From NCBI RefSeq assembly GCF_900070355.1, contig NZ_LN849456.1:2232001-2296000 (forward strand): a DNA stretch of 64,000 bases, read 5' to 3'. This document shows positions 1-64,000 of this stretch, one piece after another. The position numbers and the translations under genes were made by a program. How positions within the stretch are numbered: the stretch's first letter is position 1; each line of letters begins with the position of its first letter. This DNA is from Devriesea agamarum. Lineage in GTDB: Bacteria > Actinomycetota > Actinomycetes > Actinomycetales > Dermabacteraceae. The notes beneath the pieces were generated by a model. That model did not search any database and was not told the origin of the DNA. It saw nothing but the letters and a program-made list of their open reading frames with translations.

Positions 1-763
1 TCTCGGGCGGCAGTGTCATCAGCGACGCAGTGGCCCGGTAACCCCCGGCCATGGTCCAGGCTGTTTCCACCACCGGGCACAGCAAAGGGTTCAGGCCCGC
101 CTGCGAAATCACCTCGATAAAGGCAGCCTCGCGCCGGTCGGCCGCTAAGCAGGTGTGGCCCTGCAACATGGCGATCCGACGATGACCGAGCTGAGTTAAG
201 TGCTCAACTGCGTCCCGGGCGCCGCGTTCGTCATCGGGTGTGACCGTGGGAATCACTCGGCCTTGAGCGGCCTCAGCTTCGGCCGCCAGGGCAGTGGGAA
301 AGCAGTTGAGCAGAACCAACGGTTCCTGGCGCATCACCGCCGGGGGAGTGACGGCATCCAGGCTCACGGTCACGAAAATTAACGCGTCAACCATGCGGTC
401 GAGCAATGCGCCCGCGGCACGGTCCGGACTATCGTCAACTGCCACATCCGACAGCAGCGTCATATAGCCCTGGCGGGAGGCTTCAGCCATGGCACCGCGC
501 AGCATCAACCCGGCAAACGGTGAGGTGGTGACCCGGTCGGTGATGACGCCGATAGTGCGGGTGCATGAATCGCGCAGCGCCATGGCCACACTGTTACGGC
601 GATATCCGAGGCGGGCTGCCACGGTGAGGACGCGCTCGCGCGTGGCGTTGCCGACCTCCCCGTCGGCTCGACCGTTTAACACCAGGGAGACCACTGTGCG
701 AGAAACTCCGGCCGCTTGGGCGACGTCCATCGTGGTCACGCGCCGCTTGGAAGAGGTTGCCAT
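1..763 (-). CDS. LacI-family transcriptional regulator, C-terminus cut off by the window edge
   Basis: The frame is open from an ATG at 763-761 down to base 2 (254 codons, no stop), so only the C-terminal part is missing. The N-terminus starts MATSSKRRVTTMDVAQAAGV and continues with SRTVVSLVLNG, the classic LacI helix-turn-helix plus hinge. It is followed by TIGVITDRVTTSPFAGLMLR, the start of the periplasmic-binding-protein-like effector domain. Such proteins repress sugar-utilisation genes and respond to a sugar or sugar phosphate. The regulated genes probably lie beyond the left edge, since the (+) neighbour encodes an LssY_C membrane protein and not sugar catabolism. A -10-like TATAAC on the minus strand at 800-795 would give a short 5' leader of about 25 nt. 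Confidence 0.93.
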   Translation of the reverse strand, partial: MATSSKRRVTTMDVAQAAGVSRTVVSLVLNGRADGEVGNATRERVLTVAARLGYRRNSVAMALRDSCTRTIGVITDRVTTSPFAGLMLRGAMAEASRQGYMTLLSDVAVDDSPDRAAGALLDRMVDALIFVTVSLDAVTPPAVMRQEPLVLLNCFPTALAAEAEAAQGRVIPTVTPDDERGARDAVEHLTQLGHRRIAMLQGHTCLAADRREAAFIEVISQAGLNPLLCPVVETAWTMAGGYRATASLMTLPPE

Positions 764-957
764 GCTTATTGTGCCTGTTGTGCCCGTCGTAGCTGTTATA
801 TCTGTTGTGTAGAGGGTTTCTGTGGGGTGTGTGCTATCTATCGTGTTCGGTCTGTCCTCCATCGGGGCGGTGTGCGTCGATCCCGTGGGTGACGGCGTGG
901 ACGCACGCGAGCAGAGACGGTGCGGCGTGCGGTGATCGGTCACCGTCCGATCCTTCC
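764..957. promoter_or_regulatory. Divergent promoter region between lacI-like gene and LssY_C gene
   Basis: Seen: TATAAC on the minus strand at 800-795 is a plausible -10 for the LacI-like gene, but no good -35 is visible. The 8-mer ctgttgtg occurs at 774-781 and 803-810, flanking this -10. A hairpin with 6-bp arms (CGGTGA/TCACCG, loop tcgg) lies at 930-945, just upstream of the ATG at 958. Inference: the direct repeats may be regulator contacts; no symmetric LacI operator was found. Confidence 0.35.
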
Positions 958-2499
958 ATGAATGAGGCCCGATACGATGTCAGGGTGCGTTTAGCAGGTT
1001 CCTCATCCCCTTCTGCTCCGCCGGTGCGTCGCCGTCGAGCCAAGCATTACTCCTCAAAGATTTCCGTGAAGTCCGCCGACCGCCGTCGACCACGGAAAGT
1101 TCCGGTTTATCACCATCCCACGCGCCGTGTTCGCAGCACCCGTCACTGGGAGTTTTATCCACTGTTAGACGCACTATTTGTGGCAGCGGCCGGGGCCATT
1201 ACGGTGTGGCTCGCAATTGTGTACCTACGCCAAGGTTTCTCGCTGTCGCCGACCAGGCTGCTGTACCTCCTGGTTTTTTGGGTGATGCTGTCATATCTCA
1301 CATTGCCTCGGCTGCATCAGGTGCTCACCTGGCTGTATTTGCCCGACTATTTTATTGGCCGCACCCGCACCTCAGACGGGGTGCTGGGGGACCCCGTGAA
1401 CCTGGCGATGGACGGCGATGAATGGGATATTCACGTGGCGATGCGGCGCGCTGGGTGGGTGCTTGCCGATGAGATCACCCTGCGTTCTAGCTGGAAAATG
1501 GCGATTTCAACCGTGTTTAGACGTTCCTACGCGGCAGCCCCGGTATCCTCTCTGTTCCTGTTCGGACGCAGACACGACTTTGCCTATCAGCAGGAAGTCG
1601 GCGGATCAACCACGCGTCGGCATCATGTTCGGTTTTGGCGGGTTCCCGATGGGTGGGTTCTGCCCGGCGGGCATAGGGCGCAGTGGTTGGCCGCTGGAAC
1701 CTTCGACCGCGCGGTCGGATTATCCATGTTTACCTTGCAAATCACCCATAAAATTGATGAAGACATCGATGTCGAACGCGACTACATCATCGACACCCTG
1801 CGCTACGCCGATCCCGAGGTGGAGGTGCGCACGATCAAGGACTTTTCGACCGCCTACCACGACCGCAACGGTGGCGGGGACCGGTTGCGCACCGACGGGC
1901 ATTTGCCGGTTATCAACCTGACCGGCGCGAGTGAGCGTTCACAGGGGTCAACCGCGATGATGCTTCCCCGCCACCGCCCAACCGGAATCGCGGTGATTGG
2001 CAGCCGTACATTAGCGGTCCATCACAGCAACCGGCGAATCTCGGGCCATGTGCACGACGCGCTCGACAATGCGATCGACCACCACCTGCCGCCGCCCACG
2101 ATTGTCTTCACGGCCCTGCTTGCGATGCTCCAGGTGCTGGCTATCGCGGGAATGTGGATTGCCGGGAACCTCGACCTGGACCTGGACTCGATTGTGCAGG
2201 ACCTTGCGGTGTTGCTGCCGTCGGGCATTAGCTTTGCGTGGACCGGTATTGTGGCGACCGTCGTCGCCGCGGTCGCGTTGCTGCTGGTATTGGGCACAAT
2301 CGCTCGAAATCGCTGGTGTCGTTTGGGGTTGATGGCGCTCTACCTCGGTGATGCGGTGCTGCGGTTGGTCCTGATGTCGGGGCTGGATCGCAGCCAGATT
2401 CATCATTCAGAACTAGTCGGGGTCGGATTGTCGGCGATGGCTTTGATGGCGATCACCTCGGATGCGGCCCGACTGTGGGTGCGCACCCCGAGCGAATAG
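958..2499 (+). CDS. LssY C-terminal domain membrane protein
   Basis: 513 aa from the ATG at 958; the frame stays open upstream to about 805, but that part looks non-coding (Cys/Trp-rich, no family match). Residues 1-63 are very basic (SKISVKSADRRRPRKVP). Two membrane segments follow at about 68-90 and 100-116. The soluble LssY_C core spans about 145-345, with family blocks such as AMRRAGWVLADEITLRSSWK, APVSSLFLFGRRHDFAYQQE and RHHVRFWRVPDG, then HKIDEDIDVERDYII. Four more hydrophobic segments complete the C-terminus. LssY_C is often found fused to PAP2/DedA-like membrane enzymes; here it stands without them. Its function is not established. No clear Shine-Dalgarno sequence precedes 958, so the start is tentative. 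Confidence 0.82.
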   Translation: MNEARYDVRVRLAGSSSPSAPPVRRRRAKHYSSKISVKSADRRRPRKVPVYHHPTRRVRSTRHWEFYPLLDALFVAAAGAITVWLAIVYLRQGFSLSPTRLLYLLVFWVMLSYLTLPRLHQVLTWLYLPDYFIGRTRTSDGVLGDPVNLAMDGDEWDIHVAMRRAGWVLADEITLRSSWKMAISTVFRRSYAAAPVSSLFLFGRRHDFAYQQEVGGSTTRRHHVRFWRVPDGWVLPGGHRAQWLAAGTFDRAVGLSMFTLQITHKIDEDIDVERDYIIDTLRYADPEVEVRTIKDFSTAYHDRNGGGDRLRTDGHLPVINLTGASERSQGSTAMMLPRHRPTGIAVIGSRTLAVHHSNRRISGHVHDALDNAIDHHLPPPTIVFTALLAMLQVLAIAGMWIAGNLDLDLDSIVQDLAVLLPSGISFAWTGIVATVVAAVALLLVLGTIARNRWCRLGLMALYLGDAVLRLVLMSGLDRSQIHHSELVGVGLSAMALMAITSDAARLWVRTPSE

Positions 2500-2568
2500 A
2501 CCGGTTGCGTCGCTGCTGATGTCATCGTGTGGAGTCGATCCCGGTAACAGGGGAGCATAATCAAAAGC

Positions 2569-3063
2569 ATGAGCATTGTGATCGTCTATGCGAGCCACAC
2601 CGGTGCCACCCAGACCTTGGCCGAACGTTTAGCGGTGGTGCTTGCGGAGATGGGGTATGCCGCGGAAGCAATTGACGTTGAACGCGATCCCGATCCGGCG
2701 ACCTACGACGCGGTGGTGCTCGGCAGCGGGATCCGCATCGGTAAAATCGAAAAGAGCGCAAGCACCTGGGTATCTGCTCATCGCGACACCTTGGCTACGC
2801 GCCCGCTCGCCCTATTTACCTGTTCCGGTGGGGCGGTCGACCCGGACAATGATGACCCCGCGAAAATCCTGGCGAAAACAGCCAGCAAACTGCCGTCCGC
2901 CCCAGTCGCAACGGCTGCGTTTGCCGGGTGGATGTTGGCCGACAAGCTGACCTTGGCTGAGCGGGCAGTGCTCAAAGCCGTGGGCAGCCCGATGGGTGAT
3001 TTCAGAGATCTCGATGCGGTCGAGTCCTGGGGAAAAACTCTGCCCGCTTTGCTGGGAGTGTGA
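2569..3063 (+). CDS. Flavodoxin-domain protein (HemG/flavodoxin_5-like)
   Basis: 164 aa. The N-terminus MSIVIVYASHTGATQTLAER is a flavodoxin FMN-phosphate loop (T/S-x-T-G-x-T-type, here SHTGAT at residues 10-15). The second flavin-facing loop is VVLGSGIRIGKIEKSA (around 50-65), and LFTCSGGAVDP follows around residue 85. This arrangement, with GSGIRxGK, matches the flavodoxin_5/menaquinone-dependent protoporphyrinogen dehydrogenase (HemG) family more than electron-carrier flavodoxins. The protein would be cytoplasmic or membrane-peripheral. No heme genes lie nearby, so the HemG activity is uncertain. It is a stand-alone gene 69 bp after the LssY_C gene and may be co-transcribed with it. Confidence 0.88.
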   Translation: MSIVIVYASHTGATQTLAERLAVVLAEMGYAAEAIDVERDPDPATYDAVVLGSGIRIGKIEKSASTWVSAHRDTLATRPLALFTCSGGAVDPDNDDPAKILAKTASKLPSAPVATAAFAGWMLADKLTLAERAVLKAVGSPMGDFRDLDAVESWGKTLPALLGV

Positions 3064-3377
3064 TCCGCGAAAGCTGCGACGACTGGCGTTGCGGTCGGTG
3101 ACGGCGGGTGTGACGGACTCGCCAAAGCGTGTGAAAAGGTACGGATTCAGGTCACGACTCGGCCACGACGGTGGTCGTGGGTATGACAGATCCCTAGCAG
3201 CCCGGTAACCTCCCCTCACAGACTCATCCCAGGAAGGGGTGAGCGCCTTGGTCATGCCAGACAGTGAGTGAAACTCTCTGCTACGGGTGACCTGAGACGC
3301 TTTGAAGCCTGAGCCAGCACAGGGTTGATGACCACGTTGGCGTGGCCTTTGCTGACACGAACGAGGGGAAGTGCCCT
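3064..3377 (+). other. Leader/intergenic region before APC permease
   Basis: 314 bp without a credible gene. It contains G+C-rich runs and several possible weak hairpins. I compared it by eye with riboswitch cores that sometimes precede transporters and saw no convincing match. The only firm element is the Shine-Dalgarno-like GAGGGGAA at 3363-3370, about 7 nt before the ATG at 3378. Confidence 0.3.
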
Positions 3378-4811
3378 ATGACCACCCAGAAAACCTCGGC
3401 GGTAGCGCCCGAGGGACATGACGGAGGGGGCCTGAAAAAGGCGATTACCCCGGGACTATTACTACTCTTTATCGTCGGAGACATCCTCGGTACCGGCGTT
3501 TACGCGTTGACCGGTAAGGTCGCGGGTGAAGTTGGCGGTGCCGGCTGGGTACCGGTGATTATTGCGTTTACCGTCGCCATGATTTCGGCCCTGTCATATC
3601 TCGAAATGGTGACCAAATATCCGCAGGCCGCCGGAGCTGCGCTCTACGTGCACAAAGCCTTCGGTATTCACGTGCTGACCTTTATGGTGACGTTCGCCGT
3701 GCTGTGTTCAGGCATAACCTCGGCCTCCACCGCCTCGACATTCCTCGCAGATAACTTTTCTAAAGCCTTCCACCTGGATTGGGGCACCACCGAGGTGACC
3801 GCGGTGGCGATCGCATTCATTGTGATCGTGGCCCTGGTGAACCTGTGGGGCGTCGGCGAGTCGGTGAAAGTAAATGTTGTCCTCACCCTCATCGAACTTT
3901 CCGGTTTGGTCCTCGTGGTCCTGGTCGGGTTTATTGCCATCGGAGAAGGAAAAGCTGACTTCTCCCGCACCGTGGTCTTTGAAACCCCTGGCGACAAATC
4001 AATGTTCCTAGGGATCGTTGGAGCGACCGCTCTGGCCTTCTTCTCCATGGTTGGCTTCGAGGATTCGGTCAACATGGCGGAGGAAACCCAGGACCCGGTC
4101 AAAACGTTCCCGCGCATGCTGATCGGCGGCCTGTCGCTGACCGGTGTGGTCTACGTGCTGGTGTCCATCACCGCGGTGGCTATTGTTCCGGTCGGAAAGC
4201 TCACCGAATCGTCCACGCCCCTGCTTGAGGTCGTGCACGCGGGCGCTCCCAACCTGCCAATTGACGATATTTTCCCGTTCATCTCCATGTTCGCTGTGGC
4301 AAATACGGCGCTGATCAACATGATGATGGCCTCCCGCTTGCTGTACGGCATGGCTCGCCAGGATGTTCTGCCCCGGTTCCTCGGTGCGGTGCTGCCGGGG
4401 CGCCGCACCCCGTGGACAGCCGTCGTGTTCTCTACCGTCCTCGCCATCGGCCTGATCTGGACGGTGAAGAATGCGATGGGTTCTGCCACCTCCGGGGCCC
4501 TGGGTGGAACCACCGCGCTGCTCCTGCTCGCTGTGTTCGCGCTGGTGAACATCGCTGTGCTGGTGAACCGGCGGGATAAGGTCAGCCACCGTCATTTCCG
4601 GACCCCGAGCGCGCTGCCGATTATCGGCGCCATCACCTCATTCGCTCTGGTGGGTCCGTGGGCGCAGAAGACCATCAACTACCAAATAGCCGGGGTGCTG
4701 CTCGGAATCGGTTTTGTTCTGTGGCTGATCACCTATCTGTACAACAGCCTGGTGCGTGCGCATCGCACACGAATCCGGCACCCCGAGGATCTCGACTTCG
4801 ACCGTGAATAG
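3378..4811 (+). CDS. APC-superfamily amino acid permease
   Basis: 477 aa starting at ATG 3378 behind the SD-like gaggggaa; this start gives MTTQKTSAVAPEGHD before the first membrane helix. About twelve hydrophobic helices are visible. The first helix carries LLLFIVGDILGTGVYALTGK, the unwound helix-1 substrate motif (G-x-G-V/I-x) of the amino acid-polyamine-organocation family. GFEDSVNMAEETQDPVKTFP around residues 225-245 is the helix-6 to loop signature. Family members import amino acids with protons or exchange them; the substrate cannot be told from sequence. A universal stress protein gene follows 76 bp downstream, a common pairing with such permeases, and suggests coupling of uptake to energy status. 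Confidence 0.93.
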   Translation: MTTQKTSAVAPEGHDGGGLKKAITPGLLLLFIVGDILGTGVYALTGKVAGEVGGAGWVPVIIAFTVAMISALSYLEMVTKYPQAAGAALYVHKAFGIHVLTFMVTFAVLCSGITSASTASTFLADNFSKAFHLDWGTTEVTAVAIAFIVIVALVNLWGVGESVKVNVVLTLIELSGLVLVVLVGFIAIGEGKADFSRTVVFETPGDKSMFLGIVGATALAFFSMVGFEDSVNMAEETQDPVKTFPRMLIGGLSLTGVVYVLVSITAVAIVPVGKLTESSTPLLEVVHAGAPNLPIDDIFPFISMFAVANTALINMMMASRLLYGMARQDVLPRFLGAVLPGRRTPWTAVVFSTVLAIGLIWTVKNAMGSATSGALGGTTALLLLAVFALVNIAVLVNRRDKVSHRHFRTPSALPIIGAITSFALVGPWAQKTINYQIAGVLLGIGFVLWLITYLYNSLVRAHRTRIRHPEDLDFDRE

Positions 4812-4887
4812 CGCTTACGCAGCATCGTCGAGAATTATGCATGAGAATGACCGTGGCAAGAGTTGCTGAGCTCGTGAGGAGTGCCTA

Positions 4888-5292
4888 GTGAAGATCCTTG
4901 TGGGATATGTTCCCACCCATACCGGCCAAGCTGCCCTGGAATATGCGATTCAGGAAGCGCAAGACAAACACGCGAGCTTGATCGTGGTCGCGTCCCAGCA
5001 GGCGCTCGAACGAAACCGGTCCAAAACCGTGGAACCGGGGATTCCGCTTGCGGAACGGCTTGCCGCCTCCGGGTTACAGCACGAAATCCGCGAGGTGCCG
5101 CGGCGCGATGACCCGGCTGACGACATCCTCGAAACAGCTGAAGACATTGAGCCCGACCTGCTGGTGATCGGAATGCGTAAGCGCACCCCGATCGGGAAGA
5201 TGCTGCTCGGTTCCACGGCGCAGCGGGTGCTGATGGAGTCGCCCTGCCCGGTGGTATCGGTGAAGCCCGGACAGGTGCCCGTCCAGAAATAA
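4888..5292 (+). CDS. Universal stress protein (UspA family)
   Basis: 134 aa from GTG 4888, preceded by the SD-like GTGAGGAG at 4874-4881. The fold order beta1-alpha1 is visible in MKILVGYVPTHTGQAALEYA. The ATP-binding signature G-x(2)-x-x(9)-G-(S/T) is present as GMRKRTPIGKMLLGSTAQ near residues 93-110, followed by SPCPVVSVKPG at the end. This makes it an ATP-binding type Usp, single-domain and close to the usual 140 aa. Usps bind nucleotides and modulate stress survival. It sits downstream of the permease and is probably co-transcribed with it. Confidence 0.93.
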   Translation: MKILVGYVPTHTGQAALEYAIQEAQDKHASLIVVASQQALERNRSKTVEPGIPLAERLAASGLQHEIREVPRRDDPADDILETAEDIEPDLLVIGMRKRTPIGKMLLGSTAQRVLMESPCPVVSVKPGQVPVQK

Positions 5293-5445
5293 GGTCACGG
5301 GCGGGATTTAACGCAGCGTTCACGGAGGAGACGACGACCCGTCATATCCCGGTGTCAGGGTGGTCGGCGACACAGCGTGCAAAGGCGGAGGCGCACAACG
5401 GTCGATCCGCCTTTGCACCGTCATCCCCATGACGAAAGGTCCCCC

Positions 5446-7509
5446 GTGAACCCCCTGCCTCCTCTGCCGATGCTCGGCCACACCCGCGGAAAGCGGTCGC
5501 CCATCACGTGTGCGCTCAAATGCGATAACGCCTGTGACAAACCCGCCTGCAATACCTCCTCCAACGAGTATTTCCGCGACATCGCTGAGGCTGCTCTGAG
5601 TCGCCGTGTACTGATGGGTGCCGGGGCGGCGGGAGCGCTCGCCCTCGCGCTGAACCTGCCAGGTTCAACCCCCTCCGCGCAGGCAGCCGGTTCCAGTGCG
5701 CTCGGAGTCGACCAGGCCCGCCTAGGCCACAGAGGATTGAGCAGCCCGGGCGGCACACCGCTGCGCTTTGCCCCGATTGCGCCCGTGCCCGCGGAGACCG
5801 ACCGGTTCATCACCCCACCCGGATTCGCATGGCGTCCGGTGATCCGCTGGGGCGACCCGCTGTTCCACGACTCCCCGGAGTTCGATCCCGACCACCAAAG
5901 TGCTGAGGCGCAGCGGATGCAGTTCGGATACAACAACGATTACACCGAAATTCAAGAAGTTCCCGGTTCGCGCGGCCGCCGGGCACTCATGTTCGTCAAC
6001 CACGAATACACCAACGAAAACATCATGTTTCCCGACGATATGCCGGCTGACCAGAAGGCCCGCATCGGGATGGAAGCGCACGGCCTCACCGTCGTCGAAA
6101 TCGCCCGCAAGAATCGCCGCTCTCCGTACTCGTACGTGCGCGGCGCGAAGCTCAACCGGCGCTTTGTCAGCGACACCACCTACCGGCTGACCGGACCCGC
6201 CGCCGGGCATCCGCTGCTGCGGACCGTCCAGGACCCGGGCGGACGCACCGTGCACGGAACCTTCGGTAACTGCTCCGGCGGTCTCACGCCGTGGGGAACC
6301 TTCCTCGCAGGGGAAGAAAACTTCAACGGTTACTTCGTCACGAATGGAACCAGCGCAGAAGACAAGCGGTATGGCCTCACCTCAGAGCCCACAGTCCGCG
6401 GCTGGGAAAAAGTAGAGGACCGTTTCGACACCCGTAAAGCTGGCTACGAAAACGAGAAGAATCGATTCGGTTGGATTGTGGAAGTAGATCCGTGGGACCC
6501 CACATCCACCCCGCGCAAGCACACCAGCCTGGGGCGCTTTAAACACGAAGGAGCCAATGTCATCATCGCCAAAGACGGTCGAGTGGTGGCCTATTCGGGC
6601 GATGACGAACGCTTCGACTACCTGTATAAATTCGTGTCCAGAGCGAAATATCGACCGCATGACCGGGCACATAACCTCACCCTGCTCGAAGAGGGAGATC
6701 TCTACGTCGCGAAGTTCTTCGGTGACTCTCCCGCCTCAGAAATTGACGGTTCAGGAACCGTGCCCTCCGATGGTCGATTCGATGGGTACGGCTGCTGGTT
6801 GCCGCTGGTCGTCGGCGGAAAATCGGCGGTTCCGGGAATGAGCGTTGCCGAAGTGTTGGTCAACACCCGGCTCGCCGCCGACAAGGTTGGACCCACCAAA
6901 ATGGATCGGTGCGAAGATGTGGAACCGTCCCTGCATTCGGGTCGGGTGTATGTGGCCTGTACGAACAACACCGACCGCGGAAAAGACGGGAAAGCGGGCC
7001 CGGACGAAGTGAATCCGAGAGCGCGCAACCGCGACGGTCACGTCGTGGAAATCGACGAACGTGGAAACCACAGTTCGCAGCGATTTGCCTGGAACCTGCT
7101 GCTGGTGTGCGGAGATCCAACGAAAAATAACAGCACCTATTTCGGTGGATTCCCCTCCGATCAGGTGTCACCGATTTCCTGTCCGGACAACCTCACCTTC
7201 GACTCCGTGGGCAACCTGTGGATCTCCACCGACGGGGCACCATCGACCATGGGATATTGCGACGGACTATTCCGAGTCACCCTGCACGGACACCAACGGG
7301 GTCGGGTCGAACAGTTCATCTCGGTTCCCCGGGAAGCAGAAACCTGCGGACCCGTCGTGCGAGACCAGGACCGCACCGCATTCGTCGCGGTGCAGCATCC
7401 GGGTGAAAACGGTACCTGGGACGATCAACGCTCCTATTTCCCCGACTACGACGGCACCCTGCCGCGCCCAGCGGTCGTCCAGATCTATCCCCGCCGCGGT
7501 CGGAATTAA
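5446..7509 (+). CDS. PhoX-family phosphatase (DUF839), Tat-exported
   Basis: 687 aa from GTG 5446, with SD-like GAAAGGT at 5434-5440. Residues 1-50 hold the conserved actinobacterial PhoX leader with four cysteines (C22, C26, C30, C35: CALKCDNACDKPAC). The twin-arginine signal SRRVLMGAGAAGALALAL (R53/R54) and a likely cut after PSAQA near residue 80 follow. The mature part shows PhoX blocks: GYNNDYTEI, FVNHEYTNEN, GTFGNCSGGLTPWGTFLAGE and ARNRDGHVVEI. PhoX enzymes release phosphate outside the cell using a Ca/Fe cofactor. Related DUF839 proteins can be inactive, so activity is an inference. The gene appears monocistronic. Confidence 0.93.
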   Translation: MNPLPPLPMLGHTRGKRSPITCALKCDNACDKPACNTSSNEYFRDIAEAALSRRVLMGAGAAGALALALNLPGSTPSAQAAGSSALGVDQARLGHRGLSSPGGTPLRFAPIAPVPAETDRFITPPGFAWRPVIRWGDPLFHDSPEFDPDHQSAEAQRMQFGYNNDYTEIQEVPGSRGRRALMFVNHEYTNENIMFPDDMPADQKARIGMEAHGLTVVEIARKNRRSPYSYVRGAKLNRRFVSDTTYRLTGPAAGHPLLRTVQDPGGRTVHGTFGNCSGGLTPWGTFLAGEENFNGYFVTNGTSAEDKRYGLTSEPTVRGWEKVEDRFDTRKAGYENEKNRFGWIVEVDPWDPTSTPRKHTSLGRFKHEGANVIIAKDGRVVAYSGDDERFDYLYKFVSRAKYRPHDRAHNLTLLEEGDLYVAKFFGDSPASEIDGSGTVPSDGRFDGYGCWLPLVVGGKSAVPGMSVAEVLVNTRLAADKVGPTKMDRCEDVEPSLHSGRVYVACTNNTDRGKDGKAGPDEVNPRARNRDGHVVEIDERGNHSSQRFAWNLLLVCGDPTKNNSTYFGGFPSDQVSPISCPDNLTFDSVGNLWISTDGAPSTMGYCDGLFRVTLHGHQRGRVEQFISVPREAETCGPVVRDQDRTAFVAVQHPGENGTWDDQRSYFPDYDGTLPRPAVVQIYPRRGRN

Positions 7510-7754
7510 AGGGCGTCATGACAAGGCCGGGCCGAAGACCAGAAAGATAAGCTGGGAAACGCGGCGCAAATATTTCTCCGAAAAGAAGGGATGCGACAGT
7601 AGGTAAGGGTCGGGACCGGGAATATCGCGCTAAACAGAGTGCCTTTTAGTGAAGCAGTGCACGTTCACAACCGGCAAACCTTGGGGTTGAGCAGCGCTGA
7701 TCGGTACACTGGCCCGCATGGTTCCCACCCCACATCGTCAGGCTGATTGAGCTC
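7510..7754 (+). promoter_or_regulatory. Leader of mrp operon with possible promoter and 10-codon upstream ORF
   Basis: A -10-like TACACT lies at 7705-7710 with a weak -35-like TTGGGG 18 bp upstream (7681-7686). An ATG at 7718, about where such a promoter would start transcription, opens a 10-codon frame (MVPTPHRQAD) that stops at 7748-7750, four bases before the mrpA ATG. mrpA itself has no visible Shine-Dalgarno sequence, so coupling through this short frame is possible. This is inference from position only. Confidence 0.4.
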
Positions 7755-10700
7755 ATGCCCCTATTGTGGACACTCATCATCCTCCTCGCCGCTGTCATTC
7801 TCGCGCCGATCGGCTCCAAACTGCTGGGACGCGCCTCAGGATGGCTGCTCGCCGCTATCTATCTTGGGGCAGCAGGTGCATTCCTGCCCGCTGCCCTCGC
7901 AGTGGTGCGCGGTGGCGGGCAATCCCCCGCGGCAGGTACCGGCACGGATCCGGCCAGCTTCGCTGTTCCTTGGGTTCCCACCTGGGGTGTTGAATTCGCC
8001 CTCAAGGCGGACGGGCTGGGAGTGGTCTTTACCTTTATCGCCCTGCTCATTGGTGCGGCAGTCCTCGCCTATTCCGCGCGATATTTAGATAAAGGGCCAA
8101 ACATCAGCTTTTACCTGTTGATGGCAACATTCACGCTGTCCATGGTGGGCCTCGTGCTCGCCAATGACATCATCGTGTTGTTTATCTGCTGGGAACTCAC
8201 CTCGTTGGCGTCCTTCTTCTTAATCGCGCGGTCGGGGGCTGCCGGACAGGGACCCTCACTGCGAACTCTGCTCATTACATTTGTTGGCGGGCTGTTCCTG
8301 CTTGCAGCCGTTGCCCTGATCGTCGGCACGCTCGGCACCACCAACTTGCACGACATCCTCAACTCCCAGGTGTGGCGCACCGACCCCGCCTTCACCACCT
8401 TGATCGCGGTGCTGGTGATCATCGCAGCCGCCACAAAATCAGCCCAGTTCCCCTTCCACGTCTGGCTTCCCGACGCGATGGCAGCCGCTACTCCGGTATC
8501 GGCCTATCTGCACGCGGCTGCCGTCGTCAAAGCCGGGATTTTCCTGTTGCTGCGGTTCTCCCCGGCCTTCCACAGCAACCCGGTATGGAACGGGCTACTG
8601 ATCGGGCTCGGCCTAGTGACCGCGTTTGTCGGCGGATATTTTGCACTCCAGCAAAATGATCTGAAGAAACTCATGGCCTACTCGACGGTGAGCCAGCTCG
8701 GCCTGATCGTCACCCTCATCGGGGTGGGCACAAAAACCGCGCTGACCGCCGCCATCTTGCACACCATCGCCCACGCCCTGTTTAAGTCCGGGCTATTCAT
8801 GATGGTTGGCGTCGTGGACCACGCAGCCCACACACGCGACTTCCGGCGCATGCCGCCCATGTGGAGGAAGCTTCCGTTCTCCTTCGCCATCACCATCCTC
8901 GGATGCGCCTCCATGGCGGGTCTACCACCCCTGCTCGGATTCGTCTCCAAGGAATCCCTGTTGGCCGGGGCCATGACCGCCCCCGGAGCCCCCACCATCG
9001 GCTGGCTAGTTCTGATCGGTATCGCCGGAGCCAGTGTGCTCACCTTCGCCTACTGCGTGAAAATCGTATTCGGCGCCTTCATCGACGGGAAGGATCGCAC
9101 CGCGGACGACAGTCACGGGCATCACCGCGACGTGAGCCGGCCCGACCTCCTGCTCGTGTTGACCGCCTGCCTACCGATCGTGGCGAGCTTGCCTCTAGCC
9201 ATAGTCGTCGGAATATTTGACGCCCCACTGGGAGCGGCAGTGACCGCAGCCGGTCACCCCAATGCTGAACCGCACCTAGCGCTCTGGCACGGTATGACCC
9301 TCGAACTAGGCGTCACCCTGATCGTGATCGGACTGGGAGTGTTGATCGCGGGATTCCGTCGCGAGATCTTCCCCGTCATCGAACGCCACCCGTTCCCCAT
9401 CGACGGGGCGCGCGCCATCGGCATGCTCGAACGGCTTCACTATCAGCTTGCCCGTCTGCTGGAGCGGCCCACCGCATCGGACGACCCCATGCGGCACATC
9501 GGGGCCATCGTGGTGGCATTCGCAGCCGTGGTGCTGTCCGGTCTGGCCCTGCTCTTCCCGCAGCTCGCCCCAGCACAGCCAGGCACCAGCACAGCCTTAG
9601 ACGCCGTGCTCCTAGTGCTCATCACCGCCGCCGTTCTGCTCGTATGCACCGCGGACTCCCGACTCGCCGCGACCGTCTCCCTGTCGGCGGTAGGCATCCT
9701 CGCCACCGTGCAGATCCTTTCACTCGGTGCGCCCGACGTCGCCCTGACCCAGCTGCTGGTCGAAGCTCTCACCATCATCGTCATCATGCTGGTGCTGCAA
9801 AAACTTCCGCTCACTTTCGGACGCGCCGGGCGCAAACGACGCGGCGGCGCACTCGCCGTGGCGATCCTCACCGGGCTTGCAGCAGGCGGCGGAACCTTCA
9901 TGTTTATGGGACGCCGCGGACGCTCCGACATCGCTGACTACTACATCCACAACGCTGAAGAAATCACTGGCGGACACAACATCGTCAACGTCATCCTGGT
10001 CGAGTTCCGTGCCTTAGACACCCTCGGCGAACTGGCGGTTCTAGGAATGGCCGGGGTTGCGATCGTCGCTGTTTTGTCCACCGTCCGGCACATTTTCGTC
10101 GACCCGCAAGGGCGGCGAGACGGCGGACACGTGGACGAACCACGCATTGCCCTGCGCAGCGAAGGCACCGCCGCCCACCGTGCCATCGCCTCGGCCTGGG
10201 GCAACGCGGCGGCCCTGCAACTAGCCGTCCGCATTCTCGCCCCGCTTCTCGCCCTGGTCTCGGCCATTTTGTTCCTGCGCGGGCACAACGCACCCGGGGG
10301 TGGCTTCATCGCGGCCCTGGTCGGTTCAGCCATCGTCGGTTTCATCTACCTCTCCACCTCCGAAGACCGACAGATCGGACCGCCGCGTCTGCCGCTGTTC
10401 CTCATCGGAGGCGGTATCGCCCTGGCTGTTCTCACCGGAGTGATCGGCTTTACCGCCGGAGGTTTCCTGACCCCGCTGCATGGAGAGATCTTTGGCCAGC
10501 ACGTCTCAACCTCCATGGTTTTCGACATCGGCGTATACATGGCGGTGCTCGGTTTGGTGATGGTGGCCTTTAACCTATTGGGCACCTCCGCCGCCACCAA
10601 ACTATCCCCGACGGGTGAACAAACCCGCGAACGCACCGACGAAGCCGTCGAAGGTGAACTACCTGGTCCGCTCGACACCACTCGCGGCGACCGGCGCTCG

Positions 10701-10781
10701 TGGCGGCGGGGGCACCGCGTCGGCGTCGGAACCTCGCATCTGACCGACGGAACGCAACCGAAGGAGGCGGGACGTCGATGA
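7755..10781 (+). CDS. mrpA: Mrp/Mnh cation:proton antiporter subunit A fused to the B domain
   Basis: 1008 aa. The N-terminal two thirds is the Complex I NuoL-like core: ICWELTSLASFFLIARSGAA carries the conserved Glu of helix 5, VWLPDAMAAATPVSAYLHAA the quinone-oxidoreductase-family loop, and AILHTIAHALFKSGLFMMVG the conserved His/Lys helices. After about residue 810, ILFLRGHNAPGGGFIAALVG is the MrpB signature, so the B subunit is fused, as usual in actinobacteria and the group-2 Mrp systems. A hydrophilic tail of about 50 residues (TRERTDEAVEGEL...) ends the protein. With MrpC-G it forms a multisubunit Na+(K+)/H+ antiporter in the membrane, used for pH and salt tolerance. The stop TGA overlaps the mrpC ATG. 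Confidence 0.97.
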   Translation: MPLLWTLIILLAAVILAPIGSKLLGRASGWLLAAIYLGAAGAFLPAALAVVRGGGQSPAAGTGTDPASFAVPWVPTWGVEFALKADGLGVVFTFIALLIGAAVLAYSARYLDKGPNISFYLLMATFTLSMVGLVLANDIIVLFICWELTSLASFFLIARSGAAGQGPSLRTLLITFVGGLFLLAAVALIVGTLGTTNLHDILNSQVWRTDPAFTTLIAVLVIIAAATKSAQFPFHVWLPDAMAAATPVSAYLHAAAVVKAGIFLLLRFSPAFHSNPVWNGLLIGLGLVTAFVGGYFALQQNDLKKLMAYSTVSQLGLIVTLIGVGTKTALTAAILHTIAHALFKSGLFMMVGVVDHAAHTRDFRRMPPMWRKLPFSFAITILGCASMAGLPPLLGFVSKESLLAGAMTAPGAPTIGWLVLIGIAGASVLTFAYCVKIVFGAFIDGKDRTADDSHGHHRDVSRPDLLLVLTACLPIVASLPLAIVVGIFDAPLGAAVTAAGHPNAEPHLALWHGMTLELGVTLIVIGLGVLIAGFRREIFPVIERHPFPIDGARAIGMLERLHYQLARLLERPTASDDPMRHIGAIVVAFAAVVLSGLALLFPQLAPAQPGTSTALDAVLLVLITAAVLLVCTADSRLAATVSLSAVGILATVQILSLGAPDVALTQLLVEALTIIVIMLVLQKLPLTFGRAGRKRRGGALAVAILTGLAAGGGTFMFMGRRGRSDIADYYIHNAEEITGGHNIVNVILVEFRALDTLGELAVLGMAGVAIVAVLSTVRHIFVDPQGRRDGGHVDEPRIALRSEGTAAHRAIASAWGNAAALQLAVRILAPLLALVSAILFLRGHNAPGGGFIAALVGSAIVGFIYLSTSEDRQIGPPRLPLFLIGGGIALAVLTGVIGFTAGGFLTPLHGEIFGQHVSTSMVFDIGVYMAVLGLVMVAFNLLGTSAATKLSPTGEQTRERTDEAVEGELPGPLDTTRGDRRSWRRGHRVGVGTSHLTDGTQPKEAGRR

Positions 10782-11110
10782 TCCTCGCAGCGACCATCAC
10801 CGTTTTGGTGACCGGTGGCACTTATCTGCTTTTGCAGCGGAGTATGGTGCGCACCGTATTTGGCATCAGCCTGCTCAGCCACGCCGCGAACTTTATTTTG
10901 TTAGCCGCCGGAGTCCCCGGTTGGAGAGGTGAACCGATCACCGGGAGTTCTGACCCCTCCCAGATGGCTGATCCACTGCCCCAAGCATTCGTGCTCACCG
11001 CCATCGTCATCACCCTAGCGGTCACTATCTTCATGCTGATGCTTGCCGTCATCGGTCACAACGACGACCTGTCGCGTGACCCCGACACGGGGGAGACACA
11101 CGACTCGTGA
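10778..11110 (+). CDS. mrpC: Mrp antiporter subunit C
   Basis: 110 aa, NuoK-like, with three membrane helices. The ATG at 10778 overlaps the mrpA stop (ATGA) and has the SD AAGGAGGCGG at 10761-10770; longer upstream frames are only the reverse reading of mrpA. VRTVFGISLLSHAANFILLA is the typical MrpC helix, and DPLPQAFVLTAIVITLAVT gives the helix bearing the D-P-L-P-Q-A-L/F-V-L-T-A-I-V-I motif shared with NuoK. C is an essential membrane subunit of the antiporter complex. The gene is translationally coupled on both sides. Confidence 0.97.
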   Translation: MILAATITVLVTGGTYLLLQRSMVRTVFGISLLSHAANFILLAAGVPGWRGEPITGSSDPSQMADPLPQAFVLTAIVITLAVTIFMLMLAVIGHNDDLSRDPDTGETHDS

Positions 11111-12624
11111 GCCCTGTCCTTCTACCTCTCTTCGTGGCCGTCCCGATGTTCGCAGCGGCCCTGCTGGTCCTTTTCCGCGGCCCGGTCATTGGCCGGATTG
11201 TGCTGACCGCAACCCCGCTGCTAGTGCTAGCTGGCGCTATCGGCCTTCTGATCACCCATCGGAGCCAACCGGTGATCGCGCATTCTGTTGGCGGATACGT
11301 CGAAGGTCTCGCGATTCCGTTTGTGTCCGACTCGTTTACGGCACTCATGCTTGCCGTCACTGCGCTCAGCACACTGGCCGCCGTGCTGTTTATGATCCGC
11401 ACCCGCGAAGACCGCTACCGATTCGTTCCCCCGCTGATCCTGTTACTGGTGGCCGGGGTGGACGGCGCGCTGCTGACCGGCGACCTATTCAACCTATTCG
11501 TGTGGGTTGAGGTCATGCTGATGCCGTCCTACGCGCTGATCGCTGTCACCGGGTCCTGGCGACGCCTCGGAATTGGCCGCATGTTCGTGTTGGTGAACCT
11601 TCTGACCTCGACGATCCTGCTGATCGGCGTGGGGATGGTTTACGGGACAGCGGGTACCGTCAATCTCGCTGAACTCGCGGGCGCCGGTGCAAAAAACCCG
11701 GTCACGGCGGCTGCTCTCGGCATTGTGCTGCTGGCTCTGGCGGTGAAAGCGGGTGTGGTTCCCGTGCACGGCTGGCTTCCCCGCAGTTACCCGGCTACCT
11801 CCGGCGGCGTCATGGGCCTGTTTTCGGCCCTGCACACAAAAGTTGCCCTCTACGCCATTTTCCGCATCATCGCCGTCACCTTTGATGGTCGTTTACCGTA
11901 CGACGTGGTGGCGCTCGTCCTCGTCATCGTCACGATGCTGGTGGGAGCCATCGCAACCGCTGGGGTTCGTCGTATCCGGGCTGCGCTCGGTTTTCAGATG
12001 GTCAGCGGGGTCGGGCACATCCTGATCGGGGTGGTGCTGATGGGCCAGGTGGCGCTCGGAGCGGGGATCCTCTACATGATCCACCACATCGTGACGATGT
12101 CTGCTCTGGTGCTGGCCATTGGCGCAGTAGAACACATCTATGGCTCGGGCAAACTCGACCATATTCGTGGCCTCGCCCGACGCGAACCGTGGGTAGCGAC
12201 GGTTCTCGCGCTCGGTTTCCTTTCCCTGGTCGGGCTCCCGCCCACCTCGGGGCTATGGGGCAAGATCGGTCTGATGACGGCCAGCGGGACGGACGGCGGC
12301 GTCGAGGGATACCTCCTGATCGCTGCAATCATCGTGGCGTCGATCGCCTCCATGATGTCCCTGCAGAAAGTGTGGCGCATGCTCGCCTGGGGTAAACCCA
12401 TGGAAAGTTACCGTCCCGACGACGAAACTATGGGTCGCGGCGCCCCGGTCGCCCTTCCCGTCGATGTCCGTATTCCGGTATCACTGTTGCTGCCGTCGAC
12501 ACTGATGATCGCGGTATCCGTGGCGATATTCGTCGGCGTCGGTGTGCTGCTGCCGGAGGTTAACCGGGCTGCCGGCTCCCTGGTGGATATCCCAACCTAT
12601 GTGAAGGCGGTGCTCGGACGATGA
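11107..12624 (+). CDS. mrpD: Mrp antiporter subunit D
   Basis: 505 aa from GTG 11107, overlapping the mrpC stop (GTGA). This is the second NuoL/M/N-like antiporter-type subunit. It shows LFNLFVWVEVMLMPSYALIA with the conserved helix-5 Glu, AVKAGVVPVHGWLPRSYPAT with the helix-7 Lys and HGWLP loop, and a further transport helix around LYMIHHIVTMSALVLAIGA. About 14 membrane helices are expected and the length is normal. It pairs with MrpA to form the proton- and cation-conducting part. Confidence 0.97.
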   Translation: MSPVLLPLFVAVPMFAAALLVLFRGPVIGRIVLTATPLLVLAGAIGLLITHRSQPVIAHSVGGYVEGLAIPFVSDSFTALMLAVTALSTLAAVLFMIRTREDRYRFVPPLILLLVAGVDGALLTGDLFNLFVWVEVMLMPSYALIAVTGSWRRLGIGRMFVLVNLLTSTILLIGVGMVYGTAGTVNLAELAGAGAKNPVTAAALGIVLLALAVKAGVVPVHGWLPRSYPATSGGVMGLFSALHTKVALYAIFRIIAVTFDGRLPYDVVALVLVIVTMLVGAIATAGVRRIRAALGFQMVSGVGHILIGVVLMGQVALGAGILYMIHHIVTMSALVLAIGAVEHIYGSGKLDHIRGLARREPWVATVLALGFLSLVGLPPTSGLWGKIGLMTASGTDGGVEGYLLIAAIIVASIASMMSLQKVWRMLAWGKPMESYRPDDETMGRGAPVALPVDVRIPVSLLLPSTLMIAVSVAIFVGVGVLLPEVNRAAGSLVDIPTYVKAVLGR

Positions 12625-13655
12625 TGAACCCCTGGTACTGCATGACCTACGGCTTCTTCATCGTGCGTGAAGTGGTGAAGGGATCCATCCAGGTGGCGCG
12701 GGCTGCGTGGAGCCCTCGCGGTGAAGCCTCTCCCGCCATTGTCGAATACCGTATGCGGTGCGCCACCGACGTTGAGGTCGTCTCCATGGCCTCATCCATC
12801 ACCATTACCCCGGGCACCCTGGTGGTTGGGGTTGCGCACGGCACGGACTTAGAGAACGCGTCGCTGTTCGTTCACGCCTTGTTCGCTGACAGTCGCGAGC
12901 AGGTGATCGAGGATCTCACCGACATGGAGGACCGGCTGCTGCGTGCAACGCGGGGCCGTAAAGCTGCTCAGGCATTGCCCCGCCCGAGCCAGGGTGCGGA
13001 TGTGCATGGCCCAGGTGCGCAGGAGACAGCGGGCGCAGAGGCTGCGGGCGCTGCAAGTTCGGCAGAGGTTGTGGCTGTGAAGGAGGCTGCCGGGGCTGCG
13101 AGTGCGGGGGAGACTGTGGGTGCGAAGGAGGACACGGGCGATGCGGTCATGCCTACTGCTGAATCTCGGCATGAGTCTGAGAAGTCCCAAGAACAGCTGA
13201 GTCGCTCCGAAGCGTTTGAGGGATCACGAGCTACGCAGGCAGCTGTTGACCGCGCACCAGCACCCGAGCAGAGCCCACCGGACTCTGCATCATCCACGCA
13301 GGTACCTGCTTCACGTCCACCTGTGGCCGAGCCGGTCACCGACCGTACGGATGGAGGCACCATTCGGCGCCGAGGCCGCCGCGCGGGCAGACCAGACCCG
13401 GAACGGGAGACCAATCGACTCCGACGTATCGCACTCGAAGGGGAAGAGGCCGTCTATCGAGGACGCCATGCCGGTGCGGCAGGGCCATCCACGACAGGTC
13501 AGGTGCCGGTAGTGCCGTCAACGACCGGCCAGGCCTCTGCGGTGACGTCAACGACAGATCAAACCCCAACACAACAGTCACCGCACCACACCCGAACCCG
13601 CTCGCGGCGTCGCTCATCCGCGGACATCGATGAGCACGGAACAGGAGGCGAGTGA
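12621..13655 (+). CDS. mrpE: Mrp antiporter subunit E with shortened N-terminus and long disordered tail
   Basis: 344 aa, about twice the usual MrpE length of 160-180. ATG 12621 overlaps the mrpD stop (ATGA). Residues 5-110 match the later half of MrpE (FFIVREVVKGSIQVARAAWS, then SMASSITITPGTLVVGVAHG and FVHALFADSREQVIEDL). The two N-terminal helices seen in typical MrpE, about 70 residues, are missing. From about residue 112 the chain becomes a low-complexity Ala/Glu/Ser/Thr/Pro tail of some 230 residues with degenerate repeats (EAAGA, STTGQ) and basic RRRGRRAGRPDPER. The tail is probably cytoplasmic and disordered; its role is unknown. Frame and codon use stay coding to the stop, which overlaps mrpF. 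Confidence 0.9.
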   Translation: MMNPWYCMTYGFFIVREVVKGSIQVARAAWSPRGEASPAIVEYRMRCATDVEVVSMASSITITPGTLVVGVAHGTDLENASLFVHALFADSREQVIEDLTDMEDRLLRATRGRKAAQALPRPSQGADVHGPGAQETAGAEAAGAASSAEVVAVKEAAGAASAGETVGAKEDTGDAVMPTAESRHESEKSQEQLSRSEAFEGSRATQAAVDRAPAPEQSPPDSASSTQVPASRPPVAEPVTDRTDGGTIRRRGRRAGRPDPERETNRLRRIALEGEEAVYRGRHAGAAGPSTTGQVPVVPSTTGQASAVTSTTDQTPTQQSPHHTRTRSRRRSSADIDEHGTGGE

Positions 13656-13915
13656 TGACCATCATTTTATGGATCACCATTGCGCTACTCGGGCTGACCA
13701 TCCTGGTGGGTCTTGCGCGCATCGCCAGCGCCCATGACGCCGCCAGCCGCGCCGTCGTCGGTGACCTGGTGTTCTTTTCCGCCATTGGGATTTTGGTGAT
13801 TCTCGGGCTGTTTAACGATTCTGTGGCAGCCATTGACGCCGCGCTCATCGCGTCGCTGCTGGGAGTCCTCGCGACCATTGCCCTCGCCCGCATCCTCACC
13901 CGAGGGAGACGCTAA
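13652..13915 (+). CDS. mrpF: Mrp antiporter subunit F
   Basis: 87 aa, three membrane helices, normal length. ATG 13652 overlaps the mrpE stop (ATGA), with SD AGGAGGCGAG just upstream. The central VGLARIASAHDAASRAVVGD corresponds to the conserved MrpF segment R-x(3)-P/A-x-x-x-D-R-x-x-x-x-D, here with the Asp at HDAASR and VVGD. MrpF is a small membrane subunit needed for complex function and, in some species, bile-salt efflux. Confidence 0.95.
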   Translation: MMTIILWITIALLGLTILVGLARIASAHDAASRAVVGDLVFFSAIGILVILGLFNDSVAAIDAALIASLLGVLATIALARILTRGRR

Positions 13916-14289
13916 TGCAATCGATGACTGTGCCAGACATCGTGGTGACCGTAGTCGTCGCGGTGCTCGTCCTCGGCGGGGCATTTTTCATGCTGACCGC
14001 TGCGGTCTCAATGTTCCGTGCCCACGACGCACTCGCCCGCATTAACGTGCTCTCGCCGGCGACCGGGCTGGGCTTGCCGATGATCGTGCTCGGCGCATAT
14101 ATCCAGCACGTCTGGGTCGGTGGATTCTCAGTTTTGGTGCTGATCAAAGTGGTGATGACCATTATCGCGCTGATTATCGTGTCATCGGTGGGATCAAATG
14201 TGCTGGCCAGAGCCGCCTACCTGTCCGGTGCTGCGGTGGATCCGCGCACGTCCCCGCAGGAACTCGCCGAAGACCCCGACCGGAGCTAA
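13915..14289 (+). CDS. mrpG: Mrp antiporter subunit G
   Basis: 124 aa. ATG 13915 shares its A with the mrpF stop (TAATG). Three helices are visible, and AAVSMFRAHDALARINVLSP is the MrpG/PhaG signature (usually R-x-P-D-x-x-x-R-x-H), with a matching third helix VLIKVVMTIIALIIVSSVGS. A short acidic C-terminus ends the last gene of the operon. A second ATG at 13924 is a possible alternative start. The operon ends here, with a hairpin 40 bp downstream. Confidence 0.95.
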   Translation: MQSMTVPDIVVTVVVAVLVLGGAFFMLTAAVSMFRAHDALARINVLSPATGLGLPMIVLGAYIQHVWVGGFSVLVLIKVVMTIIALIIVSSVGSNVLARAAYLSGAAVDPRTSPQELAEDPDRS

Positions 14290-14328
14290 TATTCCGGCGG
14301 CTATGCCGTCACGATCTGGTGCTCTGAT

Positions 14329-14353
14329 TTCTCAGCCCAGATTGGGCTCAGAA
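14329..14353. terminator. Hairpin between convergent mrpG and M20 deacetylase genes
   Basis: AGCCCA (14334-14339) pairs with TGGGCT (14343-14348) around the loop GAT. After a single C/C mismatch on each side the stem continues as TTCT (14329-14332) with AGAA (14350-14353). It lies 40 bp after the mrpG stop in a spacer between converging genes and has no T-run, as is common for actinobacterial terminators. The rest of the 228-bp spacer shows nothing recognisable. Confidence 0.5.
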
Positions 14354-14517
14354 GATGCTGTTCACCTCAGCCAGGCGCATCTCATGTGCGGTGACCACGG
14401 TGCGCGCCCCGGCAATGATGGCCCCACCTCGTCATAGACGGGATGACGGACCTGGTGCGCCGGATGGCGGGAGTGCACCGCGCACCTGCATGTCATGATG
14501 TGGCCCGCACCGGGTTG

Positions 14518-15747
14518 TTATCGGGACGGTTTGTCATCGCTGAGATCGGCGATCAGTGCATCAAAAAACGCTTCACATGCCTCAAGCTGTTCCAGCGTCA
14601 CAAACTCATCCGCAGCATGGGCTTGGGAAATATCCCCGGGCCCGACCACGACCACGCTCATACCCGCATGCTCGTAAATCCCAGCTTCCGTGCCGTAGGT
14701 GACCTTCTCCTCGCAGGGAATAGCACCAAGCTGCACGGCATAACGTGCTGCCTCTGAATCCGGGCCACCATCGAGCCCATACAGCAAACTGACAATATCG
14801 ATAGACGCCCCCACCTGGTCCGTCGCACTCGTGGGGTCAGCGGGAATCGCGTCCTTCATCTCGACATCCAGCTCGTGAATCTTCGCAAGAATGCGGTCGA
14901 CAATCGGCTCCACCTCGACATGGGGAAGCGCCCGGAACTCGAGTTCCAGATCCACGGTGTCGGGCACGGTATTACACGCGATACCACCGTGGAACACATT
15001 GACACCGCCCGTGGACCATGCGACCGGGAACGCCTCATCGTACGGGCCATTGAGTCGGAAGCTATCGATAATCTCGGTGTGGAACCAGTCGGTAAAACGT
15101 GCCGCATATCGAATCGCATTGAGACCGCGCGGAAGAAGCGATGAGTGCGCTGCAATGCCGCGGAAATGCGCATGCAAAACATTCATCGACTTATGCGCGC
15201 TCACAGCCCGCATACTGGTGGGTTCCCCGACAAAGGCAATGCGAGGATGGATTCCCACCTCGTCTAATTGCTTTACCAGTGCCCTCGCGCCATTGCAGTT
15301 AGTTTCTTCATCCCAAGTGGCCGCAATATGGATCGGTTCACGCAAAGTAGCGGCAGCGAAACGGGGAGCGAGCGCGGCGGCAATACCGAGATACGACTTC
15401 ATATCGGCAGTTCCGCGCCCGTAGAGCTTGCCGTCGCGAACTTCCGGGCTGAACGGATCACTCGACCAGTTCTGACCCGTCACCGGAACACAGTCGGCGT
15501 GTCCCGCGAGCAGAATCCCTCCGTCTGTCGAGCCGTCTTGTGCCGGGAACGTGGCGAGGAGGTTAACCCGAACCTCATCTTGTTCAGCGAAGGTTCGCAC
15601 CTGCGCCCCCGCTGCCCCGAAGAGCTCAGCCAAAAGCTCAATCGCAGGACGGTTTCCGAGCGCAGAGGTGGTATCCAAGGCGACGAGCGCCTTCACAACA
15701 TCGTGAACAGTGTTCGACGCGGCGGCAGGAGTAGGAGTGGTGCTCAT
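14518..15747 (-). CDS. argE: M20-family deacetylase, acetylornithine deacetylase (ArgE/DapE-like)
   Basis: 409 aa from ATG 15747 (MSTTPTPAAASNTVHD); the frame stays open further upstream without resemblance to the family. Metal ligands fit the M20 pattern: H83 in LAGHADCVPV with D85 two residues on, bridging D115 in GRGTADMKSY, and the E147/E148 pair in ATWDEETNCNGA. A dimerisation domain follows (HAHFRGIAAHSSLL), and the C-terminal metal His is in IYEHAGMSVVVVGPG. ArgE hydrolyses N-acetyl-L-ornithine to ornithine and acetate; family neighbours include succinyl-diaminopimelate desuccinylase. No other arginine genes are near, so the substrate is a family-level assignment. Confidence 0.88.
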   Translation of the reverse strand: MSTTPTPAAASNTVHDVVKALVALDTTSALGNRPAIELLAELFGAAGAQVRTFAEQDEVRVNLLATFPAQDGSTDGGILLAGHADCVPVTGQNWSSDPFSPEVRDGKLYGRGTADMKSYLGIAAALAPRFAAATLREPIHIAATWDEETNCNGARALVKQLDEVGIHPRIAFVGEPTSMRAVSAHKSMNVLHAHFRGIAAHSSLLPRGLNAIRYAARFTDWFHTEIIDSFRLNGPYDEAFPVAWSTGGVNVFHGGIACNTVPDTVDLELEFRALPHVEVEPIVDRILAKIHELDVEMKDAIPADPTSATDQVGASIDIVSLLYGLDGGPDSEAARYAVQLGAIPCEEKVTYGTEAGIYEHAGMSVVVVGPGDISQAHAADEFVTLEQLEACEAFFDALIADLSDDKPSR

Positions 15748-16359
15748 GCAGGCCAGGTTAGACCCAGAATCCTTGTAGTGGGGGTAGCTCCACACCGGTT
15801 GAGACTGTGCGGCGGTGGTTTCTGGGCGGGGTTGATGCAGGGAGGGCGGTGGGAGATGGGGCGACGGTGGGTGTAGGCGGAGTTGAGATAACCGCAACGT
15901 ATGATGCGGCGTGCAGTCAAGAAATAACCTGTAGGGGAGAAATCGTTTCAGCAACCCTAGGTCGATTATGCAAGGCGACAATGCCTGTAGTGATTACTGG
16001 GCTGAAATTGGATGATCCGAAAATGTGGCACACTATCCTCTCTGATTCACGGTACTGCTCGTGCTGGAAGTGGTACCAAGCCGCACTACACCTCGCGTGG
16101 CGCATGGTGGAGTAGGTGATGGTCGTAAGTCAGAGCGTCGGGTATCACGAAGCTAAGCCCAAATCTAAGTGACAATTCAAGCTGGAAAGGAGTACATCGT
16201 CGAGATCGGTTGGTGTTCTCGTGTCTATATTAAGAAAATTATTCTCCATGGCGTGCGTGAACCGAAATGCTGTCTCGGTACCTCATTTACCTCCTCGATT
16301 CATGCCTTGCTCGGGTCTAGTCACAGTTCTCCCAGAACAGACCGCACTACGCTAGGGGA
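15748..16359. other. 612-bp spacer with an A+T-richer interior, no recognised gene
   Basis: From roughly 15880 to 16330 the composition is visibly less G+C-rich than the neighbours. Short open frames exist on both strands (for example minus 16105-15917, 62 codons), but none has a convincing SD, codon use or family resemblance. It must include promoters for the (-) deacetylase and the (+) S9 peptidase. It could be a decayed insertion. Confidence 0.4.
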
Positions 16360-18696
16360 ATGACGACGCTTTCCTATGGTTCGTGGCCCTCTCCGATCTC
16401 AGCACAGCAGCTCGCTACCGGCGGCGTAGCGCTCGGCGGAGGAATATTTGTCGGGGACGACATCTGGTGGATTGAAGGTATCGCCGCAGAAGAGGGCCGG
16501 CAGGCAATTGTTCGCGCTGCCCGCTCGTCCAAAATAGATCCCAGTCATTCCTCGAGCCCCCACCCATCGAGCACCGGGGGCACTTCATCCGAAAATGTAA
16601 TGGCCTCTGCCGACCGCATCGTAGTGCTGCCAGCCCCGTACAACGCTCGGTCGCGAGTGCATGAATACGGTGGCGGATCGTGGACGACCCTCGGGAATAA
16701 AGACCCCTTGATCGTTTTCGTGAACTTTGCTGACCAGCGACTGTACGCCTTCAAAGAGGGCGAAAAGCCAAAACCGCTGACCCCGGAAGGCCCCGAGGTG
16801 GCAGCGGCTGGTGGGCCGTCCTTGCGGTGGGCATGCCCCGCCCCCTTCTGCGACGGGGAGAACGTCATTGCTATTTGCGAGCACCATCGTGACCCCGCGC
16901 CCGCGTCCGCTCCCAGTCCTGCGCCCGCGCCAAGCCCTGAACCTGTCTCTAGCCCGGTCGCCGCTCCCAGCCCAGTCGCCCATGCAGCCGGGAACATTGA
17001 GCGGTATCTCGCAGTGATACCGGTCGACGGATCAGCGGCAACTGACCCATCCCGTATCAGGCGACTGACTCCGACCAGTCGATTTGTGGCCTACCCTCGG
17101 GTGAGCCCCAACGGGCGCAAACTGGCTTGGATCTCCTGGGAGCATCCGCAGATGCCCTGGGATGGTACCCAGCTGCACATCGCCGATATACGTCTGCAGG
17201 ATCAGGATTCGAGCCAGGTTGTGACCGGGGTGCTCGGTACCGTCGTCGACCAGGTTATTGCGGGGGATACGTCCACCTCGGTGGTGCAGCCCGAATGGCT
17301 CGATGACGACCGCCTGGTCTATGCCTCGGATACCAGCGGATGGTGGAACCTCTATGAGCACAACCTGACGTCCGGCACGACGCGAGCCATTGCGCCTCGT
17401 GAAGAAGAGTTCGCCGGGCCTATGTGGGGCGTTGGTGACACCTGGTTTAAAGTCCTGGATGCGAACACGTTGCTCGTGACGCATGGAACCTCCATGACCT
17501 CACTGAGCGTGCTGAATGTCGCCACGGGAGAGCTCACCCCCGTTGAAGCCCCGCTGACCGCTTATAGCAGCATTGCCATAGGCCCGAATGATCAGGTAGT
17601 TCTCACCGGTGCTTCGCCCACCATGCTGCGCTCGATCCTGAAGGGCACACTGGTGCGGCAGGATCCGAGCTCCGCCGGCGGCGCATCCGGCGTTGACAAC
17701 TCCGGCGCACACGAAGCCAGCACGAACGCATCCAACCCACATGTAGCTAGTCCAAACGAAGCTGGCTCAGACGAAGCTGGCTCAGACGAATCCACGAACG
17801 CCATCGCCTACCGGATTGACGCCCTACAAACGGTGCGCAGCTCACGCGATGACGTGATTGATCCAGGAGCACTTCCGGTGCCGGAACCGATCACGGTGCG
17901 AGGTAAGGATGGTCGGGAGGTGCATGCGATTTGCTATGCACCGCGGCTCGATGGGTACAGCGGTCCGTCCGATGAATTGCCGCCGTACATCGCGTTCGTG
18001 CACGGTGGGCCGACCGCGCAGGTAAACGGGGTGCTCTCGCTCGGTGTCGCCTACTACACCAGCAGGGGCCTAGGCGTCGTGGATATCAACTACGGCGGGT
18101 CAACCGGTTATGGTCGGGCCTACCGCGATCGCCTCAAAGGTCAGTGGGGTGTGGTGGATGTTGAGGACACCGTCGCGGTGATGGACCATCTCGTGCGCGA
18201 GGGAATCGCTGATGGTGCACGGCTTGGGATTGAGGGTGGCAGCGCGGGTGGCTGGACCACGCTGGCCTGTTTGACCAGGACTGATCGTTTCTCCGCGGGC
18301 GTGTCGAGCTACGGTGTTGCGGAGCTGATCAACTTTATCCGCGATACCCATGATTTTGAATCGCGCTACATTGACGGCTTAGTCGGCCCCTATCCGGAGC
18401 GTGAAGATCTTTATCGTGAGCGTGCTCCGCTTAGCCACGTCGATGAACTGTCCTGCCCTGTGTTGCTGTTGCAGGGCGATGAGGACCGGATTGTTCCGCC
18501 CAGCCAGTCGGAAATATTCCGCGATGCGCTCGCAGCGAAGGGGATCCCGCACGCATACTTGCTTTTCCCCGGTGAGCAGCACGGATTCCGGAAAGCAGAA
18601 TCGATAATCCGCGCGTTGGAGGCGTCGCTGTCCTTCTATGGCCAGGTGTTCGGTTTTGACACTCCAGGGATTCCCGCGGTGACGCTAGCTAGGTAG
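16360..18696 (+). CDS. Prolyl-oligopeptidase-family (S9) serine peptidase
   Basis: 778 aa from ATG 16360; no strong SD is visible. The N-terminal half is a beta-propeller with repeated strands (YPRVSPNGRKLAWISWEHPQ, WLDDDRLVYASDTSGWWNLY). The C-terminal alpha/beta-hydrolase domain holds the triad: S628 in GIEGGSAGGWTTLA, D709 in GDEDRIVPP and H741 in GEQHGF. The oxyanion region is FVHGGPTAQVNG. This matches the S9C-type dipeptidyl/acylaminoacyl peptidases; there is no signal peptide, so it is probably cytosolic. Two low-complexity inserts stand out: a Pro/Ala/Ser linker (ASAPSPAPAPSPEPVSSPVA) near residue 185 and a Ser/Asn/Glu segment near 445-485 with a perfect 15-bp duplication at 17758-17787. 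The stop codon lies inside a hairpin. Confidence 0.93.
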   Translation: MTTLSYGSWPSPISAQQLATGGVALGGGIFVGDDIWWIEGIAAEEGRQAIVRAARSSKIDPSHSSSPHPSSTGGTSSENVMASADRIVVLPAPYNARSRVHEYGGGSWTTLGNKDPLIVFVNFADQRLYAFKEGEKPKPLTPEGPEVAAAGGPSLRWACPAPFCDGENVIAICEHHRDPAPASAPSPAPAPSPEPVSSPVAAPSPVAHAAGNIERYLAVIPVDGSAATDPSRIRRLTPTSRFVAYPRVSPNGRKLAWISWEHPQMPWDGTQLHIADIRLQDQDSSQVVTGVLGTVVDQVIAGDTSTSVVQPEWLDDDRLVYASDTSGWWNLYEHNLTSGTTRAIAPREEEFAGPMWGVGDTWFKVLDANTLLVTHGTSMTSLSVLNVATGELTPVEAPLTAYSSIAIGPNDQVVLTGASPTMLRSILKGTLVRQDPSSAGGASGVDNSGAHEASTNASNPHVASPNEAGSDEAGSDESTNAIAYRIDALQTVRSSRDDVIDPGALPVPEPITVRGKDGREVHAICYAPRLDGYSGPSDELPPYIAFVHGGPTAQVNGVLSLGVAYYTSRGLGVVDINYGGSTGYGRAYRDRLKGQWGVVDVEDTVAVMDHLVREGIADGARLGIEGGSAGGWTTLACLTRTDRFSAGVSSYGVAELINFIRDTHDFESRYIDGLVGPYPEREDLYRERAPLSHVDELSCPVLLLQGDEDRIVPPSQSEIFRDALAAKGIPHAYLLFPGEQHGFRKAESIIRALEASLSFYGQVFGFDTPGIPAVTLAR

Positions 18697-18703
18697 CGTC
18701 ACC
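18678..18703 (+). terminator. Perfect 10-bp-stem hairpin spanning the S9 peptidase stop codon
   Basis: GGTGACGCTA (18678-18687) and TAGCGTCACC (18694-18703) are exact reverse complements around the 6-nt loop GCTAGG. The TAG stop (18694-18696) forms the first bases of the 3' arm. No T-run follows. It is a likely terminator or mRNA 3'-end stabiliser, also facing the convergent (-) gene ending at 18785. Confidence 0.6.
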
Positions 18704-18704
18704 C

Positions 18705-18732
18705 GACTAGCGCAACTCGACTAGCGCAACTC
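18705..18732. repeat. 14-bp tandem duplication
   Basis: GACTAGCGCAACTC occurs twice head to tail (18705-18718, 18719-18732). A degenerate third copy (ggctaccgcgcaac) follows, and then two related catccgg(t/c)taa segments up to about 18790. It lies in the convergent spacer after the S9 peptidase. Confidence 0.8.
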
Positions 18733-18784
18733 GGCTACCGCGCAACCCGGTTTGCGCACTCATCCGGTAAACGCTCTCATCCGG

Positions 18785-19144
18785 CTAACGAACTCGGCTG
18801 GCGCGGTCACTCACCAGGGCGGTAGCGCCAGCCATCGTATTAGAGACCACTAAAACAGCTGGCCAGGGACCGATTTTTTTGGCCAGCGGATGGGATAGAC
18901 CAAACGCGGCCAGGTAACCGGCGCCGAGCAATCCGGCGGCTGCGGGTCCGCCCCGCGCATGCCAGGAGCGAGCCGCCCACAGCCCGGCGGCACCGAACAG
19001 AACACCTCCGAGGGGCCTCATCCCGGTTTCGCGGGCAGTGAGCCAACCACCGATAAGGCCGACGGCGACGACCGCTGCTGTCGAGACCTGATCAGCCGGT
19101 TTCAACGCGTTGACATGAGATGGAGTTTTAGCGTGAGGTTTCAT
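18785..19144 (-). CDS. Small hypothetical membrane protein
   Basis: 119 aa from ATG 19144, starting MKPHAKTPSHVNALKPADQV. Three to four hydrophobic segments are visible (VSTAAVVAVGLIGGWLTA, LGGVLFGAAGLWAARSW, AAGLLGAGYLAAFGLSHPLA, PWPAVLVVSNTMAGATAL), separated by short basic loops. The pattern suggests a membrane protein with positive-inside loops. I do not recognise the family with certainty. It is flanked by repeat-bearing spacers and faces the S9 peptidase. Confidence 0.72.
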   Translation of the reverse strand: MKPHAKTPSHVNALKPADQVSTAAVVAVGLIGGWLTARETGMRPLGGVLFGAAGLWAARSWHARGGPAAAGLLGAGYLAAFGLSHPLAKKIGPWPAVLVVSNTMAGATALVSDRASRVR

Positions 19145-19170
19145 ATTCGTACGCTACGCCGTGGCACTGA

Positions 19171-19210
19171 CATTGTGCTGGACCTACCGGCATTGTGCTG
19201 GACCTACCGG
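19171..19210. repeat. Perfect 20-bp tandem duplication upstream of the small membrane protein gene
   Basis: Bases 19171-19190 and 19191-19210 are identical (unit begins cattgtgctgg and ends acctaccgg). The unit lies 27-66 bp upstream of the minus-strand ATG at 19144, so both copies fall in the likely promoter of that gene. The rest of the 288-bp spacer (to 19432) shows nothing else. Confidence 0.9.
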
Positions 19211-19432
19211 ATCCACTAACTCGCTCGCGCCAGCCCACTCCGCCTGTGGATTCCTGAGTTGCTCCCTGACCCTGCGCGTCAATTTCTGAACCGACCGTTC
19301 AGCCCGCGCGCGGATTTTTGGGTGTGCTGCTGTCTCCGCGTCGCTACCGACAGTCCCGTGTTGAGGACAGAACCGCATACCGGGAACGCATATATCCCAG
19401 ATGCTCACACAAGCCGTAGTGCGAATGAGCCG

Positions 19433-21103
19433 TTAGCGGCACACCGCAATCCCCATGGCCGGAACGACGCCCCAGCTCTGATCTGACTCCCGGCCCTGCC
19501 CCGGTCCATGGCTACGCGCCGGCGCCTGGCCCTGCCGTTGGCTGCGCCCCGGTTCTTGACCCTGCCGTCGGCCTTGCCCCGGTCTTTGGCTTCGATGAGA
19601 CTCTGCGTCATGCTCTGAGTTCGGGCTGGCTGATGGCGTTGCAGCGGGCGGCAACGGGCCCATGTCGCGATGCCGCCCGTCCTCGCCAAGAGCAGCGCGC
19701 TCGATGATCTCGCCAGGGGCGGGGAGATCGTCAGGGAGAAGATTTAACGCCAAGGTGAGCCGGTCAGAGCCTGTGCGTGAGCTCAGCAAGATATGAACAT
19801 CACGGTTGGAAAGCTTCGTGACCTCGATATTCGCGTCATACAGCCAAGGGTGACGTCGGCGCAACCCGCAGAGCCGACGGTGGATTTCAAGCAGCGTGGA
19901 TCCAAGCTGGCCCTGGCAGAGCCCTGTCTCATCGGGATGATCGGGCATAGCGGGGCGGACAGCATCATCACCGCCTTCCCGATCCTCTTTCACCCCGGTG
20001 AGCGCAAACTCATCGCCCGCATAGATGCAGGGCATCCCGGGAAGCAGGGTCAACAAAGCAGTGGCGTGAACGAGCTGCCGCGGATCATTGAGACGCGAGG
20101 CGATTCGAGTGACGTCGTGGTTCCCGATAAAGGTCCAGGGAACGAACGTGCGCAGGAAACCTTGGTGCCTGGTGAGGGCGTGGTCCAGCTCGAAGAAATT
20201 CTCGTCGGTGAGAGACGACCACATTGCTTTCCACAGCTCATACTGCGTGAGCGTATGTGCGTTCGACTCGTCAATGAATGCCGGATAGTCGCCATGGATG
20301 ACCTCTGCGACGAGAAGTGATTCGGGGTGGCTACGGCGGATGGCTTGAAGAATTGGCGCCCACGCCTGAGGCCCTGCGGCATAGGCAGCATCCAGACGCC
20401 AACCGTCGATCCCGGTATCTAGCCAGTGACGCATAATGGCGAGTATCCAGTCGGCGACGGCTGGATGTTCCAGGTTGAGTTCCACGAGGGCGTCGTGCCC
20501 CTCAAAACACTGCGGGGCACCGTCGTGAGTCCACCGAATCCATTGGCCATCAGAGCTTGCGGGCCCGGCGGCTAGCGCGCGTTGAACAATGTGGTGCTCG
20601 CGTGAGACGTGGTTGAAGACTCCGTCGAGTAACAGTTTCAGGCCTCGCTCGTGGCAGGCGGTCAGCAGGTGAACGAGGTCGTCCGTATCGCCCAGGCGGG
20701 GGTCGATCCGCAGGTGATCGATGGTGTCGTAGCCGTGGGTGAGGGAATCGAACACGGGGTTTAACTGGATGAGGTTCGCCCCGATTGACACGATGTGGTT
20801 TAGCCAGCCCAACAGGTGAGGCAGACGATGCTGCACAGCGTCAGTGGCTTTGCCATCGGGAAACTCGTCGGCGCGGGATCTGGGGGCGCCGCAAAATCCC
20901 AGGGGGTAGATCTGGTAGCCAATTGCGTGCCGGGCCCACTGCGGCACATCTGGAACCTCGGTGCCCAGAACCTCCTCGTCAGGGATGCCGTTGAAGGGAA
21001 CGTCGCCGCCGGCAGTATCAACGGATAGTGACCGATCAGCGACGCTATTCTCAACGGGAAGATCGGAAACATCACCTGACGCTGGAAGATACGGTTCGCG
21101 CAT
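19433..21103 (-). CDS. GH13 alpha-amylase-family glycosidase with repetitive C-terminal tail
   Basis: 556 aa from ATG 21103, 16 bp after the CPBP gene stop, so the two are probably co-transcribed. GH13 conserved regions are intact: region I DGVFNH (160-165), region II GWRLDAAYA with nucleophile D238, region III VAEVIHGDY with acid/base E267, and region IV FIGNHDVTR with D330. YQIYPLGFCGAPR and LNPVFDSLTHGYDT are typical of intracellular maltodextrin-type enzymes. It probably hydrolyses alpha-1,4/1,6-glucans or maltodextrins in the cytosol, as no signal peptide is seen. After about residue 480 the chain turns into an Arg/Gly/Gln-rich tail (GQGRRQGQEPGRSQRQGQ) unlike the usual GH13 beta-domain end. 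Confidence 0.92.
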   Translation of the reverse strand: MREPYLPASGDVSDLPVENSVADRSLSVDTAGGDVPFNGIPDEEVLGTEVPDVPQWARHAIGYQIYPLGFCGAPRSRADEFPDGKATDAVQHRLPHLLGWLNHIVSIGANLIQLNPVFDSLTHGYDTIDHLRIDPRLGDTDDLVHLLTACHERGLKLLLDGVFNHVSREHHIVQRALAAGPASSDGQWIRWTHDGAPQCFEGHDALVELNLEHPAVADWILAIMRHWLDTGIDGWRLDAAYAAGPQAWAPILQAIRRSHPESLLVAEVIHGDYPAFIDESNAHTLTQYELWKAMWSSLTDENFFELDHALTRHQGFLRTFVPWTFIGNHDVTRIASRLNDPRQLVHATALLTLLPGMPCIYAGDEFALTGVKEDREGGDDAVRPAMPDHPDETGLCQGQLGSTLLEIHRRLCGLRRRHPWLYDANIEVTKLSNRDVHILLSSRTGSDRLTLALNLLPDDLPAPGEIIERAALGEDGRHRDMGPLPPAATPSASPNSEHDAESHRSQRPGQGRRQGQEPGRSQRQGQAPARSHGPGQGRESDQSWGVVPAMGIAVCR

Positions 21104-21119
21104 TCTTCGAGGGTACGGC

Positions 21120-22097
21120 CTAAGGTCGCACCGGCGGGAACCAGCGGCGCAGGAAGCCTCCATATACGGCGATGAGCACAACGGCCGCAATCACAATCCA
21201 CCCGGGCCAGCCCATCAAGGTTGCGGTCAAGGTGCTGATGTGGTCGCCGGCGGTGGAGAACCACATGATGGCGCCGGGGACAACCGCATTGACGACGCCG
21301 TGCCCGTAGGCCGAGGCCCAGATGCTCCCAGTTCGTTCTCTCAACGCCACTAAGACCGCTGCGATGCCGAAGCAGAAGATGCACATCATGACTAAGCCGA
21401 GTAGCGGCGAATCTGGATAGTTGTAGCCGAGCAGGATGAGCGGCGCATGCCACAGCCCCCAGATCACACTGCTGATCACAAGCGCCCAGCGCGGACCGAC
21501 GAGCTTGCGCAGCTGCGGGAACAAATAGCCGCGCCACCCGATTTCTTCCCCCAGGGTGACGGGAATGCTAATAGCTGCGTTTACCGTGGAGCCCAGAATG
21601 CTTCCGAGGACGACTATGCCCATGGGGATGGCTAGGGCAGGCGCTTGCTGCGGAGCCGCTTGCCCAGCCGCCGACAGCTGGGCATTTAACGCCTCCTGCA
21701 TCCCCGAAAAGTGCTCTAAATCCGGGCGGTAGGTGCCGACCAGAACACTTGCGGCTATCCCGATGATCGCCATAAGGAAAAAGATCACCCATGCCAGGGG
21801 TAACCCGAGCAGAAGTCTGCGCCATCCGCGGTAGGGAACGGCCAATCCGAGTGTCCGCCACCAGCGACGTTCGCCATCGACAAATCGGCTGACGATAACC
21901 GCTGAGATTGCCGGGGTCCACATCATGCCCGTTACGACAAACAAGAAAAGGGGACTGAGTAAACCGTCGCCCAGCCATAGAGGCAGGCAGACCAGCCAAG
22001 CCAGGCCCATGGAGAGAATCGTGAAGCAGATGATCCCGCGCCAGGTTGCGGGATGTTCGGACATCGCCTGCGAGGGGGTGTGGGCTGTGGTCATCAT
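21120..22097 (-). CDS. CPBP-family intramembrane glutamic endopeptidase (CAAX protease-like)
   Basis: 325 aa from ATG 22097 with SD GGAAGG about 6 nt upstream; a second ATG follows immediately. About eight membrane helices are visible. The ABI/CPBP motifs are EEIGWRGYLFPQL (E-E-x-x-x-R catalytic Glu pair), WGLWHAPLILLGY (motif 2 His) and SAYGHGVVNAVV (motif 3 H-x-x-x-N). Members cleave membrane proteins or act in immunity to bacteriocins and in peptide processing. It is the first gene of a two-gene unit with the GH13 enzyme; the functional link between the two is not obvious. Confidence 0.92.
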   Translation of the reverse strand: MMTTAHTPSQAMSEHPATWRGIICFTILSMGLAWLVCLPLWLGDGLLSPLFLFVVTGMMWTPAISAVIVSRFVDGERRWWRTLGLAVPYRGWRRLLLGLPLAWVIFFLMAIIGIAASVLVGTYRPDLEHFSGMQEALNAQLSAAGQAAPQQAPALAIPMGIVVLGSILGSTVNAAISIPVTLGEEIGWRGYLFPQLRKLVGPRWALVISSVIWGLWHAPLILLGYNYPDSPLLGLVMMCIFCFGIAAVLVALRERTGSIWASAYGHGVVNAVVPGAIMWFSTAGDHISTLTATLMGWPGWIVIAAVVLIAVYGGFLRRWFPPVRP

Positions 22098-22267
22098 TGG
22101 TACCTTCCGCAATGCGGACCCAGGGAACAAGGGAACGCGATGTGTAGAGGTGAGGTTGTGGACACACCGTATGCCCCGATGAGGGATGATACGACTTCGG
22201 GTTGAGGCCGGTGGGATTCTCGGTACCTCACCTGGGGTGTGCGTCGATGACCTTCTTTATTCTCGTT

Positions 22268-23665
22268 CTAGAGTGAGCGCGGGAGGCAGATTCTGTCGGG
22301 GAGGGAGAAGAACTCGTCTGCGATTTTGACTTCTGCCCCTTCGTGCATGGCGTATGGGCGTCCATCGACGTCATCGAAGCTCACAAGTTCCCCGTGGTAG
22401 CCGTAGCCGTTGTCCAACAGTGGTAACAGGTATTCGTCGTCAACTACTTCTAATTGTTCGATCCGATAAGAGGGCCGAACAAGAGACGGGTTGATGCGCC
22501 ATAGGCGGTCACCGAGAACGATCAGATCGGAGGTCTCCCACATATTGCGGTAGCGTCCGCTGACGCGTTGGGCCATCTTCAGTGACTGTTGGTCTAAAGC
22601 TCCCACGCATTGGCCGCTGCCGGCGGCGATATTAAAGATATCGAGAATGCCGCGGGCTATTTCTTCAACTGCCCGCGTGATGGTATTTGTGAACACGGTG
22701 ACCGCCAGGGGGCTGTCATTGAGTACCCAGGTGCGGCCCGTGTGTCCGGGGTGGATTCCGTCGTGTCCGAAACAGCGGGGTTCTTCAATTCCCTGCATGC
22801 CGAGGGCGTAGAAGTTTTTCTCGTCGAAAGTCCAGTGACGGTAGGTCATTAGGCGTCGGTGCAGGGATACTGTCAACCGTTGATTGTGGATGAGGTTGCC
22901 GAGCAGGGTTGCGGTGGAGGCGGCGGTTCCGGCCATGCCGACCGCCGGAGTGAGAGCACCTGCCGACACATGTTCGATGGGGTGGGCGGGTTCGTCGAAC
23001 TCGGTGGAGGTGTGGCCTCGGGCGAGGATGTGGGCGTCGCGTTCGTCTGCGTCGGCGGTGATGTTTTCTATGGATAGGGGCCATAGCAGGCGTTCGTACA
23101 GCAGCTCCGAGAAGCTGGACCCGGTGGCCCGCTCGATGACGTGCCCCAGCAGGGCGTATCCGATGTTGGAAAATTTGAAGTGGGCGTAGCGGGGGATGAC
23201 CCGGGCGGTTTTTGAGGTCATGAACTGCATCAGTTCGTGGATGTCTGGGAACGGCCGTTCGATGTTCCAGTAGCGGGCGTCGTGCCCATCGCGAGCGAGC
23301 CCTGACATGTGGGTCATCAGTTCCAGCAGGATCACATCGCCGCACGCTGTGCCATCGGTTTCCGGAAGGTGCGTTCGTACCGGGTCGGTGAGTTCGAGCA
23401 GGCCGTCCTGGCACAGCATCAAGGTGAGGGCGGCGGTTGCGCACATTGTGTGGGCGGACAGCCGGAATCGATGGTCGGTACGCAGCGGTGTGCCGGTTGA
23501 GAGGTCGGCGATTCCTTGGGCCTCGTCCAAGATGACGTCGCCGTCGTACCAGACAGCAATTTGTAGGCCGGGCAAGCGGTATGCCTGACGGCGAATCTCG
23601 GCCCAGCGAGGGATGTAGTCGCAAGCGGAGACCGCGGCTTCTCTGGAAATGGGCTGACCTTCCAT
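22268..23665 (-). CDS. Beta-lactamase/serine-hydrolase-fold protein lacking the Ser-x-x-Lys motif
   Basis: 465 aa. The fold is recognisable from LPGLQIAVWYDGDVILDEAQ, LLELMTHMSGLA, FSNIGYALLGHVIERATGSS and GHDGIHPGHTGRTWVL, as in class C-type beta-lactamase/esterase (PF00144) proteins. However, the catalytic helix reads FRLSAHTMCATAALTLML where the family has FRxxSxxK. On alignment the nucleophile position is A71 and the general base M74; S70 has Thr, not Lys, three residues later. The Tyr of the Y-x-N motif is Phe (F163-S164-N165). I checked the codons on the minus strand around 23455. The frame is intact, so this looks like a preserved non-enzymatic or altered member rather than a decayed gene. 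No signal peptide is seen. Confidence 0.85.
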   Translation of the reverse strand: MEGQPISREAAVSACDYIPRWAEIRRQAYRLPGLQIAVWYDGDVILDEAQGIADLSTGTPLRTDHRFRLSAHTMCATAALTLMLCQDGLLELTDPVRTHLPETDGTACGDVILLELMTHMSGLARDGHDARYWNIERPFPDIHELMQFMTSKTARVIPRYAHFKFSNIGYALLGHVIERATGSSFSELLYERLLWPLSIENITADADERDAHILARGHTSTEFDEPAHPIEHVSAGALTPAVGMAGTAASTATLLGNLIHNQRLTVSLHRRLMTYRHWTFDEKNFYALGMQGIEEPRCFGHDGIHPGHTGRTWVLNDSPLAVTVFTNTITRAVEEIARGILDIFNIAAGSGQCVGALDQQSLKMAQRVSGRYRNMWETSDLIVLGDRLWRINPSLVRPSYRIEQLEVVDDEYLLPLLDNGYGYHGELVSFDDVDGRPYAMHEGAEVKIADEFFSLPDRICLPRSL

Positions 23666-23824
23666 GTGGTCAATTTTACGGTCAGTTTCGTGAGGACTTG
23701 GCTGTGAATTAACGTCGATGAAAATGACGTTTAACAGGAAGTAAACGTTCAGATATTTATATTCATTCTCATTTGTTTGCGTGTCGCAGAAAACCCCGGA
23801 AACATGTCAGCGCGAGACAGGCTG

Positions 23825-25021
23825 CTAGCAGTTGCGGCCCCCGTGTGACATCGCCCCATGCCCGGCATCTGAAGCGAGCGCAAACGTTCCCTCCGCACGA
23901 CGCACACCCTGCACCCGGTGCCGCGGCACGATATCGTCGAGAAATCCATACTGGGCCCGCAAAGCCAGCGCGTCGAGATCACCCGCCTGAGCGCGATCCC
24001 TCACGCAACGCCACCAGTCAGAAATATCGCCCCAGCCGGGCGCAGCGAGCGACCCACCAAACTGCTGCACAGCGAGCGCAGAGCACAGCGCGGAAAAGCG
24101 GAGACGCTCATCAAGCGGCCAGTTCGCAAGCGTGCCGAGAACGATCGAAGCTGCGAACACATCGCCCGCCCCGGTGGGGTCAATCGCATTCACCGCAACC
24201 GCCGGGCAAAACGCTTCCTCACCGCTCAACTGATCGATGGCGTACGCCCCGTGAACACCGTCGGTGACAATCGCCAAGGGAACACGGCGAGAGAGTGCCC
24301 GTACCGCAGAGACCGGGCTGTCGGTGCGCGTATAGCGCATAGCTTCCACCGCGTTGGGCGTGAACGCATGACAATGTTCCAAAGGGTCGAGATCGCTGGG
24401 ATCCCAACGATCAGTCTCATCGAATCCGATATCCGCGAAAATACGCGTGCCGCGATGCGCGAGCTCTCGCCACCAGGTGGTATCCCCGGCTAAATCCACT
24501 AAAGCTGTCGCCGCTCGGGGCGCCTGGGCGATATTTGCGGTGAGCGAGGACGGAAGATCATGCCCATGCGTCACCATCGCTCGATCACCCCCGTAAGCCA
24601 TCGACACCGTGAGCGAGGAATGGAAATCTTTAAACCGCTGCGACGCGCTGAGATCTATGCGTTCTTGGTCGCGCAGGGTATCCCACATCCAGTCCGCGTA
24701 GGCATCGTCGCCGAAACCCGCGGCAAGACCGGTGCGCAGGCCAAGACGAGCCGTTGCGGTGGCGAGATTCGCAATTCCTCCCGGACACGATCCCAACCCC
24801 TTGCTCCACAGTTCCTCTCCAGGCCCCGGCATCCGGTCGAGACCGGTAAAAACAATGTCGAAGAAAATCGTGCCGGACAGTAAAACATCGAGCGGCGGAT
24901 CGGAGTCTTTACGCTGCTGAGCGAGGGGATCCCACGACCAACACGCGGCACAAAACTCCTCGTCGTGCTCGGGCTCATGGCGGGTGGTGGATTGCCTGGG
25001 CGATGGCGGCAACGGATGCAT
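23825..25021 (-). CDS. PfkB-family carbohydrate kinase
   Basis: 398 aa from ATG 25021 with SD GAAGGAG 6 nt upstream; the frame continues upstream but overlaps the divergent promoter. After a 45-residue N-terminal extension (with the odd FCAACWSWDP), VLLSGTIFFDIVFTGLDRMP begins the ribokinase fold. Signature 1 is present as PGGIANLATATARLG and signature 2 as DPTGAGDVFAASIV, with the catalytic Asp in GAGD. The family phosphorylates sugars or nucleosides with ATP. It is transcribed divergently from a GH4 glycosidase, so its substrate may be a sugar released or consumed by that enzyme. The exact sugar is not known. Confidence 0.9.
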   Translation of the reverse strand: MHPLPPSPRQSTTRHEPEHDEEFCAACWSWDPLAQQRKDSDPPLDVLLSGTIFFDIVFTGLDRMPGPGEELWSKGLGSCPGGIANLATATARLGLRTGLAAGFGDDAYADWMWDTLRDQERIDLSASQRFKDFHSSLTVSMAYGGDRAMVTHGHDLPSSLTANIAQAPRAATALVDLAGDTTWWRELAHRGTRIFADIGFDETDRWDPSDLDPLEHCHAFTPNAVEAMRYTRTDSPVSAVRALSRRVPLAIVTDGVHGAYAIDQLSGEEAFCPAVAVNAIDPTGAGDVFAASIVLGTLANWPLDERLRFSALCSALAVQQFGGSLAAPGWGDISDWWRCVRDRAQAGDLDALALRAQYGFLDDIVPRHRVQGVRRAEGTFALASDAGHGAMSHGGRNC

Positions 25022-25208
25022 GGCGACTCCTTCGCTGCAAAACATCCTGGCACGGTCCTCGGTGATGCGGAAGCCCTGATGAGTGCGGTGATCACTCGCG
25101 GCGACTGCGCATTCGGCGGGAATTGGGGGTAACGCGGAGACTATCGTGGAGATGAGCGCCCAGCCGGGTCCACTCGACGGTCTCCTATCCACTCGGAGGT
25201 GCACGACC
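25022..25208. promoter_or_regulatory. Divergent promoter region of PfkB kinase and GH4 glycosidase genes
   Basis: 187 bp between the divergent starts. SDs are visible at both ends (CTCCTTC for the minus gene near 25028; GGAGGT at 25195-25200 for the plus gene). A 5-bp inverted repeat, gagtg-n7-cactc, lies at about 25081-25097. No clear LacI-type operator is visible. Confidence 0.4.
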
Positions 25209-26753
25209 ATGCGGCTGACAATTCTTGGCGGCGGAGGATTCAGGGTCCCCTTGGTGTACGAAGCCGTTGCTCGCGGGGCGGCCACCCCCGGCACCGGCGT
25301 AGGTATGGGGATTGATGACGTAGTTCTGCACGATGTCGACCAACGCCGACTCACCGCGATCGAACACGTTATCCGCGGCGTGATCAGCGAGCTACCCGAA
25401 CCGGCACGGGCCCCGCGACTGCGCACCACCACTGACCTTGACGACGCCGTCTCAGGAGCGGACTTTATTTTCTGTGCGATCCGGGTCGGTGGCGCTCAGG
25501 GCCGGACTGTGGACGAACGAGTGGCGATGAACCTCGGGCTTTTGGGGCAGGAGACGATCGGCCCCGGAGGGCTCGCTTACGCCCTGCGCACCATCCCGGT
25601 TGCCCACCACCTAGCGCAGACCATCGCGAATCGCGCACCAAATGCGTGGGTCATAAACTTCACGAACCCCGCGGGCATCGTGACCGAGGCGATGCAGGCC
25701 GTTCTCGGCGACCGCGTCGTCGGTATCTGCGACACTCCGATTGGACTCGTGCGCCGGGTTGTGCGGTTGCTGGACTTGGACCTCGTCGCTGAAGCCGAAC
25801 GGATCGACTATGACTATGTGGGCCTGAACCACCTGGGATGGCTGCGCGGGGTTCGGATTGACGGTGCCGATGCCCTCCCCGGGATTATTGCGGACGACGC
25901 TGCCCTGGATGCGATCGAGGAGGCGCGGCTCATCGGTGCCGACTGGGTCCGAGCCGAGGGCGCCCTACCCAACGAATATCTGTATTACTACCTCTTCGCC
26001 GAGGATGCGCGCCGGCGGATTGCGGCGGCTGACACTACTCGCGGCGAGTTCCTGCTCGCGCAGCAAGGACATTTTTACGACGCCGTTGCCCGGCGCATCG
26101 ATACTGGTCAGGCCGGTGTGGCTGATGATGTCTTGGCTGGTGGGTGCTGTGATAGCCCGCTGTCGCTGTGGCGGCGCACCTTGCGCCAGCGCGAAGCCAC
26201 CTATATGGCCGAATCCCGTGAGCAGGATCAGCAACGTCGTGAGGAAGACATCGCGGGAGGGGGCTATCAGGAGGTTGCGCTCAGGCTCATGAATGCCATC
26301 GCGACGGGGCAGAAAGCCCGCATGATTCTCGACGTCGCTAACGGTTCACTGGGTTTTGCTGACGGTTCACTGGGCGATAACGGGTCATCCCGCAGCGCTA
26401 GTCCAGTGGGTGGCGACCGCGTTGTGCCCGAACTGCCCGCCGACCTGGTCATTGAAGTGCCGTGCGATGTGGACGCTGATGGAATCCATCCGCGGGCGGT
26501 GGGGCCGGTGAGGCTCGATCACCTAGGGCGCATGGCTCGTCTGCGGGCGAGTGAACGGCTCATCATGCACGCCGCACTCACGGGTGATCGCGAACGTGCC
26601 TGGCAGGGTTTTTCCTGTCATCCGCTGGTGGATTCTCCTCGGCTGGGACGCGCTCTGCTGGAGGGGTATGAAAAGGGGCACCCGGAGATTGCGGCACTGC
26701 TGCGGTCTGCATCGACGTCGCATACGGCGACTGGCCCCCGTGACCTGGGGTAG
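25209..26753 (+). CDS. GH4-family 6-phospho-glycosidase (NAD- and Mn-dependent)
   Basis: 514 aa from ATG 25209 behind SD GGAGGT. The N-terminal Rossmann motif is MRLTILGGGGFRVPLVY. VINFTNPAGIVTEAM contains the catalytic-site Asn, GICDTPIGL supplies metal ligand C174, and GLNHLGWLRG metal ligand H208. The Tyr-rich NEYLYYYLF segment carries the candidate catalytic base. These are the hallmarks of GH4, in which the glycosidic bond is broken by an NAD-dependent oxidation-elimination route. The closest description is 6-phospho-beta-glucosidase (LicH/CelF type). At about 514 aa it is longer than the usual 440, mainly because of an insert near residues 380-410 (GSLGFADGSLGDNG). It is divergent from the PfkB kinase. 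Confidence 0.93.
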   Translation: MRLTILGGGGFRVPLVYEAVARGAATPGTGVGMGIDDVVLHDVDQRRLTAIEHVIRGVISELPEPARAPRLRTTTDLDDAVSGADFIFCAIRVGGAQGRTVDERVAMNLGLLGQETIGPGGLAYALRTIPVAHHLAQTIANRAPNAWVINFTNPAGIVTEAMQAVLGDRVVGICDTPIGLVRRVVRLLDLDLVAEAERIDYDYVGLNHLGWLRGVRIDGADALPGIIADDAALDAIEEARLIGADWVRAEGALPNEYLYYYLFAEDARRRIAAADTTRGEFLLAQQGHFYDAVARRIDTGQAGVADDVLAGGCCDSPLSLWRRTLRQREATYMAESREQDQQRREEDIAGGGYQEVALRLMNAIATGQKARMILDVANGSLGFADGSLGDNGSSRSASPVGGDRVVPELPADLVIEVPCDVDADGIHPRAVGPVRLDHLGRMARLRASERLIMHAALTGDRERAWQGFSCHPLVDSPRLGRALLEGYEKGHPEIAALLRSASTSHTATGPRDLG

Positions 26754-26781
26754 GTGCACTGCGCCGAGAACAGCCGTCCCC

Positions 26782-27288
26782 TTAGGCGGAGGTTGGCCCA
26801 TCCTCCGCGAGGGCATCTAAGAGTTCGCTAACAGATGGGTTGGTCAGTACTCGCTCGCCCACCAAAACCGTGGGAACCAGTTCGTTACCGTTTTGGATGG
26901 AGCGCAGATAGGCTGCGGCCTCGTCATCCTGCCAAATATTTACCCAGGTGACGTCTTTGCGGGTACCGCGAAGCGCCATCTGTAGGCGGTTGCAGTATGG
27001 GCATGCAGGCTGGAACAAGATGATGGCGTGGTGGGGGCCCTTGCGCTCCATGGCCTGGGCGAGCGGGGTGTGCTGGCTTCGGTGCGCGGGGGATACCCAG
27101 TACGACATGAAGAGGAAAAAGCCCGCCACGACGATGGCGCCAACCGGTTGCATGCGGAACAGCAGAACCCCGAAGACGATGGCAAGCGCAATGAACACGA
27201 GCGATCGAGCCCACCGCCTGATGGAGTGGGACGAGGATTCACGGCGTGCGGACGCAGAACGGTCGTGGTACTCGGAAGAAGCGGTCAT
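26782..27288 (-). CDS. Membrane-anchored glutaredoxin-like protein
   Basis: 168 aa from ATG 27288 (MTASSEYHDRSA). Two hydrophobic segments at about 28-45 and 48-66 anchor the N-terminus. The soluble part is a glutaredoxin fold, IILFQPACPYCNRLQMAL, with the redox pair C96/C99 and a cis-Pro motif ELVPTVLVG, ending in a typical SVSELLDAL helix. Similar actinobacterial proteins resemble NrdH/mycoredoxin-type thiol reductases (C-P-Y-C). The active-site side of the membrane is probably cytosolic, by family habit. It is encoded directly downstream of the racemase gene on the same strand, with 71 bp between. Confidence 0.87.
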   Translation of the reverse strand: MTASSEYHDRSASARRESSSHSIRRWARSLVFIALAIVFGVLLFRMQPVGAIVVAGFFLFMSYWVSPAHRSQHTPLAQAMERKGPHHAIILFQPACPYCNRLQMALRGTRKDVTWVNIWQDDEAAAYLRSIQNGNELVPTVLVGERVLTNPSVSELLDALAEDGPTSA

Positions 27289-27359
27289 GGCCGAAGCGTA
27301 ACCGGCGAATCCGAATGGCAAAAGGGCGAGTCTGCGAGGGGAAGCCGAAACCGGTGGGT

Positions 27360-28070
27360 TTAGTGCGGGTTGCCGTCCCAACGGCCGAGCACGAAGTCAG
27401 CGCATGCCTCGGCGTGGGAGTGCATGGAGTCGATGATGGGCAGCGGAGAGCATTCGTCGGTAATCAGGTGCTCGATTTCGGTGCAGCCCAAAACGATGGC
27501 TTGGGCACCGCGTTCTTTGAGACCTTCAATCATGCGGATGTAGTAGGCGCGTGAGGCATCGGTGACGGTGCCTTTGGTGAGTTCGTCGAATACGACCCGG
27601 TCAATGTCGGCGTGTTCGCAGGCGGGAGGTACCAGGGTGGTGATGCCGTGCTGGGCTAGCCGGTCCGTGTAGAAGGTCTCGCCCATCACCCATTTGGTTC
27701 CGATCACGCCGACGGTGGTGACCTCTTTGCGACGCGCTACAGCAGCAATGGCATCGCAAATGTGAAGGAGTGGAACAGTGACGGCGGCTTGGACGGCGGG
27801 GGCTGTGCGGTGCATGAGGTTGGTGGCGATGACGACGGTCTCAGCGCCCGCCTGTTCGAGTCGGCGTGCAGAATCGGCGAGTATTTTTTCGGCTCCGGGC
27901 CAGTCTTCGGCGACTTGGCATGCTCTCACTGGTTTGAAGTCCAGGGATTCGAGCAAGATCGGGGCGCTGTAGTGACCGCCAAGTTCTTGGGCGACGATCG
28001 TGTTGATGATGCGGTAGTACTCGATGGTGGAGTACCAGCTCATTCCGCCGATGATGCCGATGGTGCGCAT
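27360..28070 (-). CDS. Aspartate/glutamate racemase-family protein
   Basis: 236 aa from ATG 28070 with SD GAAAGG 8 nt upstream. GIIGGMSWYSTIEYYRIIN, VVIATNLMHRTAPAV and AIVLGCTEIEHLI are the three conserved blocks. The catalytic pair is T83 and C196, not Cys/Cys. From memory, this Thr/Cys arrangement is the one described for the E. coli YgeA-type L-Asp/Glu-specific racemase, as opposed to classical two-Cys racemases. The enzyme is PLP-independent and interconverts acidic amino acid enantiomers in the cytosol. It is divergent from a LysR regulator that probably controls it. Confidence 0.9.
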   Translation of the reverse strand: MRTIGIIGGMSWYSTIEYYRIINTIVAQELGGHYSAPILLESLDFKPVRACQVAEDWPGAEKILADSARRLEQAGAETVVIATNLMHRTAPAVQAAVTVPLLHICDAIAAVARRKEVTTVGVIGTKWVMGETFYTDRLAQHGITTLVPPACEHADIDRVVFDELTKGTVTDASRAYYIRMIEGLKERGAQAIVLGCTEIEHLITDECSPLPIIDSMHSHAEACADFVLGRWDGNPH

Positions 28071-28234
28071 GGTTTGCCTTTCGGGATGCACGTGGGTCCT
28101 GCGCGGACGGCGGGTCTAGGTGCAAGATCGCGCGTCCGTAATCCATCGTGACCGACGACAGCCCGCTTAGCAATACCTGTAATACTTGAAACATACATAA
28201 GCAATACCTTTGACTGTCGGGGTACTATATCCGT
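28071..28234. promoter_or_regulatory. Divergent racemase/LysR promoter region with a direct repeat
   Basis: AGCAATACCT occurs at 28169-28178 and 28200-28209, spaced 31 bp (about three helical turns) on the same face of the helix. TACTAT at 28223-28228 is a good -10 only 6 bp before the GTG start of the LysR gene, implying a leaderless transcript. Inference: the repeats are LysR-protein contact sites controlling both genes. Confidence 0.5.
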
Positions 28235-29143
28235 GTGGATCCTCGACGTCTTCTTATTTTTCGTACCGTTGTGCGCAACGGCTCCATCGGAGCGGGCGCA
28301 CGTGAACTGGGGTGGACCCAGCCCGCCGTCAGTCAGCACCTCACCGCGCTGGAAAAGGAGGTGGGGACGCAACTCCTGCTGAGAAGCTCCTCAGGTATTA
28401 CCCCCACTGAAGCGGGACGCCGTTTGCATGTTCATGCAGAAGCTATTGCCGCGCAGCTGCGCACTGCCGACGAAGAAATAGCAGACTTACTCGCCTTGCG
28501 CCGGGGCAGTGTTCGCTTTGCCGCCTTCCCATCAGCCGCCGCGACCATATTTCCCCCCGCGATTGCGCATGTCTCCTCCCATGCCCCCGGGGTCGAGATC
28601 ACCTTCGATGAACTTGAGCCGCCCGATGCGATTGCTCGTCTACTCGGTGGCGAGCTCGACCTCGCCGTGATCTTCCGCTATTCGTGCACCGACATCGAAT
28701 GCGAGGGGACGCTGGAATGGACGGAACTGATGGACGATCCGGTGCTGCTTGCGATGCCCGCCGATCACCCACTCGCGGACAAAGACGGGCTGCGTCTGAG
28801 CGACCTCGCCAGCGAGCAATGGATTGCGGGGTGTGAACGTTGCCGAGCCCACCTCTTGGAGACCGCCCGCGATGCCGGATTCACCCCGCGTATCCGACAT
28901 TCCACCGACGACTATCACGTTGTGCAGCGCCTGATCACCCACGGCGCGGGGATTGCGCTCCTGCCGGCGATCGCGCTCGACGCCTACCGCTGTGACCGCG
29001 TGGCATTTCGGGCGCTCCCGGAACTGAGCAACCGGACGCTGGGCCTCGTGCACCGTCCGGGAGCTGAACGGATCCCTGCCGTGGCGGCACTGAAAACGGC
29101 CCTGGGCGAAGCGGCCCGCAACCACAGCCGCCAAGCCAGCTGA
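28235..29143 (+). CDS. LysR-family transcriptional regulator
   Basis: 302 aa from GTG 28235 (MDPRRLLIFRTVVRNGSIGA). The N-terminal winged helix reads GAGARELGWTQPAVSQHLTA LEKEV-type, followed by PTEAGRRLHVHAEAIAAQL and the linker helix. The effector-binding domain starts near residue 90 (GSVRFAAFPSAAATIFPPAI), with the second subdomain at LADKDGLRLSDLASEQWIAG. The length is normal for LysR proteins. The start has no SD and lies a few bases from a -10-like box, which suggests leaderless translation, common in actinobacteria. Its position, divergent from the racemase gene, makes that gene (and the following glutaredoxin gene) the likely target. A perfect palindromic terminator follows. Confidence 0.94.
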   Translation: MDPRRLLIFRTVVRNGSIGAGARELGWTQPAVSQHLTALEKEVGTQLLLRSSSGITPTEAGRRLHVHAEAIAAQLRTADEEIADLLALRRGSVRFAAFPSAAATIFPPAIAHVSSHAPGVEITFDELEPPDAIARLLGGELDLAVIFRYSCTDIECEGTLEWTELMDDPVLLAMPADHPLADKDGLRLSDLASEQWIAGCERCRAHLLETARDAGFTPRIRHSTDDYHVVQRLITHGAGIALLPAIALDAYRCDRVAFRALPELSNRTLGLVHRPGAERIPAVAALKTALGEAARNHSRQAS

Positions 29144-29151
29144 GACAAAGA

Positions 29152-29187
29152 CCGGGGGTGAGGTCCTGATCAGGACCTCACCCCCGG
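29152..29187. terminator. Perfect 36-bp palindrome, bidirectional terminator
   Basis: The arms 29152-29169 (ccgggggtgaggtcctga) and 29170-29187 are exact reverse complements with no spacer. It starts 8 bp after the LysR-type gene stop and 17 bp before the end of the convergent lipoprotein gene, the expected place for a terminator serving both strands. No strong T-run follows. Confidence 0.8.
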
Positions 29188-29204
29188 CTATTATCGGCTA
29201 TGAG

Positions 29205-29804
29205 TTAGTCGCCGATTTTGTCGATGAGCCAGCTGGATCCCTGCTTCACCATGTGAAACGGAACCGCTAACGCATCTTTTTCATCGGTTTTGACGGTCAC
29301 GAGGGCTCGACCATCGCCTTGCTTCTGAAGCCTGAACTCCATCTTGTCAATGGAGCTCGCGGCGAATGGCCCCGACTCCCCTTGACGCCCGTAGAGTCCT
29401 TCGCATCCGCCAGGCACCTCATCCATGAGTTGGCGCGCTTGGGCGGTGAAGCTTCCGCATGCGGCCTTGGCGTCGTTGCGCATCAGCGCTTCAACGAAGG
29501 CTCGTGCGGCGCCCTCTGGTTTCTTAGAGTCCACGGGAACATCCTTTCCGAGGCGTGCGGGCCCAGACACCGTAGGGGCGGGTTTGGTCCCTTCCTCGGG
29601 GGCAGGATTAGTGCTCTCCGTGGCGGCCGGAGCTGTGTCCTTCGCTGGTGACGGCGTCGGTGATTCTCCCTGCGCCGAGCAACCGGTGGCAAGGGCCAAC
29701 AGAACCAGTGCCGTGGCAGCAGCCCGGCGGACTGGTTTGGTCGAACCTGTGTTGAGGTTGATCGATTTGTTGAGGGAGCGTTGCGACATAGTCTGATGCT
29801 TCAT
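29205..29804 (-). CDS. Secreted lipoprotein, NTF2/DUF4878-like
   Basis: 199 aa from ATG 29804. A basic N-terminus of 27 residues precedes the hydrophobic segment AAATALVLLALATGCS, with lipobox LATGC (lipidated C42). A Pro/Thr/Ala/Glu-rich linker follows (SPTPSPAKDTAPAATES...) to about residue 95. The C-terminal globular part (EGAARAFVEALMRNDAKAAC ... SSWLIDKIGD) has the pattern of small NTF2-like/DUF4878 domains, including the closing W-L-I-D-K. Function is unknown. It is 30 bp downstream of the secreted C1 protease on the same strand and probably co-transcribed with it, which suggests a linked surface role such as an inhibitor, chaperone or anchor. Confidence 0.85.
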   Translation of the reverse strand: MKHQTMSQRSLNKSINLNTGSTKPVRRAAATALVLLALATGCSAQGESPTPSPAKDTAPAATESTNPAPEEGTKPAPTVSGPARLGKDVPVDSKKPEGAARAFVEALMRNDAKAACGSFTAQARQLMDEVPGGCEGLYGRQGESGPFAASSIDKMEFRLQKQGDGRALVTVKTDEKDALAVPFHMVKQGSSWLIDKIGD

Positions 29805-29834
29805 CGTGATTCCTGAGTATATGGCGATCTAGAC

Positions 29835-31352
29835 TCAGCGTGCGTTGACGGTGAAGGCCTTGAGCGCCACGTTGGTGTTGGACCAGTTCCTTGTGGCATC
29901 CGACCACTGGCTGCCATCGCCACTCACGAAGCTCTGGTTGGACTGCGCGGTGGCCCGCGATGCGAATCCCCAGACCGGGCGTTCGAGCGGGATAGAGGCC
30001 CGACCGCTGGGAGAGGTGACCTTCACGATCGGTGCGAAGTAGGAGCCTCCGGTGACCGGGACCGGGTTGAAGTTGATGACGTGGTAGCCGGCATCCTTAA
30101 TGGTGCCTTTTGCAACCGGTTTGAGGTTGCTGTTCATCAGGGACCCGTTCACCTTCGGGTTCACGTAAATCTCGTAGGTGACGCCCGGCTCGGTGGTGTA
30201 GAATCCAGCGCCGTTGACGGACTGGTTCTTATCCGAGCTAAACACGTTCGAGAACCAGCTGGTCTTTCCGAAGGATGCGCCGGAGGTCATGCCCAGCGGA
30301 TCGTACTGGAAGATGTTGTCGCTGGTACCGGTGTTGCGGGTCTTGTAGACGACGTTGTTCTGGCCGACGAACGCATCGTAGTAGGACACGTAGTAGTAGC
30401 CCTTATCGCTGCCGGGCCAGTTCGCGCCCCAGCTGTTGCGGACGATCCAGGCACCGTTTCCCGGGGGCGCCTGCAGGAAGTTCGACGCGGAGTAGTTGTC
30501 GTCCCAGCCCACGATGGCTACCGCGTGGTTGGACTGACCGTAGCCGGGGTTGTACGAGGCAGCAGTCTTCCGGTTGAAGACGCCATTTTCGTTGCCGTTG
30601 ATGGTGGTCTCCACGGCGCCCGAGGTGTACACCGCTTCCTTGATCGGATCGAGGTTCGTACCGCGTCTGCCTTGATCGGGAACGTACTCGGCTTCGTAGA
30701 GATCCTTAACCCGCTTCAGGCCCTTGGGGGATACGAAGTTCTTGGGCTGGTATGGATCGTCTTTTTCAGCGATCGGGCCGCTCCATCGCGCCAGGTAGGC
30801 GGTGGAGATGCTGCGGTTGCCACCCTGCTCGGGTCCCCAGTCAAAACCGTGGGTGTTGCGCATATTGGCTTCGGAGAAGTCCTCAGGATCGCCGGGCATG
30901 AGGAAGGATTCGGCGGTGGCCATAGCGGCAAAGGCCCAGCAGGATCCGTTTGGTCCTTGGTTGCGGACGGGGGTGAGTTTGTTGTGCTCGCGAAGATCGT
31001 AGCGTTCAGGCAGGTCTTTGGTCGCGGTCACGGAGCGCGTTCTGGTTGCTGAGGTCGCGGTCGTGACGGGGTTCGGGATAGCCGCAGCGCCTTTGCCTTC
31101 ACGGGTCAGCTGAGCTGCTGTTTTATCGGTGCCAGCCAAGCTGGACTTTTGCCCGGACAAAGCCATCCGGGTGACTTCAGCCGTGAACTTGGGGTTGACA
31201 GCGTTAAGCGTGACCCCCTGGGCTTTATGGTTGGCGTCTTTGACGGGTGATACTGCTTGGTCGGCGGACGCGGCGATAGGCATCAGTCCGGACGCGATCA
31301 TGGTTCCGGATGCGGCCAGAGCCAGCGCGGTGGACCTTAGGGTTTTCTTCAC
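29835..31352 (-). CDS. Secreted papain-like (C1) cysteine peptidase with lectin-like domain
   Basis: 505 aa from ATG 31352. The signal peptide MKKTLRSTALALAASGTMIA ... PIAASA probably ends near residue 30. A pro-region runs to about 112, then LPERYDLREHNKLTPVRNQG begins the catalytic domain: oxyanion Q132, nucleophile C138 (GPNGSCWAFAAMA), H276 (QSNHAVAIVGWDD) and N306 (WIVRNSWGANW). After residue 340 a beta-rich region (GVTYEIYVNP ... GGSYFAPIVKVTSPSGRASI ... QSFVSGDGSQWSD) corresponds to the lectin-like domain that follows C1 peptidases in several Gram-positive secreted proteins. There is no sortase motif or membrane anchor, so the protein is expected to be released. It probably cleaves host or environmental proteins. 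Confidence 0.94.
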   Translation of the reverse strand: MKKTLRSTALALAASGTMIASGLMPIAASADQAVSPVKDANHKAQGVTLNAVNPKFTAEVTRMALSGQKSSLAGTDKTAAQLTREGKGAAAIPNPVTTATSATRTRSVTATKDLPERYDLREHNKLTPVRNQGPNGSCWAFAAMATAESFLMPGDPEDFSEANMRNTHGFDWGPEQGGNRSISTAYLARWSGPIAEKDDPYQPKNFVSPKGLKRVKDLYEAEYVPDQGRRGTNLDPIKEAVYTSGAVETTINGNENGVFNRKTAASYNPGYGQSNHAVAIVGWDDNYSASNFLQAPPGNGAWIVRNSWGANWPGSDKGYYYVSYYDAFVGQNNVVYKTRNTGTSDNIFQYDPLGMTSGASFGKTSWFSNVFSSDKNQSVNGAGFYTTEPGVTYEIYVNPKVNGSLMNSNLKPVAKGTIKDAGYHVINFNPVPVTGGSYFAPIVKVTSPSGRASIPLERPVWGFASRATAQSNQSFVSGDGSQWSDATRNWSNTNVALKAFTVNAR

Positions 31353-31419
31353 TGGGGTTCCTTCAGCGAGATTTTAAGTGGGGACATCGGGTGTTCGCGC
31401 AGCGGTGCGCTCTCTACGG

Positions 31420-31428
31420 TATATAGCA
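31420..31428 (-). promoter_or_regulatory. Extended -10 promoter of the C1 peptidase gene
   Basis: Read on the minus strand, TGCTATATA (31428-31420) is an extended -10 (TGn plus TATATA). Transcription would start near 31413, giving a leader of about 60 nt before ATG 31352. No good -35 is visible, which fits an extended -10 promoter. Confidence 0.45.
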
Positions 31429-31429
31429 C

Positions 31430-32153
31430 ACAGAGTGCGGGACACGGTTTACACGAGGGATGTTTTATTTTTTAAATAAGACCTCCATTTCGAGGTAAAT
31501 AATGGGCATTCCCCAGTGTATGACTTTGAGGATAACTGGGTGGGAGAGGGCTCTCTATGAAATAGAGGGTACGACGGAATCTACTTCACGAAAACCGGCC
31601 CAAAGTTCGGAAGTTTTTGGCACTAAAGTACGCCTGCGAAAAGACGATATCTACGAGTGTGAGCAATTTGTGACGTGGAGGTTTAGAGCGTTTGATGTTA
31701 GGTAACGTGTTGAGATGAGACATGTTTCGCATCGTGAGCCCGGTTGCGAGGATGGTTGCTAAATGTGCATAGAACGACCTTTTCCTCGTTATGTGCAGCA
31801 TTAGTCAAAGTTGGGTGAACCGCCAATTGGTGGTGATGTATCAAACAGGAATTAGAGTGTCGTGCATTTTTCAACCGTGATGTGCGTGAAACTATTTGCG
31901 CTATTAGCAGTAAGTAGCTGGTTTGTTCTTTGTTGGGGGATGTGAGGACGCCTGTCGGTTTTGGTTGTCAAGCTCTACAGGGGGGGGAGTGTCCGTTAGA
32001 TGCGTCGTACATCACACGGGTGTAGTACGGTCGAGGGATCTAGATAGACGGTTTTGGGCTGTCTATGGTCGAGTTGCCTGGCCCCGGCCACTTCTCGGTC
32101 GAGTACACGCCGCCAGCTGTGCGCTGTGCGGCCCGTATCGTAAGGAGCGCGTC
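31430..32153. other. A+T-richer spacer of about 720 bp, no recognised gene
   Basis: From about 31440 to 31960 the sequence is clearly richer in A+T than its surroundings. It has a TTATTT-ttt-AAATAA inverted repeat at 31464-31478 and ACCTC-n6-GAGGT nearby at 31481-31496. Short frames exist (plus 31502-31705, minus 31801-31586), but none has an SD plus family resemblance. An SD (AAGGAGCG) at 32142-32149 belongs to the TspO-like gene. The stretch could hold long-range regulation for the secreted protease or be an old insertion. Confidence 0.4.
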
Positions 32154-32693
32154 ATGAAGCTGCGAAATAAGCAATCCAAGAACCGCCATGGATCCTCCCG
32201 GCGTCCCTGGGTGACAGCGTTGTTGACCACCGGAGCAGTGGCCGCCGCAGCAGGAATCGGAACTGCGGTAACCGATGCGGACGGGCACTGGTATCGAAAT
32301 CTGAAGAAGCCGTCCTGGCAGCCGCCACGGATCGCATTCCCGGTGGTGTGGACCGGGCTGTACGGCGCCATCGCCTGGACCTCGACCCGCACTTTAAACC
32401 AACTCGATCGCGAAGGCCGAGATAAAGAACGTCGCGCGTTTTCTCGGGCGCTAGGGGCCAATCTCGCCCTGAATGCCGGATGGAGCGTGTTGTTCTTCGG
32501 GGCGCACAAGCTGCGCGCAGCCCGGGTGGAATCGGTAGTGCTGGCGGCAAGCTCCGCGGATCTGGTGCGCCGGGTGGGTGCGGCGTCGTCCGGGCGCGGG
32601 GTTCTGCTGGCTCCCTATGCCGCGTGGACGGCTTTTGCTGCATACCTGACCCATGACATCACCCGGCGAAATGCGGACTCTCACTCCGGCTAA
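32154..32693 (+). CDS. TspO/MBR-family tryptophan-rich sensory membrane protein
   Basis: 179 aa from ATG 32154 behind SD AAGGAGCG; the frame is open upstream but without coding character. After a basic N-terminus, helix 1 (WVTALLTTGAVAAAAGIGTA) leads to the signature DGHWYRNLKKPSWQPPRIAF, then VVWTGLYGAIAWTSTRTL (usual W-T-x-L-Y), and ALNAGWSVLFFGAHKLRAAR (usual L-N-x-x-W-S/T-x-x-F-F). About five helices are expected. TspO proteins bind porphyrins and other ligands and are stress-linked. The basic N-terminal extension (MKLRNKQSKNRHGSSRR) is longer than usual. It is a stand-alone gene. Confidence 0.9.
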   Translation: MKLRNKQSKNRHGSSRRPWVTALLTTGAVAAAAGIGTAVTDADGHWYRNLKKPSWQPPRIAFPVVWTGLYGAIAWTSTRTLNQLDREGRDKERRAFSRALGANLALNAGWSVLFFGAHKLRAARVESVVLAASSADLVRRVGAASSGRGVLLAPYAAWTAFAAYLTHDITRRNADSHSG

Positions 32694-33004
32694 ATGCCCA
32701 GACGATCCGGTCGGCATGTATGCGCCTTGAGTGTGAGCCGCATACACACTCGGTGCTGCTTGGCCGGCTCGGATGCTGGCCGACGCCGGGTGGAACCTAC
32801 GGGAATGCATTCAGCAGGATCTCGGAAAGCTTGCAGATTCTGAGGCGTACCGTCTAAGAACAAAAGCTTGCTCCGACGACCAGTCGCATTCGCTCCGCAT
32901 CAGTCATGCGCCCAGTGCGCACCACGCCATGAGCGAAAGACCATGCCGCGGATGCCAGACGATCAGCGCGCTCCACCAGCGCGCCGAGGAAGGAACAGCG
33001 CCTC
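32694..33004 (+). other. Intergenic region before poxB
   Basis: 311 bp between TspO and poxB. The open frames here are not convincing. The SD-like GAGGAAGGAA at 32987-32996 serves the poxB ATG at 33005. No clear -10/-35 pair or strong hairpin was seen. Confidence 0.35.
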
Positions 33005-34750
33005 ATGGCACGCACCACACTCGCCCGTCTCATCGTCACCCAACTACGCGATCTCGGCGTGAAACGCATTTACGGACTGGTTGGAGACTCCCTAAACCCC
33101 GTGGTCGATGCCGTCCGCACCACCGACGGCATCGAATGGATTCACGTTCGCAACGAAGAGGCCGCAGCCTTCGCCGCAGGAGCCGAAGCACGGATCACCG
33201 GGCGCCTGGCAGTGTGCGCGGGATCCTGCGGTCCCGGTAACACCCACCTCATCCAAGGCCTATACGACGCCCACCGCGACGGAGCCCCAGTCTTAGCCAT
33301 CGCCTCGCACATCCCCAGCGGAAAGATCGGGACCGGATTCTTCCAGGAAACCCACCCCGAAAAACTCTTCGACGAGTGCTCGAATTTCTGCGAGATGGTG
33401 AACTCCGGAACCCACGGAGCAACCATGCTCCACATCGCCGCCCAAACGGCGCTGGCCACCAAAGGGGTCTCGGTCATGGTCCTGCCCGGCGATATCGCCG
33501 ACGAAGAAGTGGACGCCCCATTTGGCCACACCCTCGTTACCGATTTCGGCACAGTGCAACCCACTGCCTCAGGCGTAGGCGCACTCGCAGACCTGATCAA
33601 CGAGGCCCGGACGGTCACACTATTTGCTGGCGCCGGGGTCCGCGGTGCCCGCGACGAAGTCCTCGCCTTGGCAGAAAAAGTAAAGGCACCCATCGGCCAC
33701 GCGTTCGGCGGCAAAGAATGGATCCAATACGACAACCCCTTCGATGTCGGTATGTCGGGACTGCTTGGATACGGTGCCGCCTACGAAGCTATGCATGAAG
33801 CAGACCTGCTAATTCTGCTCGGTACCGACTTCCCGTACAGCGAGTTCCTTCCCTCTTCCAACGGCGGACCCAAAGTGGTCCAAATAGATACCGACGGTTC
33901 TCGGCTAGGCCGTCGGGTTCCCCTAGAGCTCGGGATACACGGCAACGTGGCGCTCACGGTGCAGGCGGTGCTGCCGCTCGTACACGAAAAAGCGGACCGC
34001 TCCTTCCTCAACAAGAAACTGAAGGAGCACTGCAAAGCCCTAGAAGGGGTCGTGAAGGCATACACCCGCAACGTCGAAAAGATGAAGCCCATTCACCCCG
34101 AGTATGTCGCGAGTGTGCTCGATGACCTCGCCCGCGATGACGCCGTATTTACCGTGGACACCGGAATGTGCAACGTGTGGGCCGCGCGCTACATCACCCC
34201 CGGACCACATCGGCGCGTCATCGGCTCCTGGCATCACGGAACCATGGCTAACGCCCTTCCGCAGGCCATCGGGGTTGCCGCTTCGCATCCCGAACGCCAG
34301 GTCATATCGATGTCCGGCGACGGTGGGCTCGGCATGCTCATGGGCGAGCTCCTGACCGTACGCCTGCACGATCTACCTGTGAAGATCGTAGTCTTCAACA
34401 ACTCAAGCCTCGGGATGGTCAAACTAGAGATGCTGGTCGAAGGCATCCCCGACTACGAAACCGACCATGCCGCCGTCGACTACGCCGCCATCGCCAACGG
34501 ATGCGGGATTCCATCCGTGCGGATCACCGATCCCAAACGCCTACCGGATGAGCTCGCAGCGGCCCTGAATACCCCCGGACCAATGCTGATCGACGTCGTA
34601 ACCGACCCCGACGCACTCTCCATGCCACCGAAGATTACCGCCCAACAGATCCGCGGTTTCGCCATGGCATCCACAAAAGTCCTGTTGACCGGCGGTGTCG
34701 GAAAGATGCTCGACATGGCGCGCTCGAACATTCGCAATATTCCTCGGTGA
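33005..34750 (+). CDS. poxB: Pyruvate dehydrogenase (quinone), PoxB type
   Basis: 581 aa, the normal length for PoxB. ThDP/FAD enzyme of the acetolactate-synthase superfamily. The N-terminal PYR domain has IYGLVGDSLNPVVDAV and the activating Glu in HVRNEEAAAFAAGAEA. GTGFFQETHPEKLFDECSNF is characteristic of PoxB. The central FAD-binding domain contains LAEKVKAPIGHAFGGKEWIQ, and the PP domain has SMSGDGGLGMLMGELLTV with VVFNNSSLGMVKLE (G-D-G-x(25)-N-N ThDP/Mg motif). It decarboxylates pyruvate to acetate and CO2, passing electrons to menaquinone at the membrane. The C-terminal helix that binds lipid (ARSNIRNIPR) is short here. Monocistronic. Confidence 0.95.
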   Translation: MARTTLARLIVTQLRDLGVKRIYGLVGDSLNPVVDAVRTTDGIEWIHVRNEEAAAFAAGAEARITGRLAVCAGSCGPGNTHLIQGLYDAHRDGAPVLAIASHIPSGKIGTGFFQETHPEKLFDECSNFCEMVNSGTHGATMLHIAAQTALATKGVSVMVLPGDIADEEVDAPFGHTLVTDFGTVQPTASGVGALADLINEARTVTLFAGAGVRGARDEVLALAEKVKAPIGHAFGGKEWIQYDNPFDVGMSGLLGYGAAYEAMHEADLLILLGTDFPYSEFLPSSNGGPKVVQIDTDGSRLGRRVPLELGIHGNVALTVQAVLPLVHEKADRSFLNKKLKEHCKALEGVVKAYTRNVEKMKPIHPEYVASVLDDLARDDAVFTVDTGMCNVWAARYITPGPHRRVIGSWHHGTMANALPQAIGVAASHPERQVISMSGDGGLGMLMGELLTVRLHDLPVKIVVFNNSSLGMVKLEMLVEGIPDYETDHAAVDYAAIANGCGIPSVRITDPKRLPDELAAALNTPGPMLIDVVTDPDALSMPPKITAQQIRGFAMASTKVLLTGGVGKMLDMARSNIRNIPR

Positions 34751-35142
34751 CAAGCAGCAATCCTCAGCGAGAGCCAGCCTCCCTACGTGAAAAGCAATGG
34801 TTCGCCACGAGAAGCTGACCAGGGCTCCTGCCTAAGACGTGGATCAGGGCTCCTGCCCTAAACCGCGGACCAGGGCTTTCGCACTGAGGATGCCGTCAAG
34901 GACGTCGCCGAGGACGTCGCCGAGAATACGCCGCGAAAAGGCTGGCCGGGGCGCGAGCTGAACGTCAAAAGCGAGCGCGCCCCGACCGGAGTCAAGATGT
35001 TCCATGCGTCCCACTTGACGTCGGTCCGTTAAGGAAAACCGGGTCGCTGCCGGGCTTAGAGTGATTTAGCCCGTTGTTTGGTGTGCGAAATCATGGGCCT
35101 TGCGACTGTACGGTTGCGCGGAGATCGGTAGAGTAATGAGGT
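34751..35142. other. Repeat-bearing spacer between poxB and the glycan operon
   Basis: Three degenerate 25-26-bp units begin at 34817, 34842 and 34868 (core ga(c/t)cagggct). A perfect 12-bp tandem, gacgtcgccgag, lies at 34901-34912 and 34913-34924. No gene is credible here. The second half probably holds the promoter of the long glycan operon; TAGAGT at 35129-35134 is a weak -10 candidate without a well-placed -35. Confidence 0.5.
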
Positions 35143-35205
35143 CAAACGCGTTGTAACGCCGTTTGGTGCCATCCCCACCCTAAGAAGCGTCACGCCGATG
35201 GCGTG
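35143..35205 (+). promoter_or_regulatory. Two inverted repeats in the leader of the glycan operon
   Basis: CAAACGCGTT (35143-35152) faces AACGCCGTTTG (35155-35165): ten pairs with one bulged C around GT. A second hairpin, CACGCC-gat-GGCGTG, lies at 35191-35205. Together they occupy the 100 bp before the GTG at 35242. The first resembles an operator; either could form an RNA structure controlling the operon. The SD AAGGAGA follows at 35225-35231. Confidence 0.5.
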
Positions 35206-35241
35206 AAGGCGCCAGGCTGACCTCAAGGAGATAGGGCGACC

Positions 35242-36849
35242 GTGACCATCGAAGACTTCTTCCGATTGACGCTGCGTCATATCGGAATACTGATCGGCTC
35301 GATAATCGTGTGCCTTGCGGCGTCATATGGGATGTTTTCCCTGCGCACGCCCGTCTATCAAGCTAGCGCCCTCGGCTACGTCTCGGCCAACGGAGGCACC
35401 GACAGCAACGGTAACCCGGTGACCCAGGCGAGCGGCAATATGCAGCTCCAGCAGGACAAAGCACAGTCCTACCTCCCGCTGTTCACCACCCGTGCCGTCG
35501 GTGAGGGAATTGTTAAGCGGCTGGACCTGGCCGATGCAAGCCCAGACGCTATCGCCGGATCCTTGAGTGTGACGGTTGCGCCGTCAGCACCCGTGATCAC
35601 GGTGACGGCCCCGGCAGCAACCCCCGAGCAAGCCCGCGATATCGCCAACGCGGCCGTAGAGTCAGCCGCCGCTGAAGCCCGGAAACTGGAAGTCGGCAGC
35701 GACAATCCCAATGCACGACCGATTGTGGCGCTCGTTCCATATCAGACGGCACTGACCCCCGGCGCCCCCGTGTCGCCAAATTTGAAGAGCTACCTCGGTG
35801 TCGGTCTGATCGTCGGAATCGTGCTTGGCTACGCCATCGCCTGGCTGCTACATCGCTCCGATACCCGCGTGCGGTCAGTGGAAGACGTCTCCAGCCACTT
35901 CGACCTTCCCGTGCTCGGCGTGATGCCAGCAATGAAAGATATGAAGCGCTCCGCCGGCGAAGCACTGCCGGAGCCCACCCACTTCGCCGTCAAAGAATCG
36001 ATCCGCAAACTACGCACAAACCTGCGGTACCTCAACGTCGATAATCCTCCCCGCGTGATCGTCGTGACCTCGGCAATTCCCGCCGAAGGTAAATCCACCG
36101 TGGCAGGTAACCTCGCCCGAGTGCTCGCCCGGTCCGGGCAGAAAACCCTGCTGATCGACGCCGATCTTCGTCGCCCCGTCGTGTACGAAGAATTCGGACT
36201 CGACGGCTCTCTCGGACTGACCCAGCTGCTGTCCGGCGCTGCAGGGCTCGACGACTGCCTGATCCCGTCGAACGTGCCGAACCTTCAGGTACTGCCCGCC
36301 GGTCAGATCCCGCCGAACCCCAGTGAATTGCTGGGCTCCCACCGCATGGAATCCCTGCTGCGCGAACTGCGCAAAGAGTACTTCATCGTGATTGACGCGC
36401 CCCCGATCCTCCCCGTGACCGACGGTGTGCTGCTAGCCCGCCACGCCGACGGCGCCATCCTCGTGATCGGAGCCGGTAAAGCCCGGCGCGAAGTGCTCAA
36501 GCGTGCGGTGGATCAGCTGCGCACCGTGGACGCCAAAGTCCTCGGCGCGGTCATCAACCAGGCCTCCACCAAGTTCGTGAAACGTCTCGCGTACGGCGAC
36601 GCCGAATACGGCTATGGCGTCTACGGTTACAGTGCCTACGGTTACGGCTCCGGGTACGTTAAAGGCTCAGGCCGCAAGCGGGGCGGATCCGATTCCCACG
36701 CGGAAACCGATGTTGAAGTGATTCCCGAGGTGGAACCAGTTCTCGCCGCAGAGGCCGGATCGGAGCATCGTCGGGCCAGCGGACGTCGTGCCGATGTCTC
36801 AGCGCGAGCCACCCATGCCCGGCCCAGTACGGACAGCACCGAGGTTTAA
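35242..36849 (+). CDS. Wzz/Wzc-type polysaccharide co-polymerase and tyrosine autokinase
   Basis: 535 aa from GTG 35242 with SD AAGGAGA. The N-terminal Wzz domain has a membrane helix at about 12-31 (HIGILIGSIIVCLAASYGMF), a periplasmic part with TVTAPAATPEQARDIANAA, and a second helix near 178-198. The cytosolic BY-kinase domain shows Walker A SAIPAEGKSTVAGNLA (about 277-292), Walker A' LLIDADLRRP and Walker B FIVIDAPPILPVTDG. A tyrosine cluster of eight Tyr (YGDAEYGYGVYGYSAYGYGS, residues about 451-472) is the autophosphorylation tail. It is followed by a further basic/acidic tail, longer than in most kinases. The fused form is typical of actinobacteria. It controls polymer length and export as the first gene of the operon. 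No CpsB/PHP-type phosphatase is in the window. Confidence 0.94.
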   Translation: MTIEDFFRLTLRHIGILIGSIIVCLAASYGMFSLRTPVYQASALGYVSANGGTDSNGNPVTQASGNMQLQQDKAQSYLPLFTTRAVGEGIVKRLDLADASPDAIAGSLSVTVAPSAPVITVTAPAATPEQARDIANAAVESAAAEARKLEVGSDNPNARPIVALVPYQTALTPGAPVSPNLKSYLGVGLIVGIVLGYAIAWLLHRSDTRVRSVEDVSSHFDLPVLGVMPAMKDMKRSAGEALPEPTHFAVKESIRKLRTNLRYLNVDNPPRVIVVTSAIPAEGKSTVAGNLARVLARSGQKTLLIDADLRRPVVYEEFGLDGSLGLTQLLSGAAGLDDCLIPSNVPNLQVLPAGQIPPNPSELLGSHRMESLLRELRKEYFIVIDAPPILPVTDGVLLARHADGAILVIGAGKARREVLKRAVDQLRTVDAKVLGAVINQASTKFVKRLAYGDAEYGYGVYGYSAYGYGSGYVKGSGRKRGGSDSHAETDVEVIPEVEPVLAAEAGSEHRRASGRRADVSARATHARPSTDSTEV

Positions 36850-36850
36850 C

Positions 36851-37756
36851 GTGGACATTACGGTGATCGTGCCCGTATACGGCCCGGCTGACGAAGCCCT
36901 ACCCCTGCTTCGGGCGGTCGCCCACACCAATCCGCCGGTGCGCACGATCGTCGTAGACGACGCCTCCCCGGTTCCTGTCAACAGCCATGAACTGCCGGCA
37001 TCGGTTGAGATCGTGCGGCGAGACCGCAACGGTGGATTCGGGGCGGCGGTCAACACCGGACTCAACCTGGTGCGCACCACATACGCCCTGGTTCTGAACT
37101 CCGACCTGACGATCCCAGACGGTTTCATTCCGAACCTTCTGGCGCACGCGAGCCCATTTCAGCCCGCCGTGATCGGGCCACGGGCCGTTGACCCGCACGG
37201 GCGCTCCGCATATTCGGGCCGCTATTGGACCACCACCAGACAGCAGGTGATCGAATGGCTGGTCCCGCTTGCTTCTCAACGCCACCGCGCGGTACTCCAC
37301 GAAGCCGTGGGACACGACGTTCGGGCAGACCGCGCCCACGGACTGGTCCCGGTTGACTGGGTATCCGGTTGTGCCATGCTGCTGCCCGTGGAACAGGTGC
37401 GTGAGGTGGGCGGGTTCGACGAGGAGTACTTCATGTACTGCGAAGAAGTCGACCTGCAAAAGCGGCTGGCTGAGCGCGGGGTTCCCGCGCTCTTAGATGC
37501 AGATCTGACCGTGGTGCATGAAGGAGGAGGCTCCTCCAGCTCTGAACGGCGCCGACGCTGGCTAGTCGCAGCCCGGGATCGGTACGCCCGCAAATTTGGT
37601 CGGCCTCGTCTGCTTCGGCTCGGTCTGCTGAGTGCGACCGGAGTGAATCTGCTGTGGAATCTCGGGCGGCGAGCAGCGGGCCGCGCCGTGGATCCGCTGG
37701 CGGTCGCACGCTTCGAGGTGTCTCTCGTGCGCGAAGCGGCAAGGAGTGCCCGGTGA
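36851..37756 (+). CDS. Family 2 glycosyltransferase (rhamnosyltransferase-like)
   Basis: 301 aa from GTG 36851, one base after the kinase stop, with SD-like gagg at 36841-36844. The GT-A fold starts MDITVIVPVYGPADEALPLL, with nucleotide-binding IVVDDASPVPV, NGGFGAAVNTGLN and the D-x-D-like YALVLNSDLTIPDGFIP. DWVSGCAMLLPVEQVREVGG and FMYCEEVDLQKRLAERG are typical of rhamnosyl/galactofuranosyl-transferase-like GT2s. A cytosolic enzyme, it probably adds a sugar to the lipid-linked repeat unit. Donor and linkage cannot be told. Confidence 0.93.
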   Translation: MDITVIVPVYGPADEALPLLRAVAHTNPPVRTIVVDDASPVPVNSHELPASVEIVRRDRNGGFGAAVNTGLNLVRTTYALVLNSDLTIPDGFIPNLLAHASPFQPAVIGPRAVDPHGRSAYSGRYWTTTRQQVIEWLVPLASQRHRAVLHEAVGHDVRADRAHGLVPVDWVSGCAMLLPVEQVREVGGFDEEYFMYCEEVDLQKRLAERGVPALLDADLTVVHEGGGSSSSERRRRWLVAARDRYARKFGRPRLLRLGLLSATGVNLLWNLGRRAAGRAVDPLAVARFEVSLVREAARSAR

Positions 37757-38772
37757 CAACGACGCGACGGCTCATGCTGGTCACGCCAAACTTTCATGGA
37801 TACTGGCGCAGTATTCACGAGGCGTTAGAACGGATCGGGCACCAGGTAGTAACAATCCGCTACGACGAATACGCCGGGGTCGCAGACAAAGTGCGGCTCA
37901 AGCTCGCGGTGGAATTGCCGGAGCGGCTGGGAGCGCACTCTGCGAGAGTGGCCGAACGCAGGCGTATCACAGCCCGGGTGCGGCTGGCAGTGCAGACAGT
38001 GCGCCCCGACGGCATCATCGTGATTAAAGGTGACCTGCTGGATGACACCTTCTGGCAGCTGCTGGATGAGCATCGCATCCCGCGCATCCTGTGGCTCTAC
38101 GACGACCTGCACCGACACGACTACACCACGGAATTCTTGCGCCACATCGGGCCGGTGCTGTCCTACTCCGCGCAAGAAACCGAGATGCTACGCGCTGAGC
38201 ACGGTGTGGATGCCACCTTCATTCCCAATGCGTTTGACCCCTACCGCGCTGAACCAGCTACTCAGCGCACAGGTGAGATCGTGTTTGTCGGCGCCAGCTA
38301 TCCGAACCGAGTCGAGCTATTAGAAGGCCTAGCGCAGCGAGGACAACCAGTCCATGTGTGGGGGAGGGACTTCTCCCGGCACCCCCTGGACCGACTGCGC
38401 ACCTGGTCCTGGTCTCGTCCAGCGCTTGAGGCCTCGCGCGATGTGCCCTTAGACGAGGCATACCGGATCGGGTCCCGCGCCGCCGCGGCAGTCAACATCC
38501 ACGGACTGCAAACGGGCCACGCCATGCGTACCTTTGAAGTGCCCGGTATGGCAGGGGTGCTGCTCGTCGATCGCGACGACGTGGCGGACTTCTACGACGT
38601 CGGCGAGGAAGTCGCGGTATGGCACAGCATTGACGAGTTAGATGACCTGTGCACCCGTGCCCGGACAGACCGACCCTGGGCAGACGGGCTCCGTGAACGA
38701 GGCCGGCGTCGAACCCTTGCCGAGCACACCTTTGATCACCGGATGCGGAAGGTGGATGAGCTATGGGACTGA
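37753..38772 (+). CDS. CgeB-like GT-B glycosyltransferase
   Basis: 339 aa from GTG 37753, overlapping the previous stop (GTGA), with SD AAGGAG at 37741-37746. The N-terminus MTTTRRLMLVTPNFHGYWRS gives the first Rossmann domain. IVFVGASYPNRVELLEGLAQ and WGRDFSRHPL lead into the C-terminal nucleotide-binding domain. VNIHGLQTGHAMRTFEVPGM matches the CgeB/spore-protein-like GT1 family motif (N-x-x-x-x-R-x-F-E-x-x-x). A DLHRHDYTTEFLRHIGPVLS segment is also typical. Probable sugar transferase in the surface-glycan pathway; substrate unknown. Confidence 0.86.
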   Translation: MTTTRRLMLVTPNFHGYWRSIHEALERIGHQVVTIRYDEYAGVADKVRLKLAVELPERLGAHSARVAERRRITARVRLAVQTVRPDGIIVIKGDLLDDTFWQLLDEHRIPRILWLYDDLHRHDYTTEFLRHIGPVLSYSAQETEMLRAEHGVDATFIPNAFDPYRAEPATQRTGEIVFVGASYPNRVELLEGLAQRGQPVHVWGRDFSRHPLDRLRTWSWSRPALEASRDVPLDEAYRIGSRAAAAVNIHGLQTGHAMRTFEVPGMAGVLLVDRDDVADFYDVGEEVAVWHSIDELDDLCTRARTDRPWADGLRERGRRRTLAEHTFDHRMRKVDELWD

Positions 38773-39959
38773 ACCACCCCCGGGATATGGACGCGTGGCG
38801 ACGATGGGAGGCGTCCCGACATCGTCTGCGGCGGGCTAAACACGCGCTCGCCGATCGTGTACGCCGTTCGGAAGCAGATCGCGCACCAGCCCGCTGGCAA
38901 GTGTTTACCCGCGAAGGAGTCGGTGCTCCCATCCTGGTGGCAATTGACTCCCTGACACCAACCTCGAAGGCTGCGCTGCTGGACTCCCTGGCATACCTGC
39001 GCTCGGGCGTGCTGGTGGTGGCCCCCGCAACCCTTCCGCTAAACCGCGCCCTGGCCGATGCAGCGGGCGGACAGCGACCCACCTCCCACCTCATCGACGC
39101 CACCCCCGAAGAGCTCGCGGCAGCCGTTGACCAGGCCGGAGGAGCCAAAGCGGTCGTCTCCCTGGGGCACCACCTTCCGGTGGGGGAGCTCGTGCACAAC
39201 CTCGCCCGCTCCCGATCATGGCCGTCATACGTGGTGCAACACGGTGCGCTCACCCCGTACACGCCGCCTCTGCCGCAGGACACCACCCTGCTGGCCTGGT
39301 CCGCAGCCGACGCTGACTTCTGGACGGTAGGGCGCCACGATGTGCGCAGTGTGGTGGTCGGTTCCCAACTGCTGTGGCAGGCCGGTCACCGCCCGCATGA
39401 AGGATGGATCGGTGAAGCCCCGGTATTCCTCGGGCAGATGCACGGCATCGAACTTCCGCGTCGGCTCATGGGACGCGCCGCCTTGCGGTTTTGCCGCGAT
39501 AACGACGCCGCCTACCGCCCCCACCCCTCAGAAAAAGACATCGCCTCCCGGCTGCGTCTGGACATGTGGAAACGGTTCGGACTACAAATCGCCCCCACCG
39601 ACGTGCCACTCAGCAAACTCGACCGCCCCGTAGTGGCCGTGTTCTCCACGGGAGTGTTGGAATCTGCGGCACGCGGCATCGCCTCGTGGGTGTATTGCCC
39701 CGGCGCACCTGCGTGGGTGCGCGAGTTCTGGGACCGATACAACATGCGCGCTTGGGGCGGTGAACCCACTTCCGCCCCAGTGATCCCCGAAGATGAGCCC
39801 GCGGTCAGCGTCGCCCAGATCCTGGATGGTCCCGAAGCGCTGGATACGCATCGGACATCTGGGCAGGATATAATGGTCGATCAGGGCAAAAGAGGTGAGT
39901 CCGTGTCGAACGGGCCCTCCGGGCGCGGGCAACGGCCCGCCGGAAAGGACCAAGCGTGA
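38763..39959 (+). CDS. Polysialyltransferase/KpsS-like GT-B protein, candidate nonulosonate transferase
   Basis: 398 aa from ATG 38763, overlapping the previous stop by 10 bp. Not a standard GT family by eye. Three features resemble bacterial polysialyltransferase, CDP-glycerol-type and KpsC/S-like enzymes: VVQHGALTPYTPPLP (a nucleotide-side loop), AYRPHPSEKDIASRL (the H-P motif that binds the CMP phosphate) and VAVFSTGVLESAARGIASWV (the S/T motif followed by the helix dipole). It lies directly upstream of the NeuA-type and NeuB-type genes, so it is a good candidate for the enzyme using the CMP-nonulosonate. The first 50 residues are rich in Arg, and a disordered C-terminus ends the protein (GPSGRGQRPAGKDQA). 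The assignment is inferential. Confidence 0.6.
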   Translation: MGLNHPRDMDAWRRWEASRHRLRRAKHALADRVRRSEADRAPARWQVFTREGVGAPILVAIDSLTPTSKAALLDSLAYLRSGVLVVAPATLPLNRALADAAGGQRPTSHLIDATPEELAAAVDQAGGAKAVVSLGHHLPVGELVHNLARSRSWPSYVVQHGALTPYTPPLPQDTTLLAWSAADADFWTVGRHDVRSVVVGSQLLWQAGHRPHEGWIGEAPVFLGQMHGIELPRRLMGRAALRFCRDNDAAYRPHPSEKDIASRLRLDMWKRFGLQIAPTDVPLSKLDRPVVAVFSTGVLESAARGIASWVYCPGAPAWVREFWDRYNMRAWGGEPTSAPVIPEDEPAVSVAQILDGPEALDTHRTSGQDIMVDQGKRGESVSNGPSGRGQRPAGKDQA

Positions 39960-40666
39960 CGATCCTCGTCGTGATCCCCGCCCGCGGCGGGTCCAAGGGC
40001 ATACCCCGCAAAAACCTTCTGCCAGTTGGGGGTAGGCCCCTGATCGCATGGACGATCGAGCAGTGCCTAGCGGCGGCCCCAGCAAGTGATCTACTGGTCA
40101 CGGTCTCCACCGAAGACACCGAAATCGCGAACGTCGCCCGAGCCCACGGCGCGCATGTCATCCAACGCCCCGCCGACCTCGCGCAGGACACCACCCCGAC
40201 CGAACCGGTGATCCTGCACGCCATGGACGTGGCCGAATCTCAGGGCATCGACCTGGAAGCGGTCATGTTGCTGCAAGCCACCTCACCGGTGCGGCTTCCC
40301 GGAACCCTAGATCGGGCGGTAGCCCAATTCCGCGACACGGGCTGTGACAGTTTGGTCGGTGTGCTGCCAGAGTCGCCATTCTTCTGGCATCTGCCAGAGA
40401 GCGACGGTCAGCAGCCCCGCGCCGACTACGACTGGACGGCTCGACCGCGTCGCCAGGAACTCACCCCGCATCAGCTCACCTATTTCGAGAACGGCAGCCT
40501 GTATATCACCTCCCCCCGCATCTACCGCGAGCAGAAAAACAGGATCGGCGGCCAGATCTCGCTGTTCGTGCTGGATGAACTCGAAGGCGTCGACATTGAT
40601 ACCCCGGCGGATATCGCCGCCGCCGAACAAATGCTTGCTCGCACAGGATGGAACCCCGCCTCATGA
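39956..40666 (+). CDS. neuA: NeuA-type CMP-nonulosonate cytidylyltransferase
   Basis: 236 aa from GTG 39956, overlapping the previous stop. VIPARGGSKGIPRKNLLPVG is the CMP-sialic acid synthetase CTP-binding signature with Arg/Lys. VTVSTEDTEIANVARAHGA, QRPADLAQDTTPTEPVILHA and VMLLQATSPVR (Q-x-T-S-P) are all typical. ENGSLYITSPRIYRE and ELEGVDIDTPADIAAAEQML complete the fold, with the last Asp residues as metal ligands. The enzyme activates a nine-carbon acidic sugar (sialic, legionaminic or related) with CTP. Sequence alone does not decide which sugar. It overlaps the NeuB-type fusion gene downstream. Confidence 0.9.
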   Translation: MTILVVIPARGGSKGIPRKNLLPVGGRPLIAWTIEQCLAAAPASDLLVTVSTEDTEIANVARAHGAHVIQRPADLAQDTTPTEPVILHAMDVAESQGIDLEAVMLLQATSPVRLPGTLDRAVAQFRDTGCDSLVGVLPESPFFWHLPESDGQQPRADYDWTARPRRQELTPHQLTYFENGSLYITSPRIYREQKNRIGGQISLFVLDELEGVDIDTPADIAAAEQMLARTGWNPAS

Positions 40667-42912
40667 TTCTCGACCGCCAGATCGCCCCCTACACGGTGTC
40701 GGCTCAGGACACTGCGCTGCACGCATTGCGTCGCATCAATGAGAACCAGGCGCGGATTGTTTTCGTGGTCGACGAACATGGCACCGTTCAAGGCGCCCTC
40801 ACGGACGGCGACATGCGCCGCTGGCTCATCGCCCACGACCAACCGGATCTCTCCGCCCCCGCTCTGCAGATCGCTAATCGGTCGTTTGTGTCGGTGGCTG
40901 AAGGCACCCCGTTGGACGAGATGCAGGCCATGACGCGCCCGGGCCTGGATCGCATACCGGTGCTAGATGAGCGAGGCCGAATGGTCGCGGTCGCCACCAC
41001 GGAAAAGATGACGTTGCGAATCGGTCGCCACATCGTGGGTCCCGGCCACCGGTCCTTGCTGATCGCTGAAATCGGGAACAACCACCAAGGCGATGTCGAC
41101 CTCGCCAAGCGTCTGGTGGACCTCTGCGCGCAAGCGGGCGCGGACGTGGTCAAGTTCCAGCTGCGCGATATGGCAGCCCTGTATCGGTCCGGCGGTAGCT
41201 CCAGCTACGGAGAAGATCTCGGACCGCAATACACCATGAACCTGCTGGCAAAGTATTCGCTTAGCGCTGACGACATGCTGCGAGTGCTCGACCACTGCGC
41301 TGCCCGCGACATCGACGCGATCTGCACCCCCTGGGATATTCCGTCGGCCAATGTGCTCCATGACTACGGACTGCCAGGCTTTAAGATTGCCTCTGCCGAC
41401 CTCACTAACCATGAGCTGCTGCACCACGTTGCGGGAATGCATCGTCCGATGATTATTTCCACCGGGATGAGCACCGAAGCGGAAATCCGCGACTCCGTGA
41501 ACCTGGTGCGTTCGCACGGGGCACCGTATGCGCTGCTGCAATGCCAATCCACTTATCCTGCGCCGTACAAGGACGTTCACCTGCGGTACATGGACCGGCT
41601 GGCGCAGATCGGCGAGTGCCCGGTCGGCTATTCGGGCCACGAACGCGGCTGGCATGTGCCGATTGCTGCTGTCGCCCGCGGCGCCCACATCATCGAAAAG
41701 CACGTGACGGTCGATAAATCCCTCGAAGGCAACGACCATAAGGTGTCCCTGCTCCCAGACGAATTTGCCCAGATGGTGCAGCAGATCCGCGATGTGGAGC
41801 TGGCGCTGGGAAGTGACCGGCCCCGCGAAGTGACCACGGGTGAGCTGATGAACCGTGTGAACCTTGCGAAGTCCTTGGTCGCCACACGGGATCTTGCGCC
41901 GGGAGATGTGATCGCTGAAAGCGATGTGACGGTGAAAAGCCCTGGCCGTGGACTGCAACCGAACCGCCGCGCCGACCTGATCGGAAAGGTTGTGCACCGC
42001 ACGGTCGCAGCCGGGGACTTCTTCTATCCCGGCGATTTAGTCGGTGAAGCCAGCACCGTTCACGAGTACTCGTTTAAACGGCCGTGGGGTCTGCCCGTGC
42101 GCTACCACGATGTGCGCCCGCTGCTTGAGGTCAGTGCCCCAGACTTCCTGGAATTCCATTTCTCCTACCGCGACATGGAAGCGGACCCGCATGCGATCTT
42201 CGCCCCGGGAGAAAAACTTCCGCAATTCTTCACCACCCATGCGCCGGACCTGTACGCCGGGGATTTCCTGATCGACCTCGCCAGCCCCGACGAGGGAATC
42301 TGGGAACGGTCGATCCGCGAAGTGCAAAACGTCATCGACATTACCCGGCAGCTGCGTGAACACTTCACCTGCGAGCAGGACCCCGTAGTCGTAGTGACCA
42401 TGGGCGGTTTCTTGCCGGACCGGCATGTTTCGCTCGACGAGCGCTACCCCATGTACGAGCGCATCCAGCGAGGCTTGGAGCGCTTGGATGAGACGGGTGT
42501 GCGACTGACCGCCCAAACTTTGCCGCCGTTCCCGTGGCTGATGGGTGGCCAGCAGTTCCACAACCTGTTCATGGATCCCGAAGACACCGTGTGGTTCTGC
42601 GAGAAATATGGACGCCGCCTCACCTTCGACGTCTCCCATTCCAAGCTCGCCGCGAATTTCGCGGGCCGTCCGTTTAGCGAATACGTGGACTTAATGGGCC
42701 CCCACATTGAGCATCTGCACATTGTCGACGCCGTCGGTGTCGACGGTGAAGGTGTTCAGGTGGGCAACGGCGAAGTGGACTTCAGGGATCTAGCTGAGCG
42801 CCTGGCCGTCCATGCTCCTCACGCCTCCTTCATCCCCGAGATTTGGCAGGGTCACGTCAATAACGGCGAAGGTTTCTTTATCGCTCTCGACCGACTCCGG
42901 GCATGGCTGTGA
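40663..42912 (+). CDS. neuB: CBS-NeuB-SAF-TIM-barrel fusion: nonulosonic acid synthase with extra domains
   Basis: 749 aa from ATG 40663, overlapping the neuA stop (ATGA); an ATG 15 bp earlier is possible. Residues 1-120: a CBS-domain pair (TALHALRRINENQARIVFVV, ALTDGDMRRWL, RIPVLDERGRMVAVAT). Residues 128-385: NeuB barrel with LLIAEIGNNHQGDVDLAKRL, DVVKFQ, QCQSTYPAPY, YSGHERG (His326) and EGNDHKVSLLPDE (His359), the metal-site motifs. Residues 398-460: SAF/antifreeze-like domain (NRVNLAKSLVATRDLAPGDV). Residues 470-749: a xylose-isomerase-like TIM barrel with FDVSHSKLAANFAG, HLHIVDAVGVDGEG and FIPEIWQGH, positions expected for metal ligands. NeuB condenses an N-acylated six-carbon sugar with phosphoenolpyruvate. 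The C-terminal barrel may supply or modify the precursor; its reaction is unknown. Confidence 0.88.
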   Translation: MILDRQIAPYTVSAQDTALHALRRINENQARIVFVVDEHGTVQGALTDGDMRRWLIAHDQPDLSAPALQIANRSFVSVAEGTPLDEMQAMTRPGLDRIPVLDERGRMVAVATTEKMTLRIGRHIVGPGHRSLLIAEIGNNHQGDVDLAKRLVDLCAQAGADVVKFQLRDMAALYRSGGSSSYGEDLGPQYTMNLLAKYSLSADDMLRVLDHCAARDIDAICTPWDIPSANVLHDYGLPGFKIASADLTNHELLHHVAGMHRPMIISTGMSTEAEIRDSVNLVRSHGAPYALLQCQSTYPAPYKDVHLRYMDRLAQIGECPVGYSGHERGWHVPIAAVARGAHIIEKHVTVDKSLEGNDHKVSLLPDEFAQMVQQIRDVELALGSDRPREVTTGELMNRVNLAKSLVATRDLAPGDVIAESDVTVKSPGRGLQPNRRADLIGKVVHRTVAAGDFFYPGDLVGEASTVHEYSFKRPWGLPVRYHDVRPLLEVSAPDFLEFHFSYRDMEADPHAIFAPGEKLPQFFTTHAPDLYAGDFLIDLASPDEGIWERSIREVQNVIDITRQLREHFTCEQDPVVVVTMGGFLPDRHVSLDERYPMYERIQRGLERLDETGVRLTAQTLPPFPWLMGGQQFHNLFMDPEDTVWFCEKYGRRLTFDVSHSKLAANFAGRPFSEYVDLMGPHIEHLHIVDAVGVDGEGVQVGNGEVDFRDLAERLAVHAPHASFIPEIWQGHVNNGEGFFIALDRLRAWL

Positions 42913-44138
42913 CCACTGCCGGTTCTGGTGTGCATCCGTCTGATCCGGGGGCAGATGTTCCCGATCCGGAGGTGCAGACCGCTGATGTAGGTGCGCACAG
43001 CCCCGATTCGCAAGGCAATTTCCGGATACGGACTGCCTTGTGGGTTGCTCCCGTCGCGGAGCTGGGAGGTGTTGCGCGGCACGTCCTGGATGTAGTGAAG
43101 ACGGGGATTCCTGGATGGCGCGTGATTGTCCTATGTCCTCCCGGGCCGCTCGCCGAGGCGATCCGTGCGCTCAACGGAGCGGTGATCACCGGCCAGATTG
43201 GTCCCGGGTGCGCAGGAAGCAGCAAGGCGAGTGCTCAGGCATCCATCGCCACGTTGAGACGAGTGGCAGCCAGGCTGCGCCCCGACATCGTGCACACCCA
43301 CCTCGCGTTCGCGGACATCGTGGCCGTCCCGGCCACCTTCGGCCTGCGCACCGCCGTCGGCACCCCCATCCGGTGTGTAAGCACCGAACACGGCATCGCG
43401 GCAGATTCACGCCTGTACAACGCATCGCTGCTCACCTCAACAGCGAAACGTCTAGCCCACACCATGCGCCTGCGCCGGTTTTCCTGTGTGATTGCGGTGT
43501 GTGAGTCTACTAAACGCGAGATTTTGCGCCAGTGGGGATACGGGCCGGGTATGCCGCCGGTGCTGGTCATCCCCAACGGCGTTGACCACCCCGACCCGGC
43601 ACCCGTGCCGGCTACTGGCCTGCGAGTGCTGTCTCTAGCCCGCCTATCTCAGGAAAAACGCATTGACCGGGTCATCGAGGCCATTGCTGCGGTGCGCCAA
43701 ACCCATCCTGAGGTGCGGCTGACGGTGGCGGGAATCGGCGAACGCGAACACTACCTGCGCGACTTGGCTGCACGGTTGGATCTGCAGGGCGTAGTTGACT
43801 TCCCCGGGCACATCGATGCCCGCTCGGCGTTGCTCGATCACGACGTGGTAGTGCAGTTATCCGCCTGGGAGAACTGTTCCTACACCCTGCTCGATGCCGT
43901 CGCCTATGGCCTCGGGGTCGTGGCAACCCCGGTGGGTGGCAACCCGGAAATTGTGCCGGATCGATGCTTGGTCCACGCCGACGACACCGCCACGGTCGCT
44001 GAACGCCTCATCGCGCAGGGGCTCGACCTCTCGGCCAGGCCCTCCCCCACCTCCTGGCGCTGGACCCGGGCCGCTATGTGCGCTCGGCTCAGCGAAGAGT
44101 ACGACAGATTGACAGGTAGATGGCAAATAGCTCCGTAA
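42903..44138 (+). CDS. Family 4 glycosyltransferase (GT-B)
   Basis: 411 aa; ATG 42903 or the GTG at 42909 (GTGA overlap with the previous stop) are both possible. A disordered 38-residue N-terminus precedes TALWVAPVAELGGVARHVLD. CESTKREILRQWG and LVIPNGVDHPDPAPV close the first domain. LRVLSLARLSQEKRIDRVIE, ENCSYTLLDAVAYGLGVVAT and VGGNPEI are the GT4 second-domain motifs (E-x(7)-E-like, here weaker: AWENCSYTLLDAVAYG). It is a retaining GT probably acting in assembly of the repeat unit. Sugar unknown. Confidence 0.92.
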   Translation: MAVTTAGSGVHPSDPGADVPDPEVQTADVGAHSPDSQGNFRIRTALWVAPVAELGGVARHVLDVVKTGIPGWRVIVLCPPGPLAEAIRALNGAVITGQIGPGCAGSSKASAQASIATLRRVAARLRPDIVHTHLAFADIVAVPATFGLRTAVGTPIRCVSTEHGIAADSRLYNASLLTSTAKRLAHTMRLRRFSCVIAVCESTKREILRQWGYGPGMPPVLVIPNGVDHPDPAPVPATGLRVLSLARLSQEKRIDRVIEAIAAVRQTHPEVRLTVAGIGEREHYLRDLAARLDLQGVVDFPGHIDARSALLDHDVVVQLSAWENCSYTLLDAVAYGLGVVATPVGGNPEIVPDRCLVHADDTATVAERLIAQGLDLSARPSPTSWRWTRAAMCARLSEEYDRLTGRWQIAP

Positions 44139-45388
44139 CGCTTACCGGTTCCCGCGAAACTTTCGCCCGCGCGGTCAGTGATCAGGCACACCGTACCGTC
44201 GGTATCATTCGTATTCCCGAGTTCATCGGCGGCCTGCTGCTGGTGACCGACGGCGTAAACCTCCCCGAGCTAAATTTCCCGCTGTCCCTTGTCGGAGTTG
44301 GACTGCTCGTGGTCACAATGATCGTGAGGGGCAGCCAGCGTAGCCTCGGTCGTTTCTCGGTAGCCCCCGTCATTTTTGCGCTCGCGCTGTGCTTTGTGGT
44401 GGCGGTCTCGATTACTACGGATCACTCGGCGCTTGCTAGTGACTGGGGACGGCGGGCACTGCGCATCGGGGCACTGCTTCTGTTCGCGTTCTTAGCGGCC
44501 GAGGGACGAATGGATCTGCGATCCCTTCTTAAAGGTCTGTTCGTCGGGCTTATCGCCAACACTGTGCTGTTTTATGTCGGCGTCGCCCCGGACGAATATG
44601 GCGGCTACCTCACTGGGTATCTTCAGGACAAAAACAAGGCTGGCCTGTTGTATTCCTGCGGCGGTCTGCTATTGCTGCTTTTGGCTAAAAGCAGGTGGCA
44701 GATCACGGGTGTGGTGGTATTTCTCGCCGCAACTACCTGGCTGACCGGTTCGCGTACCTCTTTGACCGGTTTGCTGGTTGCGTTCGTGTGGATGCTGCTG
44801 GTGACGCGGTGGAGCAAGTGGCCTCGGATAGTGGCCGCGGTCGTCATCATGCTGGTCGTGGATTTCGTGGAACAAAACTTTGCCCGCGTCGGCGAGTTCG
44901 CTAGCAGGCTCGGTTCGGACGAGCTGCGTGGTCGCATTGACGCCGCAGCCAGCCTCAAAACCGCGGCGTCACCCCTCCAAGGCCGTGGCCTGGGGGAAGC
45001 GTATGTGATCATCGATGACAATAAATGGTTCTACCACAATTCGTATTTGTCTTTGCTGGTCGAAGGGGGCTGGATCTACGCGCTCGTGATTGTGGGGGCC
45101 ACCGTCATCATCGGGTTCGGGCCGCTTCGTGACACCCTGTATACCCGGGAAATTCGCATTGCAGAAGGCGCGATGGCTTGTCTCATGGTGTGCGCGTGGA
45201 AGCTCGGCGAAGTGTTCCTCACCAATACCTGGGCGCTGGTGCTGATGGTGAGCATGGTGACTGTTTTGATGAGGGATCGCGGAGTGAGTTGGGATGAGGT
45301 GTCCGTGTTCAACCCGCGGCTTAGCAGAGCCCTGCGCAAAGCGCAGAAGATGCCCGCGTCCTCCAGCGTGCCATGGAGGCATTCGTGA
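44120..45388 (+). CDS. O-antigen ligase/polymerase-like (Wzy/WaaL) membrane protein
   Basis: 422 aa from ATG 44120, overlapping the previous gene by 19 bp. About ten hydrophobic helices. LTGSRTSLTGLLVAFVWML has the R-rich short loop, and a large outside loop around 240-310 contains LQGRGLGEAYVIIDDNKWFY followed by HNSYLSLLVEGGWIYALVIV (H-N-x-x-L, the O-antigen ligase signature with a conserved His). Such proteins polymerise or attach undecaprenyl-linked glycans at the outer face of the membrane. It would be the polymerase for this operon. Confidence 0.88.
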   Translation: MANSSVTLTGSRETFARAVSDQAHRTVGIIRIPEFIGGLLLVTDGVNLPELNFPLSLVGVGLLVVTMIVRGSQRSLGRFSVAPVIFALALCFVVAVSITTDHSALASDWGRRALRIGALLLFAFLAAEGRMDLRSLLKGLFVGLIANTVLFYVGVAPDEYGGYLTGYLQDKNKAGLLYSCGGLLLLLLAKSRWQITGVVVFLAATTWLTGSRTSLTGLLVAFVWMLLVTRWSKWPRIVAAVVIMLVVDFVEQNFARVGEFASRLGSDELRGRIDAAASLKTAASPLQGRGLGEAYVIIDDNKWFYHNSYLSLLVEGGWIYALVIVGATVIIGFGPLRDTLYTREIRIAEGAMACLMVCAWKLGEVFLTNTWALVLMVSMVTVLMRDRGVSWDEVSVFNPRLSRALRKAQKMPASSSVPWRHS

Positions 45389-46524
45389 GTGCGATCGCGA
45401 TTGCCGCAAATAACGGCGACATCGGCGGTGGTGAAGTGATGCAGCTTCAGATCGCTGAGGCTCTGCGCGCTCTTGGGCATCAGGTGTTGGTGGTGGGTCC
45501 ATCGACCCCGGGAGACCTGGTGGCGGCTGCTGCCGAGCGCGGTTTCGATACCCGCGTCATCGCTTGCCGTGACCGCCGCACCTATATGGCCGGTCTTGCC
45601 TGGTGGAGGATGCGGAACCCGGGTATTGGGCTGTGGTGCAACGGGCTGGTACCGGCCATGGCGACCGCCGGCATGGGTCCGAGGATTGTGCATTTGCACC
45701 GGATCCCCGACCGTGTACAGAAACCGGCTGTAGTCCTTGCTCAGCGCGGCGCGGCACGTGTGCTTGTGCCGTCCCGGGCAATGTCCGACGTGATCTTCGG
45801 TGCCAGTGTCTTTGAAAACTGGACTCGCGACATTCCCTTCGCCCCGGGCGAGTGTGCCCCGATTCAACCATCCTCGGGTGAAGCATCATCTCGTGGGTCC
45901 ACTCCAGGTGAGTTGCTCCCCGGTAAGCCGTTCTCGCGTCAGCTTTCCGGGCGAGGAGCCGCGACGAGGCCACTGACTATCGGGTTCCTTGGGCGTCTAT
46001 CCCGCGATAAAGGTGTCGATGTTTTTGCGCGCGCCATGCGGCAGTTCCACGCCGAATACCCCGAGCAGTGCCGAGTATTAATCGCCGGAGAGTCACGCTT
46101 TACGGACGCTGAGGATCGGCAGGTGGTCGCCCATGCGCTCGCTGACATCGACGGCATTGCGGAGCGAGTCGGCTGGATCCGCCCCGAGGACTTCTTCCGC
46201 CAGGTCGACATCGCGGTATTTCCGTCAGTCTGGACGGGGGAGTCCTTTGGCCTGGTCCTCGCCGAAGCGATGGCAGCCGGGGTGCCATTCCTGATCAGTG
46301 AGATTCCACCGTTTCGGGAAGTCGCAGGGGCACATCACAGGTGGAGTGCCCCCAAAGGTGACGCGGAGACGATTGCGCGGACAGTGCGCCAGATGGCGTG
46401 CGCCGACCACCTCACCGATATCCGCCGTGCCCGGGCACGCTGGGAAAAGAAGTATTCACCGCAGGCGGGGCTCGAACGAGTGGACCGGTTACTGCATGCG
46501 CTCAGACAGGAGAGAACTGCGTGA
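45385..46524 (+). CDS. Family 4 glycosyltransferase
   Basis: 379 aa. I prefer GTG 45385, which overlaps the previous stop (GTGA) and has GGAGG 6 nt upstream at 45375-45379, over ATG 45373. It starts MSAIAIAANNGDIGGGEVMQ, a GT4-like acceptor loop (G-G-G/A-E). PLTIGFLGRLSRDKGVDVFA and SVWTGESFGLVLAEAMAAGV with E-x(7)-E give the donor domain. A low-complexity stretch (SSGEASSRGSTPGELLPGKP) separates the domains near residue 160. Retaining glycosyltransferase in the surface glycan pathway; sugar unknown. Confidence 0.92.
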   Translation: MSAIAIAANNGDIGGGEVMQLQIAEALRALGHQVLVVGPSTPGDLVAAAAERGFDTRVIACRDRRTYMAGLAWWRMRNPGIGLWCNGLVPAMATAGMGPRIVHLHRIPDRVQKPAVVLAQRGAARVLVPSRAMSDVIFGASVFENWTRDIPFAPGECAPIQPSSGEASSRGSTPGELLPGKPFSRQLSGRGAATRPLTIGFLGRLSRDKGVDVFARAMRQFHAEYPEQCRVLIAGESRFTDAEDRQVVAHALADIDGIAERVGWIRPEDFFRQVDIAVFPSVWTGESFGLVLAEAMAAGVPFLISEIPPFREVAGAHHRWSAPKGDAETIARTVRQMACADHLTDIRRARARWEKKYSPQAGLERVDRLLHALRQERTA

Positions 46525-47471
46525 GCACTCCACGAACATCCGTGATCGTACCCTCGCGCGGAGGAGCTCATCGCCTCCCGACCGTGTTCGACGGTTTCGC
46601 ACAGCAGACGGACCCCGACTTTGAAGTGATCATCGTGTTAGACGGCGATATCGACGGGTCCCGCGCGGTGGTGGATGCTGAGCACCGGTTTGCGCTGCGC
46701 TGCGTTGAGTTTCCGGAAAACCGTGGCCGGGTCGCGGCTTTAAACGCGGGTTTCGATGCCGCGCAGGGGAGCATTCTGGTCCGCTGCGACGATGATTTGC
46801 GTGTGCCGCCCGGATTTATCGCCGCTCACGTACACGAACACGACGACGCCGCTGTCCGCGGGGAGAAAGTCGGCGTCGTGGGACCGACCTTGAACATCTT
46901 CGAGAACACCCCCTATGCGCGGGCTTACGGCAGGCGCAACGCGGAGGCGATGCTGAAACATGCCTACAGCAGGCCATCGGGGGAGACCTGGCGGCTATGG
47001 GCAGCGAACTGTTCGGTGACTAGTGCCCTATACCGAGAGATAGGCCCTTACGATTCCGACTACCGCTATTACGGATGGGAGGATGTCGATTACGGCTACC
47101 GCATCCATTGCGCCGGTCACCTCGTTGTCGTCTCTGGCGGATGCCAGGCTGACCATTTGGGGGCCGCACCGAATCTCACCTCCCGGGCACTGAGGGCTTA
47201 CCAATCTGGTGCGGCGCGGCGACTGTTTGACGCCAAGCATCCGGAGGCTAGGCTGGCGCCGCCACAACCGGGCTCCGGTATCTGGGGTTTGGGGGTTGGG
47301 ACGCTTGCGAGAGTCTTGACCGAACAGCGCACTCGACGGGTGGCGACGGTTTTTGATCGCCTGCTCGGTGTGGTGCCGACCCGGGTGGGGGAAAAGCTGG
47401 CGGCGCTCGCGGTGGAGGCAGCTTCGGTGGCTGGGTACCGCAGTGCACGGACACCGGAGGTGATTTTGTGA
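46521..47471 (+). CDS. Family 2 glycosyltransferase
   Basis: 316 aa from GTG 46521, overlapping the previous stop, with SD AGGAGAG at 46507-46513. MSTPRTSVIVPSRGGAHRLP begins the GT-A fold; VIIVLDGDIDGSRAVV and GRVAALNAGFDAAQGSILVR lead to the donor-metal CDDDLRVPPGFIAAHV (D-D-D/D-x-D). YRYYGWEDVDYGYRIHCAGH is the acceptor-side E-D-x-D motif, the catalytic-base region of GT2. Cytosolic; sugar unknown. Confidence 0.93.
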   Translation: MSTPRTSVIVPSRGGAHRLPTVFDGFAQQTDPDFEVIIVLDGDIDGSRAVVDAEHRFALRCVEFPENRGRVAALNAGFDAAQGSILVRCDDDLRVPPGFIAAHVHEHDDAAVRGEKVGVVGPTLNIFENTPYARAYGRRNAEAMLKHAYSRPSGETWRLWAANCSVTSALYREIGPYDSDYRYYGWEDVDYGYRIHCAGHLVVVSGGCQADHLGAAPNLTSRALRAYQSGAARRLFDAKHPEARLAPPQPGSGIWGLGVGTLARVLTEQRTRRVATVFDRLLGVVPTRVGEKLAALAVEAASVAGYRSARTPEVIL

Positions 47472-48586
47472 CGGGTCCGCGAATTGCCATTGCGCATGAC
47501 TATCTCACTCAGCGCGGGGGTGCGGAACGGCTCGTGCTCTCGATCTGTCGGGCGTTTCCCCAGGCGCAGGTGCACACCCTGTTCTATGCGCCAGACCAGA
47601 CCTATCCCGAATACCGGGACATGGATATTAGGGTCTCGCCGTTAAACCGGATCGGGGTTTTCCGTCGTGACCCGCGCCTGGCGTTGCCGGTTCTCGCCGG
47701 GGCAGCCTCGGCTCTAAAGATCGAGGCCGATGTGGTGATCGCATCCTCATCGGGTTGGGCGCACGCGTTCCCGACCACAGGCCGGAAGATCGTGTACTGC
47801 CATTCCCCGGCCCGGTGGCTGTACCTTCCGGAAGATTATCTGGGTGATGCGTCTCCGTTTGACCCGAAACGGCTGGGGCTTGCGGTGCTGCGCCGCCCGC
47901 TCACACGCTGGGATCAACGCGCCGCCCGGGCAGCCGACATGTATGTGGCGAATTCTTCTGTGGTGCGGGAGCGGATCGCGCGGGTATACGGAATCGATGC
48001 CCCCACGTTATTTCCGCCGTATTCACCGCTGCTGGTGGACGGCGCTCAAACCGCGTTGCCTGCGATCCCCGGTTTCAATGCGGGCGCCGATTACTATGTC
48101 GTGGTTTCTCGCCTGCAGCCATATAAAAATGTTGATCGCGTGATTGACGCTTTCCGCACTATGCCTCAGCGTCAGCTGCTGGTGATCGGTAAGGGTCCGC
48201 TGCGAGAGCGCCTGATGGAGTCTGCGCCGGACAATGTTCACTTCGCTGAAGGCCTGAGCGATGCGAACATGCGCTGGGCGTATGCCCATGCGAAGGCGCT
48301 GGTCGCAGCGAGTCATGAGGATTTCGGTCTGACGCCGCTCGAAGCTGGAGCACATGGGGTGCCCACCATTGCTTTGCGGGCGGGAGGGTATCTGGATACG
48401 GTTCGCGACGGGGTTAACGGGTTGTTCTTTGACCAGGCTGAGGCGAAGGCAATTGCTGGCGCGATACATACTTTTGAACAGCGTGTCTGGAACAGCACCG
48501 CGGTTCGTGCTCAGGCGGAAACGTTTGCGGAGTCGCTGTTTATCGACAAGTTACGGCATTGCGTCCGAGATCTGACCAAACCTTAG
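47468..48586 (+). CDS. Family 4 glycosyltransferase (mannosyltransferase-like)
   Basis: 372 aa from GTG 47468, overlapping the previous stop (GTGA), with SD GGAGG at 47456-47460. MTGPRIAIAHDYLTQRGGAE and GRKIVYCHSPARWLYLPEDY are very similar to the WbaZ/WbdA-type GT4 proteins. YVVVSRLQPYKNVDRVIDAF and SHEDFGLTPLEAGAHGVPTI give the E-x(7)-E-like donor site. Together with ManA in the window, a mannose donor (GDP-mannose) is plausible but not proved. No GDP-mannose pyrophosphorylase is in the window. Confidence 0.92.
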   Translation: MTGPRIAIAHDYLTQRGGAERLVLSICRAFPQAQVHTLFYAPDQTYPEYRDMDIRVSPLNRIGVFRRDPRLALPVLAGAASALKIEADVVIASSSGWAHAFPTTGRKIVYCHSPARWLYLPEDYLGDASPFDPKRLGLAVLRRPLTRWDQRAARAADMYVANSSVVRERIARVYGIDAPTLFPPYSPLLVDGAQTALPAIPGFNAGADYYVVVSRLQPYKNVDRVIDAFRTMPQRQLLVIGKGPLRERLMESAPDNVHFAEGLSDANMRWAYAHAKALVAASHEDFGLTPLEAGAHGVPTIALRAGGYLDTVRDGVNGLFFDQAEAKAIAGAIHTFEQRVWNSTAVRAQAETFAESLFIDKLRHCVRDLTKP

Positions 48587-48595
48587 GCGGCGGCT

Positions 48596-50719
48596 ATGAA
48601 TGCAGGTAAACATCGTGCATCAGATGGAAACTCGGACTTTCATGAGATGGCTGATACCGACCCGCCCCCTGGTGTCATTGCGTCTGCTCGCCTCGAATCC
48701 TCCTCGAAACCAGAAGGGTCTGACCGGGTGCAAGCAGCTACGGGAACATCGATGAAGAGCGCTTCCCCGGGCATGCAGTATCAGGTGAGCGTCATTATTC
48801 CCTGTTTTCGCTGCGATGATTTTTTACCCACTCAGCTCGACGCTCTGGCGCATCAGGAGGATGCTCCGCCCTTTGAAGTGCTGCTGTGCGACAACGGTGG
48901 CAACCGGGACCTAGCCGGGCTGGTTGAACGCTGGCGGTATGTCTTGCCGGGCTTGCGGATTGTGGATGCGACAGCACGTCGAGGAACTGCTTATGCCCGC
49001 AACCGAGGCATGGGTGAAGCTCGCGCTCCTAAGCTCCTTTTTGCCGATGCTGATGACCTGGTGATGCCGCATTGGATTGCGCGCGGGAGCCGTCAACTCG
49101 ATAAGGCGCCGGCGTTTTCAGGCGGAGCTATTTCGGTGACCGCGGAGCTTATGGAGCAGGGTAGGTCTGCGGTGCTCGATTATGTTCTGCCCCGTGTTGA
49201 GCCCGATGATTACGAGCCTTTGTTGAGCGGCTCCCAAGACTATCCGCTGCTGATGGGGTGCAGCTCGGGAATGACCGCACAGTTCGCACAGGCAATTGGC
49301 GGATACGATGTCGCCTTCGCGAGCCAGGCGGAGGACAATGACCTCGCTTTTCGCATCCGCAATGCGGGCGTGCCGGTTCTTGATGCTAGCCAGGTGTGCA
49401 TCGCCTATCGTCAGCGAAAAAGCTCCGAAAAAACATTCCGACAGGGTATGCGAGCGGGACTGGCACATGCTCTGCTGTGCGCCCGACACAATGCCTGGCA
49501 GTCATCTCCGGCATACCGGGGCCATTGGGTTTTACGTCCATTAAAGTATGTACTGGAGACAGCGCAATCTCGTTCCCGCTGGGATGCAGATTCGTTCGGT
49601 CGGCAAATTGGTACGGCGATAGGAAGGTTAGGTTTTGCGATGGGGCGAAGCATCCCCGCTCCGGAACTTGGAGTAGGAATGGTCCGCGACTCTGTGCCTC
49701 ATGATTCTGTGTCTCGCGATTGCCCCTCGGATTCTGAGGAGAGTCTGACCGTGGATGATGCTGCGCCCAGCGAGCCGGTGGCCGGCTCTGATGAGGTGAC
49801 GGTGAGTGTTGTCATCCCGTGTAAAAATGGGGCTGAGGTTATTGGCCGCCAGTTCGATGCGATTCGAGCATCTGAAGATGCCCCGCCGTTTGAAGTCATT
49901 CTCGTGGTGAACGGTTCAACCGATGGAACCTGGAATGTTGCCGAGGAGTATCGACGTCAGCATCCGGATTTCCCGCTGCGGATTATTGGCTCGGCGCCGG
50001 GGCGAGCGGGCGCACGAAATACCGGGGCGTTGGCTGCCCGCGGAAAGATTCTGGCCTTCTGTGACGCGGATGACCAGGTTTTTCCGCGTTGGCTGGTGGA
50101 GCTCACCAACATGGTTCAGCAGCATCACGGCATTGTGGGTGGCCAGATGATGCACACGGTGGTCAACTCGCCCAAGGTGCTTCGCGCCTACGGTATTGAC
50201 CCGAATGAACCGGACCGTTCGCTGGCGCCCGATCCGCCTTTGGATGATGGGTCTGAGCTGCGCGACGTGGGGGAAGGGAACTTCGCGGTCTGGAAAGATG
50301 ATTACCTGGCGGTGGGCGGGATGGATGAGTCCTATGAAGGTGGGCTAGAGGGCACCGACTACTGTGTCCGGTCCCACCTGGCCCGGATTCCCATTAACTA
50401 TTGTCAGCGCGCTCTTATCCATTACTGGCTGCGGAATAATCCGCTGGGATCCTTCCGTCAGCAAAGAGCCCTTGCCCGCTGCAAAATACTTTTCTTTGTG
50501 CGCTTTTACAAGAGCGGGCTCTCCTCGGGTGCAAGTCTTAAATGGACTGTGAAGGGCTTTATCAAGTCCGTCCTTGCCCTGCTGCGCTGGAAGTCGTTGT
50601 CGGCTGACAAGAGGTTTGCCCTCATGCATGACCTGGGCGGGCATATTGGGTCGCTGGAAGGTCATGTTCTCTACCGGTTCCTGCGGCGGATTCCCAAACG
50701 AAAACTGATCCAACGATAG
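48596..50719 (+). CDS. Bifunctional protein with two tandem family 2 glycosyltransferase domains
   Basis: 707 aa from ATG 48596. After a 60-residue disordered N-terminus, domain 1 (about 62-345) starts YQVSVIIPCFRCDDFLPTQL and domain 2 (about 400-680) starts VTVSVVIPCKNGAEVIGRQF. Parallel motifs show internal duplication: EDAPPFEVLLCDNGG versus EDAPPFEVILVVNGS, ARNRGMGEARAPKLLFADAD versus ARNTGALAARGKILAFCDAD, and QAEDNDLAFRIRNAG versus EGTDYCVRSHLARIP. Both have D-A-D/D-D metal sites. A linker of some 50 residues rich in Ser/Asp/Glu separates them. It may transfer two sugars in sequence or two acceptor sites could alternate. The C-terminal part of each domain (R-x-L-K-Y/W-T-V-K) suggests membrane-peripheral binding. 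Confidence 0.9.
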   Translation: MNAGKHRASDGNSDFHEMADTDPPPGVIASARLESSSKPEGSDRVQAATGTSMKSASPGMQYQVSVIIPCFRCDDFLPTQLDALAHQEDAPPFEVLLCDNGGNRDLAGLVERWRYVLPGLRIVDATARRGTAYARNRGMGEARAPKLLFADADDLVMPHWIARGSRQLDKAPAFSGGAISVTAELMEQGRSAVLDYVLPRVEPDDYEPLLSGSQDYPLLMGCSSGMTAQFAQAIGGYDVAFASQAEDNDLAFRIRNAGVPVLDASQVCIAYRQRKSSEKTFRQGMRAGLAHALLCARHNAWQSSPAYRGHWVLRPLKYVLETAQSRSRWDADSFGRQIGTAIGRLGFAMGRSIPAPELGVGMVRDSVPHDSVSRDCPSDSEESLTVDDAAPSEPVAGSDEVTVSVVIPCKNGAEVIGRQFDAIRASEDAPPFEVILVVNGSTDGTWNVAEEYRRQHPDFPLRIIGSAPGRAGARNTGALAARGKILAFCDADDQVFPRWLVELTNMVQQHHGIVGGQMMHTVVNSPKVLRAYGIDPNEPDRSLAPDPPLDDGSELRDVGEGNFAVWKDDYLAVGGMDESYEGGLEGTDYCVRSHLARIPINYCQRALIHYWLRNNPLGSFRQQRALARCKILFFVRFYKSGLSSGASLKWTVKGFIKSVLALLRWKSLSADKRFALMHDLGGHIGSLEGHVLYRFLRRIPKRKLIQR

Positions 50720-50800
50720 GCCGGTTGGGCTATGTGGTGCTCATTGCGGCTGGGTAGATAGGTGCGAGCCCGAGAGTGGGTTCATAAGAAGGGACTTGAT

Positions 50801-51316
50801 ATGGGAATGGGCCTGGGGACTCGCCTGCGCAAAGCCATGTTTCCTTTGGTGATGTCCGATTCTGTTCATGGGCGCCACCGCTGGAAATTGCTCAAGATGC
50901 TCGGCGTGCACGGGATGGAAAGCTGCTTTATTCAGCAGCGCTGCATATTTCGCGGGTTTTCCACTCGTATTGGTGAAGGTAGTTATATCAATTACGGTGT
51001 CTATTTCGATGATAATGCGCCGGTCATCCTGGGTCGCAATGTCGGAGTGGGTCCGATGACGAAATTTATTACCGCATCGCACCGGCTCGGCCCGTCAGAG
51101 CATCGAATATCGGGAGGGTTTGCTGGTGGCCCAATTGTTGTTGAGGACGGCTGCTGGATCGGTGCGAACGTGACTGTTTTGCCGAATGTCACCATTGGGC
51201 GAGGCTGCGTTATTGGGGCGGGAGCGGTCGTCACCCGCGATTGTGAGCCGGACGGGTTGTATGTTGGTGTTCCCGCCCGCCGTATCCGCGATCTGGATGT
51301 TGAGCCAAAGCCATAA
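50801..51316 (+). CDS. Left-handed beta-helix O-acetyltransferase
   Basis: 171 aa from ATG 50801 with SD AGAAGGG; an earlier GTG at 50762 is less likely. The hexapeptide-repeat structure is visible in STRIGEGSYINYGVYFDDNA, VILGRNVGVGPMTKFITASH, VVEDGCWIGANVTVLPNVTI and GRGCVIGAGAVVTRDCEPDG, ending VGVPARRIRDL. The His in TASHRLG is at the place of the catalytic His of the maltose O-acetyltransferase/NodL family. It probably adds an O-acetyl group to the glycan or a precursor. It is the last gene of the long (+) operon. Confidence 0.92.
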   Translation: MGMGLGTRLRKAMFPLVMSDSVHGRHRWKLLKMLGVHGMESCFIQQRCIFRGFSTRIGEGSYINYGVYFDDNAPVILGRNVGVGPMTKFITASHRLGPSEHRISGGFAGGPIVVEDGCWIGANVTVLPNVTIGRGCVIGAGAVVTRDCEPDGLYVGVPARRIRDLDVEPKP

Positions 51317-51620
51317 GCTGAGCCCACATCGCAGGCTGAGCCCAATACTGAACGAGCCCTCAGGATAACGGGCCCTCAGTATAAATAGAGAAAGCGCGGA
51401 CCGTGGGTCTGCCACTAGCATCATGCGTAGCTAAGTCGCCTTTTATATGCCGCGCTTAATGTTGCCTTTTAACCCTGCATTTAATAAGCCACCCTTTACT
51501 GTTATACGTAATAAGACGGCCTCTCGGGTCGTAGTGGGATAAGCCGCCCTTCACTGTCGTACCTCATAGGGTGACCGGTCATAACACGGCGGGTAAGCGG
51601 CCACGCGGAGGGGCCTGGAG
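51317..51620. repeat. Convergent spacer filled with degenerate tandem repeats
   Basis: Two copies of gctgagccca begin at 51317 and 51335 (18-bp period). Two copies of g(a/g)gccctcag begin at 51354 and 51370 (16-bp period). Five taag/taat-starting units of about 27 bp begin near 51432, 51457, 51485, 51512 and 51540. The third and fifth agree at 24 of 30 positions. No gene is credible. The spacer separates the long (+) operon from the (-) glycosyltransferase gene. Confidence 0.75.
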
Positions 51621-52781
51621 TCACTCAGTCAGCAGGGCTAGCTCGCGCTCCAGTTTCGGTGCCTGGATATCGAGATCACGTGCGATCACCGCGAACCGAT
51701 GCCGCCAGTCCAGCTGGTGCCGGGCGTGCCGGTGAATTCTCTTCGCGAGGTGTGGGGTCCAGCTATGAGAAGCTTCTGCGACCAGTTGCACACCAGCTGC
51801 GGGATCGTCGTGGGGAATGCGGATACTCGCCCATTCAGGAACTAACTGCCGGGCAGCTGACGCGGAAGGAACCGCCCCCACCACTACGCAGCCGTGCGCG
51901 AGGGCATCAGTCCACCGGCCCGTCAGATAGTCCTTGGTGGGATGGGTGTAGCTCGCTGGGCTGAGCAGATTGGTAAATGCGAGGACAGCACGGGCTGATC
52001 CCAGTGCGCGATGCAGCAGGGTCATCGACTCCTCTTCGGTGCGGCCAAATCCAGGTCGGCCCGCGTAGGCCACCCCGAACTTGTGGGCCAGGGCCGTGAT
52101 CTCGGCGTCGTGATCCCAGGATTCGGGTTGTCTGCCGACCCGAAGGAGGTCGACTGGGCGAGGGAATGACGTCGCCACATCAGCAACCGACAGGGTGTCC
52201 GCGCCCCAGGGCAAGACCCCGATGGTTCCGGCGGCATTGTGCATCCAGTCCGCAACATCGCCATCATCCATGACGTAGAGGTGGTCGTACCATCCGCGGG
52301 TCCGGGCAATGCGAGGAATCCGATCAGACCAGAAGCTGTCGATAACCCAGCCGTTGATTGAGGCGTAACGGCGTCTGACCGAATGATCGCGCAAAATGAG
52401 ATTGAGGGCCTCAGGATTCGGTGCGATGACCAGAAGATGTCGGGTGCCTGAGCGGCGTGGCGGTAAAAACAGGCGGAGTTTATCGGCCGCCGCAATGGGC
52501 GACATGTGGTCTAAGCGGATGAGCCGAGCCGGAAGGGTGGACGCGGCGAGCTGGGCCATCATCCCGACGGGACCCCATCCGCCGGTGGACACGCCCTCCA
52601 CCACGATGTCCAGGCATGGTTGTGCAGTGCCGACAGCATGCGCGCTGTTAAGCGAGGCCGCAGGAGCAGCACTAGGCGGGTTATGAGAAGGGATGCGCGT
52701 GGGCGTATGTGGGTTATGAGAAGGGGTGTGCGTGGGCGTGTGCGGGGAATCGGGGTGAGACGAGGTCATAGGGCCCTTCAT
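51621..52781 (-). CDS. Glycosyltransferase with repeat-rich N-terminus (GT-B, group 1-like)
   Basis: 386 aa from ATG 52781, overlapping the ABC-transporter stop (ATGA), so they are co-transcribed. Residues 1-55 are a Thr/Pro/His/Ser-rich repeat (HTPTHTPSHNPHTPTRIPSH), likely disordered. From about 57 the fold begins: CLDIVVEGVSTGGWGPVGMM, LRLFLPPRRSGTRHLLVIAP, GVLPWGADTLSVADVA, DLLRVGRQPESWDHDAEITA and YLTGRWTDALAHGCVVVGAV, the last being the donor site (here without the E-x(7)-E pattern). It is a GT of unknown specificity, operonic with the exporter. Confidence 0.85.
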   Translation of the reverse strand: MKGPMTSSHPDSPHTPTHTPSHNPHTPTRIPSHNPPSAAPAASLNSAHAVGTAQPCLDIVVEGVSTGGWGPVGMMAQLAASTLPARLIRLDHMSPIAAADKLRLFLPPRRSGTRHLLVIAPNPEALNLILRDHSVRRRYASINGWVIDSFWSDRIPRIARTRGWYDHLYVMDDGDVADWMHNAAGTIGVLPWGADTLSVADVATSFPRPVDLLRVGRQPESWDHDAEITALAHKFGVAYAGRPGFGRTEEESMTLLHRALGSARAVLAFTNLLSPASYTHPTKDYLTGRWTDALAHGCVVVGAVPSASAARQLVPEWASIRIPHDDPAAGVQLVAEASHSWTPHLAKRIHRHARHQLDWRHRFAVIARDLDIQAPKLERELALLTE

Positions 52782-54637
52782 TTCAGGGAGCCGAGCTCGA
52801 CGAGCCGCGCGAATGCGGGATTCTGATCGCGCACCTCAGAGAAGGTGCCGATACTGGTGACTTCACCGTGTTCCATAAAGGCAAGCTGATCAACATTCTT
52901 CACCGTAGATAACCGGTGGGCGACAATAATGACCGTTAGCTCTCCGTTCAGCGACTCTATGGTGCTGGTTATCCGGCTTTCCGTTTCATTGTCCAAGGCG
53001 CTGGTGGCTTCGTCGAGGATGAGAAGACTCGGATTTGAATACAGTGCCCGGGCAATCCCGATGCGTTGACGCTGCCCCCCGGAGATACGCGCACCGCCTT
53101 CACCGAGGTGGGAATCAATTCCGTTCGGCATTTCACAGACCGCGTCAAAGACATGGGCCTGGCGCAGGCATTGTTCGACCCGGTCACGATCAATATCGTG
53201 ACCGAGATATCCGAACGCCACGTTCTCGGCGACAGTGCCGTTGAGGATATAGACGTCTTGGGGCACGTATCCAATGGAGGCATACCAGCCCCGAAGATTC
53301 TTGCGGATATCGGTGCCATTGGCCAGAATGCGTCCGCTGCGCGGCTCTAAAAGCCCCAGAATGTTGTCCACCAATGTGGTTTTACCGGAGCCACTGGATC
53401 CACACAGGGCAATTGAGGTGCCAGCAGGGATTGTGAGGGACACGTTTTTCAGCACGTCCTCGGAACCATCGACGTATCGGAAGCTGACTGCGTCGATGCC
53501 CAGGCTGATCGGGCAATCAGGCTCGGCCACCCGGACGATCTGACCCTGGTCATGGTCGTGTTCTGCGGCGAGGTGCGGGTATTCGGTCTCGCCAAGGCCC
53601 GATGCCGGGGTACTGGCCGCTTCAATCTGATCTAAGACGATGCAGACAGCCTTTTCTCCGGCCCGGATCGCGCCGAGTGAGCTGACCAATCTGATGAAGC
53701 TGGGAAGAATGCGAACACTGGCCGCGGCGAACAGGGTGATGGAGGTAATGGTGTCGTTTCCGTGGGCTGTCATCACAACTACCACCAGCACCGCCGCGAT
53801 GCCGACAATAAAGATGATCTCCATGGCGTATTTCGGAAGATCGGTCAGCAGCATCAGCCGACGGACCTGCTGAGTGTTGCGCACCCGGGCCAGGCGGTAC
53901 CGCTCTAAAAAGCGATTGGTAACCCCGTGAATCCGGGCCTCGCGGAAACCGGATACAGCGTCCAAGGAGGTTTTCCACTGGTGCCGAATGCTGTTCATGA
54001 GCTGGGCGCCGAGCGAGCGGTTAGCCCGCGCGAGCGCTAACTGCAAAATGGATACGGAGACGATGAAGTAACCGATGGCAAACAGTGATGGGCCGGGCAT
54101 CGTCATGATCAACAGAATCATGATGAGAAGGATCGTAAGGCCTTCGCCGACCACAGCCATGACGGCGTTAACAACAGATGCGTAAGCGGTTGACGTTGCA
54201 TCGCTGACGGAATTTAAGATGCTCGGCACTTCACGGCGGCGATGCTGCTCATAGGGTTCTTCTAGATACGTGCGCATGAGGCGGGTGCTGGTACGCACCT
54301 GTTCTCCGAAGATAAAGCCGCTGCTCCACCACTTCACCGTGAGTGAAAAAAGGGCTTTAAAAGCGAAGGCGGCAACGAGGATCGCGGCCATGATGACGGT
54401 GAGCTGCGTCCGTTCGGGATTTCCTAGGGCATCGGAAATCAGCTTGAGGTATCCGCTGTCGGTGTTCTTGCCCATGGCTAGCTCGGCCAGGGGCAGAATG
54501 GCCGCCACTCCGACGAGGTCGAGCATGGAGACGGCGTAGAGCGCAATCACGTTGAGGATGAGAAGCCAGCGGGCCCGCTTGGTGAACATGACGCGGTAAG
54601 CGCGGGCGAGAAGTGAGAGCAATGCGGAACCTTCCAA
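52778..54637 (-). CDS. ABC exporter (PglK/MsbA-like), candidate lipid-linked glycan flippase
   Basis: 619 aa. The start is TTG 54637, because a stop lies two codons upstream and a later ATG (54589) would remove homologous residues. Six membrane helices (LLILNVIALYAVSMLDLVGV, AAILVAAFAFKALFSL, ILLIMILLIMTMPGPSLFAI, EIIFIVGIAAVLVVVVM and others) precede an ATPase with Walker A GSSGSGKTT, Q-loop YVPQDVYI, signature RISGGQRQRIGIARAL, Walker B LLILDEATSALD and the switch VAHRLS. A long disordered linker (GETEYPHLAAEHDHDQG) joins the parts. The N-terminus resembles the PglK flippase, which exports lipid-linked oligosaccharide; a glycan or lipid substrate is inferred from context. Confidence 0.88.
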   Translation of the reverse strand: MEGSALLSLLARAYRVMFTKRARWLLILNVIALYAVSMLDLVGVAAILPLAELAMGKNTDSGYLKLISDALGNPERTQLTVIMAAILVAAFAFKALFSLTVKWWSSGFIFGEQVRTSTRLMRTYLEEPYEQHRRREVPSILNSVSDATSTAYASVVNAVMAVVGEGLTILLIMILLIMTMPGPSLFAIGYFIVSVSILQLALARANRSLGAQLMNSIRHQWKTSLDAVSGFREARIHGVTNRFLERYRLARVRNTQQVRRLMLLTDLPKYAMEIIFIVGIAAVLVVVVMTAHGNDTITSITLFAAASVRILPSFIRLVSSLGAIRAGEKAVCIVLDQIEAASTPASGLGETEYPHLAAEHDHDQGQIVRVAEPDCPISLGIDAVSFRYVDGSEDVLKNVSLTIPAGTSIALCGSSGSGKTTLVDNILGLLEPRSGRILANGTDIRKNLRGWYASIGYVPQDVYILNGTVAENVAFGYLGHDIDRDRVEQCLRQAHVFDAVCEMPNGIDSHLGEGGARISGGQRQRIGIARALYSNPSLLILDEATSALDNETESRITSTIESLNGELTVIIVAHRLSTVKNVDQLAFMEHGEVTSIGTFSEVRDQNPAFARLVELGSLK

Positions 54638-54996
54638 CGTTCAATGGAGGTAAGTGCCTGAGACAGCACGTATGCCGCTCAAGCCTACGGTGCCTCGACG
54701 GATTTGTGCCCTGACTATCGCTTCTCCAGCAGTGTGATGATCTTCTCTATCGGGACATCTCGATGGTTCTAGCTATGGTGCGATTGGAGGAGTTGCTGGT
54801 GAAGGTGGAATTGCGTGTGAGTCGTCCTGCGTTTGGTGGCTTTTGGTGAGGTACATCCCACCCCAAATGCCGTGACAGCCGTATTGTTCATCACTATGAT
54901 GAAATTCGGGGTCAGGCCCTGTGCGGGATGCAGATTAATGCCGAGCGCACGCCGGTTCCTCATCATTTGTCTGCCTTCTCGACTCCAGGAGTCTTC
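54638..54996. promoter_or_regulatory. Divergent promoter region with a 7-bp-arm palindrome
   Basis: Between the (-) ABC exporter and the (+) sugar-phosphate transferase. TTCATCA (54887-54893) and TGATGAA (54897-54903) form a palindrome around CTA. No well-spaced -10/-35 pair is visible. The start of the (+) gene is chosen at GTG 54997 with SD CAGGAG at 54986-54991, although the frame is open back to 54928. Confidence 0.4.
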
Positions 54997-56511
54997 GTGG
55001 CCTTGGTTCATTCTGATCGGCACGTTGGCGTCGATCCCATGGTGCCTGCGATAGCTACGGGTCCGTTGCGCGGTCAACGTTTTCGGCGTCCCCGGCGCCA
55101 CTACCGGCGTCTTGTGTCATCGCTAGTTGTCGTTGGTGATGTTGCTGTTCTTGCGCTTGCGACCTGGTTTGGCAGCGAAGCACGAAGAGCTATCCCTGTT
55201 CTTGTTGATGCCCGAGATCTCGACGACGCGATCCGTCAAGCCAGTCTCGTCATTGCGGTGGCCTGGTTTGTATCCCTAGCTGTTTTCGGCGCCTATAGGA
55301 CGCGTCTTTTGACCCAGGGCACCGAAATGTACCGCAACGTGCTGCGCGCCAGCCTCACAGCCGCCGGGCTGATAGGGGTTGGCGCGTATCTTTTGCAGAT
55401 CCCGCTATCGCGCGGCTTCTTCGTGGCGATGGGGCTCTTTGCCCTGGTCGGTCTGCTGATATCGCGGTTTTTCGTGCGCCGGATCCTGCACCTGATGCAT
55501 CGACGCGGCATGTTGCTGGACCGAGTGCTGATGGTCGGATCGCTACACCATGTGGAGTCGGTTGCTGCAACGCTGACGCGTGAGTCCTGGTTGGGGTATC
55601 GGGTGGTCGGCGCCGTCGTGAACGCGCAGGATTTCAATGCAGCCGAAGAAACTGGAATCCAGATTCTCGGCGACCAAACCCAGCTCCATGATGTGATCAC
55701 TTCTGTGCGTCCTTCGGTGCTGGTCTTTACCGAAGGGGCTTCCCGCAGCACTGATGAATTTCGGCGCTTGGCGTGGGAATTGGAAGCGAGCGAGATTGAG
55801 ATGATCGTGGTCCCGTCGCTGTCGGAGATTTCCAGTGACCGGGTGTCGATGCGGCCGGTTGCGGGATTGCCCATCGTTCACCTTGAGCGGCCCCGCGCTG
55901 AAGCTGCCACCCGTTGGACCAAACGCATGGTCGATATCGCCGGGGCTGCCTGCATCCTTGCCTGCATCGCTCCTTTGATGGCGATAGTTGCCCTGTGGAT
56001 CCGGCTCCACGACCGGGGGTCGGTGCTGTTCCGGCAAACCAGAGTCGGTCGAGACGGCAAGGAATTTACCCTTCTGAAGTTCCGGACCATGGTTCCGGAT
56101 GCGGAACGAAAACTTGCCGAACTCACCCCGGGAACGGCCGACCGCGGAAACGTCATCATGTTCAAGATGTCCAAAGATCCGCGAGTCACCCGCCCGGGAG
56201 CGTTTTTGCGCCGCTACAGCATCGATGAATTGCCGCAGCTGTATAACGTGCTGCGTGGCGATATGAGCTTGATCGGGCCTAGACCTGCTTTACCCCGCGA
56301 AGTTGCTCGATATGACGAAATGGCGGTGCGGCGACTGTCGGTGCGTCCGGGAATTACCGGGCTCTGGCAGGTCTCCGGGCGCAGTGATCTATCCTGGCAG
56401 GAAACCGTGCGCTTGGATCTGTTTTACGTGGACAACTGGTCCTTGGTACAGGATGTAAGCATTTTACTGCGCACCGCGCGGGCTGTTCTCTCGCCTCGCG
56501 GGGCATACTGA
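54997..56511 (+). CDS. Polyprenyl-phosphate sugar-1-phosphate transferase (WbaP/WecA-unrelated, PglC-type)
   Basis: 504 aa from GTG 54997 (an ATG at 55039 is an alternative). Membrane helices occupy the N-terminal third, including LVVVGDVAVLALATWFGSEA and SRGFFVAMGLFALVGLLISR. A CoA-binding-like/Rossmann region follows (VLMVGSLHHVESVAATLTRE). The catalytic monotopic domain has KRMVDIAGAACILACIAPLM, LFRQTRVGRDGKEFTLLKFR, DELPQLYNVLRGDMSLIGPR and RPGITGLWQVSGRSDLSWQE. These are the marks of the initiating phosphoglycosyltransferase, which transfers a sugar-1-phosphate from a nucleotide sugar to undecaprenyl phosphate, the first step of glycan assembly. It is next to, and divergent from, the exporter. 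Confidence 0.93.
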   Translation: MALVHSDRHVGVDPMVPAIATGPLRGQRFRRPRRHYRRLVSSLVVVGDVAVLALATWFGSEARRAIPVLVDARDLDDAIRQASLVIAVAWFVSLAVFGAYRTRLLTQGTEMYRNVLRASLTAAGLIGVGAYLLQIPLSRGFFVAMGLFALVGLLISRFFVRRILHLMHRRGMLLDRVLMVGSLHHVESVAATLTRESWLGYRVVGAVVNAQDFNAAEETGIQILGDQTQLHDVITSVRPSVLVFTEGASRSTDEFRRLAWELEASEIEMIVVPSLSEISSDRVSMRPVAGLPIVHLERPRAEAATRWTKRMVDIAGAACILACIAPLMAIVALWIRLHDRGSVLFRQTRVGRDGKEFTLLKFRTMVPDAERKLAELTPGTADRGNVIMFKMSKDPRVTRPGAFLRRYSIDELPQLYNVLRGDMSLIGPRPALPREVARYDEMAVRRLSVRPGITGLWQVSGRSDLSWQETVRLDLFYVDNWSLVQDVSILLRTARAVLSPRGAY

Positions 56512-56514
56512 GAC

Positions 56515-57138
56515 GTGACGTCACGCCCCACTCATTTGGATAGCTCTGTGCCGCGGTCTCTGTGTGCGGTTGCCTATGCGGTGGCTGTGCTCAGCCTCGT
56601 GGCCGGAGGAGTTCTCGTTTTATGGCCTAGCGGTTGGGCCGTTAACCGTTTAGTGGTATTTCTCTACTACCGCGCTGTGCAACCGCTCGGTTTAGCGGAG
56701 ATGATTAGTCTCGACCGATTTGATGACCTGCTCAACGTGGCGCTCTTTGTTCCGCTGGTCGCGGCGTTAACCATTATTCGGCGGACGTGGTGGTGGGTTG
56801 TCGCCGGGGTGGTATTGAGTGGCGGTATTGAGCTTTTCCAAGCCCTAGTGATGACACAGCGGTATGGCACGGTGACCGACGTTATCTCCAATAGCTGCGG
56901 CGTTCTCATCGGCGCCCTGATCGGGCGTGGCATGTGGTGGATCGCTGTCAGCCGTGCCCGTCACACCCGTCACCGGGGCGGTATTCGCCAAGACGCCCGA
57001 GGTGTGACTAATCGTCCACACGACGCCGGTGATGCAGCAGAGACATCGCCGCACGTGGAAAACGCAAAAACCACTCCTGGATGCAATCCCGGAGGGTCGG
57101 CGTCCGCCCCAGGCGCAAACGCAGGTGATCGGGGTTGA
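56515..57138 (+). CDS. VanZ-like membrane protein
   Basis: 207 aa from GTG 56515, three bases after the previous stop and thus co-transcribed. Four hydrophobic helices. SLDRFDDLLNVALFVPLVAA (D-x-x-x-N-x-x-L-F-x-P, VanZ motif) and GGIELFQALVMTQRYGTVTD with VISNSCGVLIGALIG are characteristic. VanZ-family proteins confer low-level glycopeptide tolerance or act in envelope polymer handling. The last 44 codons (57008-57138) overlap antisense with the next (-) gene, and the tail is disordered (TPGCNPGGSASAPGANAGDR). Confidence 0.9.
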   Translation: MTSRPTHLDSSVPRSLCAVAYAVAVLSLVAGGVLVLWPSGWAVNRLVVFLYYRAVQPLGLAEMISLDRFDDLLNVALFVPLVAALTIIRRTWWWVVAGVVLSGGIELFQALVMTQRYGTVTDVISNSCGVLIGALIGRGMWWIAVSRARHTRHRGGIRQDARGVTNRPHDAGDAAETSPHVENAKTTPGCNPGGSASAPGANAGDRG

Positions 57139-57868
57139 CATGAAGCGCATCCCACAAAATCGCGGCGCGAGCACGGACCCCGCGTGCATCGCGGAACCGC
57201 GCACGCCACACCTCACCTGGGTCCTCTCCCGCAAGCACGGCCGTCCACAGATAGAAGCCGGGCTTACCGCGCATCGCAGGCAGGTTTCCGGTGGCAGCGG
57301 CAAACGGAACCTCACCGCCGAGATCGTGGGCGAGGCGGGTCAGATCCTCGCGTTTATCTGCCGACAGAATCTCCCAGGTGCGGTTGCGATCATGCCCAGA
57401 CTTGCCCATTGCATCCCGCGCCGAATGCAAAAGCAGCAGCAGACGCTGACCTCGCAGCGATGGCACCTCGATATCCCAGCCTGCCAGCGTGACTTTCTCC
57501 CGTTCCGCCCACAGCGTCTCGAAGGTGCGAACCGGATCCTGGTCGAGGCCCGGGAACGTGCGATGCACATCCACCGTGCCCCAGGTGCGGTGGTAAAACG
57601 TCGCGGCGTGATGGAACACCGAGCCATGCCGGAAGTGGGTGATCTGCTCCCAGTCATGCGCTATCAGGGTGCTAAGATACTGTTCGACGTCATGTGGGTG
57701 AATTATGACGTCGCAATCGCTGCTCGCAGGGCGTCCATCTGCAAGCTTGGGATGCAGAGCCACTCCTTTGATATGCAGAATGCGGGCGCCTGCCTCGCGT
57801 CCGATGAATTCAAGGCAGGCGTGCCCGAGCTCCAAAAGAGCCGGGATGGAAACCTGATCGATGGACAT
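57008..57868 (-). CDS. NTP_transf_5-family nucleotidyltransferase-like protein
   Basis: 286 aa from ATG 57868; a longer upstream frame lacks family features. HIKGVALHPKLADGRPASSD and CDVIIHPHDVEQYLSTL show the conserved K34-G35 and the metal D51-x-D53. A third acidic residue is in WGTVDVHRTFPGL (D100). VPSLRGQRLLLLLHSARDAM is the alpha-helical region typical of PF14907 (uncharacterised nucleotidyltransferase). Relatives often occur with PqqD-like proteins and HPr-kinase-like proteins in peptide-modification and polysaccharide loci. The function is not established. The end overlaps the VanZ-like gene by 131 bp, tail to tail. The opposite strand of 57008-57868 also shows an open frame, but it has no family signature. 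Confidence 0.82.
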   Translation of the reverse strand: MSIDQVSIPALLELGHACLEFIGREAGARILHIKGVALHPKLADGRPASSDCDVIIHPHDVEQYLSTLIAHDWEQITHFRHGSVFHHAATFYHRTWGTVDVHRTFPGLDQDPVRTFETLWAEREKVTLAGWDIEVPSLRGQRLLLLLHSARDAMGKSGHDRNRTWEILSADKREDLTRLAHDLGGEVPFAAATGNLPAMRGKPGFYLWTAVLAGEDPGEVWRARFRDARGVRARAAILWDALHVNPDHLRLRLGRTPTLRDCIQEWFLRFPRAAMSLLHHRRRVDD

Positions 57869-57977
57869 GTGACCATCGTAGGTGCATTGCGGACATCGGA
57901 CCGAACCAGGTCCGGATGGGCAGGCGCTCAGGACGGAACAGTACGTCCCTCGAGAACGACGATAAGGACACGACGAC

Positions 57978-59186
57978 ATGTGGATGCTTGAGGGGCGGCG
58001 CCAGTCCTATGCCTGGGGCTCGGTCGATGCGTTGCCGCGTCTCCTGGGGGTGGAGCCCGATCAGGATCCATTTGCTGAGATCTGGTTCGGTGCCCATCCC
58101 GTGGCGCCGGCACTAGTGCAGCGAGATGGCGGGCCGATCACGCTTGATGCGTTCATCCAATCCCAACCTCGGCGCGTGCTGGGGGATGCTTCACTGCGTA
58201 GATTCGGGCCCACACTGCCCTATCTGCTGAAGATGATTGCTCCGGCCAAACCTCTGTCGCTTCAGGTGCATCCGAGCCTGAACCATGCCCGGGAGTCCTA
58301 TGCTGCGGAAAACGCAGCCGGTATCGCGCTGGATGATCCGGCGCGCAACTATCGCGATGACAATCACAAGCCTGAAATGATTTTCGCCCTCAGCCGGTTC
58401 GAGGCTCTGTGCGGCTTTCGCACCCCTCGTCGCGCGGCATCCATCTTGGAGGGACTGGGCGTAGATCTCACAGATCGTTTGCACGCACTGCTGTGCTCGC
58501 AGCCGACGGCGACAGGTATGCGTGCGGCATTTCGGGCACTGCTGTCCCCGCACATTGAAGTCACACCCACGATGATTGAACAGGTGGTTGTCGCTTGCTC
58601 GCATCGCCTGTGCGAAGGCACGTCGCCGTCGCCCCGTATCGATGCGATTGTCGCTTCGCTGCACGAGCACCATCCGGGGGATCCCGGGGTGCTGACCGCC
58701 CTTCTACTGAATCCAGTCACGCTTGAGGCGGGGGAAGCGATGTTTGTTCCGGCGGGGGCTGTTCACTGTTACCTGAGCGGGCTCGCTGTGGAGATTATGG
58801 CTGCATCAGATAACGTGCTGCGAGCTGGGCTTACGCCCAAGCGGGTTGACGCGGACGAAATGCTGCGCTGCGTCAGTTGTGTGGCAGCTCCTCCCATGCG
58901 GGTGGCCGCTGAACGGGCTGTCGGCGGCACCGATGTGTTTTACGCACCGGTCGATGATTTTGAACTGTCGGTAACCCGGTTAGAAGGCGGCAGGTCATTT
59001 CAGCCGCGCACTCGGATTCCGGGGTCCGGGGCTCGGATCTTACTGGCGGTTGAGGGGGAGATCTTGGTGGAGACCGGAACGGGCCGCATGCTGGTGCGCG
59101 CGGGAGAAGCCGTGCTGGTCGCCGACGAGGATGGGGACGTGTGGGCTGGCGGTTGCGGGTGCGTGGTTCAGGGGGCGGTTCCGTGA
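57978..59186 (+). CDS. manA: Mannose-6-phosphate isomerase (class I)
   Basis: 402 aa from ATG 57978 with SD AAGGAC; a second ATG (MWM) follows at 57984. The cupin-type class I PMI is shown by KMIAPAKPLSLQVHPSLNHA with zinc ligand H in Q-V-H-P, DDNHKPEMIFAL, and FVPAGAVHCYLSGLAVEIMA with LRAGLTPKRVD. The enzyme interconverts fructose-6-phosphate and mannose-6-phosphate and feeds GDP-mannose and related sugar donors. It leads into the PqqD gene with a GTGA overlap, forming one transcription unit. The location in the glycan locus suits a role in supplying mannose units. Confidence 0.95.
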   Translation: MWMLEGRRQSYAWGSVDALPRLLGVEPDQDPFAEIWFGAHPVAPALVQRDGGPITLDAFIQSQPRRVLGDASLRRFGPTLPYLLKMIAPAKPLSLQVHPSLNHARESYAAENAAGIALDDPARNYRDDNHKPEMIFALSRFEALCGFRTPRRAASILEGLGVDLTDRLHALLCSQPTATGMRAAFRALLSPHIEVTPTMIEQVVVACSHRLCEGTSPSPRIDAIVASLHEHHPGDPGVLTALLLNPVTLEAGEAMFVPAGAVHCYLSGLAVEIMAASDNVLRAGLTPKRVDADEMLRCVSCVAAPPMRVAAERAVGGTDVFYAPVDDFELSVTRLEGGRSFQPRTRIPGSGARILLAVEGEILVETGTGRMLVRAGEAVLVADEDGDVWAGGCGCVVQGAVP

Positions 59187-59602
59187 CTCAGTCCCGCGTA
59201 GTGAACACTCCGGGTGGGTCGGGGTCATCGCCTGTATCGTCACGAAACATGGTGACACTTCACCCGTGGGTGGCTTTTACCGACGACGGCGAGGACTTAG
59301 CACTGGGCAGGATTCCGGATGGGCCCGTGGTGCGGGTATCTGGGCCCGTTGCCATCCTGTGCGATCTGCTGATCGCACGCCGAGAGCAGGAGGGCCCAGG
59401 TTTGCGCGTTGACGATCTGCTGACGGAAGTCCTCGAAAGCTACGATGATGTTCCCGATCAGGCGCGGGATCAGCTTCTTGGGCTGCTCAATGATCTGGTC
59501 GCTCACGGCTTTGTGGTGGTTAGCGATGGCATGTCCGCGAGTTCGGGGGAACGGGAGCACATCCGACCAGGACGACCCCAGCAGGAGCGACCTAGCCGAT
59601 GA
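59183..59602 (+). CDS. PqqD-like peptide chaperone-type protein
   Basis: 139 aa from GTG 59183, overlapping the manA stop. After a disordered leader, MVTLHPWVAFTDDGEDLALG starts a PqqD-like winged-helix fold, continuing VVRVSGPVAILCDLLIA, LLTEVLESYDDVPDQARDQL and LGLLNDLVAHGFVVVSD. PqqD-type RiPP recognition elements bind leader peptides in PQQ, lasso peptide and SPASM-type systems, but PqqD-fold proteins also occur in polysaccharide and cell-envelope loci. No precursor peptide is evident here. Coupled to the next gene by overlap (stop at 59602, start at 59599). Confidence 0.83.
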   Translation: MTQSRVVNTPGGSGSSPVSSRNMVTLHPWVAFTDDGEDLALGRIPDGPVVRVSGPVAILCDLLIARREQEGPGLRVDDLLTEVLESYDDVPDQARDQLLGLLNDLVAHGFVVVSDGMSASSGEREHIRPGRPQQERPSR

Positions 59603-61038
59603 ATCACTCTGACCAGGATCCACCGAGACATGGCTTCACAGGTGCCATTGATGCGCAAGGTGCTGTGCATATGCGGGGCGTTGAGTATCCCCAGTGCACT
59701 GGAGATACCCAGAGTGTGGGATCTTCCGATTCCCTGTCGCACCCGGATTACTTAGATATTGAAGCTGCTGGCTGCTGGGCGCGCATTAGATTGCCCGAGG
59801 ATGCTGATGCTAGAGCGCATTTGATCTCTCTATGGGGGCATCTGCGTGCCGCTGATTCGCCCGTGTGCCAAGGGCGGTTGGCGGGCGTTGAACAGCGGAT
59901 GTCTGCCGAACCTTCGATCGTGGTCGGTCCACCAACAAGTTTGGGGCCCGGTTACGACTTTGACCTATCGGGTCAGCTCACGCTGGAACTGCTGTGCCAC
60001 CTGGTGGGGTCGCGACTGCTGTTGCATGCCGGGGTGGTTGATGTCGATGATCTCGGTCCGGTGCTGCTGATCGGACCCTCAGGGGCGGGCAAATCGACCG
60101 CTACCATCGAGTTGGCTCGCCACGGACTTTACCTCACCGACGAAATGGCCTGCCTAGACCCGCGGACCCTCGCGGTTGAGGCCTATGCCAAACCGATATC
60201 TCGGGTGGTGAGTGAGGGACAACGACCTACGGATTCGATTCGTTCGCGCTACAAAGAAGACTTTGCGCCATCGGCGCTGGGCATGCGCGTCGGCGATCGA
60301 GCTAGTGCGCCGGTCGCGGTGGTGCTGCTGGAACGCAGTGACCATCACCAGGGGCCGCCCGTGCTCACGTCGGCCTCGTTGATGGAAGCGTTGCCCTTTA
60401 TCGTGAGCCAGTCCAGCTCGGTGTGGGCGCTGCCGGACGCGTTGCAGCTGCTAGTGCGATTGTGCCGGGGCCAGTTTGGGGTGCTCAAGGCGTCCTACCG
60501 GGAAGCTGGTGATCTGGTGACAGCGCTGCGCAGTTCCCTGACTGGCGCCCCGGAACAGATGTGGGAGCATCTGCCGCTCTCGCAGGCGGTGGGTGTGGCT
60601 GCGGGGCAGACGACGAAGAACTCAGGTGATTTTTCAGGCACGGTCTGCTCTGCACGCATGATCGAATCCGCACATGCGTTTGGCTTAGCGGGCACGATTG
60701 GCCCCGCCCATCCGGTCGAGCCCAGTGACTCAGGAACCGAGACCATTGAGGGTAAGGATTTAACCGGCTGCTCCTACCAGTTGCTTCCCTTTGCTGATGC
60801 GGGGCTCCTGCCGGAAGGGTTGATGATTTTGCGCGACAGTCAGGTCATCACCTTGAGCGGGGCTGGCGCTGCCGTGTGGCTATCCCTGTACGAAGATGGC
60901 GTGTTGTCCTATGCCCAGCTTTTAGAGTATGCGCTGAACTCCGGAGAAGACGTTCCTCCCGCCCTGATCGAGGACGGTCTGCGCACTGCGTTGAGCAGCC
61001 TCATTGGCAACCGGCTAGCGACGACTCTCCCCAGCTAA
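59599..61038 (+). CDS. HPr-kinase-like ATPase with C-terminal PqqD domain
   Basis: 479 aa from ATG 59599, overlapping the PqqD stop. A disordered first 45 residues precede a beta-rich part. The kinase-like core has PVLLIGPSGAGKSTATIELA (P-loop 159-167), then HGLYLTDEMACLDP (acidic T-D-E at 180-182), AKPISRVV and a Walker-B-like VAVVLLER. This is the HPr kinase/phosphorylase fold, seen in lasso-peptide kinases and in surface-polysaccharide-linked proteins of unknown role. The C-terminus (about 400-479) is a second PqqD-like domain: GLMILRDSQVITLSGAGAAV, LSYAQLLEYAL and ALSSLIGNRLAT. A kinase acting on a peptide, a sugar or an anchored acceptor is possible; the substrate is unknown. Confidence 0.8.
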   Translation: MNHSDQDPPRHGFTGAIDAQGAVHMRGVEYPQCTGDTQSVGSSDSLSHPDYLDIEAAGCWARIRLPEDADARAHLISLWGHLRAADSPVCQGRLAGVEQRMSAEPSIVVGPPTSLGPGYDFDLSGQLTLELLCHLVGSRLLLHAGVVDVDDLGPVLLIGPSGAGKSTATIELARHGLYLTDEMACLDPRTLAVEAYAKPISRVVSEGQRPTDSIRSRYKEDFAPSALGMRVGDRASAPVAVVLLERSDHHQGPPVLTSASLMEALPFIVSQSSSVWALPDALQLLVRLCRGQFGVLKASYREAGDLVTALRSSLTGAPEQMWEHLPLSQAVGVAAGQTTKNSGDFSGTVCSARMIESAHAFGLAGTIGPAHPVEPSDSGTETIEGKDLTGCSYQLLPFADAGLLPEGLMILRDSQVITLSGAGAAVWLSLYEDGVLSYAQLLEYALNSGEDVPPALIEDGLRTALSSLIGNRLATTLPS

Positions 61039-61147
61039 GGCACAGATACGGGCTGGCTGACAGAAACCCGGGGGAGTTGGGCGTAGGTCCGGGCGCAACT
61101 GGCTATACCAGAGCGGGGCAAGGGGCCGAGCGTTTCCGTGTGCATTG

Positions 61148-61211
61148 GGGGTGCAAGGCTCGTGGGGTGCAAGGCTCGTGGGGTGCAAGGTTTGCGGGGC
61201 GTAAGGCTTGC
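61148..61211. repeat. Four 16-bp tandem units in a convergent spacer
   Basis: Units start at 61148, 61164, 61180 and 61196 (consensus ggggtgcaaggctcgt). The first two are identical, the third and fourth diverge at several positions. They lie between the (+) kinase-like gene and the (-) MauE-Trx gene. No coding role is supported. Confidence 0.85.
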
Positions 61212-61235
61212 GGAGCGCCCTGGATCGGAGCGGTT

Positions 61236-61273
61236 TGCTCTGGTTACCCGGGAGTGCTCTGGTTACCCGGGAA
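61236..61273. repeat. 19-bp tandem duplication overlapping the MauE-Trx stop codon
   Basis: Bases 61236-61254 and 61255-61273 differ only at the last position (tgctctggttacccgggag/a). The minus-strand stop TAA (tta at 61263-61265) is contained in the second unit; the first unit is outside the gene. Confidence 0.85.
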
Positions 61274-62297
61274 TGCCCGGGGCCGAGGTGCTCTCCGACA
61301 GGTGCTCGGTCACCTCGGTGTGAATGTCGCGCACAAACTGAATAATCTGGTCGGGTCCGGATACTGGCCCACCGGCCAGCAGGCCATCAGCTCCTAACAA
61401 GACCGCTGAAGGTGCGCCGGGGTAGTCCATGACCAGTGACACGCTGTCGTTGTGGTCGAACAGGATGTTCGCATCCTCAATACCGTGGTCACGGATTTTT
61501 TGTATTCCGTCATCGTCCGAGGTGCCGAAAACCATGACTTTCACATCGAGAATGCTTGATAGTGAGCGGGTCCACTCGGGAACGAGGGGCAACACATCGT
61601 GGCAGTACCGGCACCAGGGCGTCACCATGACCAGCACGACGGCCCGTGTGCTGGCGAGCTGGCGAAGAGTCACATTCTCACCGGCAGACGTTGTGGCAAG
61701 ACCCATCGGGATGGGTGTGCGGAGGTAGTCGTCTTCAGCCGGGGATAAACCGGATGAGGGGGCAGCTGCTCGGCCCGGGCTGAGGATGAGCGACGCCAGC
61801 ACCCCGGCGGCGCACAGCGCGATCAGGCCCCATAGCGCAGACCATCCATGCTCAGACAAGTAGGACCATAGCCCGCCGCCAAGCGTAGATACCAGCGAAA
61901 AAACAAGGGCGAAGCCGAGCAGAAGAAGATTGCGGACTAGGGTGCGGACGGTGACCTGCATCGGGGCAAGCTTGCCGAAACAGCCACAGTCAACAGGATC
62001 ATCGAACCGCAGCGCCCGCGCGATGAGCACCGTATAGACCAGCATGAGGGCGACCGTTGCCCACGCCGCGGCGCGTCCGAGCATCCCCGCCGCACCTCCT
62101 AGGCCCGTGAGCGTCAACCCGATGGCGAGCAGAGCTTCGATGGTCGGCAGACACAGCGCCCACCAGGTTTTCTCGAACGGTCGGGGTAGACGCAGGTCAC
62201 GTGCGGCCCGACGGGTCCCAGGAACATCCAGGTATTTGGCGATGGCACTGACCGCCAGCACGGCAGTCAGCACGAACCAGCAGATCACGACGAACAT
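61263..62297 (-). CDS. MauE-like membrane protein fused to a thioredoxin-like domain
   Basis: 344 aa from ATG 62297 with SD AAAGGA about 9 nt upstream; a GTG at 62315 is in frame. Residues 1-175 have four to five helices of the MauE/DoxX type, with CGCFG (C104/C106) in DDPVDCGCFGKLAPMQVTVR. Residues about 185-344 are a thioredoxin-like (AhpC/TlpA) domain with the pair C229/C232 (VTPWCRYCHDVLPLVP) and cis-Pro region near YPGAPSAVLLG. MauE, TlpA-like and Trx functions are linked in methylamine dehydrogenase maturation and extracytoplasmic disulfide handling. Fusion is known in actinobacteria, but the partner here is unknown. It would shuttle electrons across the membrane to reduce a cell-surface protein disulfide. 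Confidence 0.88.
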   Translation of the reverse strand: MFVVICWFVLTAVLAVSAIAKYLDVPGTRRAARDLRLPRPFEKTWWALCLPTIEALLAIGLTLTGLGGAAGMLGRAAAWATVALMLVYTVLIARALRFDDPVDCGCFGKLAPMQVTVRTLVRNLLLLGFALVFSLVSTLGGGLWSYLSEHGWSALWGLIALCAAGVLASLILSPGRAAAPSSGLSPAEDDYLRTPIPMGLATTSAGENVTLRQLASTRAVVLVMVTPWCRYCHDVLPLVPEWTRSLSSILDVKVMVFGTSDDDGIQKIRDHGIEDANILFDHNDSVSLVMDYPGAPSAVLLGADGLLAGGPVSGPDQIIQFVRDIHTEVTEHLSESTSAPGIPG

Positions 62298-62315
62298 GCC
62301 AGGATTTCCTTTCAC

Positions 62316-62541
62316 TTTCCGTCTCGCTGCGTTCTGCGGCGCTGCGGCTCAGCCAGGCGGTTTCTGCCGGTGATGTGTCATTCAATTATGTTCTGTCGGG
62401 CGCGCGGGATGGTCCATCAGCGTTTTGAGGCCCCACCCGCGTTCCGGAGGGACTGCGGCGTTATTGGGTCCGATCAGCATTTTGGAGGCCTCGCCTGTGT
62501 CTCAGAGGGCCCGCGGGCATTCTGAATGGGTCGTCCGGTGC
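62316..62541. repeat. Spacer with degenerate 56-62-bp repeats
   Basis: A segment starting ggtccatcagcgtttt at 62411 is followed by a related segment at 62467 (ggtccgatcagcatttt) and a more distant one at 62529. Agreement is partial and was judged by eye. It lies upstream of the (-) MauE-Trx gene start and downstream of the (-) LacI gene end. No promoter was clear. Confidence 0.5.
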
Positions 62542-63561
62542 TCAGCTGTTCGGCGGGGCGGTGGATCCCCGCAGGATGAGATCGGCTGGGATCTCCACGG
62601 ATTCGGTGTCCAGTCCTAGCGCGAGACGGGTGGCAGCAGCGCCAATCTGTGAGAAACGCAAGCGTACGGTAGACAGGGCGGGAGTCATCGCGGAGGCGTA
62701 CGGGTGGTCGTCAAACCCGATAATTGACACCTTGCCGGGGACGGAGATGCCCAAAGCCGTGAGTTCAGCAACGACGCCAGCGGCAAGGTCATCATTTCCG
62801 CACAGCACCGCGGTGGTCCGGCGCTCTGCGACAATGCGGGCCAGTCGACGACCCGTAGTGACCGACCAACCGACGCCCAGCGGTTCGGGCCGGTTCAGTC
62901 CGCGAGCGGCTAGTGCGTCGCGCCAGCCTTGGGCACGAGGGTCTGGATAGTTGGCCGGGGGCACGCCAATGTAGTCGACGTGATGATGCCCGAGGTCGAG
63001 CAGATAGTCGGTGGCCTGCTGTGCTCCGCGGCGGTCGTCGGTCCAAGCGCGCGGGTACTGTTCGGTTTCTCCGTCTGGTTGGCCACCGGCGATTGCGAGG
63101 GGGAGATCTACGGGTAGTTCGTGGATCAGTGTGTTGCAGGGGGTATCGAACTCCATGACCACAACGCCATCGAGTTTTTCAGTCAGGAGCTGGGCGATGG
63201 TGTCGGCGCGCGATGCGACTGCGCCTGGCACGAGGTGGATGGTCAGATTCGCGTCTAGATCGCGGGCTGTGTCCAGGGCGCCGGCCAGTGTCATCCAGTA
63301 TCCGCTGCGGCTGATATCGCTGGTGAGGATGGCGACATGCGGGCGGGCGGGTTCGTTTCTTCTGCCTTTGAGGTAGCCGAGTTCGCGGGCTGCCTCCTGC
63401 ACGGCGCGGTGAGTTGGGGAGCTGGAGGCGTCCTCGCGTGGCGAGTGGTGATTGGTGGACAGGGCTCGTGAGGCGGTGGGGATGGATACTCCTGCCCGCT
63501 GCGCAACGTCGCGCAGATGTGGGGGTTGCCAGGGTCGGCGCGGGGGGACGGGTTGTGACAC
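62542..63561 (-). CDS. LacI-family transcriptional regulator
   Basis: 339 aa from GTG 63561, giving MSQPVPPRRPWQPPHLRDVA; the helix-turn-helix is QRAGVSIPTASRALSTN, then AVQEAARELGYLKGRR. The hinge helix is less clear and an unusual stretch (HHSPREDASSSPTHR) is inserted after the recognition helix. The effector domain shows VAILTSDISRSGYWMTLAGA, DGVVVMEFDT, PLAIAGGQPDGE, TDDRRGAQQATDYLLDLGHH, AVLCGNDDLAAGVVAEL, SIIGFDDHPYASAMTPALST. Such proteins usually repress sugar uptake/catabolism. The gene divergent to it starts at 63956. Confidence 0.93.
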   Translation of the reverse strand: MSQPVPPRRPWQPPHLRDVAQRAGVSIPTASRALSTNHHSPREDASSSPTHRAVQEAARELGYLKGRRNEPARPHVAILTSDISRSGYWMTLAGALDTARDLDANLTIHLVPGAVASRADTIAQLLTEKLDGVVVMEFDTPCNTLIHELPVDLPLAIAGGQPDGETEQYPRAWTDDRRGAQQATDYLLDLGHHHVDYIGVPPANYPDPRAQGWRDALAARGLNRPEPLGVGWSVTTGRRLARIVAERRTTAVLCGNDDLAAGVVAELTALGISVPGKVSIIGFDDHPYASAMTPALSTVRLRFSQIGAAATRLALGLDTESVEIPADLILRGSTAPPNS

Positions 63562-63819
63562 GAGACCATCGTGTCACGCCGGGGTAGGCCGTCGGAGTTT
63601 TATCGTGAGATTTAGAAGATTAGCGACAGTGTTGTCGGCGGGTGGGACTGTGGGTCGGTTGGGGTGTGCGGGTAGTTGGGGGATGTTCTTGTGGCGCCCG
63701 GGGTGGTTCCAACGTTTCGGTGGCTGTGGCTTTTGTGGGTGTTAAAACGCCTGGTAAATGCGTGCACAGGAAGGTATTGAGGGGGTTGTTGTGATGTGTG
63801 TGACTGTTCGTTTGTGTAG
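63562..63819. other. Divergent spacer, G/T-rich, no recognised gene
   Basis: About 260 bp with a strong G/T bias on the plus strand and a few A-runs (ttaaaacgcc at 63739-63748). No clear LacI operator was identified. The short frames on the minus strand (63878-63612 and others) look random. Confidence 0.35.
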
Positions 63820-63849
63820 TTGAGTGGCCCAGATGAGAGGTCGTACACT
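63820..63849 (+). promoter_or_regulatory. Promoter of the rightmost (+) gene
   Basis: -35-like TTGAGT (63820-63825), 18-bp spacer, -10-like TACACT (63844-63849). Transcription would start near 63856, close to the palindrome at 63860-63874. Confidence 0.5.
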
Positions 63850-63859
63850 TGTCGCCTGT

Positions 63860-63874
63860 TGAGAATGACAATCA
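63860..63874. promoter_or_regulatory. Zur/Fur-like palindromic box
   Basis: TGAGAATGACAATCA matches the actinobacterial Zur-type consensus as I remember it (TGAaAATGAttttCA) at 11 of 15 positions, and a shifted core GAGAATGACAATC matches the Fur-box half-site GATAATGATAATC at 11 of 13. Being just after the likely transcription start, it suggests repression by a metal-sensing regulator. The match is by eye, not scored. Confidence 0.4.
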
Positions 63875-63955
63875 CCACCCTTCCCGATTTGGTGACCGTT
63901 CACAGAGCATCGGCACTGAAACACCCCGCTGAAACATGGAAAGACCGAGGCGCCC

Positions 63956-64000
63956 GTGACCCCCGCACGCCCAAGCCACTCCTCAACCCGCACTCAGCCC
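63956..64000 (+). CDS. Start of a (+) gene cut off by the window edge
   Basis: The frame starts at GTG 63956 and gives MTPARPSHSSTRTQP, a hydrophilic, Ser/Pro/Arg-rich N-terminus that runs into the window end with no stop. No function can be assigned. The upstream promoter and Zur/Fur-like box suggest metal-responsive control. The SD is poor (gaccgagg at 63943-63950). Confidence 0.4.
   Translation, partial: MTPARPSHSSTRTQP

Follow-up and report, generated by a model that had tools for sequence, protein, structure and literature searches.

An actinobacterial unit of NeuA and a fused NeuB, without NeuC, is likely to supply CMP-KDN for a surface glycan

Introduction

How does a bacterium that encodes a NeuB-family synthase and a NeuA-type cytidylyltransferase obtain its nonulosonic acid when no NeuC accompanies them? 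The question is raised by a unit of three genes in a 64,000-nucleotide stretch of Devriesea agamarum DNA (the window). A sequence-only reading had described this unit as a compact nonulosonate module lacking NeuC and had suggested that it may define an unusual sugar. We examined the unit, its 2.96 Mb host genome (Dermabacteraceae) and the 80 best related loci. The evidence points instead to KDN, a sialic acid that carries no nitrogen group and is known, though less common. We consider it likely that the unit makes CMP-KDN and uses it in building a polysaccharide of the cell surface or a glycopolymer of the wall.

Results

The unit consists of PST (38763-39959), NeuA (39956-40666) and NeuBX (40663-42912). 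All three open reading frames are intact, lie on the forward strand and occupy the coordinates first given for them. Each overlaps the next by 4 nt (PST/NeuA, 39956-39959; NeuA/NeuBX, 40663-40666), confirming the earlier description of three overlapping, co-directional genes. The neighboring genes are on the same strand. Upstream lie a Wzz/CpsD-like protein of the chain-length/tyrosine-kinase type (35242-36849; AAA_31 over its cut-off, Wzz below), a GT2 glycosyltransferase (36788-37756; PF00535) and a Glyco_trans_1_2 glycosyltransferase (37654-38772; PF13524) that is conserved upstream of PST in 71 of the 80 loci. A GT4 glycosyltransferase (42903-44138; PF00534; 75/80 loci) directly follows NeuBX, and next to it is a Wzy_C membrane protein of the O-antigen ligase/polymerase family (44120-45388; PF04932; 64/80 loci).

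NeuBX is a fusion of 749 residues and the sole NeuB in the host genome. Pfam finds in it the NeuB fusion that had been proposed: a CBS domain (40687-40827, forward strand as for all features of this gene; PF00571, 1.2e-10), the PEP-condensing NeuB synthase domain (41113-41817; PF03102, 7.9e-77, 258 bits, over cut-off), a SAF or antifreeze-like domain (41869-42042; PF08666, 8e-11) and an AP_endonuc_2 or xylose-isomerase-like TIM barrel (42253-42900; PF01261, 5.3e-16, 59.5 bits against a cut-off of 31.1). In a 754-residue numbering, these spans are 14-60, 156-390, 408-465 and 536-751. The start at 40663 is supported by the conservation of M1 in at least 90% of a 48-sequence alignment; there is also an in-frame ATG upstream, at 40648. 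Among fused homologues, the NeuB catalytic residues D358, H326 and H347 are kept in 83/83 and K164 and E136 in 82/83. With its domain over cut-off and its catalytic residues kept, NeuBX is a predicted PEP-condensing synthase of the NeuB/SpsE family. In a structure search with the whole NeuBX model, NeuB and other TIM-barrel synthases took up the list of matches.

NeuA belongs to the acylneuraminate-type cytidylyltransferases, as had been read from its sequence (CTP_transf_3, PF02348, 9.8e-19), and is the only CTP_transf_3 protein of the host genome. Its best NCBIfam model is PseF, at 113 bits under a cut-off of 205.7, and no KdsB model scores over cut-off, so we regard it as PseF/NeuA-like. 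Pfam detects no HAD phosphatase domain in it, and a distant HAD query from locus L170, which contains a stop, matched nothing in the 80 loci. Within the three-gene unit there is no phosphatase or mannose-activating gene.

The arrangement is not a chance one. By tblastn, NeuBX occurs in 80/80 of the best related loci and is called as a long open reading frame in 79 of them, accompanied by PST in 73/80 and NeuA in 70/80. The unit is widespread in Actinobacteria, where the CBS-NeuB-SAF-barrel order is conserved; the fusion also occurs, at 47%, on an Ensifer plasmid. For the counts, five of 79 fused proteins were dropped for odd length, and L143, whose open reading frame is not in the cluster, was left out of the residue counts. 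L063, with only 140 aligning residues, was rejected as a fused relative.

The sequence-only reading had found no NeuC, Pse or Leg enzymes in the window and had proposed a genome-wide search for NeuC, PseB and LegB. That search has now been run. It found no NeuC, PseB/PseC or LegB/LegC in the operon or in the whole host genome. The sole Epimerase_2 protein of the genome is WecB (426 bits, cut-off 210), which reaches 91 bits on the NeuC model (cut-off 236), so the compact unit does indeed stand without NeuC; near NeuBX, Epimerase_2 homologues were found in 0/80 loci. Two proteins match PF02719, GalE and RmlB, and the five that match PF01041 are amino-acid or sulphur PLP enzymes. With these genes missing, the route to the precursor must differ from those to Neu5Ac, legionaminic acid and pseudaminic acid.

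Could the precursor genes simply be unlinked? Separate Pse loci do exist in relatives of the same family, which would suit a legionaminic or pseudaminic acid. However, neither PF02719 match is PseB or LegB, none of the PF01041 matches is PseC or LegC, and NeuBX scores 220.1 bits on the PseI model TIGR03586 (equivalog cut-off 340.25; the control L155 reaches 454.5) and lacks the PseI-type arginine described below. This alternative is barely credible and is largely refuted already.

A second way around NeuC would be for NeuBX to make Neu5Ac or a derivative from ManNAc that is taken up or supplied by an N-acylglucosamine 2-epimerase. Elsewhere in the genome is a D-mannose-isomerase-like protein with 382 bits on PF07221, a superfamily that includes GlcNAc 2-epimerases. 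NeuBX also scores higher on N-acetylneuraminate synthase (TIGR03569, 306.8 bits) than on PseI, yet below the equivalog cut-off of 399.65, and a small share of Neu5Ac is made in Serratia (see Discussion). Against this, the PF07221 protein is far closer to D-mannose isomerase, with 499 bits on that model (below its cut-off of 600), and to YihS/sulfoquinovose isomerase structures than it is to GlcNAc epimerases. Together with the active-site change that follows, this leaves the Neu5Ac reading decidedly unlikely.

The N-acetyl group of ManNAc is held in position by Arg314 in N. meningitidis NeuB, whose R314A variant is reported to be inactive (PMC6795526, from the part of the article available). 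We located the equivalent position by HMMER alignment of NeuBX to 1xuu and to the R314A/R314K entries 4ipi and 4ipj. It is Ser426 in NeuBX (codon 41938-41940, forward strand), and serine occupies it in 83/83 fused homologues. Arginine is found in 13/13 alignable ordinary NeuB/PseI proteins, a panel from which we left out L022, whose overlong frame could not be aligned, and the 10 loci L023-L032, for which no SAF region was aligned. Six of the 13 are second NeuBs of Dermabacteraceae, all with arginine, and they include the pseudaminate synthase PseI of L155. The window protein lacks the arginine by which the N-acetyl group is placed.

Two Streptomyces-type NeuBs in natural-product-like clusters (L146 and L172) also have serine here. 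We therefore read the serine as loss of the N-acetyl contact and not as a mark of KDN as such. L146 had been considered as a Streptomyces Kdn locus and was dropped, as its neighbors resemble a natural-product cluster. The serine and its occurrence in those clusters would also be compatible with some other 3-deoxy-2-ulosonic acid that has no 2-N-acyl group, for instance a Kdo-like or heptulosonic acid or a KDN epimer produced by the barrel; such a product would be an unusual sugar, in line with the sequence-only reading. The barrel family includes sugar epimerases and isomerases, and the barrel of one fused relative, L062, weakly matches 5-keto-L-gluconate epimerase. But NeuA resembles PseF/NeuA and does not pass the cut-off as a KdsB, and the counterpart described in Serratia yields KDN (PMC9000132, as far as its available text goes). 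We consider a product of this kind unlikely.

The nearest solved relative of the barrel by sequence is MJ1311 (3wqo). In AP_endonuc_2 sugar isomerases and epimerases, the E-N-x-P motif carries the usual metal-binding glutamate. The motif is present with its glutamate in MJ1311 and L062, whereas NeuBX has Gln618 at this position (codon 42514-42516, forward strand). Glutamine is found in 81 of the 82 fused homologues with a residue there; L062 is the exception. Methionine, leucine or valine stands where the usual histidine would be. One might take these changes as signs of a degraded leftover in a decayed, inactive unit, all the more as NeuBX is split by a stop in one relative (G041). The intact window frames with their 4-nt overlaps argue otherwise, as do eight barrel residues (D656, H659, H684, H686, D694, E696, E726 and H731) that are each invariant in 82/82 homologues. 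Decay is very improbable. The barrel probably performs or assists a step for which the unit otherwise has no enzyme, be it providing free mannose, taking off a 9-phosphate or sensing the sugar. The sequence-only reading had named the fused barrel among the possible makers of the precursor, and it is no more than a candidate for this. A phosphatase role may be considered by analogy with endonuclease IV; several of the ligand positions of that enzyme are altered in NeuBX.

PST, of 398 residues, matches no Pfam or NCBIfam model. Its AlphaFold model (mean pLDDT 89) has a GT-B fold, and the structure search returned the bacterial polysialyltransferase 5wc6 (Z 13.9) among many GT-B proteins. UDP-GlcNAc 2-epimerase (Z 15.2) and the top match (Z 15.3) outscore it, so that the earlier label, polysialyltransferase/KpsS-like, is only plausible. 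A PST profile (39 sequences) compared with that of a candidate transferase from Streptomyces-like clusters (3 sequences) gave a probability of 0.6, showing no relation, and lent no support to membership of a polysialyltransferase family. PST is absent from the best of two loci in one genus (g3) and is therefore not indispensable to the unit. We treat it as a predicted glycosyltransferase and a candidate CMP-KDN (nonulosonate) transferase.

Discussion

These features suggest a route to KDN. NeuBX would condense phosphoenolpyruvate with mannose or mannose-6-phosphate to give KDN or KDN-9-phosphate, and NeuA would convert KDN to CMP-KDN. PST may then transfer KDN onto a chain made by the neighboring glycosyltransferases and the Wzy-like protein. 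The acceptor sugar could come from ordinary mannose metabolism, through the class I mannose-6-phosphate isomerase ManA (57978-59186, forward strand; TIGR00218, 217 bits, cut-off 116) and the D-mannose-isomerase-like protein. The product, the choice between the two acceptors, the part played by PST and the functions of the barrel and the CBS domain are inferred. We propose that NeuC is absent because KDN is built on mannose or mannose-6-phosphate, so that no ManNAc is needed. PF01238 has no match in the host genome, though ManA is clear by TIGR00218.

The closest described system is that of Serratia marcescens KL1/KL2, where neuA accompanies a neuB whose product has an extra COG1082 isomerase/epimerase domain; the cloned neuB frame is 2241 bp. 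The available text of PMC9000132 reports a capsule sialic acid that is mainly KDN, about 20:1 over Neu5Ac (about 5%), and the loss of sialic acid on neuB deletion. Sialic acid rises in KL3/KL4 strains that are given the KL2 locus on a plasmid (PMC12077157, available part). In both Serratia and the window, NeuA lies beside an isomerase/epimerase-fused NeuB of similar size, a likeness drawn from the published description and the frame length, and the available text of PMC9000132 mentions no neuC. The systems differ in that Serratia has a Gram-negative, Wzy-type capsule whose variable region opens with neuA-neuB, in that order. NeuBX carries a CBS domain, of which that text makes no mention. Since a NeuB with an extra domain has already been tied to KDN, the window unit looks like a known sort that is widespread. 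What still calls for explanation looks to be the fused domain, which the Serratia authors noted and left unexplained, and for which the unit offers a testable role.

KDN is also made from mannose-6-phosphate without NeuC in Bacteroides thetaiotaomicron and Prymnesium parvum, by a KDN-9-phosphate synthase, a phosphatase and a CMP-KDN synthetase (PMC6200933, available part). Bacteroides uses KDN-9-phosphate and a separate phosphatase; a fused barrel such as that of the window unit is not described in that part of the article. Within the family, the Dermabacteraceae Pse loci L155-L160 share a NeuB-family synthase with the window but have arginine at the Arg314 position and a synthase alone, without a barrel. 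L155 encodes PseI beside PseB, and L157 has PseC, neighbors that the window unit lacks. N. meningitidis NeuB (SiaC) shares the NeuB and SAF fold with NeuBX at about 30% identity; in contrast, it has Arg314, no CBS domain and no barrel, and partners NeuC.

We take SCO4877-SCO4882 to be the Streptomyces Kdn teichulosonic acid cluster. SCO4881 is named NeuB (PMC2367054), and Streptomyces provides a Kdn-containing actinobacterial wall polymer (PMC11481543). In five Streptomyces-like genomes, the alignment of NeuB with NeuBX stops where the NeuB domain ends. The two scanned with Pfam have no SAF domain and the one NeuA scanned has a HAD phosphatase domain, both unlike the window.

NeuBX may represent a third design, a single-chain KDN synthase in which a barrel with an altered metal site makes mannose or removes the 9-phosphate, a task left to a separate enzyme in other KDN pathways, and serine marks a KDN-type class. 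We rate this as less likely than not, and with it the corollary that the serine class is large, unrecognised and spread across Actinobacteria, including oral Rothia. A literature search returned nothing on an actinobacterial NeuB fusion and no report of KDN on Rothia, Micrococcus, Brachybacterium, Nocardioides or Microbacterium, in sources seen in part and mostly at abstract level. If the KDN reading is correct, KDN should be expected on many actinobacterial surfaces, those five genera among them. The residue at the Arg314 position, taken together with the fused barrel, would then separate KDN-type loci from those for N-acylated nonulosonates. On the Ensifer plasmid, a ManC/AlgA-type gene lies directly upstream of NeuA-NeuBX, a further link to mannose.

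The nonulosonate unit and its operon

Three open reading frames on the forward strand run in one direction with a 4-nt overlap at each junction. They encode PST, a predicted glycosyltransferase (38763-39959); the cytidylyltransferase NeuA (39956-40666); and NeuBX (40663-42912), a fusion in which Pfam places CBS, NeuB, SAF and AP_endonuc_2 barrel domains in that order. The sequence-only reading described a compact nonulosonate unit lacking NeuC, and this description holds: the reading frames are confirmed and NeuC was not found genome-wide. In a structure search, the NeuB part of the NeuBX AlphaFold model (mean pLDDT 85) resembled both N. meningitidis NeuB and C. jejuni PseI. The model's pTM is only 0.55, so how its domains are placed is uncertain. 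The unit is housed in a polysaccharide operon with a Wzz/CpsD-like protein, several GT2/GT4 glycosyltransferases and a Wzy_C protein; farther along are an ABC transporter, a polyprenyl glycosylphosphotransferase and ManA.

No visible precursor route to the common nonulosonates

One contig of 2,958,880 bases makes up the genome, which encodes one NeuB and one CTP_transf_3 protein. Its sole Epimerase_2 protein is the non-hydrolysing WecB (426 bits, cut-off 210), which reaches 91 bits on the NeuC model (cut-off 236); within reach of whole-genome searches, NeuC is therefore missing. A PseC/LegC-type aminotransferase was not found in the genome: PF01041 gave five matches of 20-28 bits each, all assigned by NCBIfam as amino-acid aminotransferases, SufS, O-acetylhomoserine sulfhydrylase or HisC. 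The two PF02719 proteins are GalE and RmlB. With WecB alone for Epimerase_2 and the PF01041 and PF02719 proteins otherwise placed, precursor routes to Neu5Ac, Pse and Leg are not visible. A PF07221 protein could in principle produce ManNAc, but its best matches are D-mannose isomerase (499 bits, below the model cut-off of 600) and YihS-type structures. The lack of NeuC is genuine, yet it is to be expected if the product is KDN, a sialic acid without the nitrogen group.

PST has no family match in Pfam or NCBIfam, and its predicted structure is GT-B. Its invariant residues (Q159-H160-G161, H254-P255 and S295) are reminiscent of the HP and Ser/Thr motifs found in CMP-sialic acid enzymes. Gene position makes a candidate CMP-KDN transferase the natural reading of PST.

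A serine replaces the N-acetyl-contacting arginine

Arg314 in the SAF domain of N. meningitidis NeuB is described as contacting ManNAc and is thought to place the N-acetyl group; an R314A mutant is reported inactive (PMC6795526). Structures of the R314A and R314K mutants are deposited as PDB entries 4ipi and 4ipj, respectively. In a HMMER alignment, Ser426 of NeuBX occupies this position, and serine is found there in 83/83 fused homologues (the window protein, 79 proteins from the 80 loci most closely related by barrel, an Ensifer plasmid protein and two from other phylum lineages). All 13 alignable ordinary synthases in a control panel have arginine. These are seven plasmid synthases (three annotated neuB, two pseI, one beside an annotated neuC and one without annotation) and six second NeuBs of Dermabacteraceae relatives; eleven more loci were unscorable and left out. 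In control locus L155, PseI (454 bits) and PseB (474 bits) both exceed the cut-off, as does PseC in L157.

Loci L155-L160 of Dermabacteraceae relatives are separate pseudaminic-acid-type loci, and several relatives carry these together with NeuBX. In other families of the order, the alignable part of NeuB-like proteins (L022-L032) lacks the SAF region.

Serine also occurs at the Arg314 position in the NeuBs of L146 and L172, which sit in natural-product-like clusters. The residue is thus a sign that the N-acetyl contact has been lost and is not specific to KDN. The clusters of L146 (Streptomyces sp. NBC_01237 plasmid) and L172 also contain transketolase-like and SDR genes, and an unusual sugar or acid may be formed there through PEP condensation.

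Relation to known KDN systems

KDN systems are already known, and the widespread actinobacterial unit would be a new example. The NeuB match stops at the end of the NeuB domain in five of six Streptomyces-like genomes; Pfam found no SAF domain in the two of these five that were scanned, and a HAD hydrolase domain in the single NeuA scanned. These loci appear to resemble the Streptomyces genes for Kdn teichulosonic acid, to which SCO4881 would belong. If this link is correct, KDN-type synthases escape the N-acetyl-binding arginine in two ways, by having no SAF domain or one with serine. Kdn teichulosonic acid is reported in Streptomyces walls (PMC11481543), and SCO4881 has been named NeuB (PMC2367054).

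Bacteroides and Prymnesium are described as converting mannose-6-phosphate to KDN-9-phosphate, after which, in Bacteroides, a phosphatase acts (PMC6200933). The Serratia marcescens KL1/KL2 polysaccharide is reported to contain KDN, plus Neu5Ac at about 1/20 that amount; neuB deletion abolished sialic acid and capsule, and the main text of that report does not mention neuC (PMC9000132). Supplying the KL2 locus on a plasmid reportedly increased sialic acids in capsule mutants of KL3 and KL4 (PMC12077157). The Serratia NeuB is described as having an additional isomerase/epimerase domain (COG1082), and by this description and its size it would be homologous to NeuBX.

A conserved but altered barrel

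The NeuBX barrel belongs to PF01261; its nearest relative by sequence is MJ1311, and a short stretch resembles endonuclease IV. D656, H659, H684, H686, D694, E696, E726 and H731 are each invariant (82/82). The metal-binding Glu position is Gln in 81/82, and the His of the HPG motif is replaced by Met, Leu or Val in 81; the distant L062 protein, a NeuB-SAF-barrel without CBS, retains both Glu and His. The barrel thus looks maintained for some function, yet changed relative to a plain metal isomerase. It may plausibly supply the precursor or remove phosphate; sensing or regulation is a possible alternative, and a role outside all of these is rather unlikely.

Distribution of the unit

The unit is widespread, and it carries a testable sequence mark and a fused domain of putative role. 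The genome belongs to the Dermabacteraceae, and the family relatives bearing the unit are Brachybacterium, Dermabacter, Helcobacillus and one Dermabacteraceae isolate. A long NeuBX match occurs in 17/46 family relatives, with NeuBX in pieces in one more (G041); the fused form was absent from 51 genomes of other families of the order (0/51). A barrel-only search of 396 phylum genomes gave 11 matches at E <= 0.001; strong ones (E below 1e-30) were the window, G411, G430 and G427.

A relative of the barrel is encoded in 448 stretches of the GTDB contig collection. The best 80, all with actinobacterial titles, were kept; they include Brachybacterium, Rothia, Micrococcus, Nocardioides, Phycicoccus, Microbacterium, Tessaracoccus and others. 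Measured from end to end of the window protein, 74 of the 79 called NeuBX proteins span 735-770 residues. By tblastn, these best 80 loci contain PST (73), NeuA (70), the upstream GT (71), the downstream GT4 (75) and Wzy (64), several misses being short contigs; Epimerase_2 homologues were found in 0/80. Genus g3 (L044, L045) has NeuA-NeuBX with no PST between.

In Propioniferax innocua (L080), NeuBX is isolated: no NeuA, PST or glycosyltransferase gene lies within 9 kb of it. An SDR oxidoreductase (787-1590, reverse strand) adjoins NeuA-NeuBX in L061, from another actinobacterial lineage; a search of the other 80 loci did not find it. On plasmid pT173e of the proteobacterium Ensifer canadensis (L145, 9756-14241), a ManC/AlgA-type gene lies immediately 5' of NeuA and NeuBX; this NeuBX is full-length, with 47% identity.

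Follow-up and report, generated by a model that had tools for sequence, protein, structure and literature searches.

A NeuB-type synthase fused to an isomerase-like barrel in Devriesea agamarum that may supply its own acceptor sugar

Introduction

The nonulosonic acids that bacteria display on their surfaces are usually attributed to a series of enzymes that make the precursors. The 64,000 nucleotides of the Devriesea agamarum genome analysed here (the window) encode a NeuB-type synthase that carries a CBS pair ahead of its catalytic barrel and a xylose-isomerase-like barrel behind its SAF domain, and no sugar-nucleotide precursor genes were detected by Pfam among the genes tested in the window. 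We consider it likely that the protein is a self-supplying synthase whose product is a non-aminated nonulosonic acid, KDN being the best candidate, with the C-terminal barrel making the aldose acceptor. By analogy with a relative reported in Serratia, such a protein would probably make its own starting sugar and convert this to a sugar of the cell surface, for instance KDN. On family annotation alone, these fusions would be taken for Neu5Ac, Leg or Pse synthases.

Results

Gene and domain layout

The synthase was encoded by one intact frame of 749 aa on the forward strand, which ran from an ATG at 40663, overlapping the neuA stop codon just upstream (CTCATGATT), to a stop codon at 42910-42912. 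All four Pfam families scored above their gathering cut-offs: CBS in two stretches (42 bits, two CBS motifs present), NeuB at residues 151-385 (258 bits), SAF at residues 403-460 (43 bits) and AP_endonuc_2 at residues 531-746 (59.5 bits against a cut-off of 31.1). A preliminary description of this DNA had placed CBS, NeuB, SAF and barrel in this single frame, which was borne out by the open reading frame and the domain search. It had also named a split of the frame by sequencing error as a way in which the proposal could fail; no such split occurred and many relatives were full length, with a frameshift in one (L043). A sequencing or assembly join, or chance, was ruled out as the source of the fusion by the approximately 45 full-length relatives in several phyla.

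Table 1. Coordinates of the synthase, its domains and its neighbours in the window.
Feature	Position	Strand	Evidence or remark
Glycosyltransferase (Glyco_trans_1_2), conserved neighbour	37654..38772	+	Pfam, locus comparison
Conserved gene without Pfam match	38763..39959	+	Beside neuA in 22/30 loci
neuA-type CMP-sugar synthetase (CTP_transf_3)	39956..40666	+	Pfam; overlaps synthase start by 4 bp
Four-domain nonulosonic acid synthase (CBS pair, NeuB, SAF, isomerase-like barrel)	40663..42912	+	ORF, Pfam, full-length homologues
CBS pair, residues 1-118	40663..41016	+	Pfam CBS; 4o9k nearest in PDB by sequence
NeuB catalytic barrel, residues 131-385	41053..41817	+	Pfam; catalytic residues kept
SAF (antifreeze-like) domain, residues 403-460	41869..42042	+	Pfam; S426 replaces NmNeuB R314
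Xylose-isomerase-like barrel, residues 469-749	42067..42909	+	Pfam, alignment, model, fold search
GT4 glycosyltransferase, starts inside synthase end	42903..44138	+	Pfam
O-antigen ligase / polymerase family (Wzy_C)	44120..45388	+	Pfam

The neuA, synthase and GT4 genes were tightly packed with overlapping ends (Table 1). By Pfam they lay in an exopolysaccharide locus spanning 35.2-56.5 kb of the window, which encoded an AAA-type chain-length/tyrosine-kinase-like protein, several glycosyltransferases, Wzy_C, an ABC exporter and Bac_transf. The nearest NCBIfam model to the neuA-type gene was PseF, with a score below its cut-off. A neuA homologue was found beside the synthase in 24 of 30 loci, and also near most distant loci given enough flank. 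The conserved gene upstream of neuA had no Pfam match and no meaningful PDB match, and is a candidate transferase for the CMP-activated sugar. A phage origin was rejected, there being no PHROG match and no match in phage records.

Distribution of the fusion

A genome scan returned 61 loci, about 45 of them with NeuB and the barrel in one full-length frame. The hosts were mostly Actinomycetota (Dermabacteraceae, Rothia, Kocuria, Micrococcus, Propionibacteriaceae, Janibacter and Pseudoclavibacter), the closest relatives being Dermabacteraceae with up to 77% identity, and outside this phylum the same scan detected the fusion in Xanthobacter, Synechococcus, a Paracoccaceae bin and a Parcubacteria bin. 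Counted by genome, the fusion was present in 6 of 13 members of the window's family, 0 of 197 other sampled Actinomycetota, 5 of 398 Pseudomonadota and 22 of 292 Cyanobacteriota, one of the last (G857/L129) being divergent. It was also found on one Ensifer (rhizobial) plasmid and on several IMG/VR contigs. A profile of fusion members had been proposed as a check on the preliminary description, and it showed the full architecture recurring, at about 45 genome loci and in further phyla. A single origin of the fusions was not rejected in a one-clade test (AU p 0.54), and the tree itself shows none clearly. The architecture is real and widespread, with one passing mention in the literature searched.

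Fold and putative metal site of the C-terminal barrel

AlphaFold modelled residues 469-749 with a pLDDT of 87 and a pTM of 0.89, and the eight strands came in order. Structural alignment with VIA-align placed the Thermotoga ketose 3-epimerase at the top (Z 22.3, rmsd 2.9, 241 residues aligned), with MJ1311 and many D-tagatose/allulose 3-epimerases in the same top group. Endonuclease IV was close behind in the structure ranking, and mycobacterial endonuclease IV came first by Foldseek E-value. The comparison with isomerase and epimerase barrels, also proposed beforehand as a check, indicated that the predicted barrel folds like ketose 3-epimerases, and the Z of 22 to 2zvr would assign the model to the AP_endonuc_2 or ketose epimerase-isomerase fold. 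The window barrel shares its fold and the Asp-His-Glu ligand positions with D-tagatose and L-ketose 3-epimerases and MJ1311 (2zvr, 5h1w, 3wqo), but identity to them was 14-18%, Gln stands in place of the beta-5 Glu, and the barrel is fused to a synthase.

The conserved polar residues by strand were H526 on beta 3, Q618 on beta 5, D656 and H659 on beta 6, H684/H686 on beta 7 and E726 on beta 8; from family knowledge and the MJ1311 alignment, we take these to be the ligand positions of the barrel fold. H499, H526, D656, H659, H684, H686, E726 and H731 were the same in every aligned relative. At beta 5, the xylose-isomerase-like fold normally has Glu as its metal ligand. Residue 618 was Gln in the window protein, as in the majority of its relatives, and only L044, L069, L070 and L076-L079 had Glu; in the canonical ligand set of Glu, Asp, His and Glu, the last three were invariant and the first was mostly Gln618. 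The stretches that had been noticed at the outset as apparent metal-site motifs (FDVSHSKL, HLHIVDAVGVDGEG and FIPEIWQGH) are indeed conserved barrel motifs, but the set falls short of the canonical one at beta 5. The loss of barrel ligands in homologues, which had been set out as evidence that the barrel is not an enzyme, likewise did not occur apart from this Glu-to-Gln change. As judged by the alignment, the barrel site is under strong constraint, yet the metal site is non-canonical in the main branch because the beta-5 ligand is Gln in most members. We infer that the barrel is catalytically active.

NeuB core and acceptor pocket

Alignment to N. meningitidis NeuB (NmNeuB) showed that E25, K53, Q55, K129, Y186, H215, H236 and D247 were kept as E136, K164, Q166, K241, Y298, H326, H347 and D358, a set that includes all of the metal and PEP residues (NmNeuB E25, K53, K129, H215 and H236, here E136, K164, K241, H326 and H347). 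The fold was that of the NeuB superfamily (Foldseek TMt 0.84 to 1xuu). Two other positions were changed, NmNeuB E134 to D246 and NmNeuB R314 to S426. Barrel fusions in the alignment had Asp and Ser at these two positions (Cys in L069), and in the distant barrel fusion L129 residue 246 was Glu and residue 426 Ser, while standalone NeuB/PseI-type proteins in the same alignment retained Glu and Arg. R314 is the NeuB residue that positions the ManNAc N-acetyl group (PMC6795526), and the residue reading C2 is Gly in Neu/Leg synthases and Phe in Pse synthases (PMC7371886); in the fusion it was Ala (Pro in L044). Because R314 is replaced by Ser, E134 by Asp and the C2-reading Gly/Phe by Ala, we read the altered pocket as one that has probably lost recognition of the 2-N-acetyl group. 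ManNAc-6-P, UDP-sugar and 2,4-diacetamido substrates, which the preliminary description had put forward, fit poorly with such a pocket, in which an invariant Ser stands where NeuB has the Arg that places the N-acetyl group.

Among the NCBIfam models, the protein scored 306.8 bits with TIGR03569 (N-acetylneuraminate synthase), whose equivalog cut-off is 399.65, and 220 bits with TIGR03586 (pseudaminic acid synthase), whose equivalog cut-off is 340.25. With these cut-offs missed, we rejected an NCBIfam-based assignment as a synthase of Pse, Leg or Neu5Ac.

Precursor genes

Thirty loci were queried with phmmer for UDP-GlcNAc 2-epimerase, PseC, PseG and PseB. No UDP-GlcNAc 2-epimerase (NeuC-type), PseC (DegT) or PseG was found near the 30 loci, and a family search of the window's own genome gave no strong DegT match; the Pse partner genes PseC and PseG were thus not found in the surroundings of the fusion at these loci. 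The same family search detected one distant PF02350 gene, NanE and an AGE-family gene. An AGE-family epimerase gene was present in all same-family genomes, G000 carried NanE and a distant PF02350 gene, and G001 had the fusion and an AGE-family gene without NanE and without a PF02350 match above cut-off. ManNAc supply is therefore possible, given the AGE-family gene in all same-family genomes and NanE with PF02350 in G000. Two genomes of the window's family (G007 and G010) had a separate Pse-type cluster with its own ordinary NeuB-type gene, and as G007 also has the fusion, the fusion does not replace the Pse route.

NeuB fused to a cupin domain

A further group of proteins, seven bacterial (L055-L061) and 20 from IMG/VR (L080-L099) and related over nearly their whole length, had a NeuB-SAF-cupin arrangement. 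Of the seven bacterial proteins six were scanned, and all six matched cupin and the D-lyxose isomerase family PF07385 above its cut-off. NeuA/SpsF-type genes were beside or near the fusion in 7/7 bacterial loci and nearly all viral ones, and E134 and R314 were lost in all seven bacterial cupin fusions. These proteins resemble the window protein in joining NeuB to a C-terminal isomerase-like domain, in the close neuA-type gene and in the loss of E134/R314, but the isomerase fold is unrelated, the replacing residues are different and there is no CBS pair. A NeuB-cupin fusion beside neuA would seem to be the same design, arisen a second time. Two unrelated isomerase-like domains in the same place, accompanied by the same loss, support a C-terminal domain that makes the acceptor.

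Discussion

Serratia marcescens KL1/KL2 (strain UMH9) has a NeuB with an extra COG1082 isomerase/epimerase domain, cloned as a frame of 2241 bp (about 746 aa) with neuA adjacent; this neuB was required for sialic acid and capsule, KDN and Neu5Ac were present in the capsule polysaccharide at about 20:1, and the role of the extra domain was left open by the authors (PMC9000132). The window protein is like it in having an isomerase/epimerase domain, in size (749 against about 746 aa) and in its adjacent or overlapping neuA, and unlike it in coming from a different phylum; a CBS pair goes unmentioned in the Serratia paper (PMC9000132). Judging from its size and domains, the Serratia NeuB would have the same domain order, CBS pair and D246/S426 signature, and the KDN found in Serratia agrees with the altered acceptor site of the window protein. 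N. meningitidis NeuB/SiaC (1xuu, 4ipi) shares the NeuB barrel and SAF, about 30% identity and the same catalytic residues, but it is without CBS and without a C-terminal barrel and has E134 and R314 where the window protein has D246 and S426. Campylobacter PseI (8h2c) is alike in its NeuB-SAF fold; it differs in the Phe at the C2-reading position and the Arg in SAF, and needs Pse precursor enzymes, which were not found around the window gene.

Other readings of these data were weighed. The same design could use another aldose, a pentose or rare hexose, and give an ulosonic acid other than KDN, which would suit the 3-epimerases, makers of rare ketoses, as closest folds and pocket residues unlike those of characterised NeuB types; with KDN as the main sialic acid in Serratia with a NeuB of such type, we think this rather unlikely. 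We regard it as improbable that the barrel is a non-enzymatic structural or sensing module. The Gln found for the beta-5 Glu ligand in most members would fit such a module, but the other ligand positions and surrounding motifs are invariant across several phyla, beyond what is expected of a scaffold, and another NeuB lineage has an unrelated cupin isomerase-like domain at the same place.

An ordinary Neu5Ac-, Leg- or Pse-type synthase acting on an N-acetylated hexosamine, with a barrel that only makes or modifies that hexosamine, would account for the matches of the NeuB core to TIGR03569 (306.8 bits) and TIGR03586 (220 bits), for the AGE-family epimerase, NanE and one PF02350 gene in the genome and for some Neu5Ac in the Serratia capsule. 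However, both equivalog cut-offs (399.65 and 340.25) were missed, the N-acetyl-placing Arg is Ser in the fusions, the genome gave no strong DegT match, no precursor genes were found near the 30 loci, and a Pse-type cluster exists separately in G007 and G010, making this reading quite improbable. We give equally little credence to a barrel that works on another step, be it on the post-condensation product, as a lyase or in phosphate handling related to endonuclease IV, even with mycobacterial endonuclease IV as top Foldseek match and a stretch after H526 (DFLIDLAS) that aligns with endonuclease IV. The best alignments by Z were to sugar epimerases, and on chemical reasoning C3 of a 3-deoxy-2-keto acid, being a methylene, offers a 3-epimerase little to act on.

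We therefore return to the self-supplying synthase, in a two-gene cassette with NeuA inside the exopolysaccharide locus. The C-terminal barrel, as a divalent-metal ketose isomerase/epimerase, would convert a common hexose to the aldose acceptor; the likeliest conversion would be of fructose to mannose, either as free sugars or as 6-phosphates. The SAF-capped NeuB barrel would then condense the aldose with PEP to a 3-deoxy-nonulosonic acid, for which family membership argues strongly, and NeuA, from its family, would activate this acid with CTP. That one polypeptide combines precursor supply and condensation had been suggested in the preliminary description; the combination stands as the best-supported explanation, on the basis of the conserved metal site, the neuA neighbour, the lack of precursor genes nearby, the altered acceptor pocket and the KDN of Serratia, while the barrel's own reaction is one that we infer. 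Free fructose is not an obvious metabolite pool in bacteria, which speaks against the fructose step. Also counting against the KDN reading were the Gln at beta 5, the possible ManNAc supply through AGE-family, NanE and PF02350 genes, some Neu5Ac in the Serratia capsule and the Glu of L129 at residue 246. More broadly, we put forward tentatively, as a serious possibility, that two genes can lead from a common hexose and PEP to a CMP-nonulosonic acid, a route that bacteria would have built at least twice by fusing an unrelated isomerase (TIM barrel or cupin) to the NeuB C-terminus, with CBS feedback in one branch and the acceptor passed within the polypeptide. If one polypeptide does both supply and condense the acceptor, a pair of genes would be enough to predict KDN-type sugars in many Actinomycetota and Cyanobacteria, and the D246/S426 and barrel signature would separate such synthases from Neu5Ac, Leg and Pse ones.

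The CBS pair might tune activity to a nucleotide, perhaps ATP or the pathway's final CMP-sugar, and a feedback role with a putative nucleotide ligand is plausible. Its nearest PDB sequence was 4o9k, the CBS part of arabinose 5-phosphate isomerase, a structure that presumably contains CMP-Kdo. KdsD, the arabinose-5-phosphate isomerase of Kdo synthesis, similarly combines a sugar isomerase with a CBS pair at a step that precedes condensation with PEP, but its isomerase has the SIS fold and the Kdo synthase is a separate protein. Literature searches returned no paper on CMP-Kdo binding by CBS and none on the combination of CBS with NeuB. The CBS pair was the variable part of the architecture and was not found in L034, L037, L038, L044, L103-L105 or the viral-contig members. 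In L130/L131 the synthase was without CBS and the gene just upstream encoded a CBS-GHMP kinase, as if the CBS module were movable between enzymes of one locus.

Genes around the synthase

The conserved gene next to neuA encodes the motifs QHGxLTPYxPPL, FLGQMHGxELPR, YRPHPxExD and FSTGVLEAA and had no match in Pfam or PDB. neuA is its travelling companion, and in the cyanobacterial locus L128 its place is occupied by DUF6716 putative glycosyltransferases.

Coordinates of additional genes in the window and in related loci
Locus	Position	Feature	Remark
Window	29835-31352	papain-family cysteine protease with lectin-like domain	
Window	38763-39959	conserved gene beside neuA	
Window	57008-57979	NTP_transf_5 protein	neighbouring gene
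Window	57978-59186	type I phosphomannose isomerase	~15 kb downstream of synthase
Window	59599-61038	HPr-kinase-like protein	neighbouring gene
Window	61263-62315	MauE protein	neighbouring gene
L055	4914-6482	NeuB-SAF-cupin fusion	
L070	1156-1986	second NeuB	276 aa
L129	8573-10423	divergent NeuB	617 aa
L130	10710-12230	GHMP sugar kinase fused to CBS	
L131	5879-7399	GHMP sugar kinase fused to CBS	

Related NeuB fusions

NeuB-SAF-cupin fusions (D-lyxose-isomerase-like; L055-L061 and L080-L099), many of them from IMG/VR contigs, are adjoined by neuA-type genes and are a second NeuB-isomerase design. NeuB fused to the barrel without CBS was found in contigs called viral (L065-L070, L076-L079), surrounded by sugar genes such as GDP-mannose 4,6-dehydratase-like ones and, in L065, followed directly downstream by a DHDPS-family gene. 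The second NeuB of L070 lacks the SAF domain and has Met at the E134 position (N. meningitidis numbering). The CBS-kinase genes of L130 and L131 sit just upstream of a NeuB-barrel fusion without CBS.

The cyanobacterial L129 protein had no AP_endonuc_2 match at E 0.001 and carries a barrel-like region at its C-terminus. The Brachybacterium sp. Z12 copy (L043) is broken into three frames, reflecting frameshifts or assembly error.

Follow-up and report, generated by a model that had tools for sequence, protein, structure and literature searches.

The window, meaning the whole analysed stretch of 64,000 nucleotides from Devriesea agamarum, contains a gene block that begins with a polyprenyl-phosphate glycosylphosphotransferase (PGT; an exopolysaccharide (EPS) sugar transferase) encoded at 54928..56511 on the forward strand, matching TIGR03025 at 425 bits (cut-off 296). 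A VanZ-like membrane protein, conserved in its place, follows on the same strand (56515..57138; PF04892, 50 bits). The next gene lies on the reverse strand and encodes an NTP_transf_5 protein (NTP5; 57008..57868; PF14907, 43.8 bits, cut-off 31.2) with a nucleotidyltransferase fold and an intact acidic motif, and the 3' ends of the VanZ and NTP5 genes overlap by 131 bp. Divergent from NTP5 is manA, encoding mannose-6-phosphate isomerase (57978..59186, forward; TIGR00218, 217 bits, cut-off 116), which leads the series manA-pqqD-hprK. The pqqD gene (59183..59602, forward) encodes a free PqqD-like protein of the leader-binding type that scores 20.5 bits against PF05402 (cut-off 23.4; family alignment of 16 sequences), while hprK (59599..61038, forward) encodes HprK-PqqD, consisting of an HPr-kinase-like domain at residues ~50-315, with the P-loop GPSGAGKST, and a C-terminal PqqD domain at residues ~385-479. 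As the start codons of pqqD and hprK overlap the preceding stop codons (GTGA and ATGA, respectively), manA-pqqD-hprK reads as a single operon. Finally, convergent with the kinase gene, the MauE-Trx gene (61263..62315, reverse) encodes a MauE membrane domain with a CxCFG motif (PF07291, 73.4 bits; alignment of 16 sequences) and a thioredoxin-like domain; its start is ambiguous, at either 62297 or 62315. The sequence-only reading of this DNA had recognized four unusual families together with manA, and each of them is present in its place and intact.

The order PGT, VanZ, NTP5 (reverse), manA, PqqD, HprK-PqqD and MauE-Trx (reverse) is found with small changes in 20 Dermabacteraceae genomes. In loci of this family, a low-molecular-weight phosphatase gene often adjoins MauE-Trx. 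A contig search with the NTP5 alignment returned named relatives in Brachybacterium, Dermabacter and other Dermabacteraceae, and the same kind of search with the kinase sequence gave no confirmed relative. In other families, the cassette of kinase, PqqD domains and NTP5 often has a chain-length/BY-kinase gene and glycosyltransferase genes as neighbours. Of the 297 genomes of the order, 51 have both the kinase and NTP5, six the kinase alone and one NTP5 alone (p 2e-49, although this and all other p values given for genomes overstate independence owing to shared ancestry and are guides only). The association of the genes, seen both as a recurrent order in the 20 family loci and as co-occurrence of kinase and NTP5, exceeds chance.

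Folds and conserved residues of the cassette proteins

The kinase part of HprK-PqqD scores 20.2 bits in Pfam, below the cut-off of 33.3, and 20.1 against TIGR00679, the model for HPr(Ser) kinase/phosphatase (cut-off 240). Its best NCBIfam match is HprK_rel_A (TIGR04352; E 1.4e-8, 34.1 against a cut-off of 200) and that of the free PqqD-like protein is TIGR04353 (19.4 against a cut-off of 35), both below the curated cut-offs. Sequence searches of solved structures were uninformative, as the kinase profile mainly returned P-loop proteins of other kinds and the NTP5 profile had no matches, and fold comparison was informative instead. The predicted model of HprK-PqqD (pLDDT 79) places the kinase part in the HprK/P-PEPCK fold, with PEPCK and the HprK/P proteins of L. 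casei, Coxiella and Mycoplasma among the Foldseek matches. VIA-align of the same model gave PEPCK entries with Z of 13-15, mostly spanning residues 1-409, so that the C-terminal PqqD part is not covered; the HprK/P structures appeared in the Foldseek list only. Residues H143, K165 (the P-loop lysine), D181-E182, K198-P199 and R246 are kept across 17 relatives. The sequence-only reading had named a kinase-like protein inactivated by loss of its P-loop as evidence that would count against it, yet the P-loop is intact. The second PqqD domain went unseen by Pfam, but aligning it with the free PqqD family in hhalign gave 96.9% (E 1.6e-10), compared with 0.1% for the kinase part as a control, and the domain has a confident predicted model of strands followed by three helices. 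Within Dermabacteraceae, the kinase is sporadic, being present in 20 of 47 genomes, and in another family, f10, it is fused to an N-terminal phosphatase-like domain.

For NTP5, the motifs SxDxD and VDVHR are kept in 15 relatives. Its predicted model matched MenT1, LnuA and ANT(2'') in Foldseek, with FKRP, a sugar-phosphate transferase, lower in the list.

Leader-bearing exported proteins and their association with the cassette

Homologous cassettes are adjoined by lone genes or tandem arrays encoding exported proteins of ~65-500 amino acids that share a Tat-type N-terminal leader of the form SRRxxxKGAAWxxPx(8)PAxA(A)S. The sequence-only reading had looked to homologous loci for a conserved short peptide gene with a leader; a conserved leader-bearing gene is indeed found there, but the genes encode proteins rather than peptides. 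Among ten of these tagged proteins compared with Pfam and NCBIfam, the leader matched no model, and the mature parts gave weak matches at most. Of 76 signals with the RR in place, 70 retain the W, 74 the first P and 73 the second P, where the conservation of RR, GxxWxxP and AxA is partly built in because the initial leader set was selected by that pattern, with the second P and the Ser lying outside it. This Ser, located after the AxA site, is kept in 69 of the 76 leaders, and the residue directly before it varies. The mature parts have a median length of 168 residues and are rich in Thr, Ser, Gly and Ala, and none of the 76 proteins contains an LPXTG motif or a hydrophobic C-terminal tail.

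Many loci have a tagged gene next to the cassette. Minimal cassettes read HprK-PqqD-tagged-NTP5 in a locus outside the order (L210), HprK-tagged-NTP5-PqqD in L122 and NTP5-PqqD-tagged in L127. In L115 and L116, HprK-PqqD faces tagged-PqqD-NTP5, and in L104 and L108, arrays of tagged genes come after HprK-PqqD. A typical locus of family f10 encodes NTP5, PqqD, a BY-kinase, the phosphatase-like/kinase fusion and a second PqqD, then two to six secreted proteins, each with an N-terminal leader of the pattern SRRRxxxGAAWATPAIxIATSxPAAAAS. Three tagged proteins are encoded in the genome of the window itself, at 2.128, 1.579 and 0.915 Mb; their leaders are SRRTLAKGAMWAVPTVAIVTGSPAFAAS, KRRAFAKGAAWTVPVAALTSTAPAYAAS and SRRSIAKGVAWSVPTAIAISTAPAHAAS, and each protein has two cysteines downstream of the cleavage site. 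None of them lies within the window, which explains why no substrate is seen there.

Using an alignment of 29 leaders to search whole genomes, a strong match was found in 57 of the 297 genomes of the order, comprising 52 of 52 genomes with a strong NTP5 match versus 5 of 245 without NTP5 (p 1e-52). Leaving out the family of the window, the counts are 40 of 40 versus 2 in the rest. NTP5 occurs in eight families (f1, f6, f7, f10, f12, f13, f17 and f19), and each of them includes genomes of both states. Within Dermabacteraceae, the leader is found in 20 of 20 kinase-positive versus 4 of 27 kinase-negative genomes (p 1e-9), and within the largest genus of the family in 15 of 15 versus 4 of 23. That the agreement holds inside a single genus and in eight families weighs more than the p values. 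To control for the EPS setting, the family genomes were searched for the TIGR03025 glycosyltransferase family, and among those with a strong match, the leader occurs in 20 of 20 kinase-positive versus 0 of 8 kinase-negative genomes (p 3e-7). The leader thus goes with the cassette rather than with the polysaccharide locus, and this control rules out that an EPS locus by itself accounts for the co-occurrence. In a class-wide draw of genomes, leader and cassette coincide outside the order too, mainly in families f45 and f38, and leader genes are physically adjacent to the cassette in G395, G448, G522 and G482. Tagged proteins also exist in genomes lacking both kinase and NTP5 (G011, G013, G020 and G033). 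Taken together, the genomic link between the cassette and the tagged proteins is well supported.

MauE-Trx shows an association of its own. The CxCFG of the MauE domain and the CxxC of the thioredoxin-like domain are conserved, the latter being CRYC in the window and CGPC in most relatives, and the C-terminal redoxin match is weak. A MauE-Trx profile was searched in 36 genomes and the cysteines of their tagged proteins were counted; with a few short or secondary matches included, 42 of 64 tagged proteins have at least two cysteines in genomes with MauE-Trx versus 5 of 49 in genomes without it (p 1e-9), or 28 of 30 versus 4 of 16 when counted per genome. Among the cysteine-containing tagged proteins of MauE-positive genomes, the cysteine count is even in 41 of 46. 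Strong MauE-Trx matches also occur in G011, G013 and G020, where tagged proteins are present and the kinase is not. MauE-Trx is thus present mainly where the tagged proteins are cysteine-containing, and this distribution supports a disulfide role towards them, as the sequence-only reading had supposed. However, as we read the sequence, the CxCFG loop has positive charges on its flanks, and this charge pattern would place the MauE cysteine loop and the thioredoxin-like domain on the cytoplasmic side, a poor fit with oxidation outside the cell.

A putative tagging system at polysaccharide loci

The combination of kinase, nucleotidyltransferase and PqqD resembles tailoring enzymes of lasso peptides. 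PadeK, of the paeninodin pathway, and ThcoK are HPr-kinase homologues that phosphorylate the terminal Ser of lasso precursors (PMC9266682, PMC8498205). In pseudomycoidin biosynthesis, PsmK phosphorylates a Ser, and PsmN, an annotated nucleotidyltransferase, is needed for adding one or two hexoses to the phosphate made by PsmK (PMC9266682, PMC8498205). The cassette shares with these pathways an HPr-kinase homologue, an NTP_transf_5-type protein and a PqqD-type domain, with the catalytic residues kept, as well as the proposed order of Ser phosphorylation followed by addition to the phosphate. In contrast to lasso clusters, it has neither a B2 protease nor a small precursor, its PqqD domain is both free and fused to the kinase, it is set in an EPS locus, and the proteins on which it apparently acts are exported and carry a Tat-type leader. 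A second likeness is to PEP-CTERM/exosortase (EpsH) and similar sorting systems, which were found by phylogenetic profiling (PMC1569441). There, too, many exported proteins that are otherwise unrelated share a sequence tag associated with EPS, and its sporadic distribution is matched by that of one machinery, the corresponding profile here being the 52/52 versus 5/245 of leader and NTP5. Yet the tag described here is N-terminal and Tat-like, unlike the C-terminal tripartite sorting signal of PEP-CTERM proteins, and the actinobacterial machinery consists of a kinase, PqqD and a nucleotidyltransferase instead of a membrane protease/transpeptidase. Finally, the NCBIfam "HPr-rel-A system" likewise pairs an HPrK-related kinase (TIGR04352) with a PqqD peptide chaperone (TIGR04353), but the proteins of the window score far below the curated cut-offs, and the two models name no substrate.

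We put the probability at roughly 0.55 that the genes of the block form a leader-tag system acting on exported proteins, one that accompanies polysaccharide loci in Actinobacteria. Since its presence almost exactly tracks leader-bearing exported proteins, the cassette, with its kinase, two domains of the leader-binding type and nucleotidyltransferase, probably tags or modifies these proteins before export and links them to the surface-polysaccharide locus in which it lies. The chemistry of this modification we infer by analogy. Both PqqD domains would bind the leader in the cytoplasm, where the HPr-kinase-like domain would phosphorylate a Ser of the tagged protein. The conserved Ser directly after the cleavage site is possibly the best single candidate for this phosphorylation, with caution, as the same Ser is retained in tagged proteins from kinase-negative genomes and may therefore serve a purpose other than the kinase. 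NTP5 could then transfer a sugar, sugar-phosphate or nucleotide to the phosphate, as proposed for PsmN after PsmK. The Tat system is a carrier of folded proteins and would export the folded, already modified protein, and MauE-Trx may set the disulfides of those tagged proteins that have cysteines. Given that the cassette is located in an EPS locus, the modification may serve to join the tagged proteins to surface polysaccharide or to co-ordinate the two. Most novel, though speculative, would be a mode of protein tagging before export in Actinobacteria in which PqqD domains read the Tat leader, the kinase phosphorylates the tagged protein and NTP_transf_5 builds a sugar or nucleotide linkage on the phosphate, so that the secreted proteins become covalently joined to exopolysaccharide through a phosphodiester. 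We know of no sorting or glycosylation system that works by such joining of leader-tagged proteins. The earlier suggestion that two PqqD domains and a kinase recruit and modify an acceptor is partly supported: the PqqD domains and the intact kinase do seem to accompany a leader-bearing acceptor, but the small peptide of a RiPP pathway finds no support. No paper on this tag or system was found in the open-licence literature, and we regard the gene set as undescribed.

Alternatively, the tagged proteins and the cassette may be co-inherited as one surface-matrix programme, in which the kinase and NTP5 have another target, be it a sugar intermediate, a lipid-linked glycan or a regulator, for instance the nearby BY-kinase or low-molecular-weight phosphatase. 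This is consistent with cassettes located in EPS loci with PGT, chain-length/BY-kinase, phosphatase and glycosyltransferase genes, and with the phosphatase-like domain at the N-terminus of the f10 kinase. We nevertheless regard it as rather unlikely: the leader tracks NTP5 and the kinase rather than the EPS glycosyltransferase, minimal cassettes place the tagged gene between the kinase, PqqD and NTP5 genes, and PqqD-type domains bind peptides, not sugars. The leader could also be a lineage-specific flavour of the ordinary Tat signal, linked to the cassette by shared ancestry only. It does contain the canonical SRRxxxK motif, and the ordinary Tat control signals available from the examined loci were only a handful, too few for comparison. 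However, both states are represented in a single genus and in each of eight families, the leader going with NTP5 in every case, leader genes physically adjoin the cassette and the association recurs outside the order, making this explanation improbable.

The sequence-only reading had compared the gene set with clusters for ribosomally synthesized and post-translationally modified peptides (RiPPs), such as lasso peptides, while noting that the window has no lasso cyclase, B2 protease or evident precursor; the ten genes scanned in the region include no asparagine-synthetase-like cyclase. The small-peptide reading itself was abandoned. A lasso-like pathway whose short precursor was overlooked or is encoded elsewhere would account for kinase, NTP_transf_5 and PqqD, which are contained in clusters for phosphorylated or glycosylated lasso peptides. 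Nonetheless, the B2 leader peptidase (PF13471) was absent from the D. agamarum genome and from every kinase-positive genome of the family, and its one occurrence among the 47 family genomes is in G009, which is kinase-negative. The 14 small ORFs outside the genes of the block gave conserved matches only where they overlap the end of the PGT gene. With the role of leader-bearing substrate already filled by the tagged proteins, such a pathway is highly improbable. The least probable candidate of all is an HPr(Ser) kinase/phosphatase with a housekeeping role in sugar regulation, lying beside manA by chance. While the HprK/P fold and the adjacent manA are in keeping with it, this candidate was rejected on its profile scores (20.1 against the TIGR00679 cut-off of 240) and its sporadic distribution in 20 of 47 family genomes, and the fused PqqD domain and co-inheritance with NTP5 and the tagged proteins also speak against it.

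Under the preferred reading of a leader-tag system, the uncharacterised NTP_transf_5, PqqD and HPr-kinase-like proteins encoded in polysaccharide loci of Actinobacteria gain a concrete and testable partner, namely exported proteins that their sequence identifies as a class. If this reading is true, leader-guided modification of the RiPP type would apply to entire secreted proteins as well as to small peptides, and it would offer surface proteins that lack LPXTG or a membrane anchor a way in which they might attach to the cell-surface glycan.

Phosphatase-like domain and other features around the block

In family f10, the HPr-kinase-like protein is extended at its N-terminus by a domain that resembles low-molecular-weight protein phosphatases (L104:10024-11418; also in the homologous loci L105, L106, L107, L108, and L137). 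The domain in L104 reads VDSDNAGRS where VCTGNxCRS is expected, and the catalytic cysteine is apparently missing from the f10 domain. In the family of the window, the gene next to MauE-Trx often encodes an intact, free-standing phosphatase.

Within the window, the genes encoding VanZ (56515-57138, forward strand) and the NTP_transf_5 protein (NTP5; 57008-57868, reverse strand) are convergent, and their 3' ends share 131 bp. The polysaccharide locus containing the block also encodes a 754 aa protein (40648-42912), which, judging by its sequence, looks like a fusion of a CBS pair and a NeuB-type synthase, and similar proteins are found in several homologous loci (L113, L124, L141, L213, and L215).

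A divergent cluster and an apparently decayed copy

Genome G022 holds both the standard block (L042) and a divergent second cluster, HprK-NTP5-PqqD (L039; G022:C1:1561500-1581490), which is without PGT or manA and carries its own gene for a tagged protein, i.e., an exported protein with the Tat-type leader. Locus L043 (G034:C8:1005800-1025790) is apparently a decayed copy of the block, in which NTP5 and the kinase are present as fragments only and manA, PqqD, and MauE-Trx are retained; its genome, G034, still encodes one tagged protein.

Genomes with an incomplete set

Tagged proteins occur without the kinase in G011, G013, G020, and G033 (all family f1) and in G143, and without NTP5 in G011, G013, G020 (family f1), G143, and G311. 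Strong matches to MauE-Trx are present in three of these genomes, G011, G013, and G020. Conversely, five genomes of family f17 (G147, G160, G199, G223, and G274) have a kinase-like match without a strong NTP5 match or a tagged protein, and here the kinase may serve another system.
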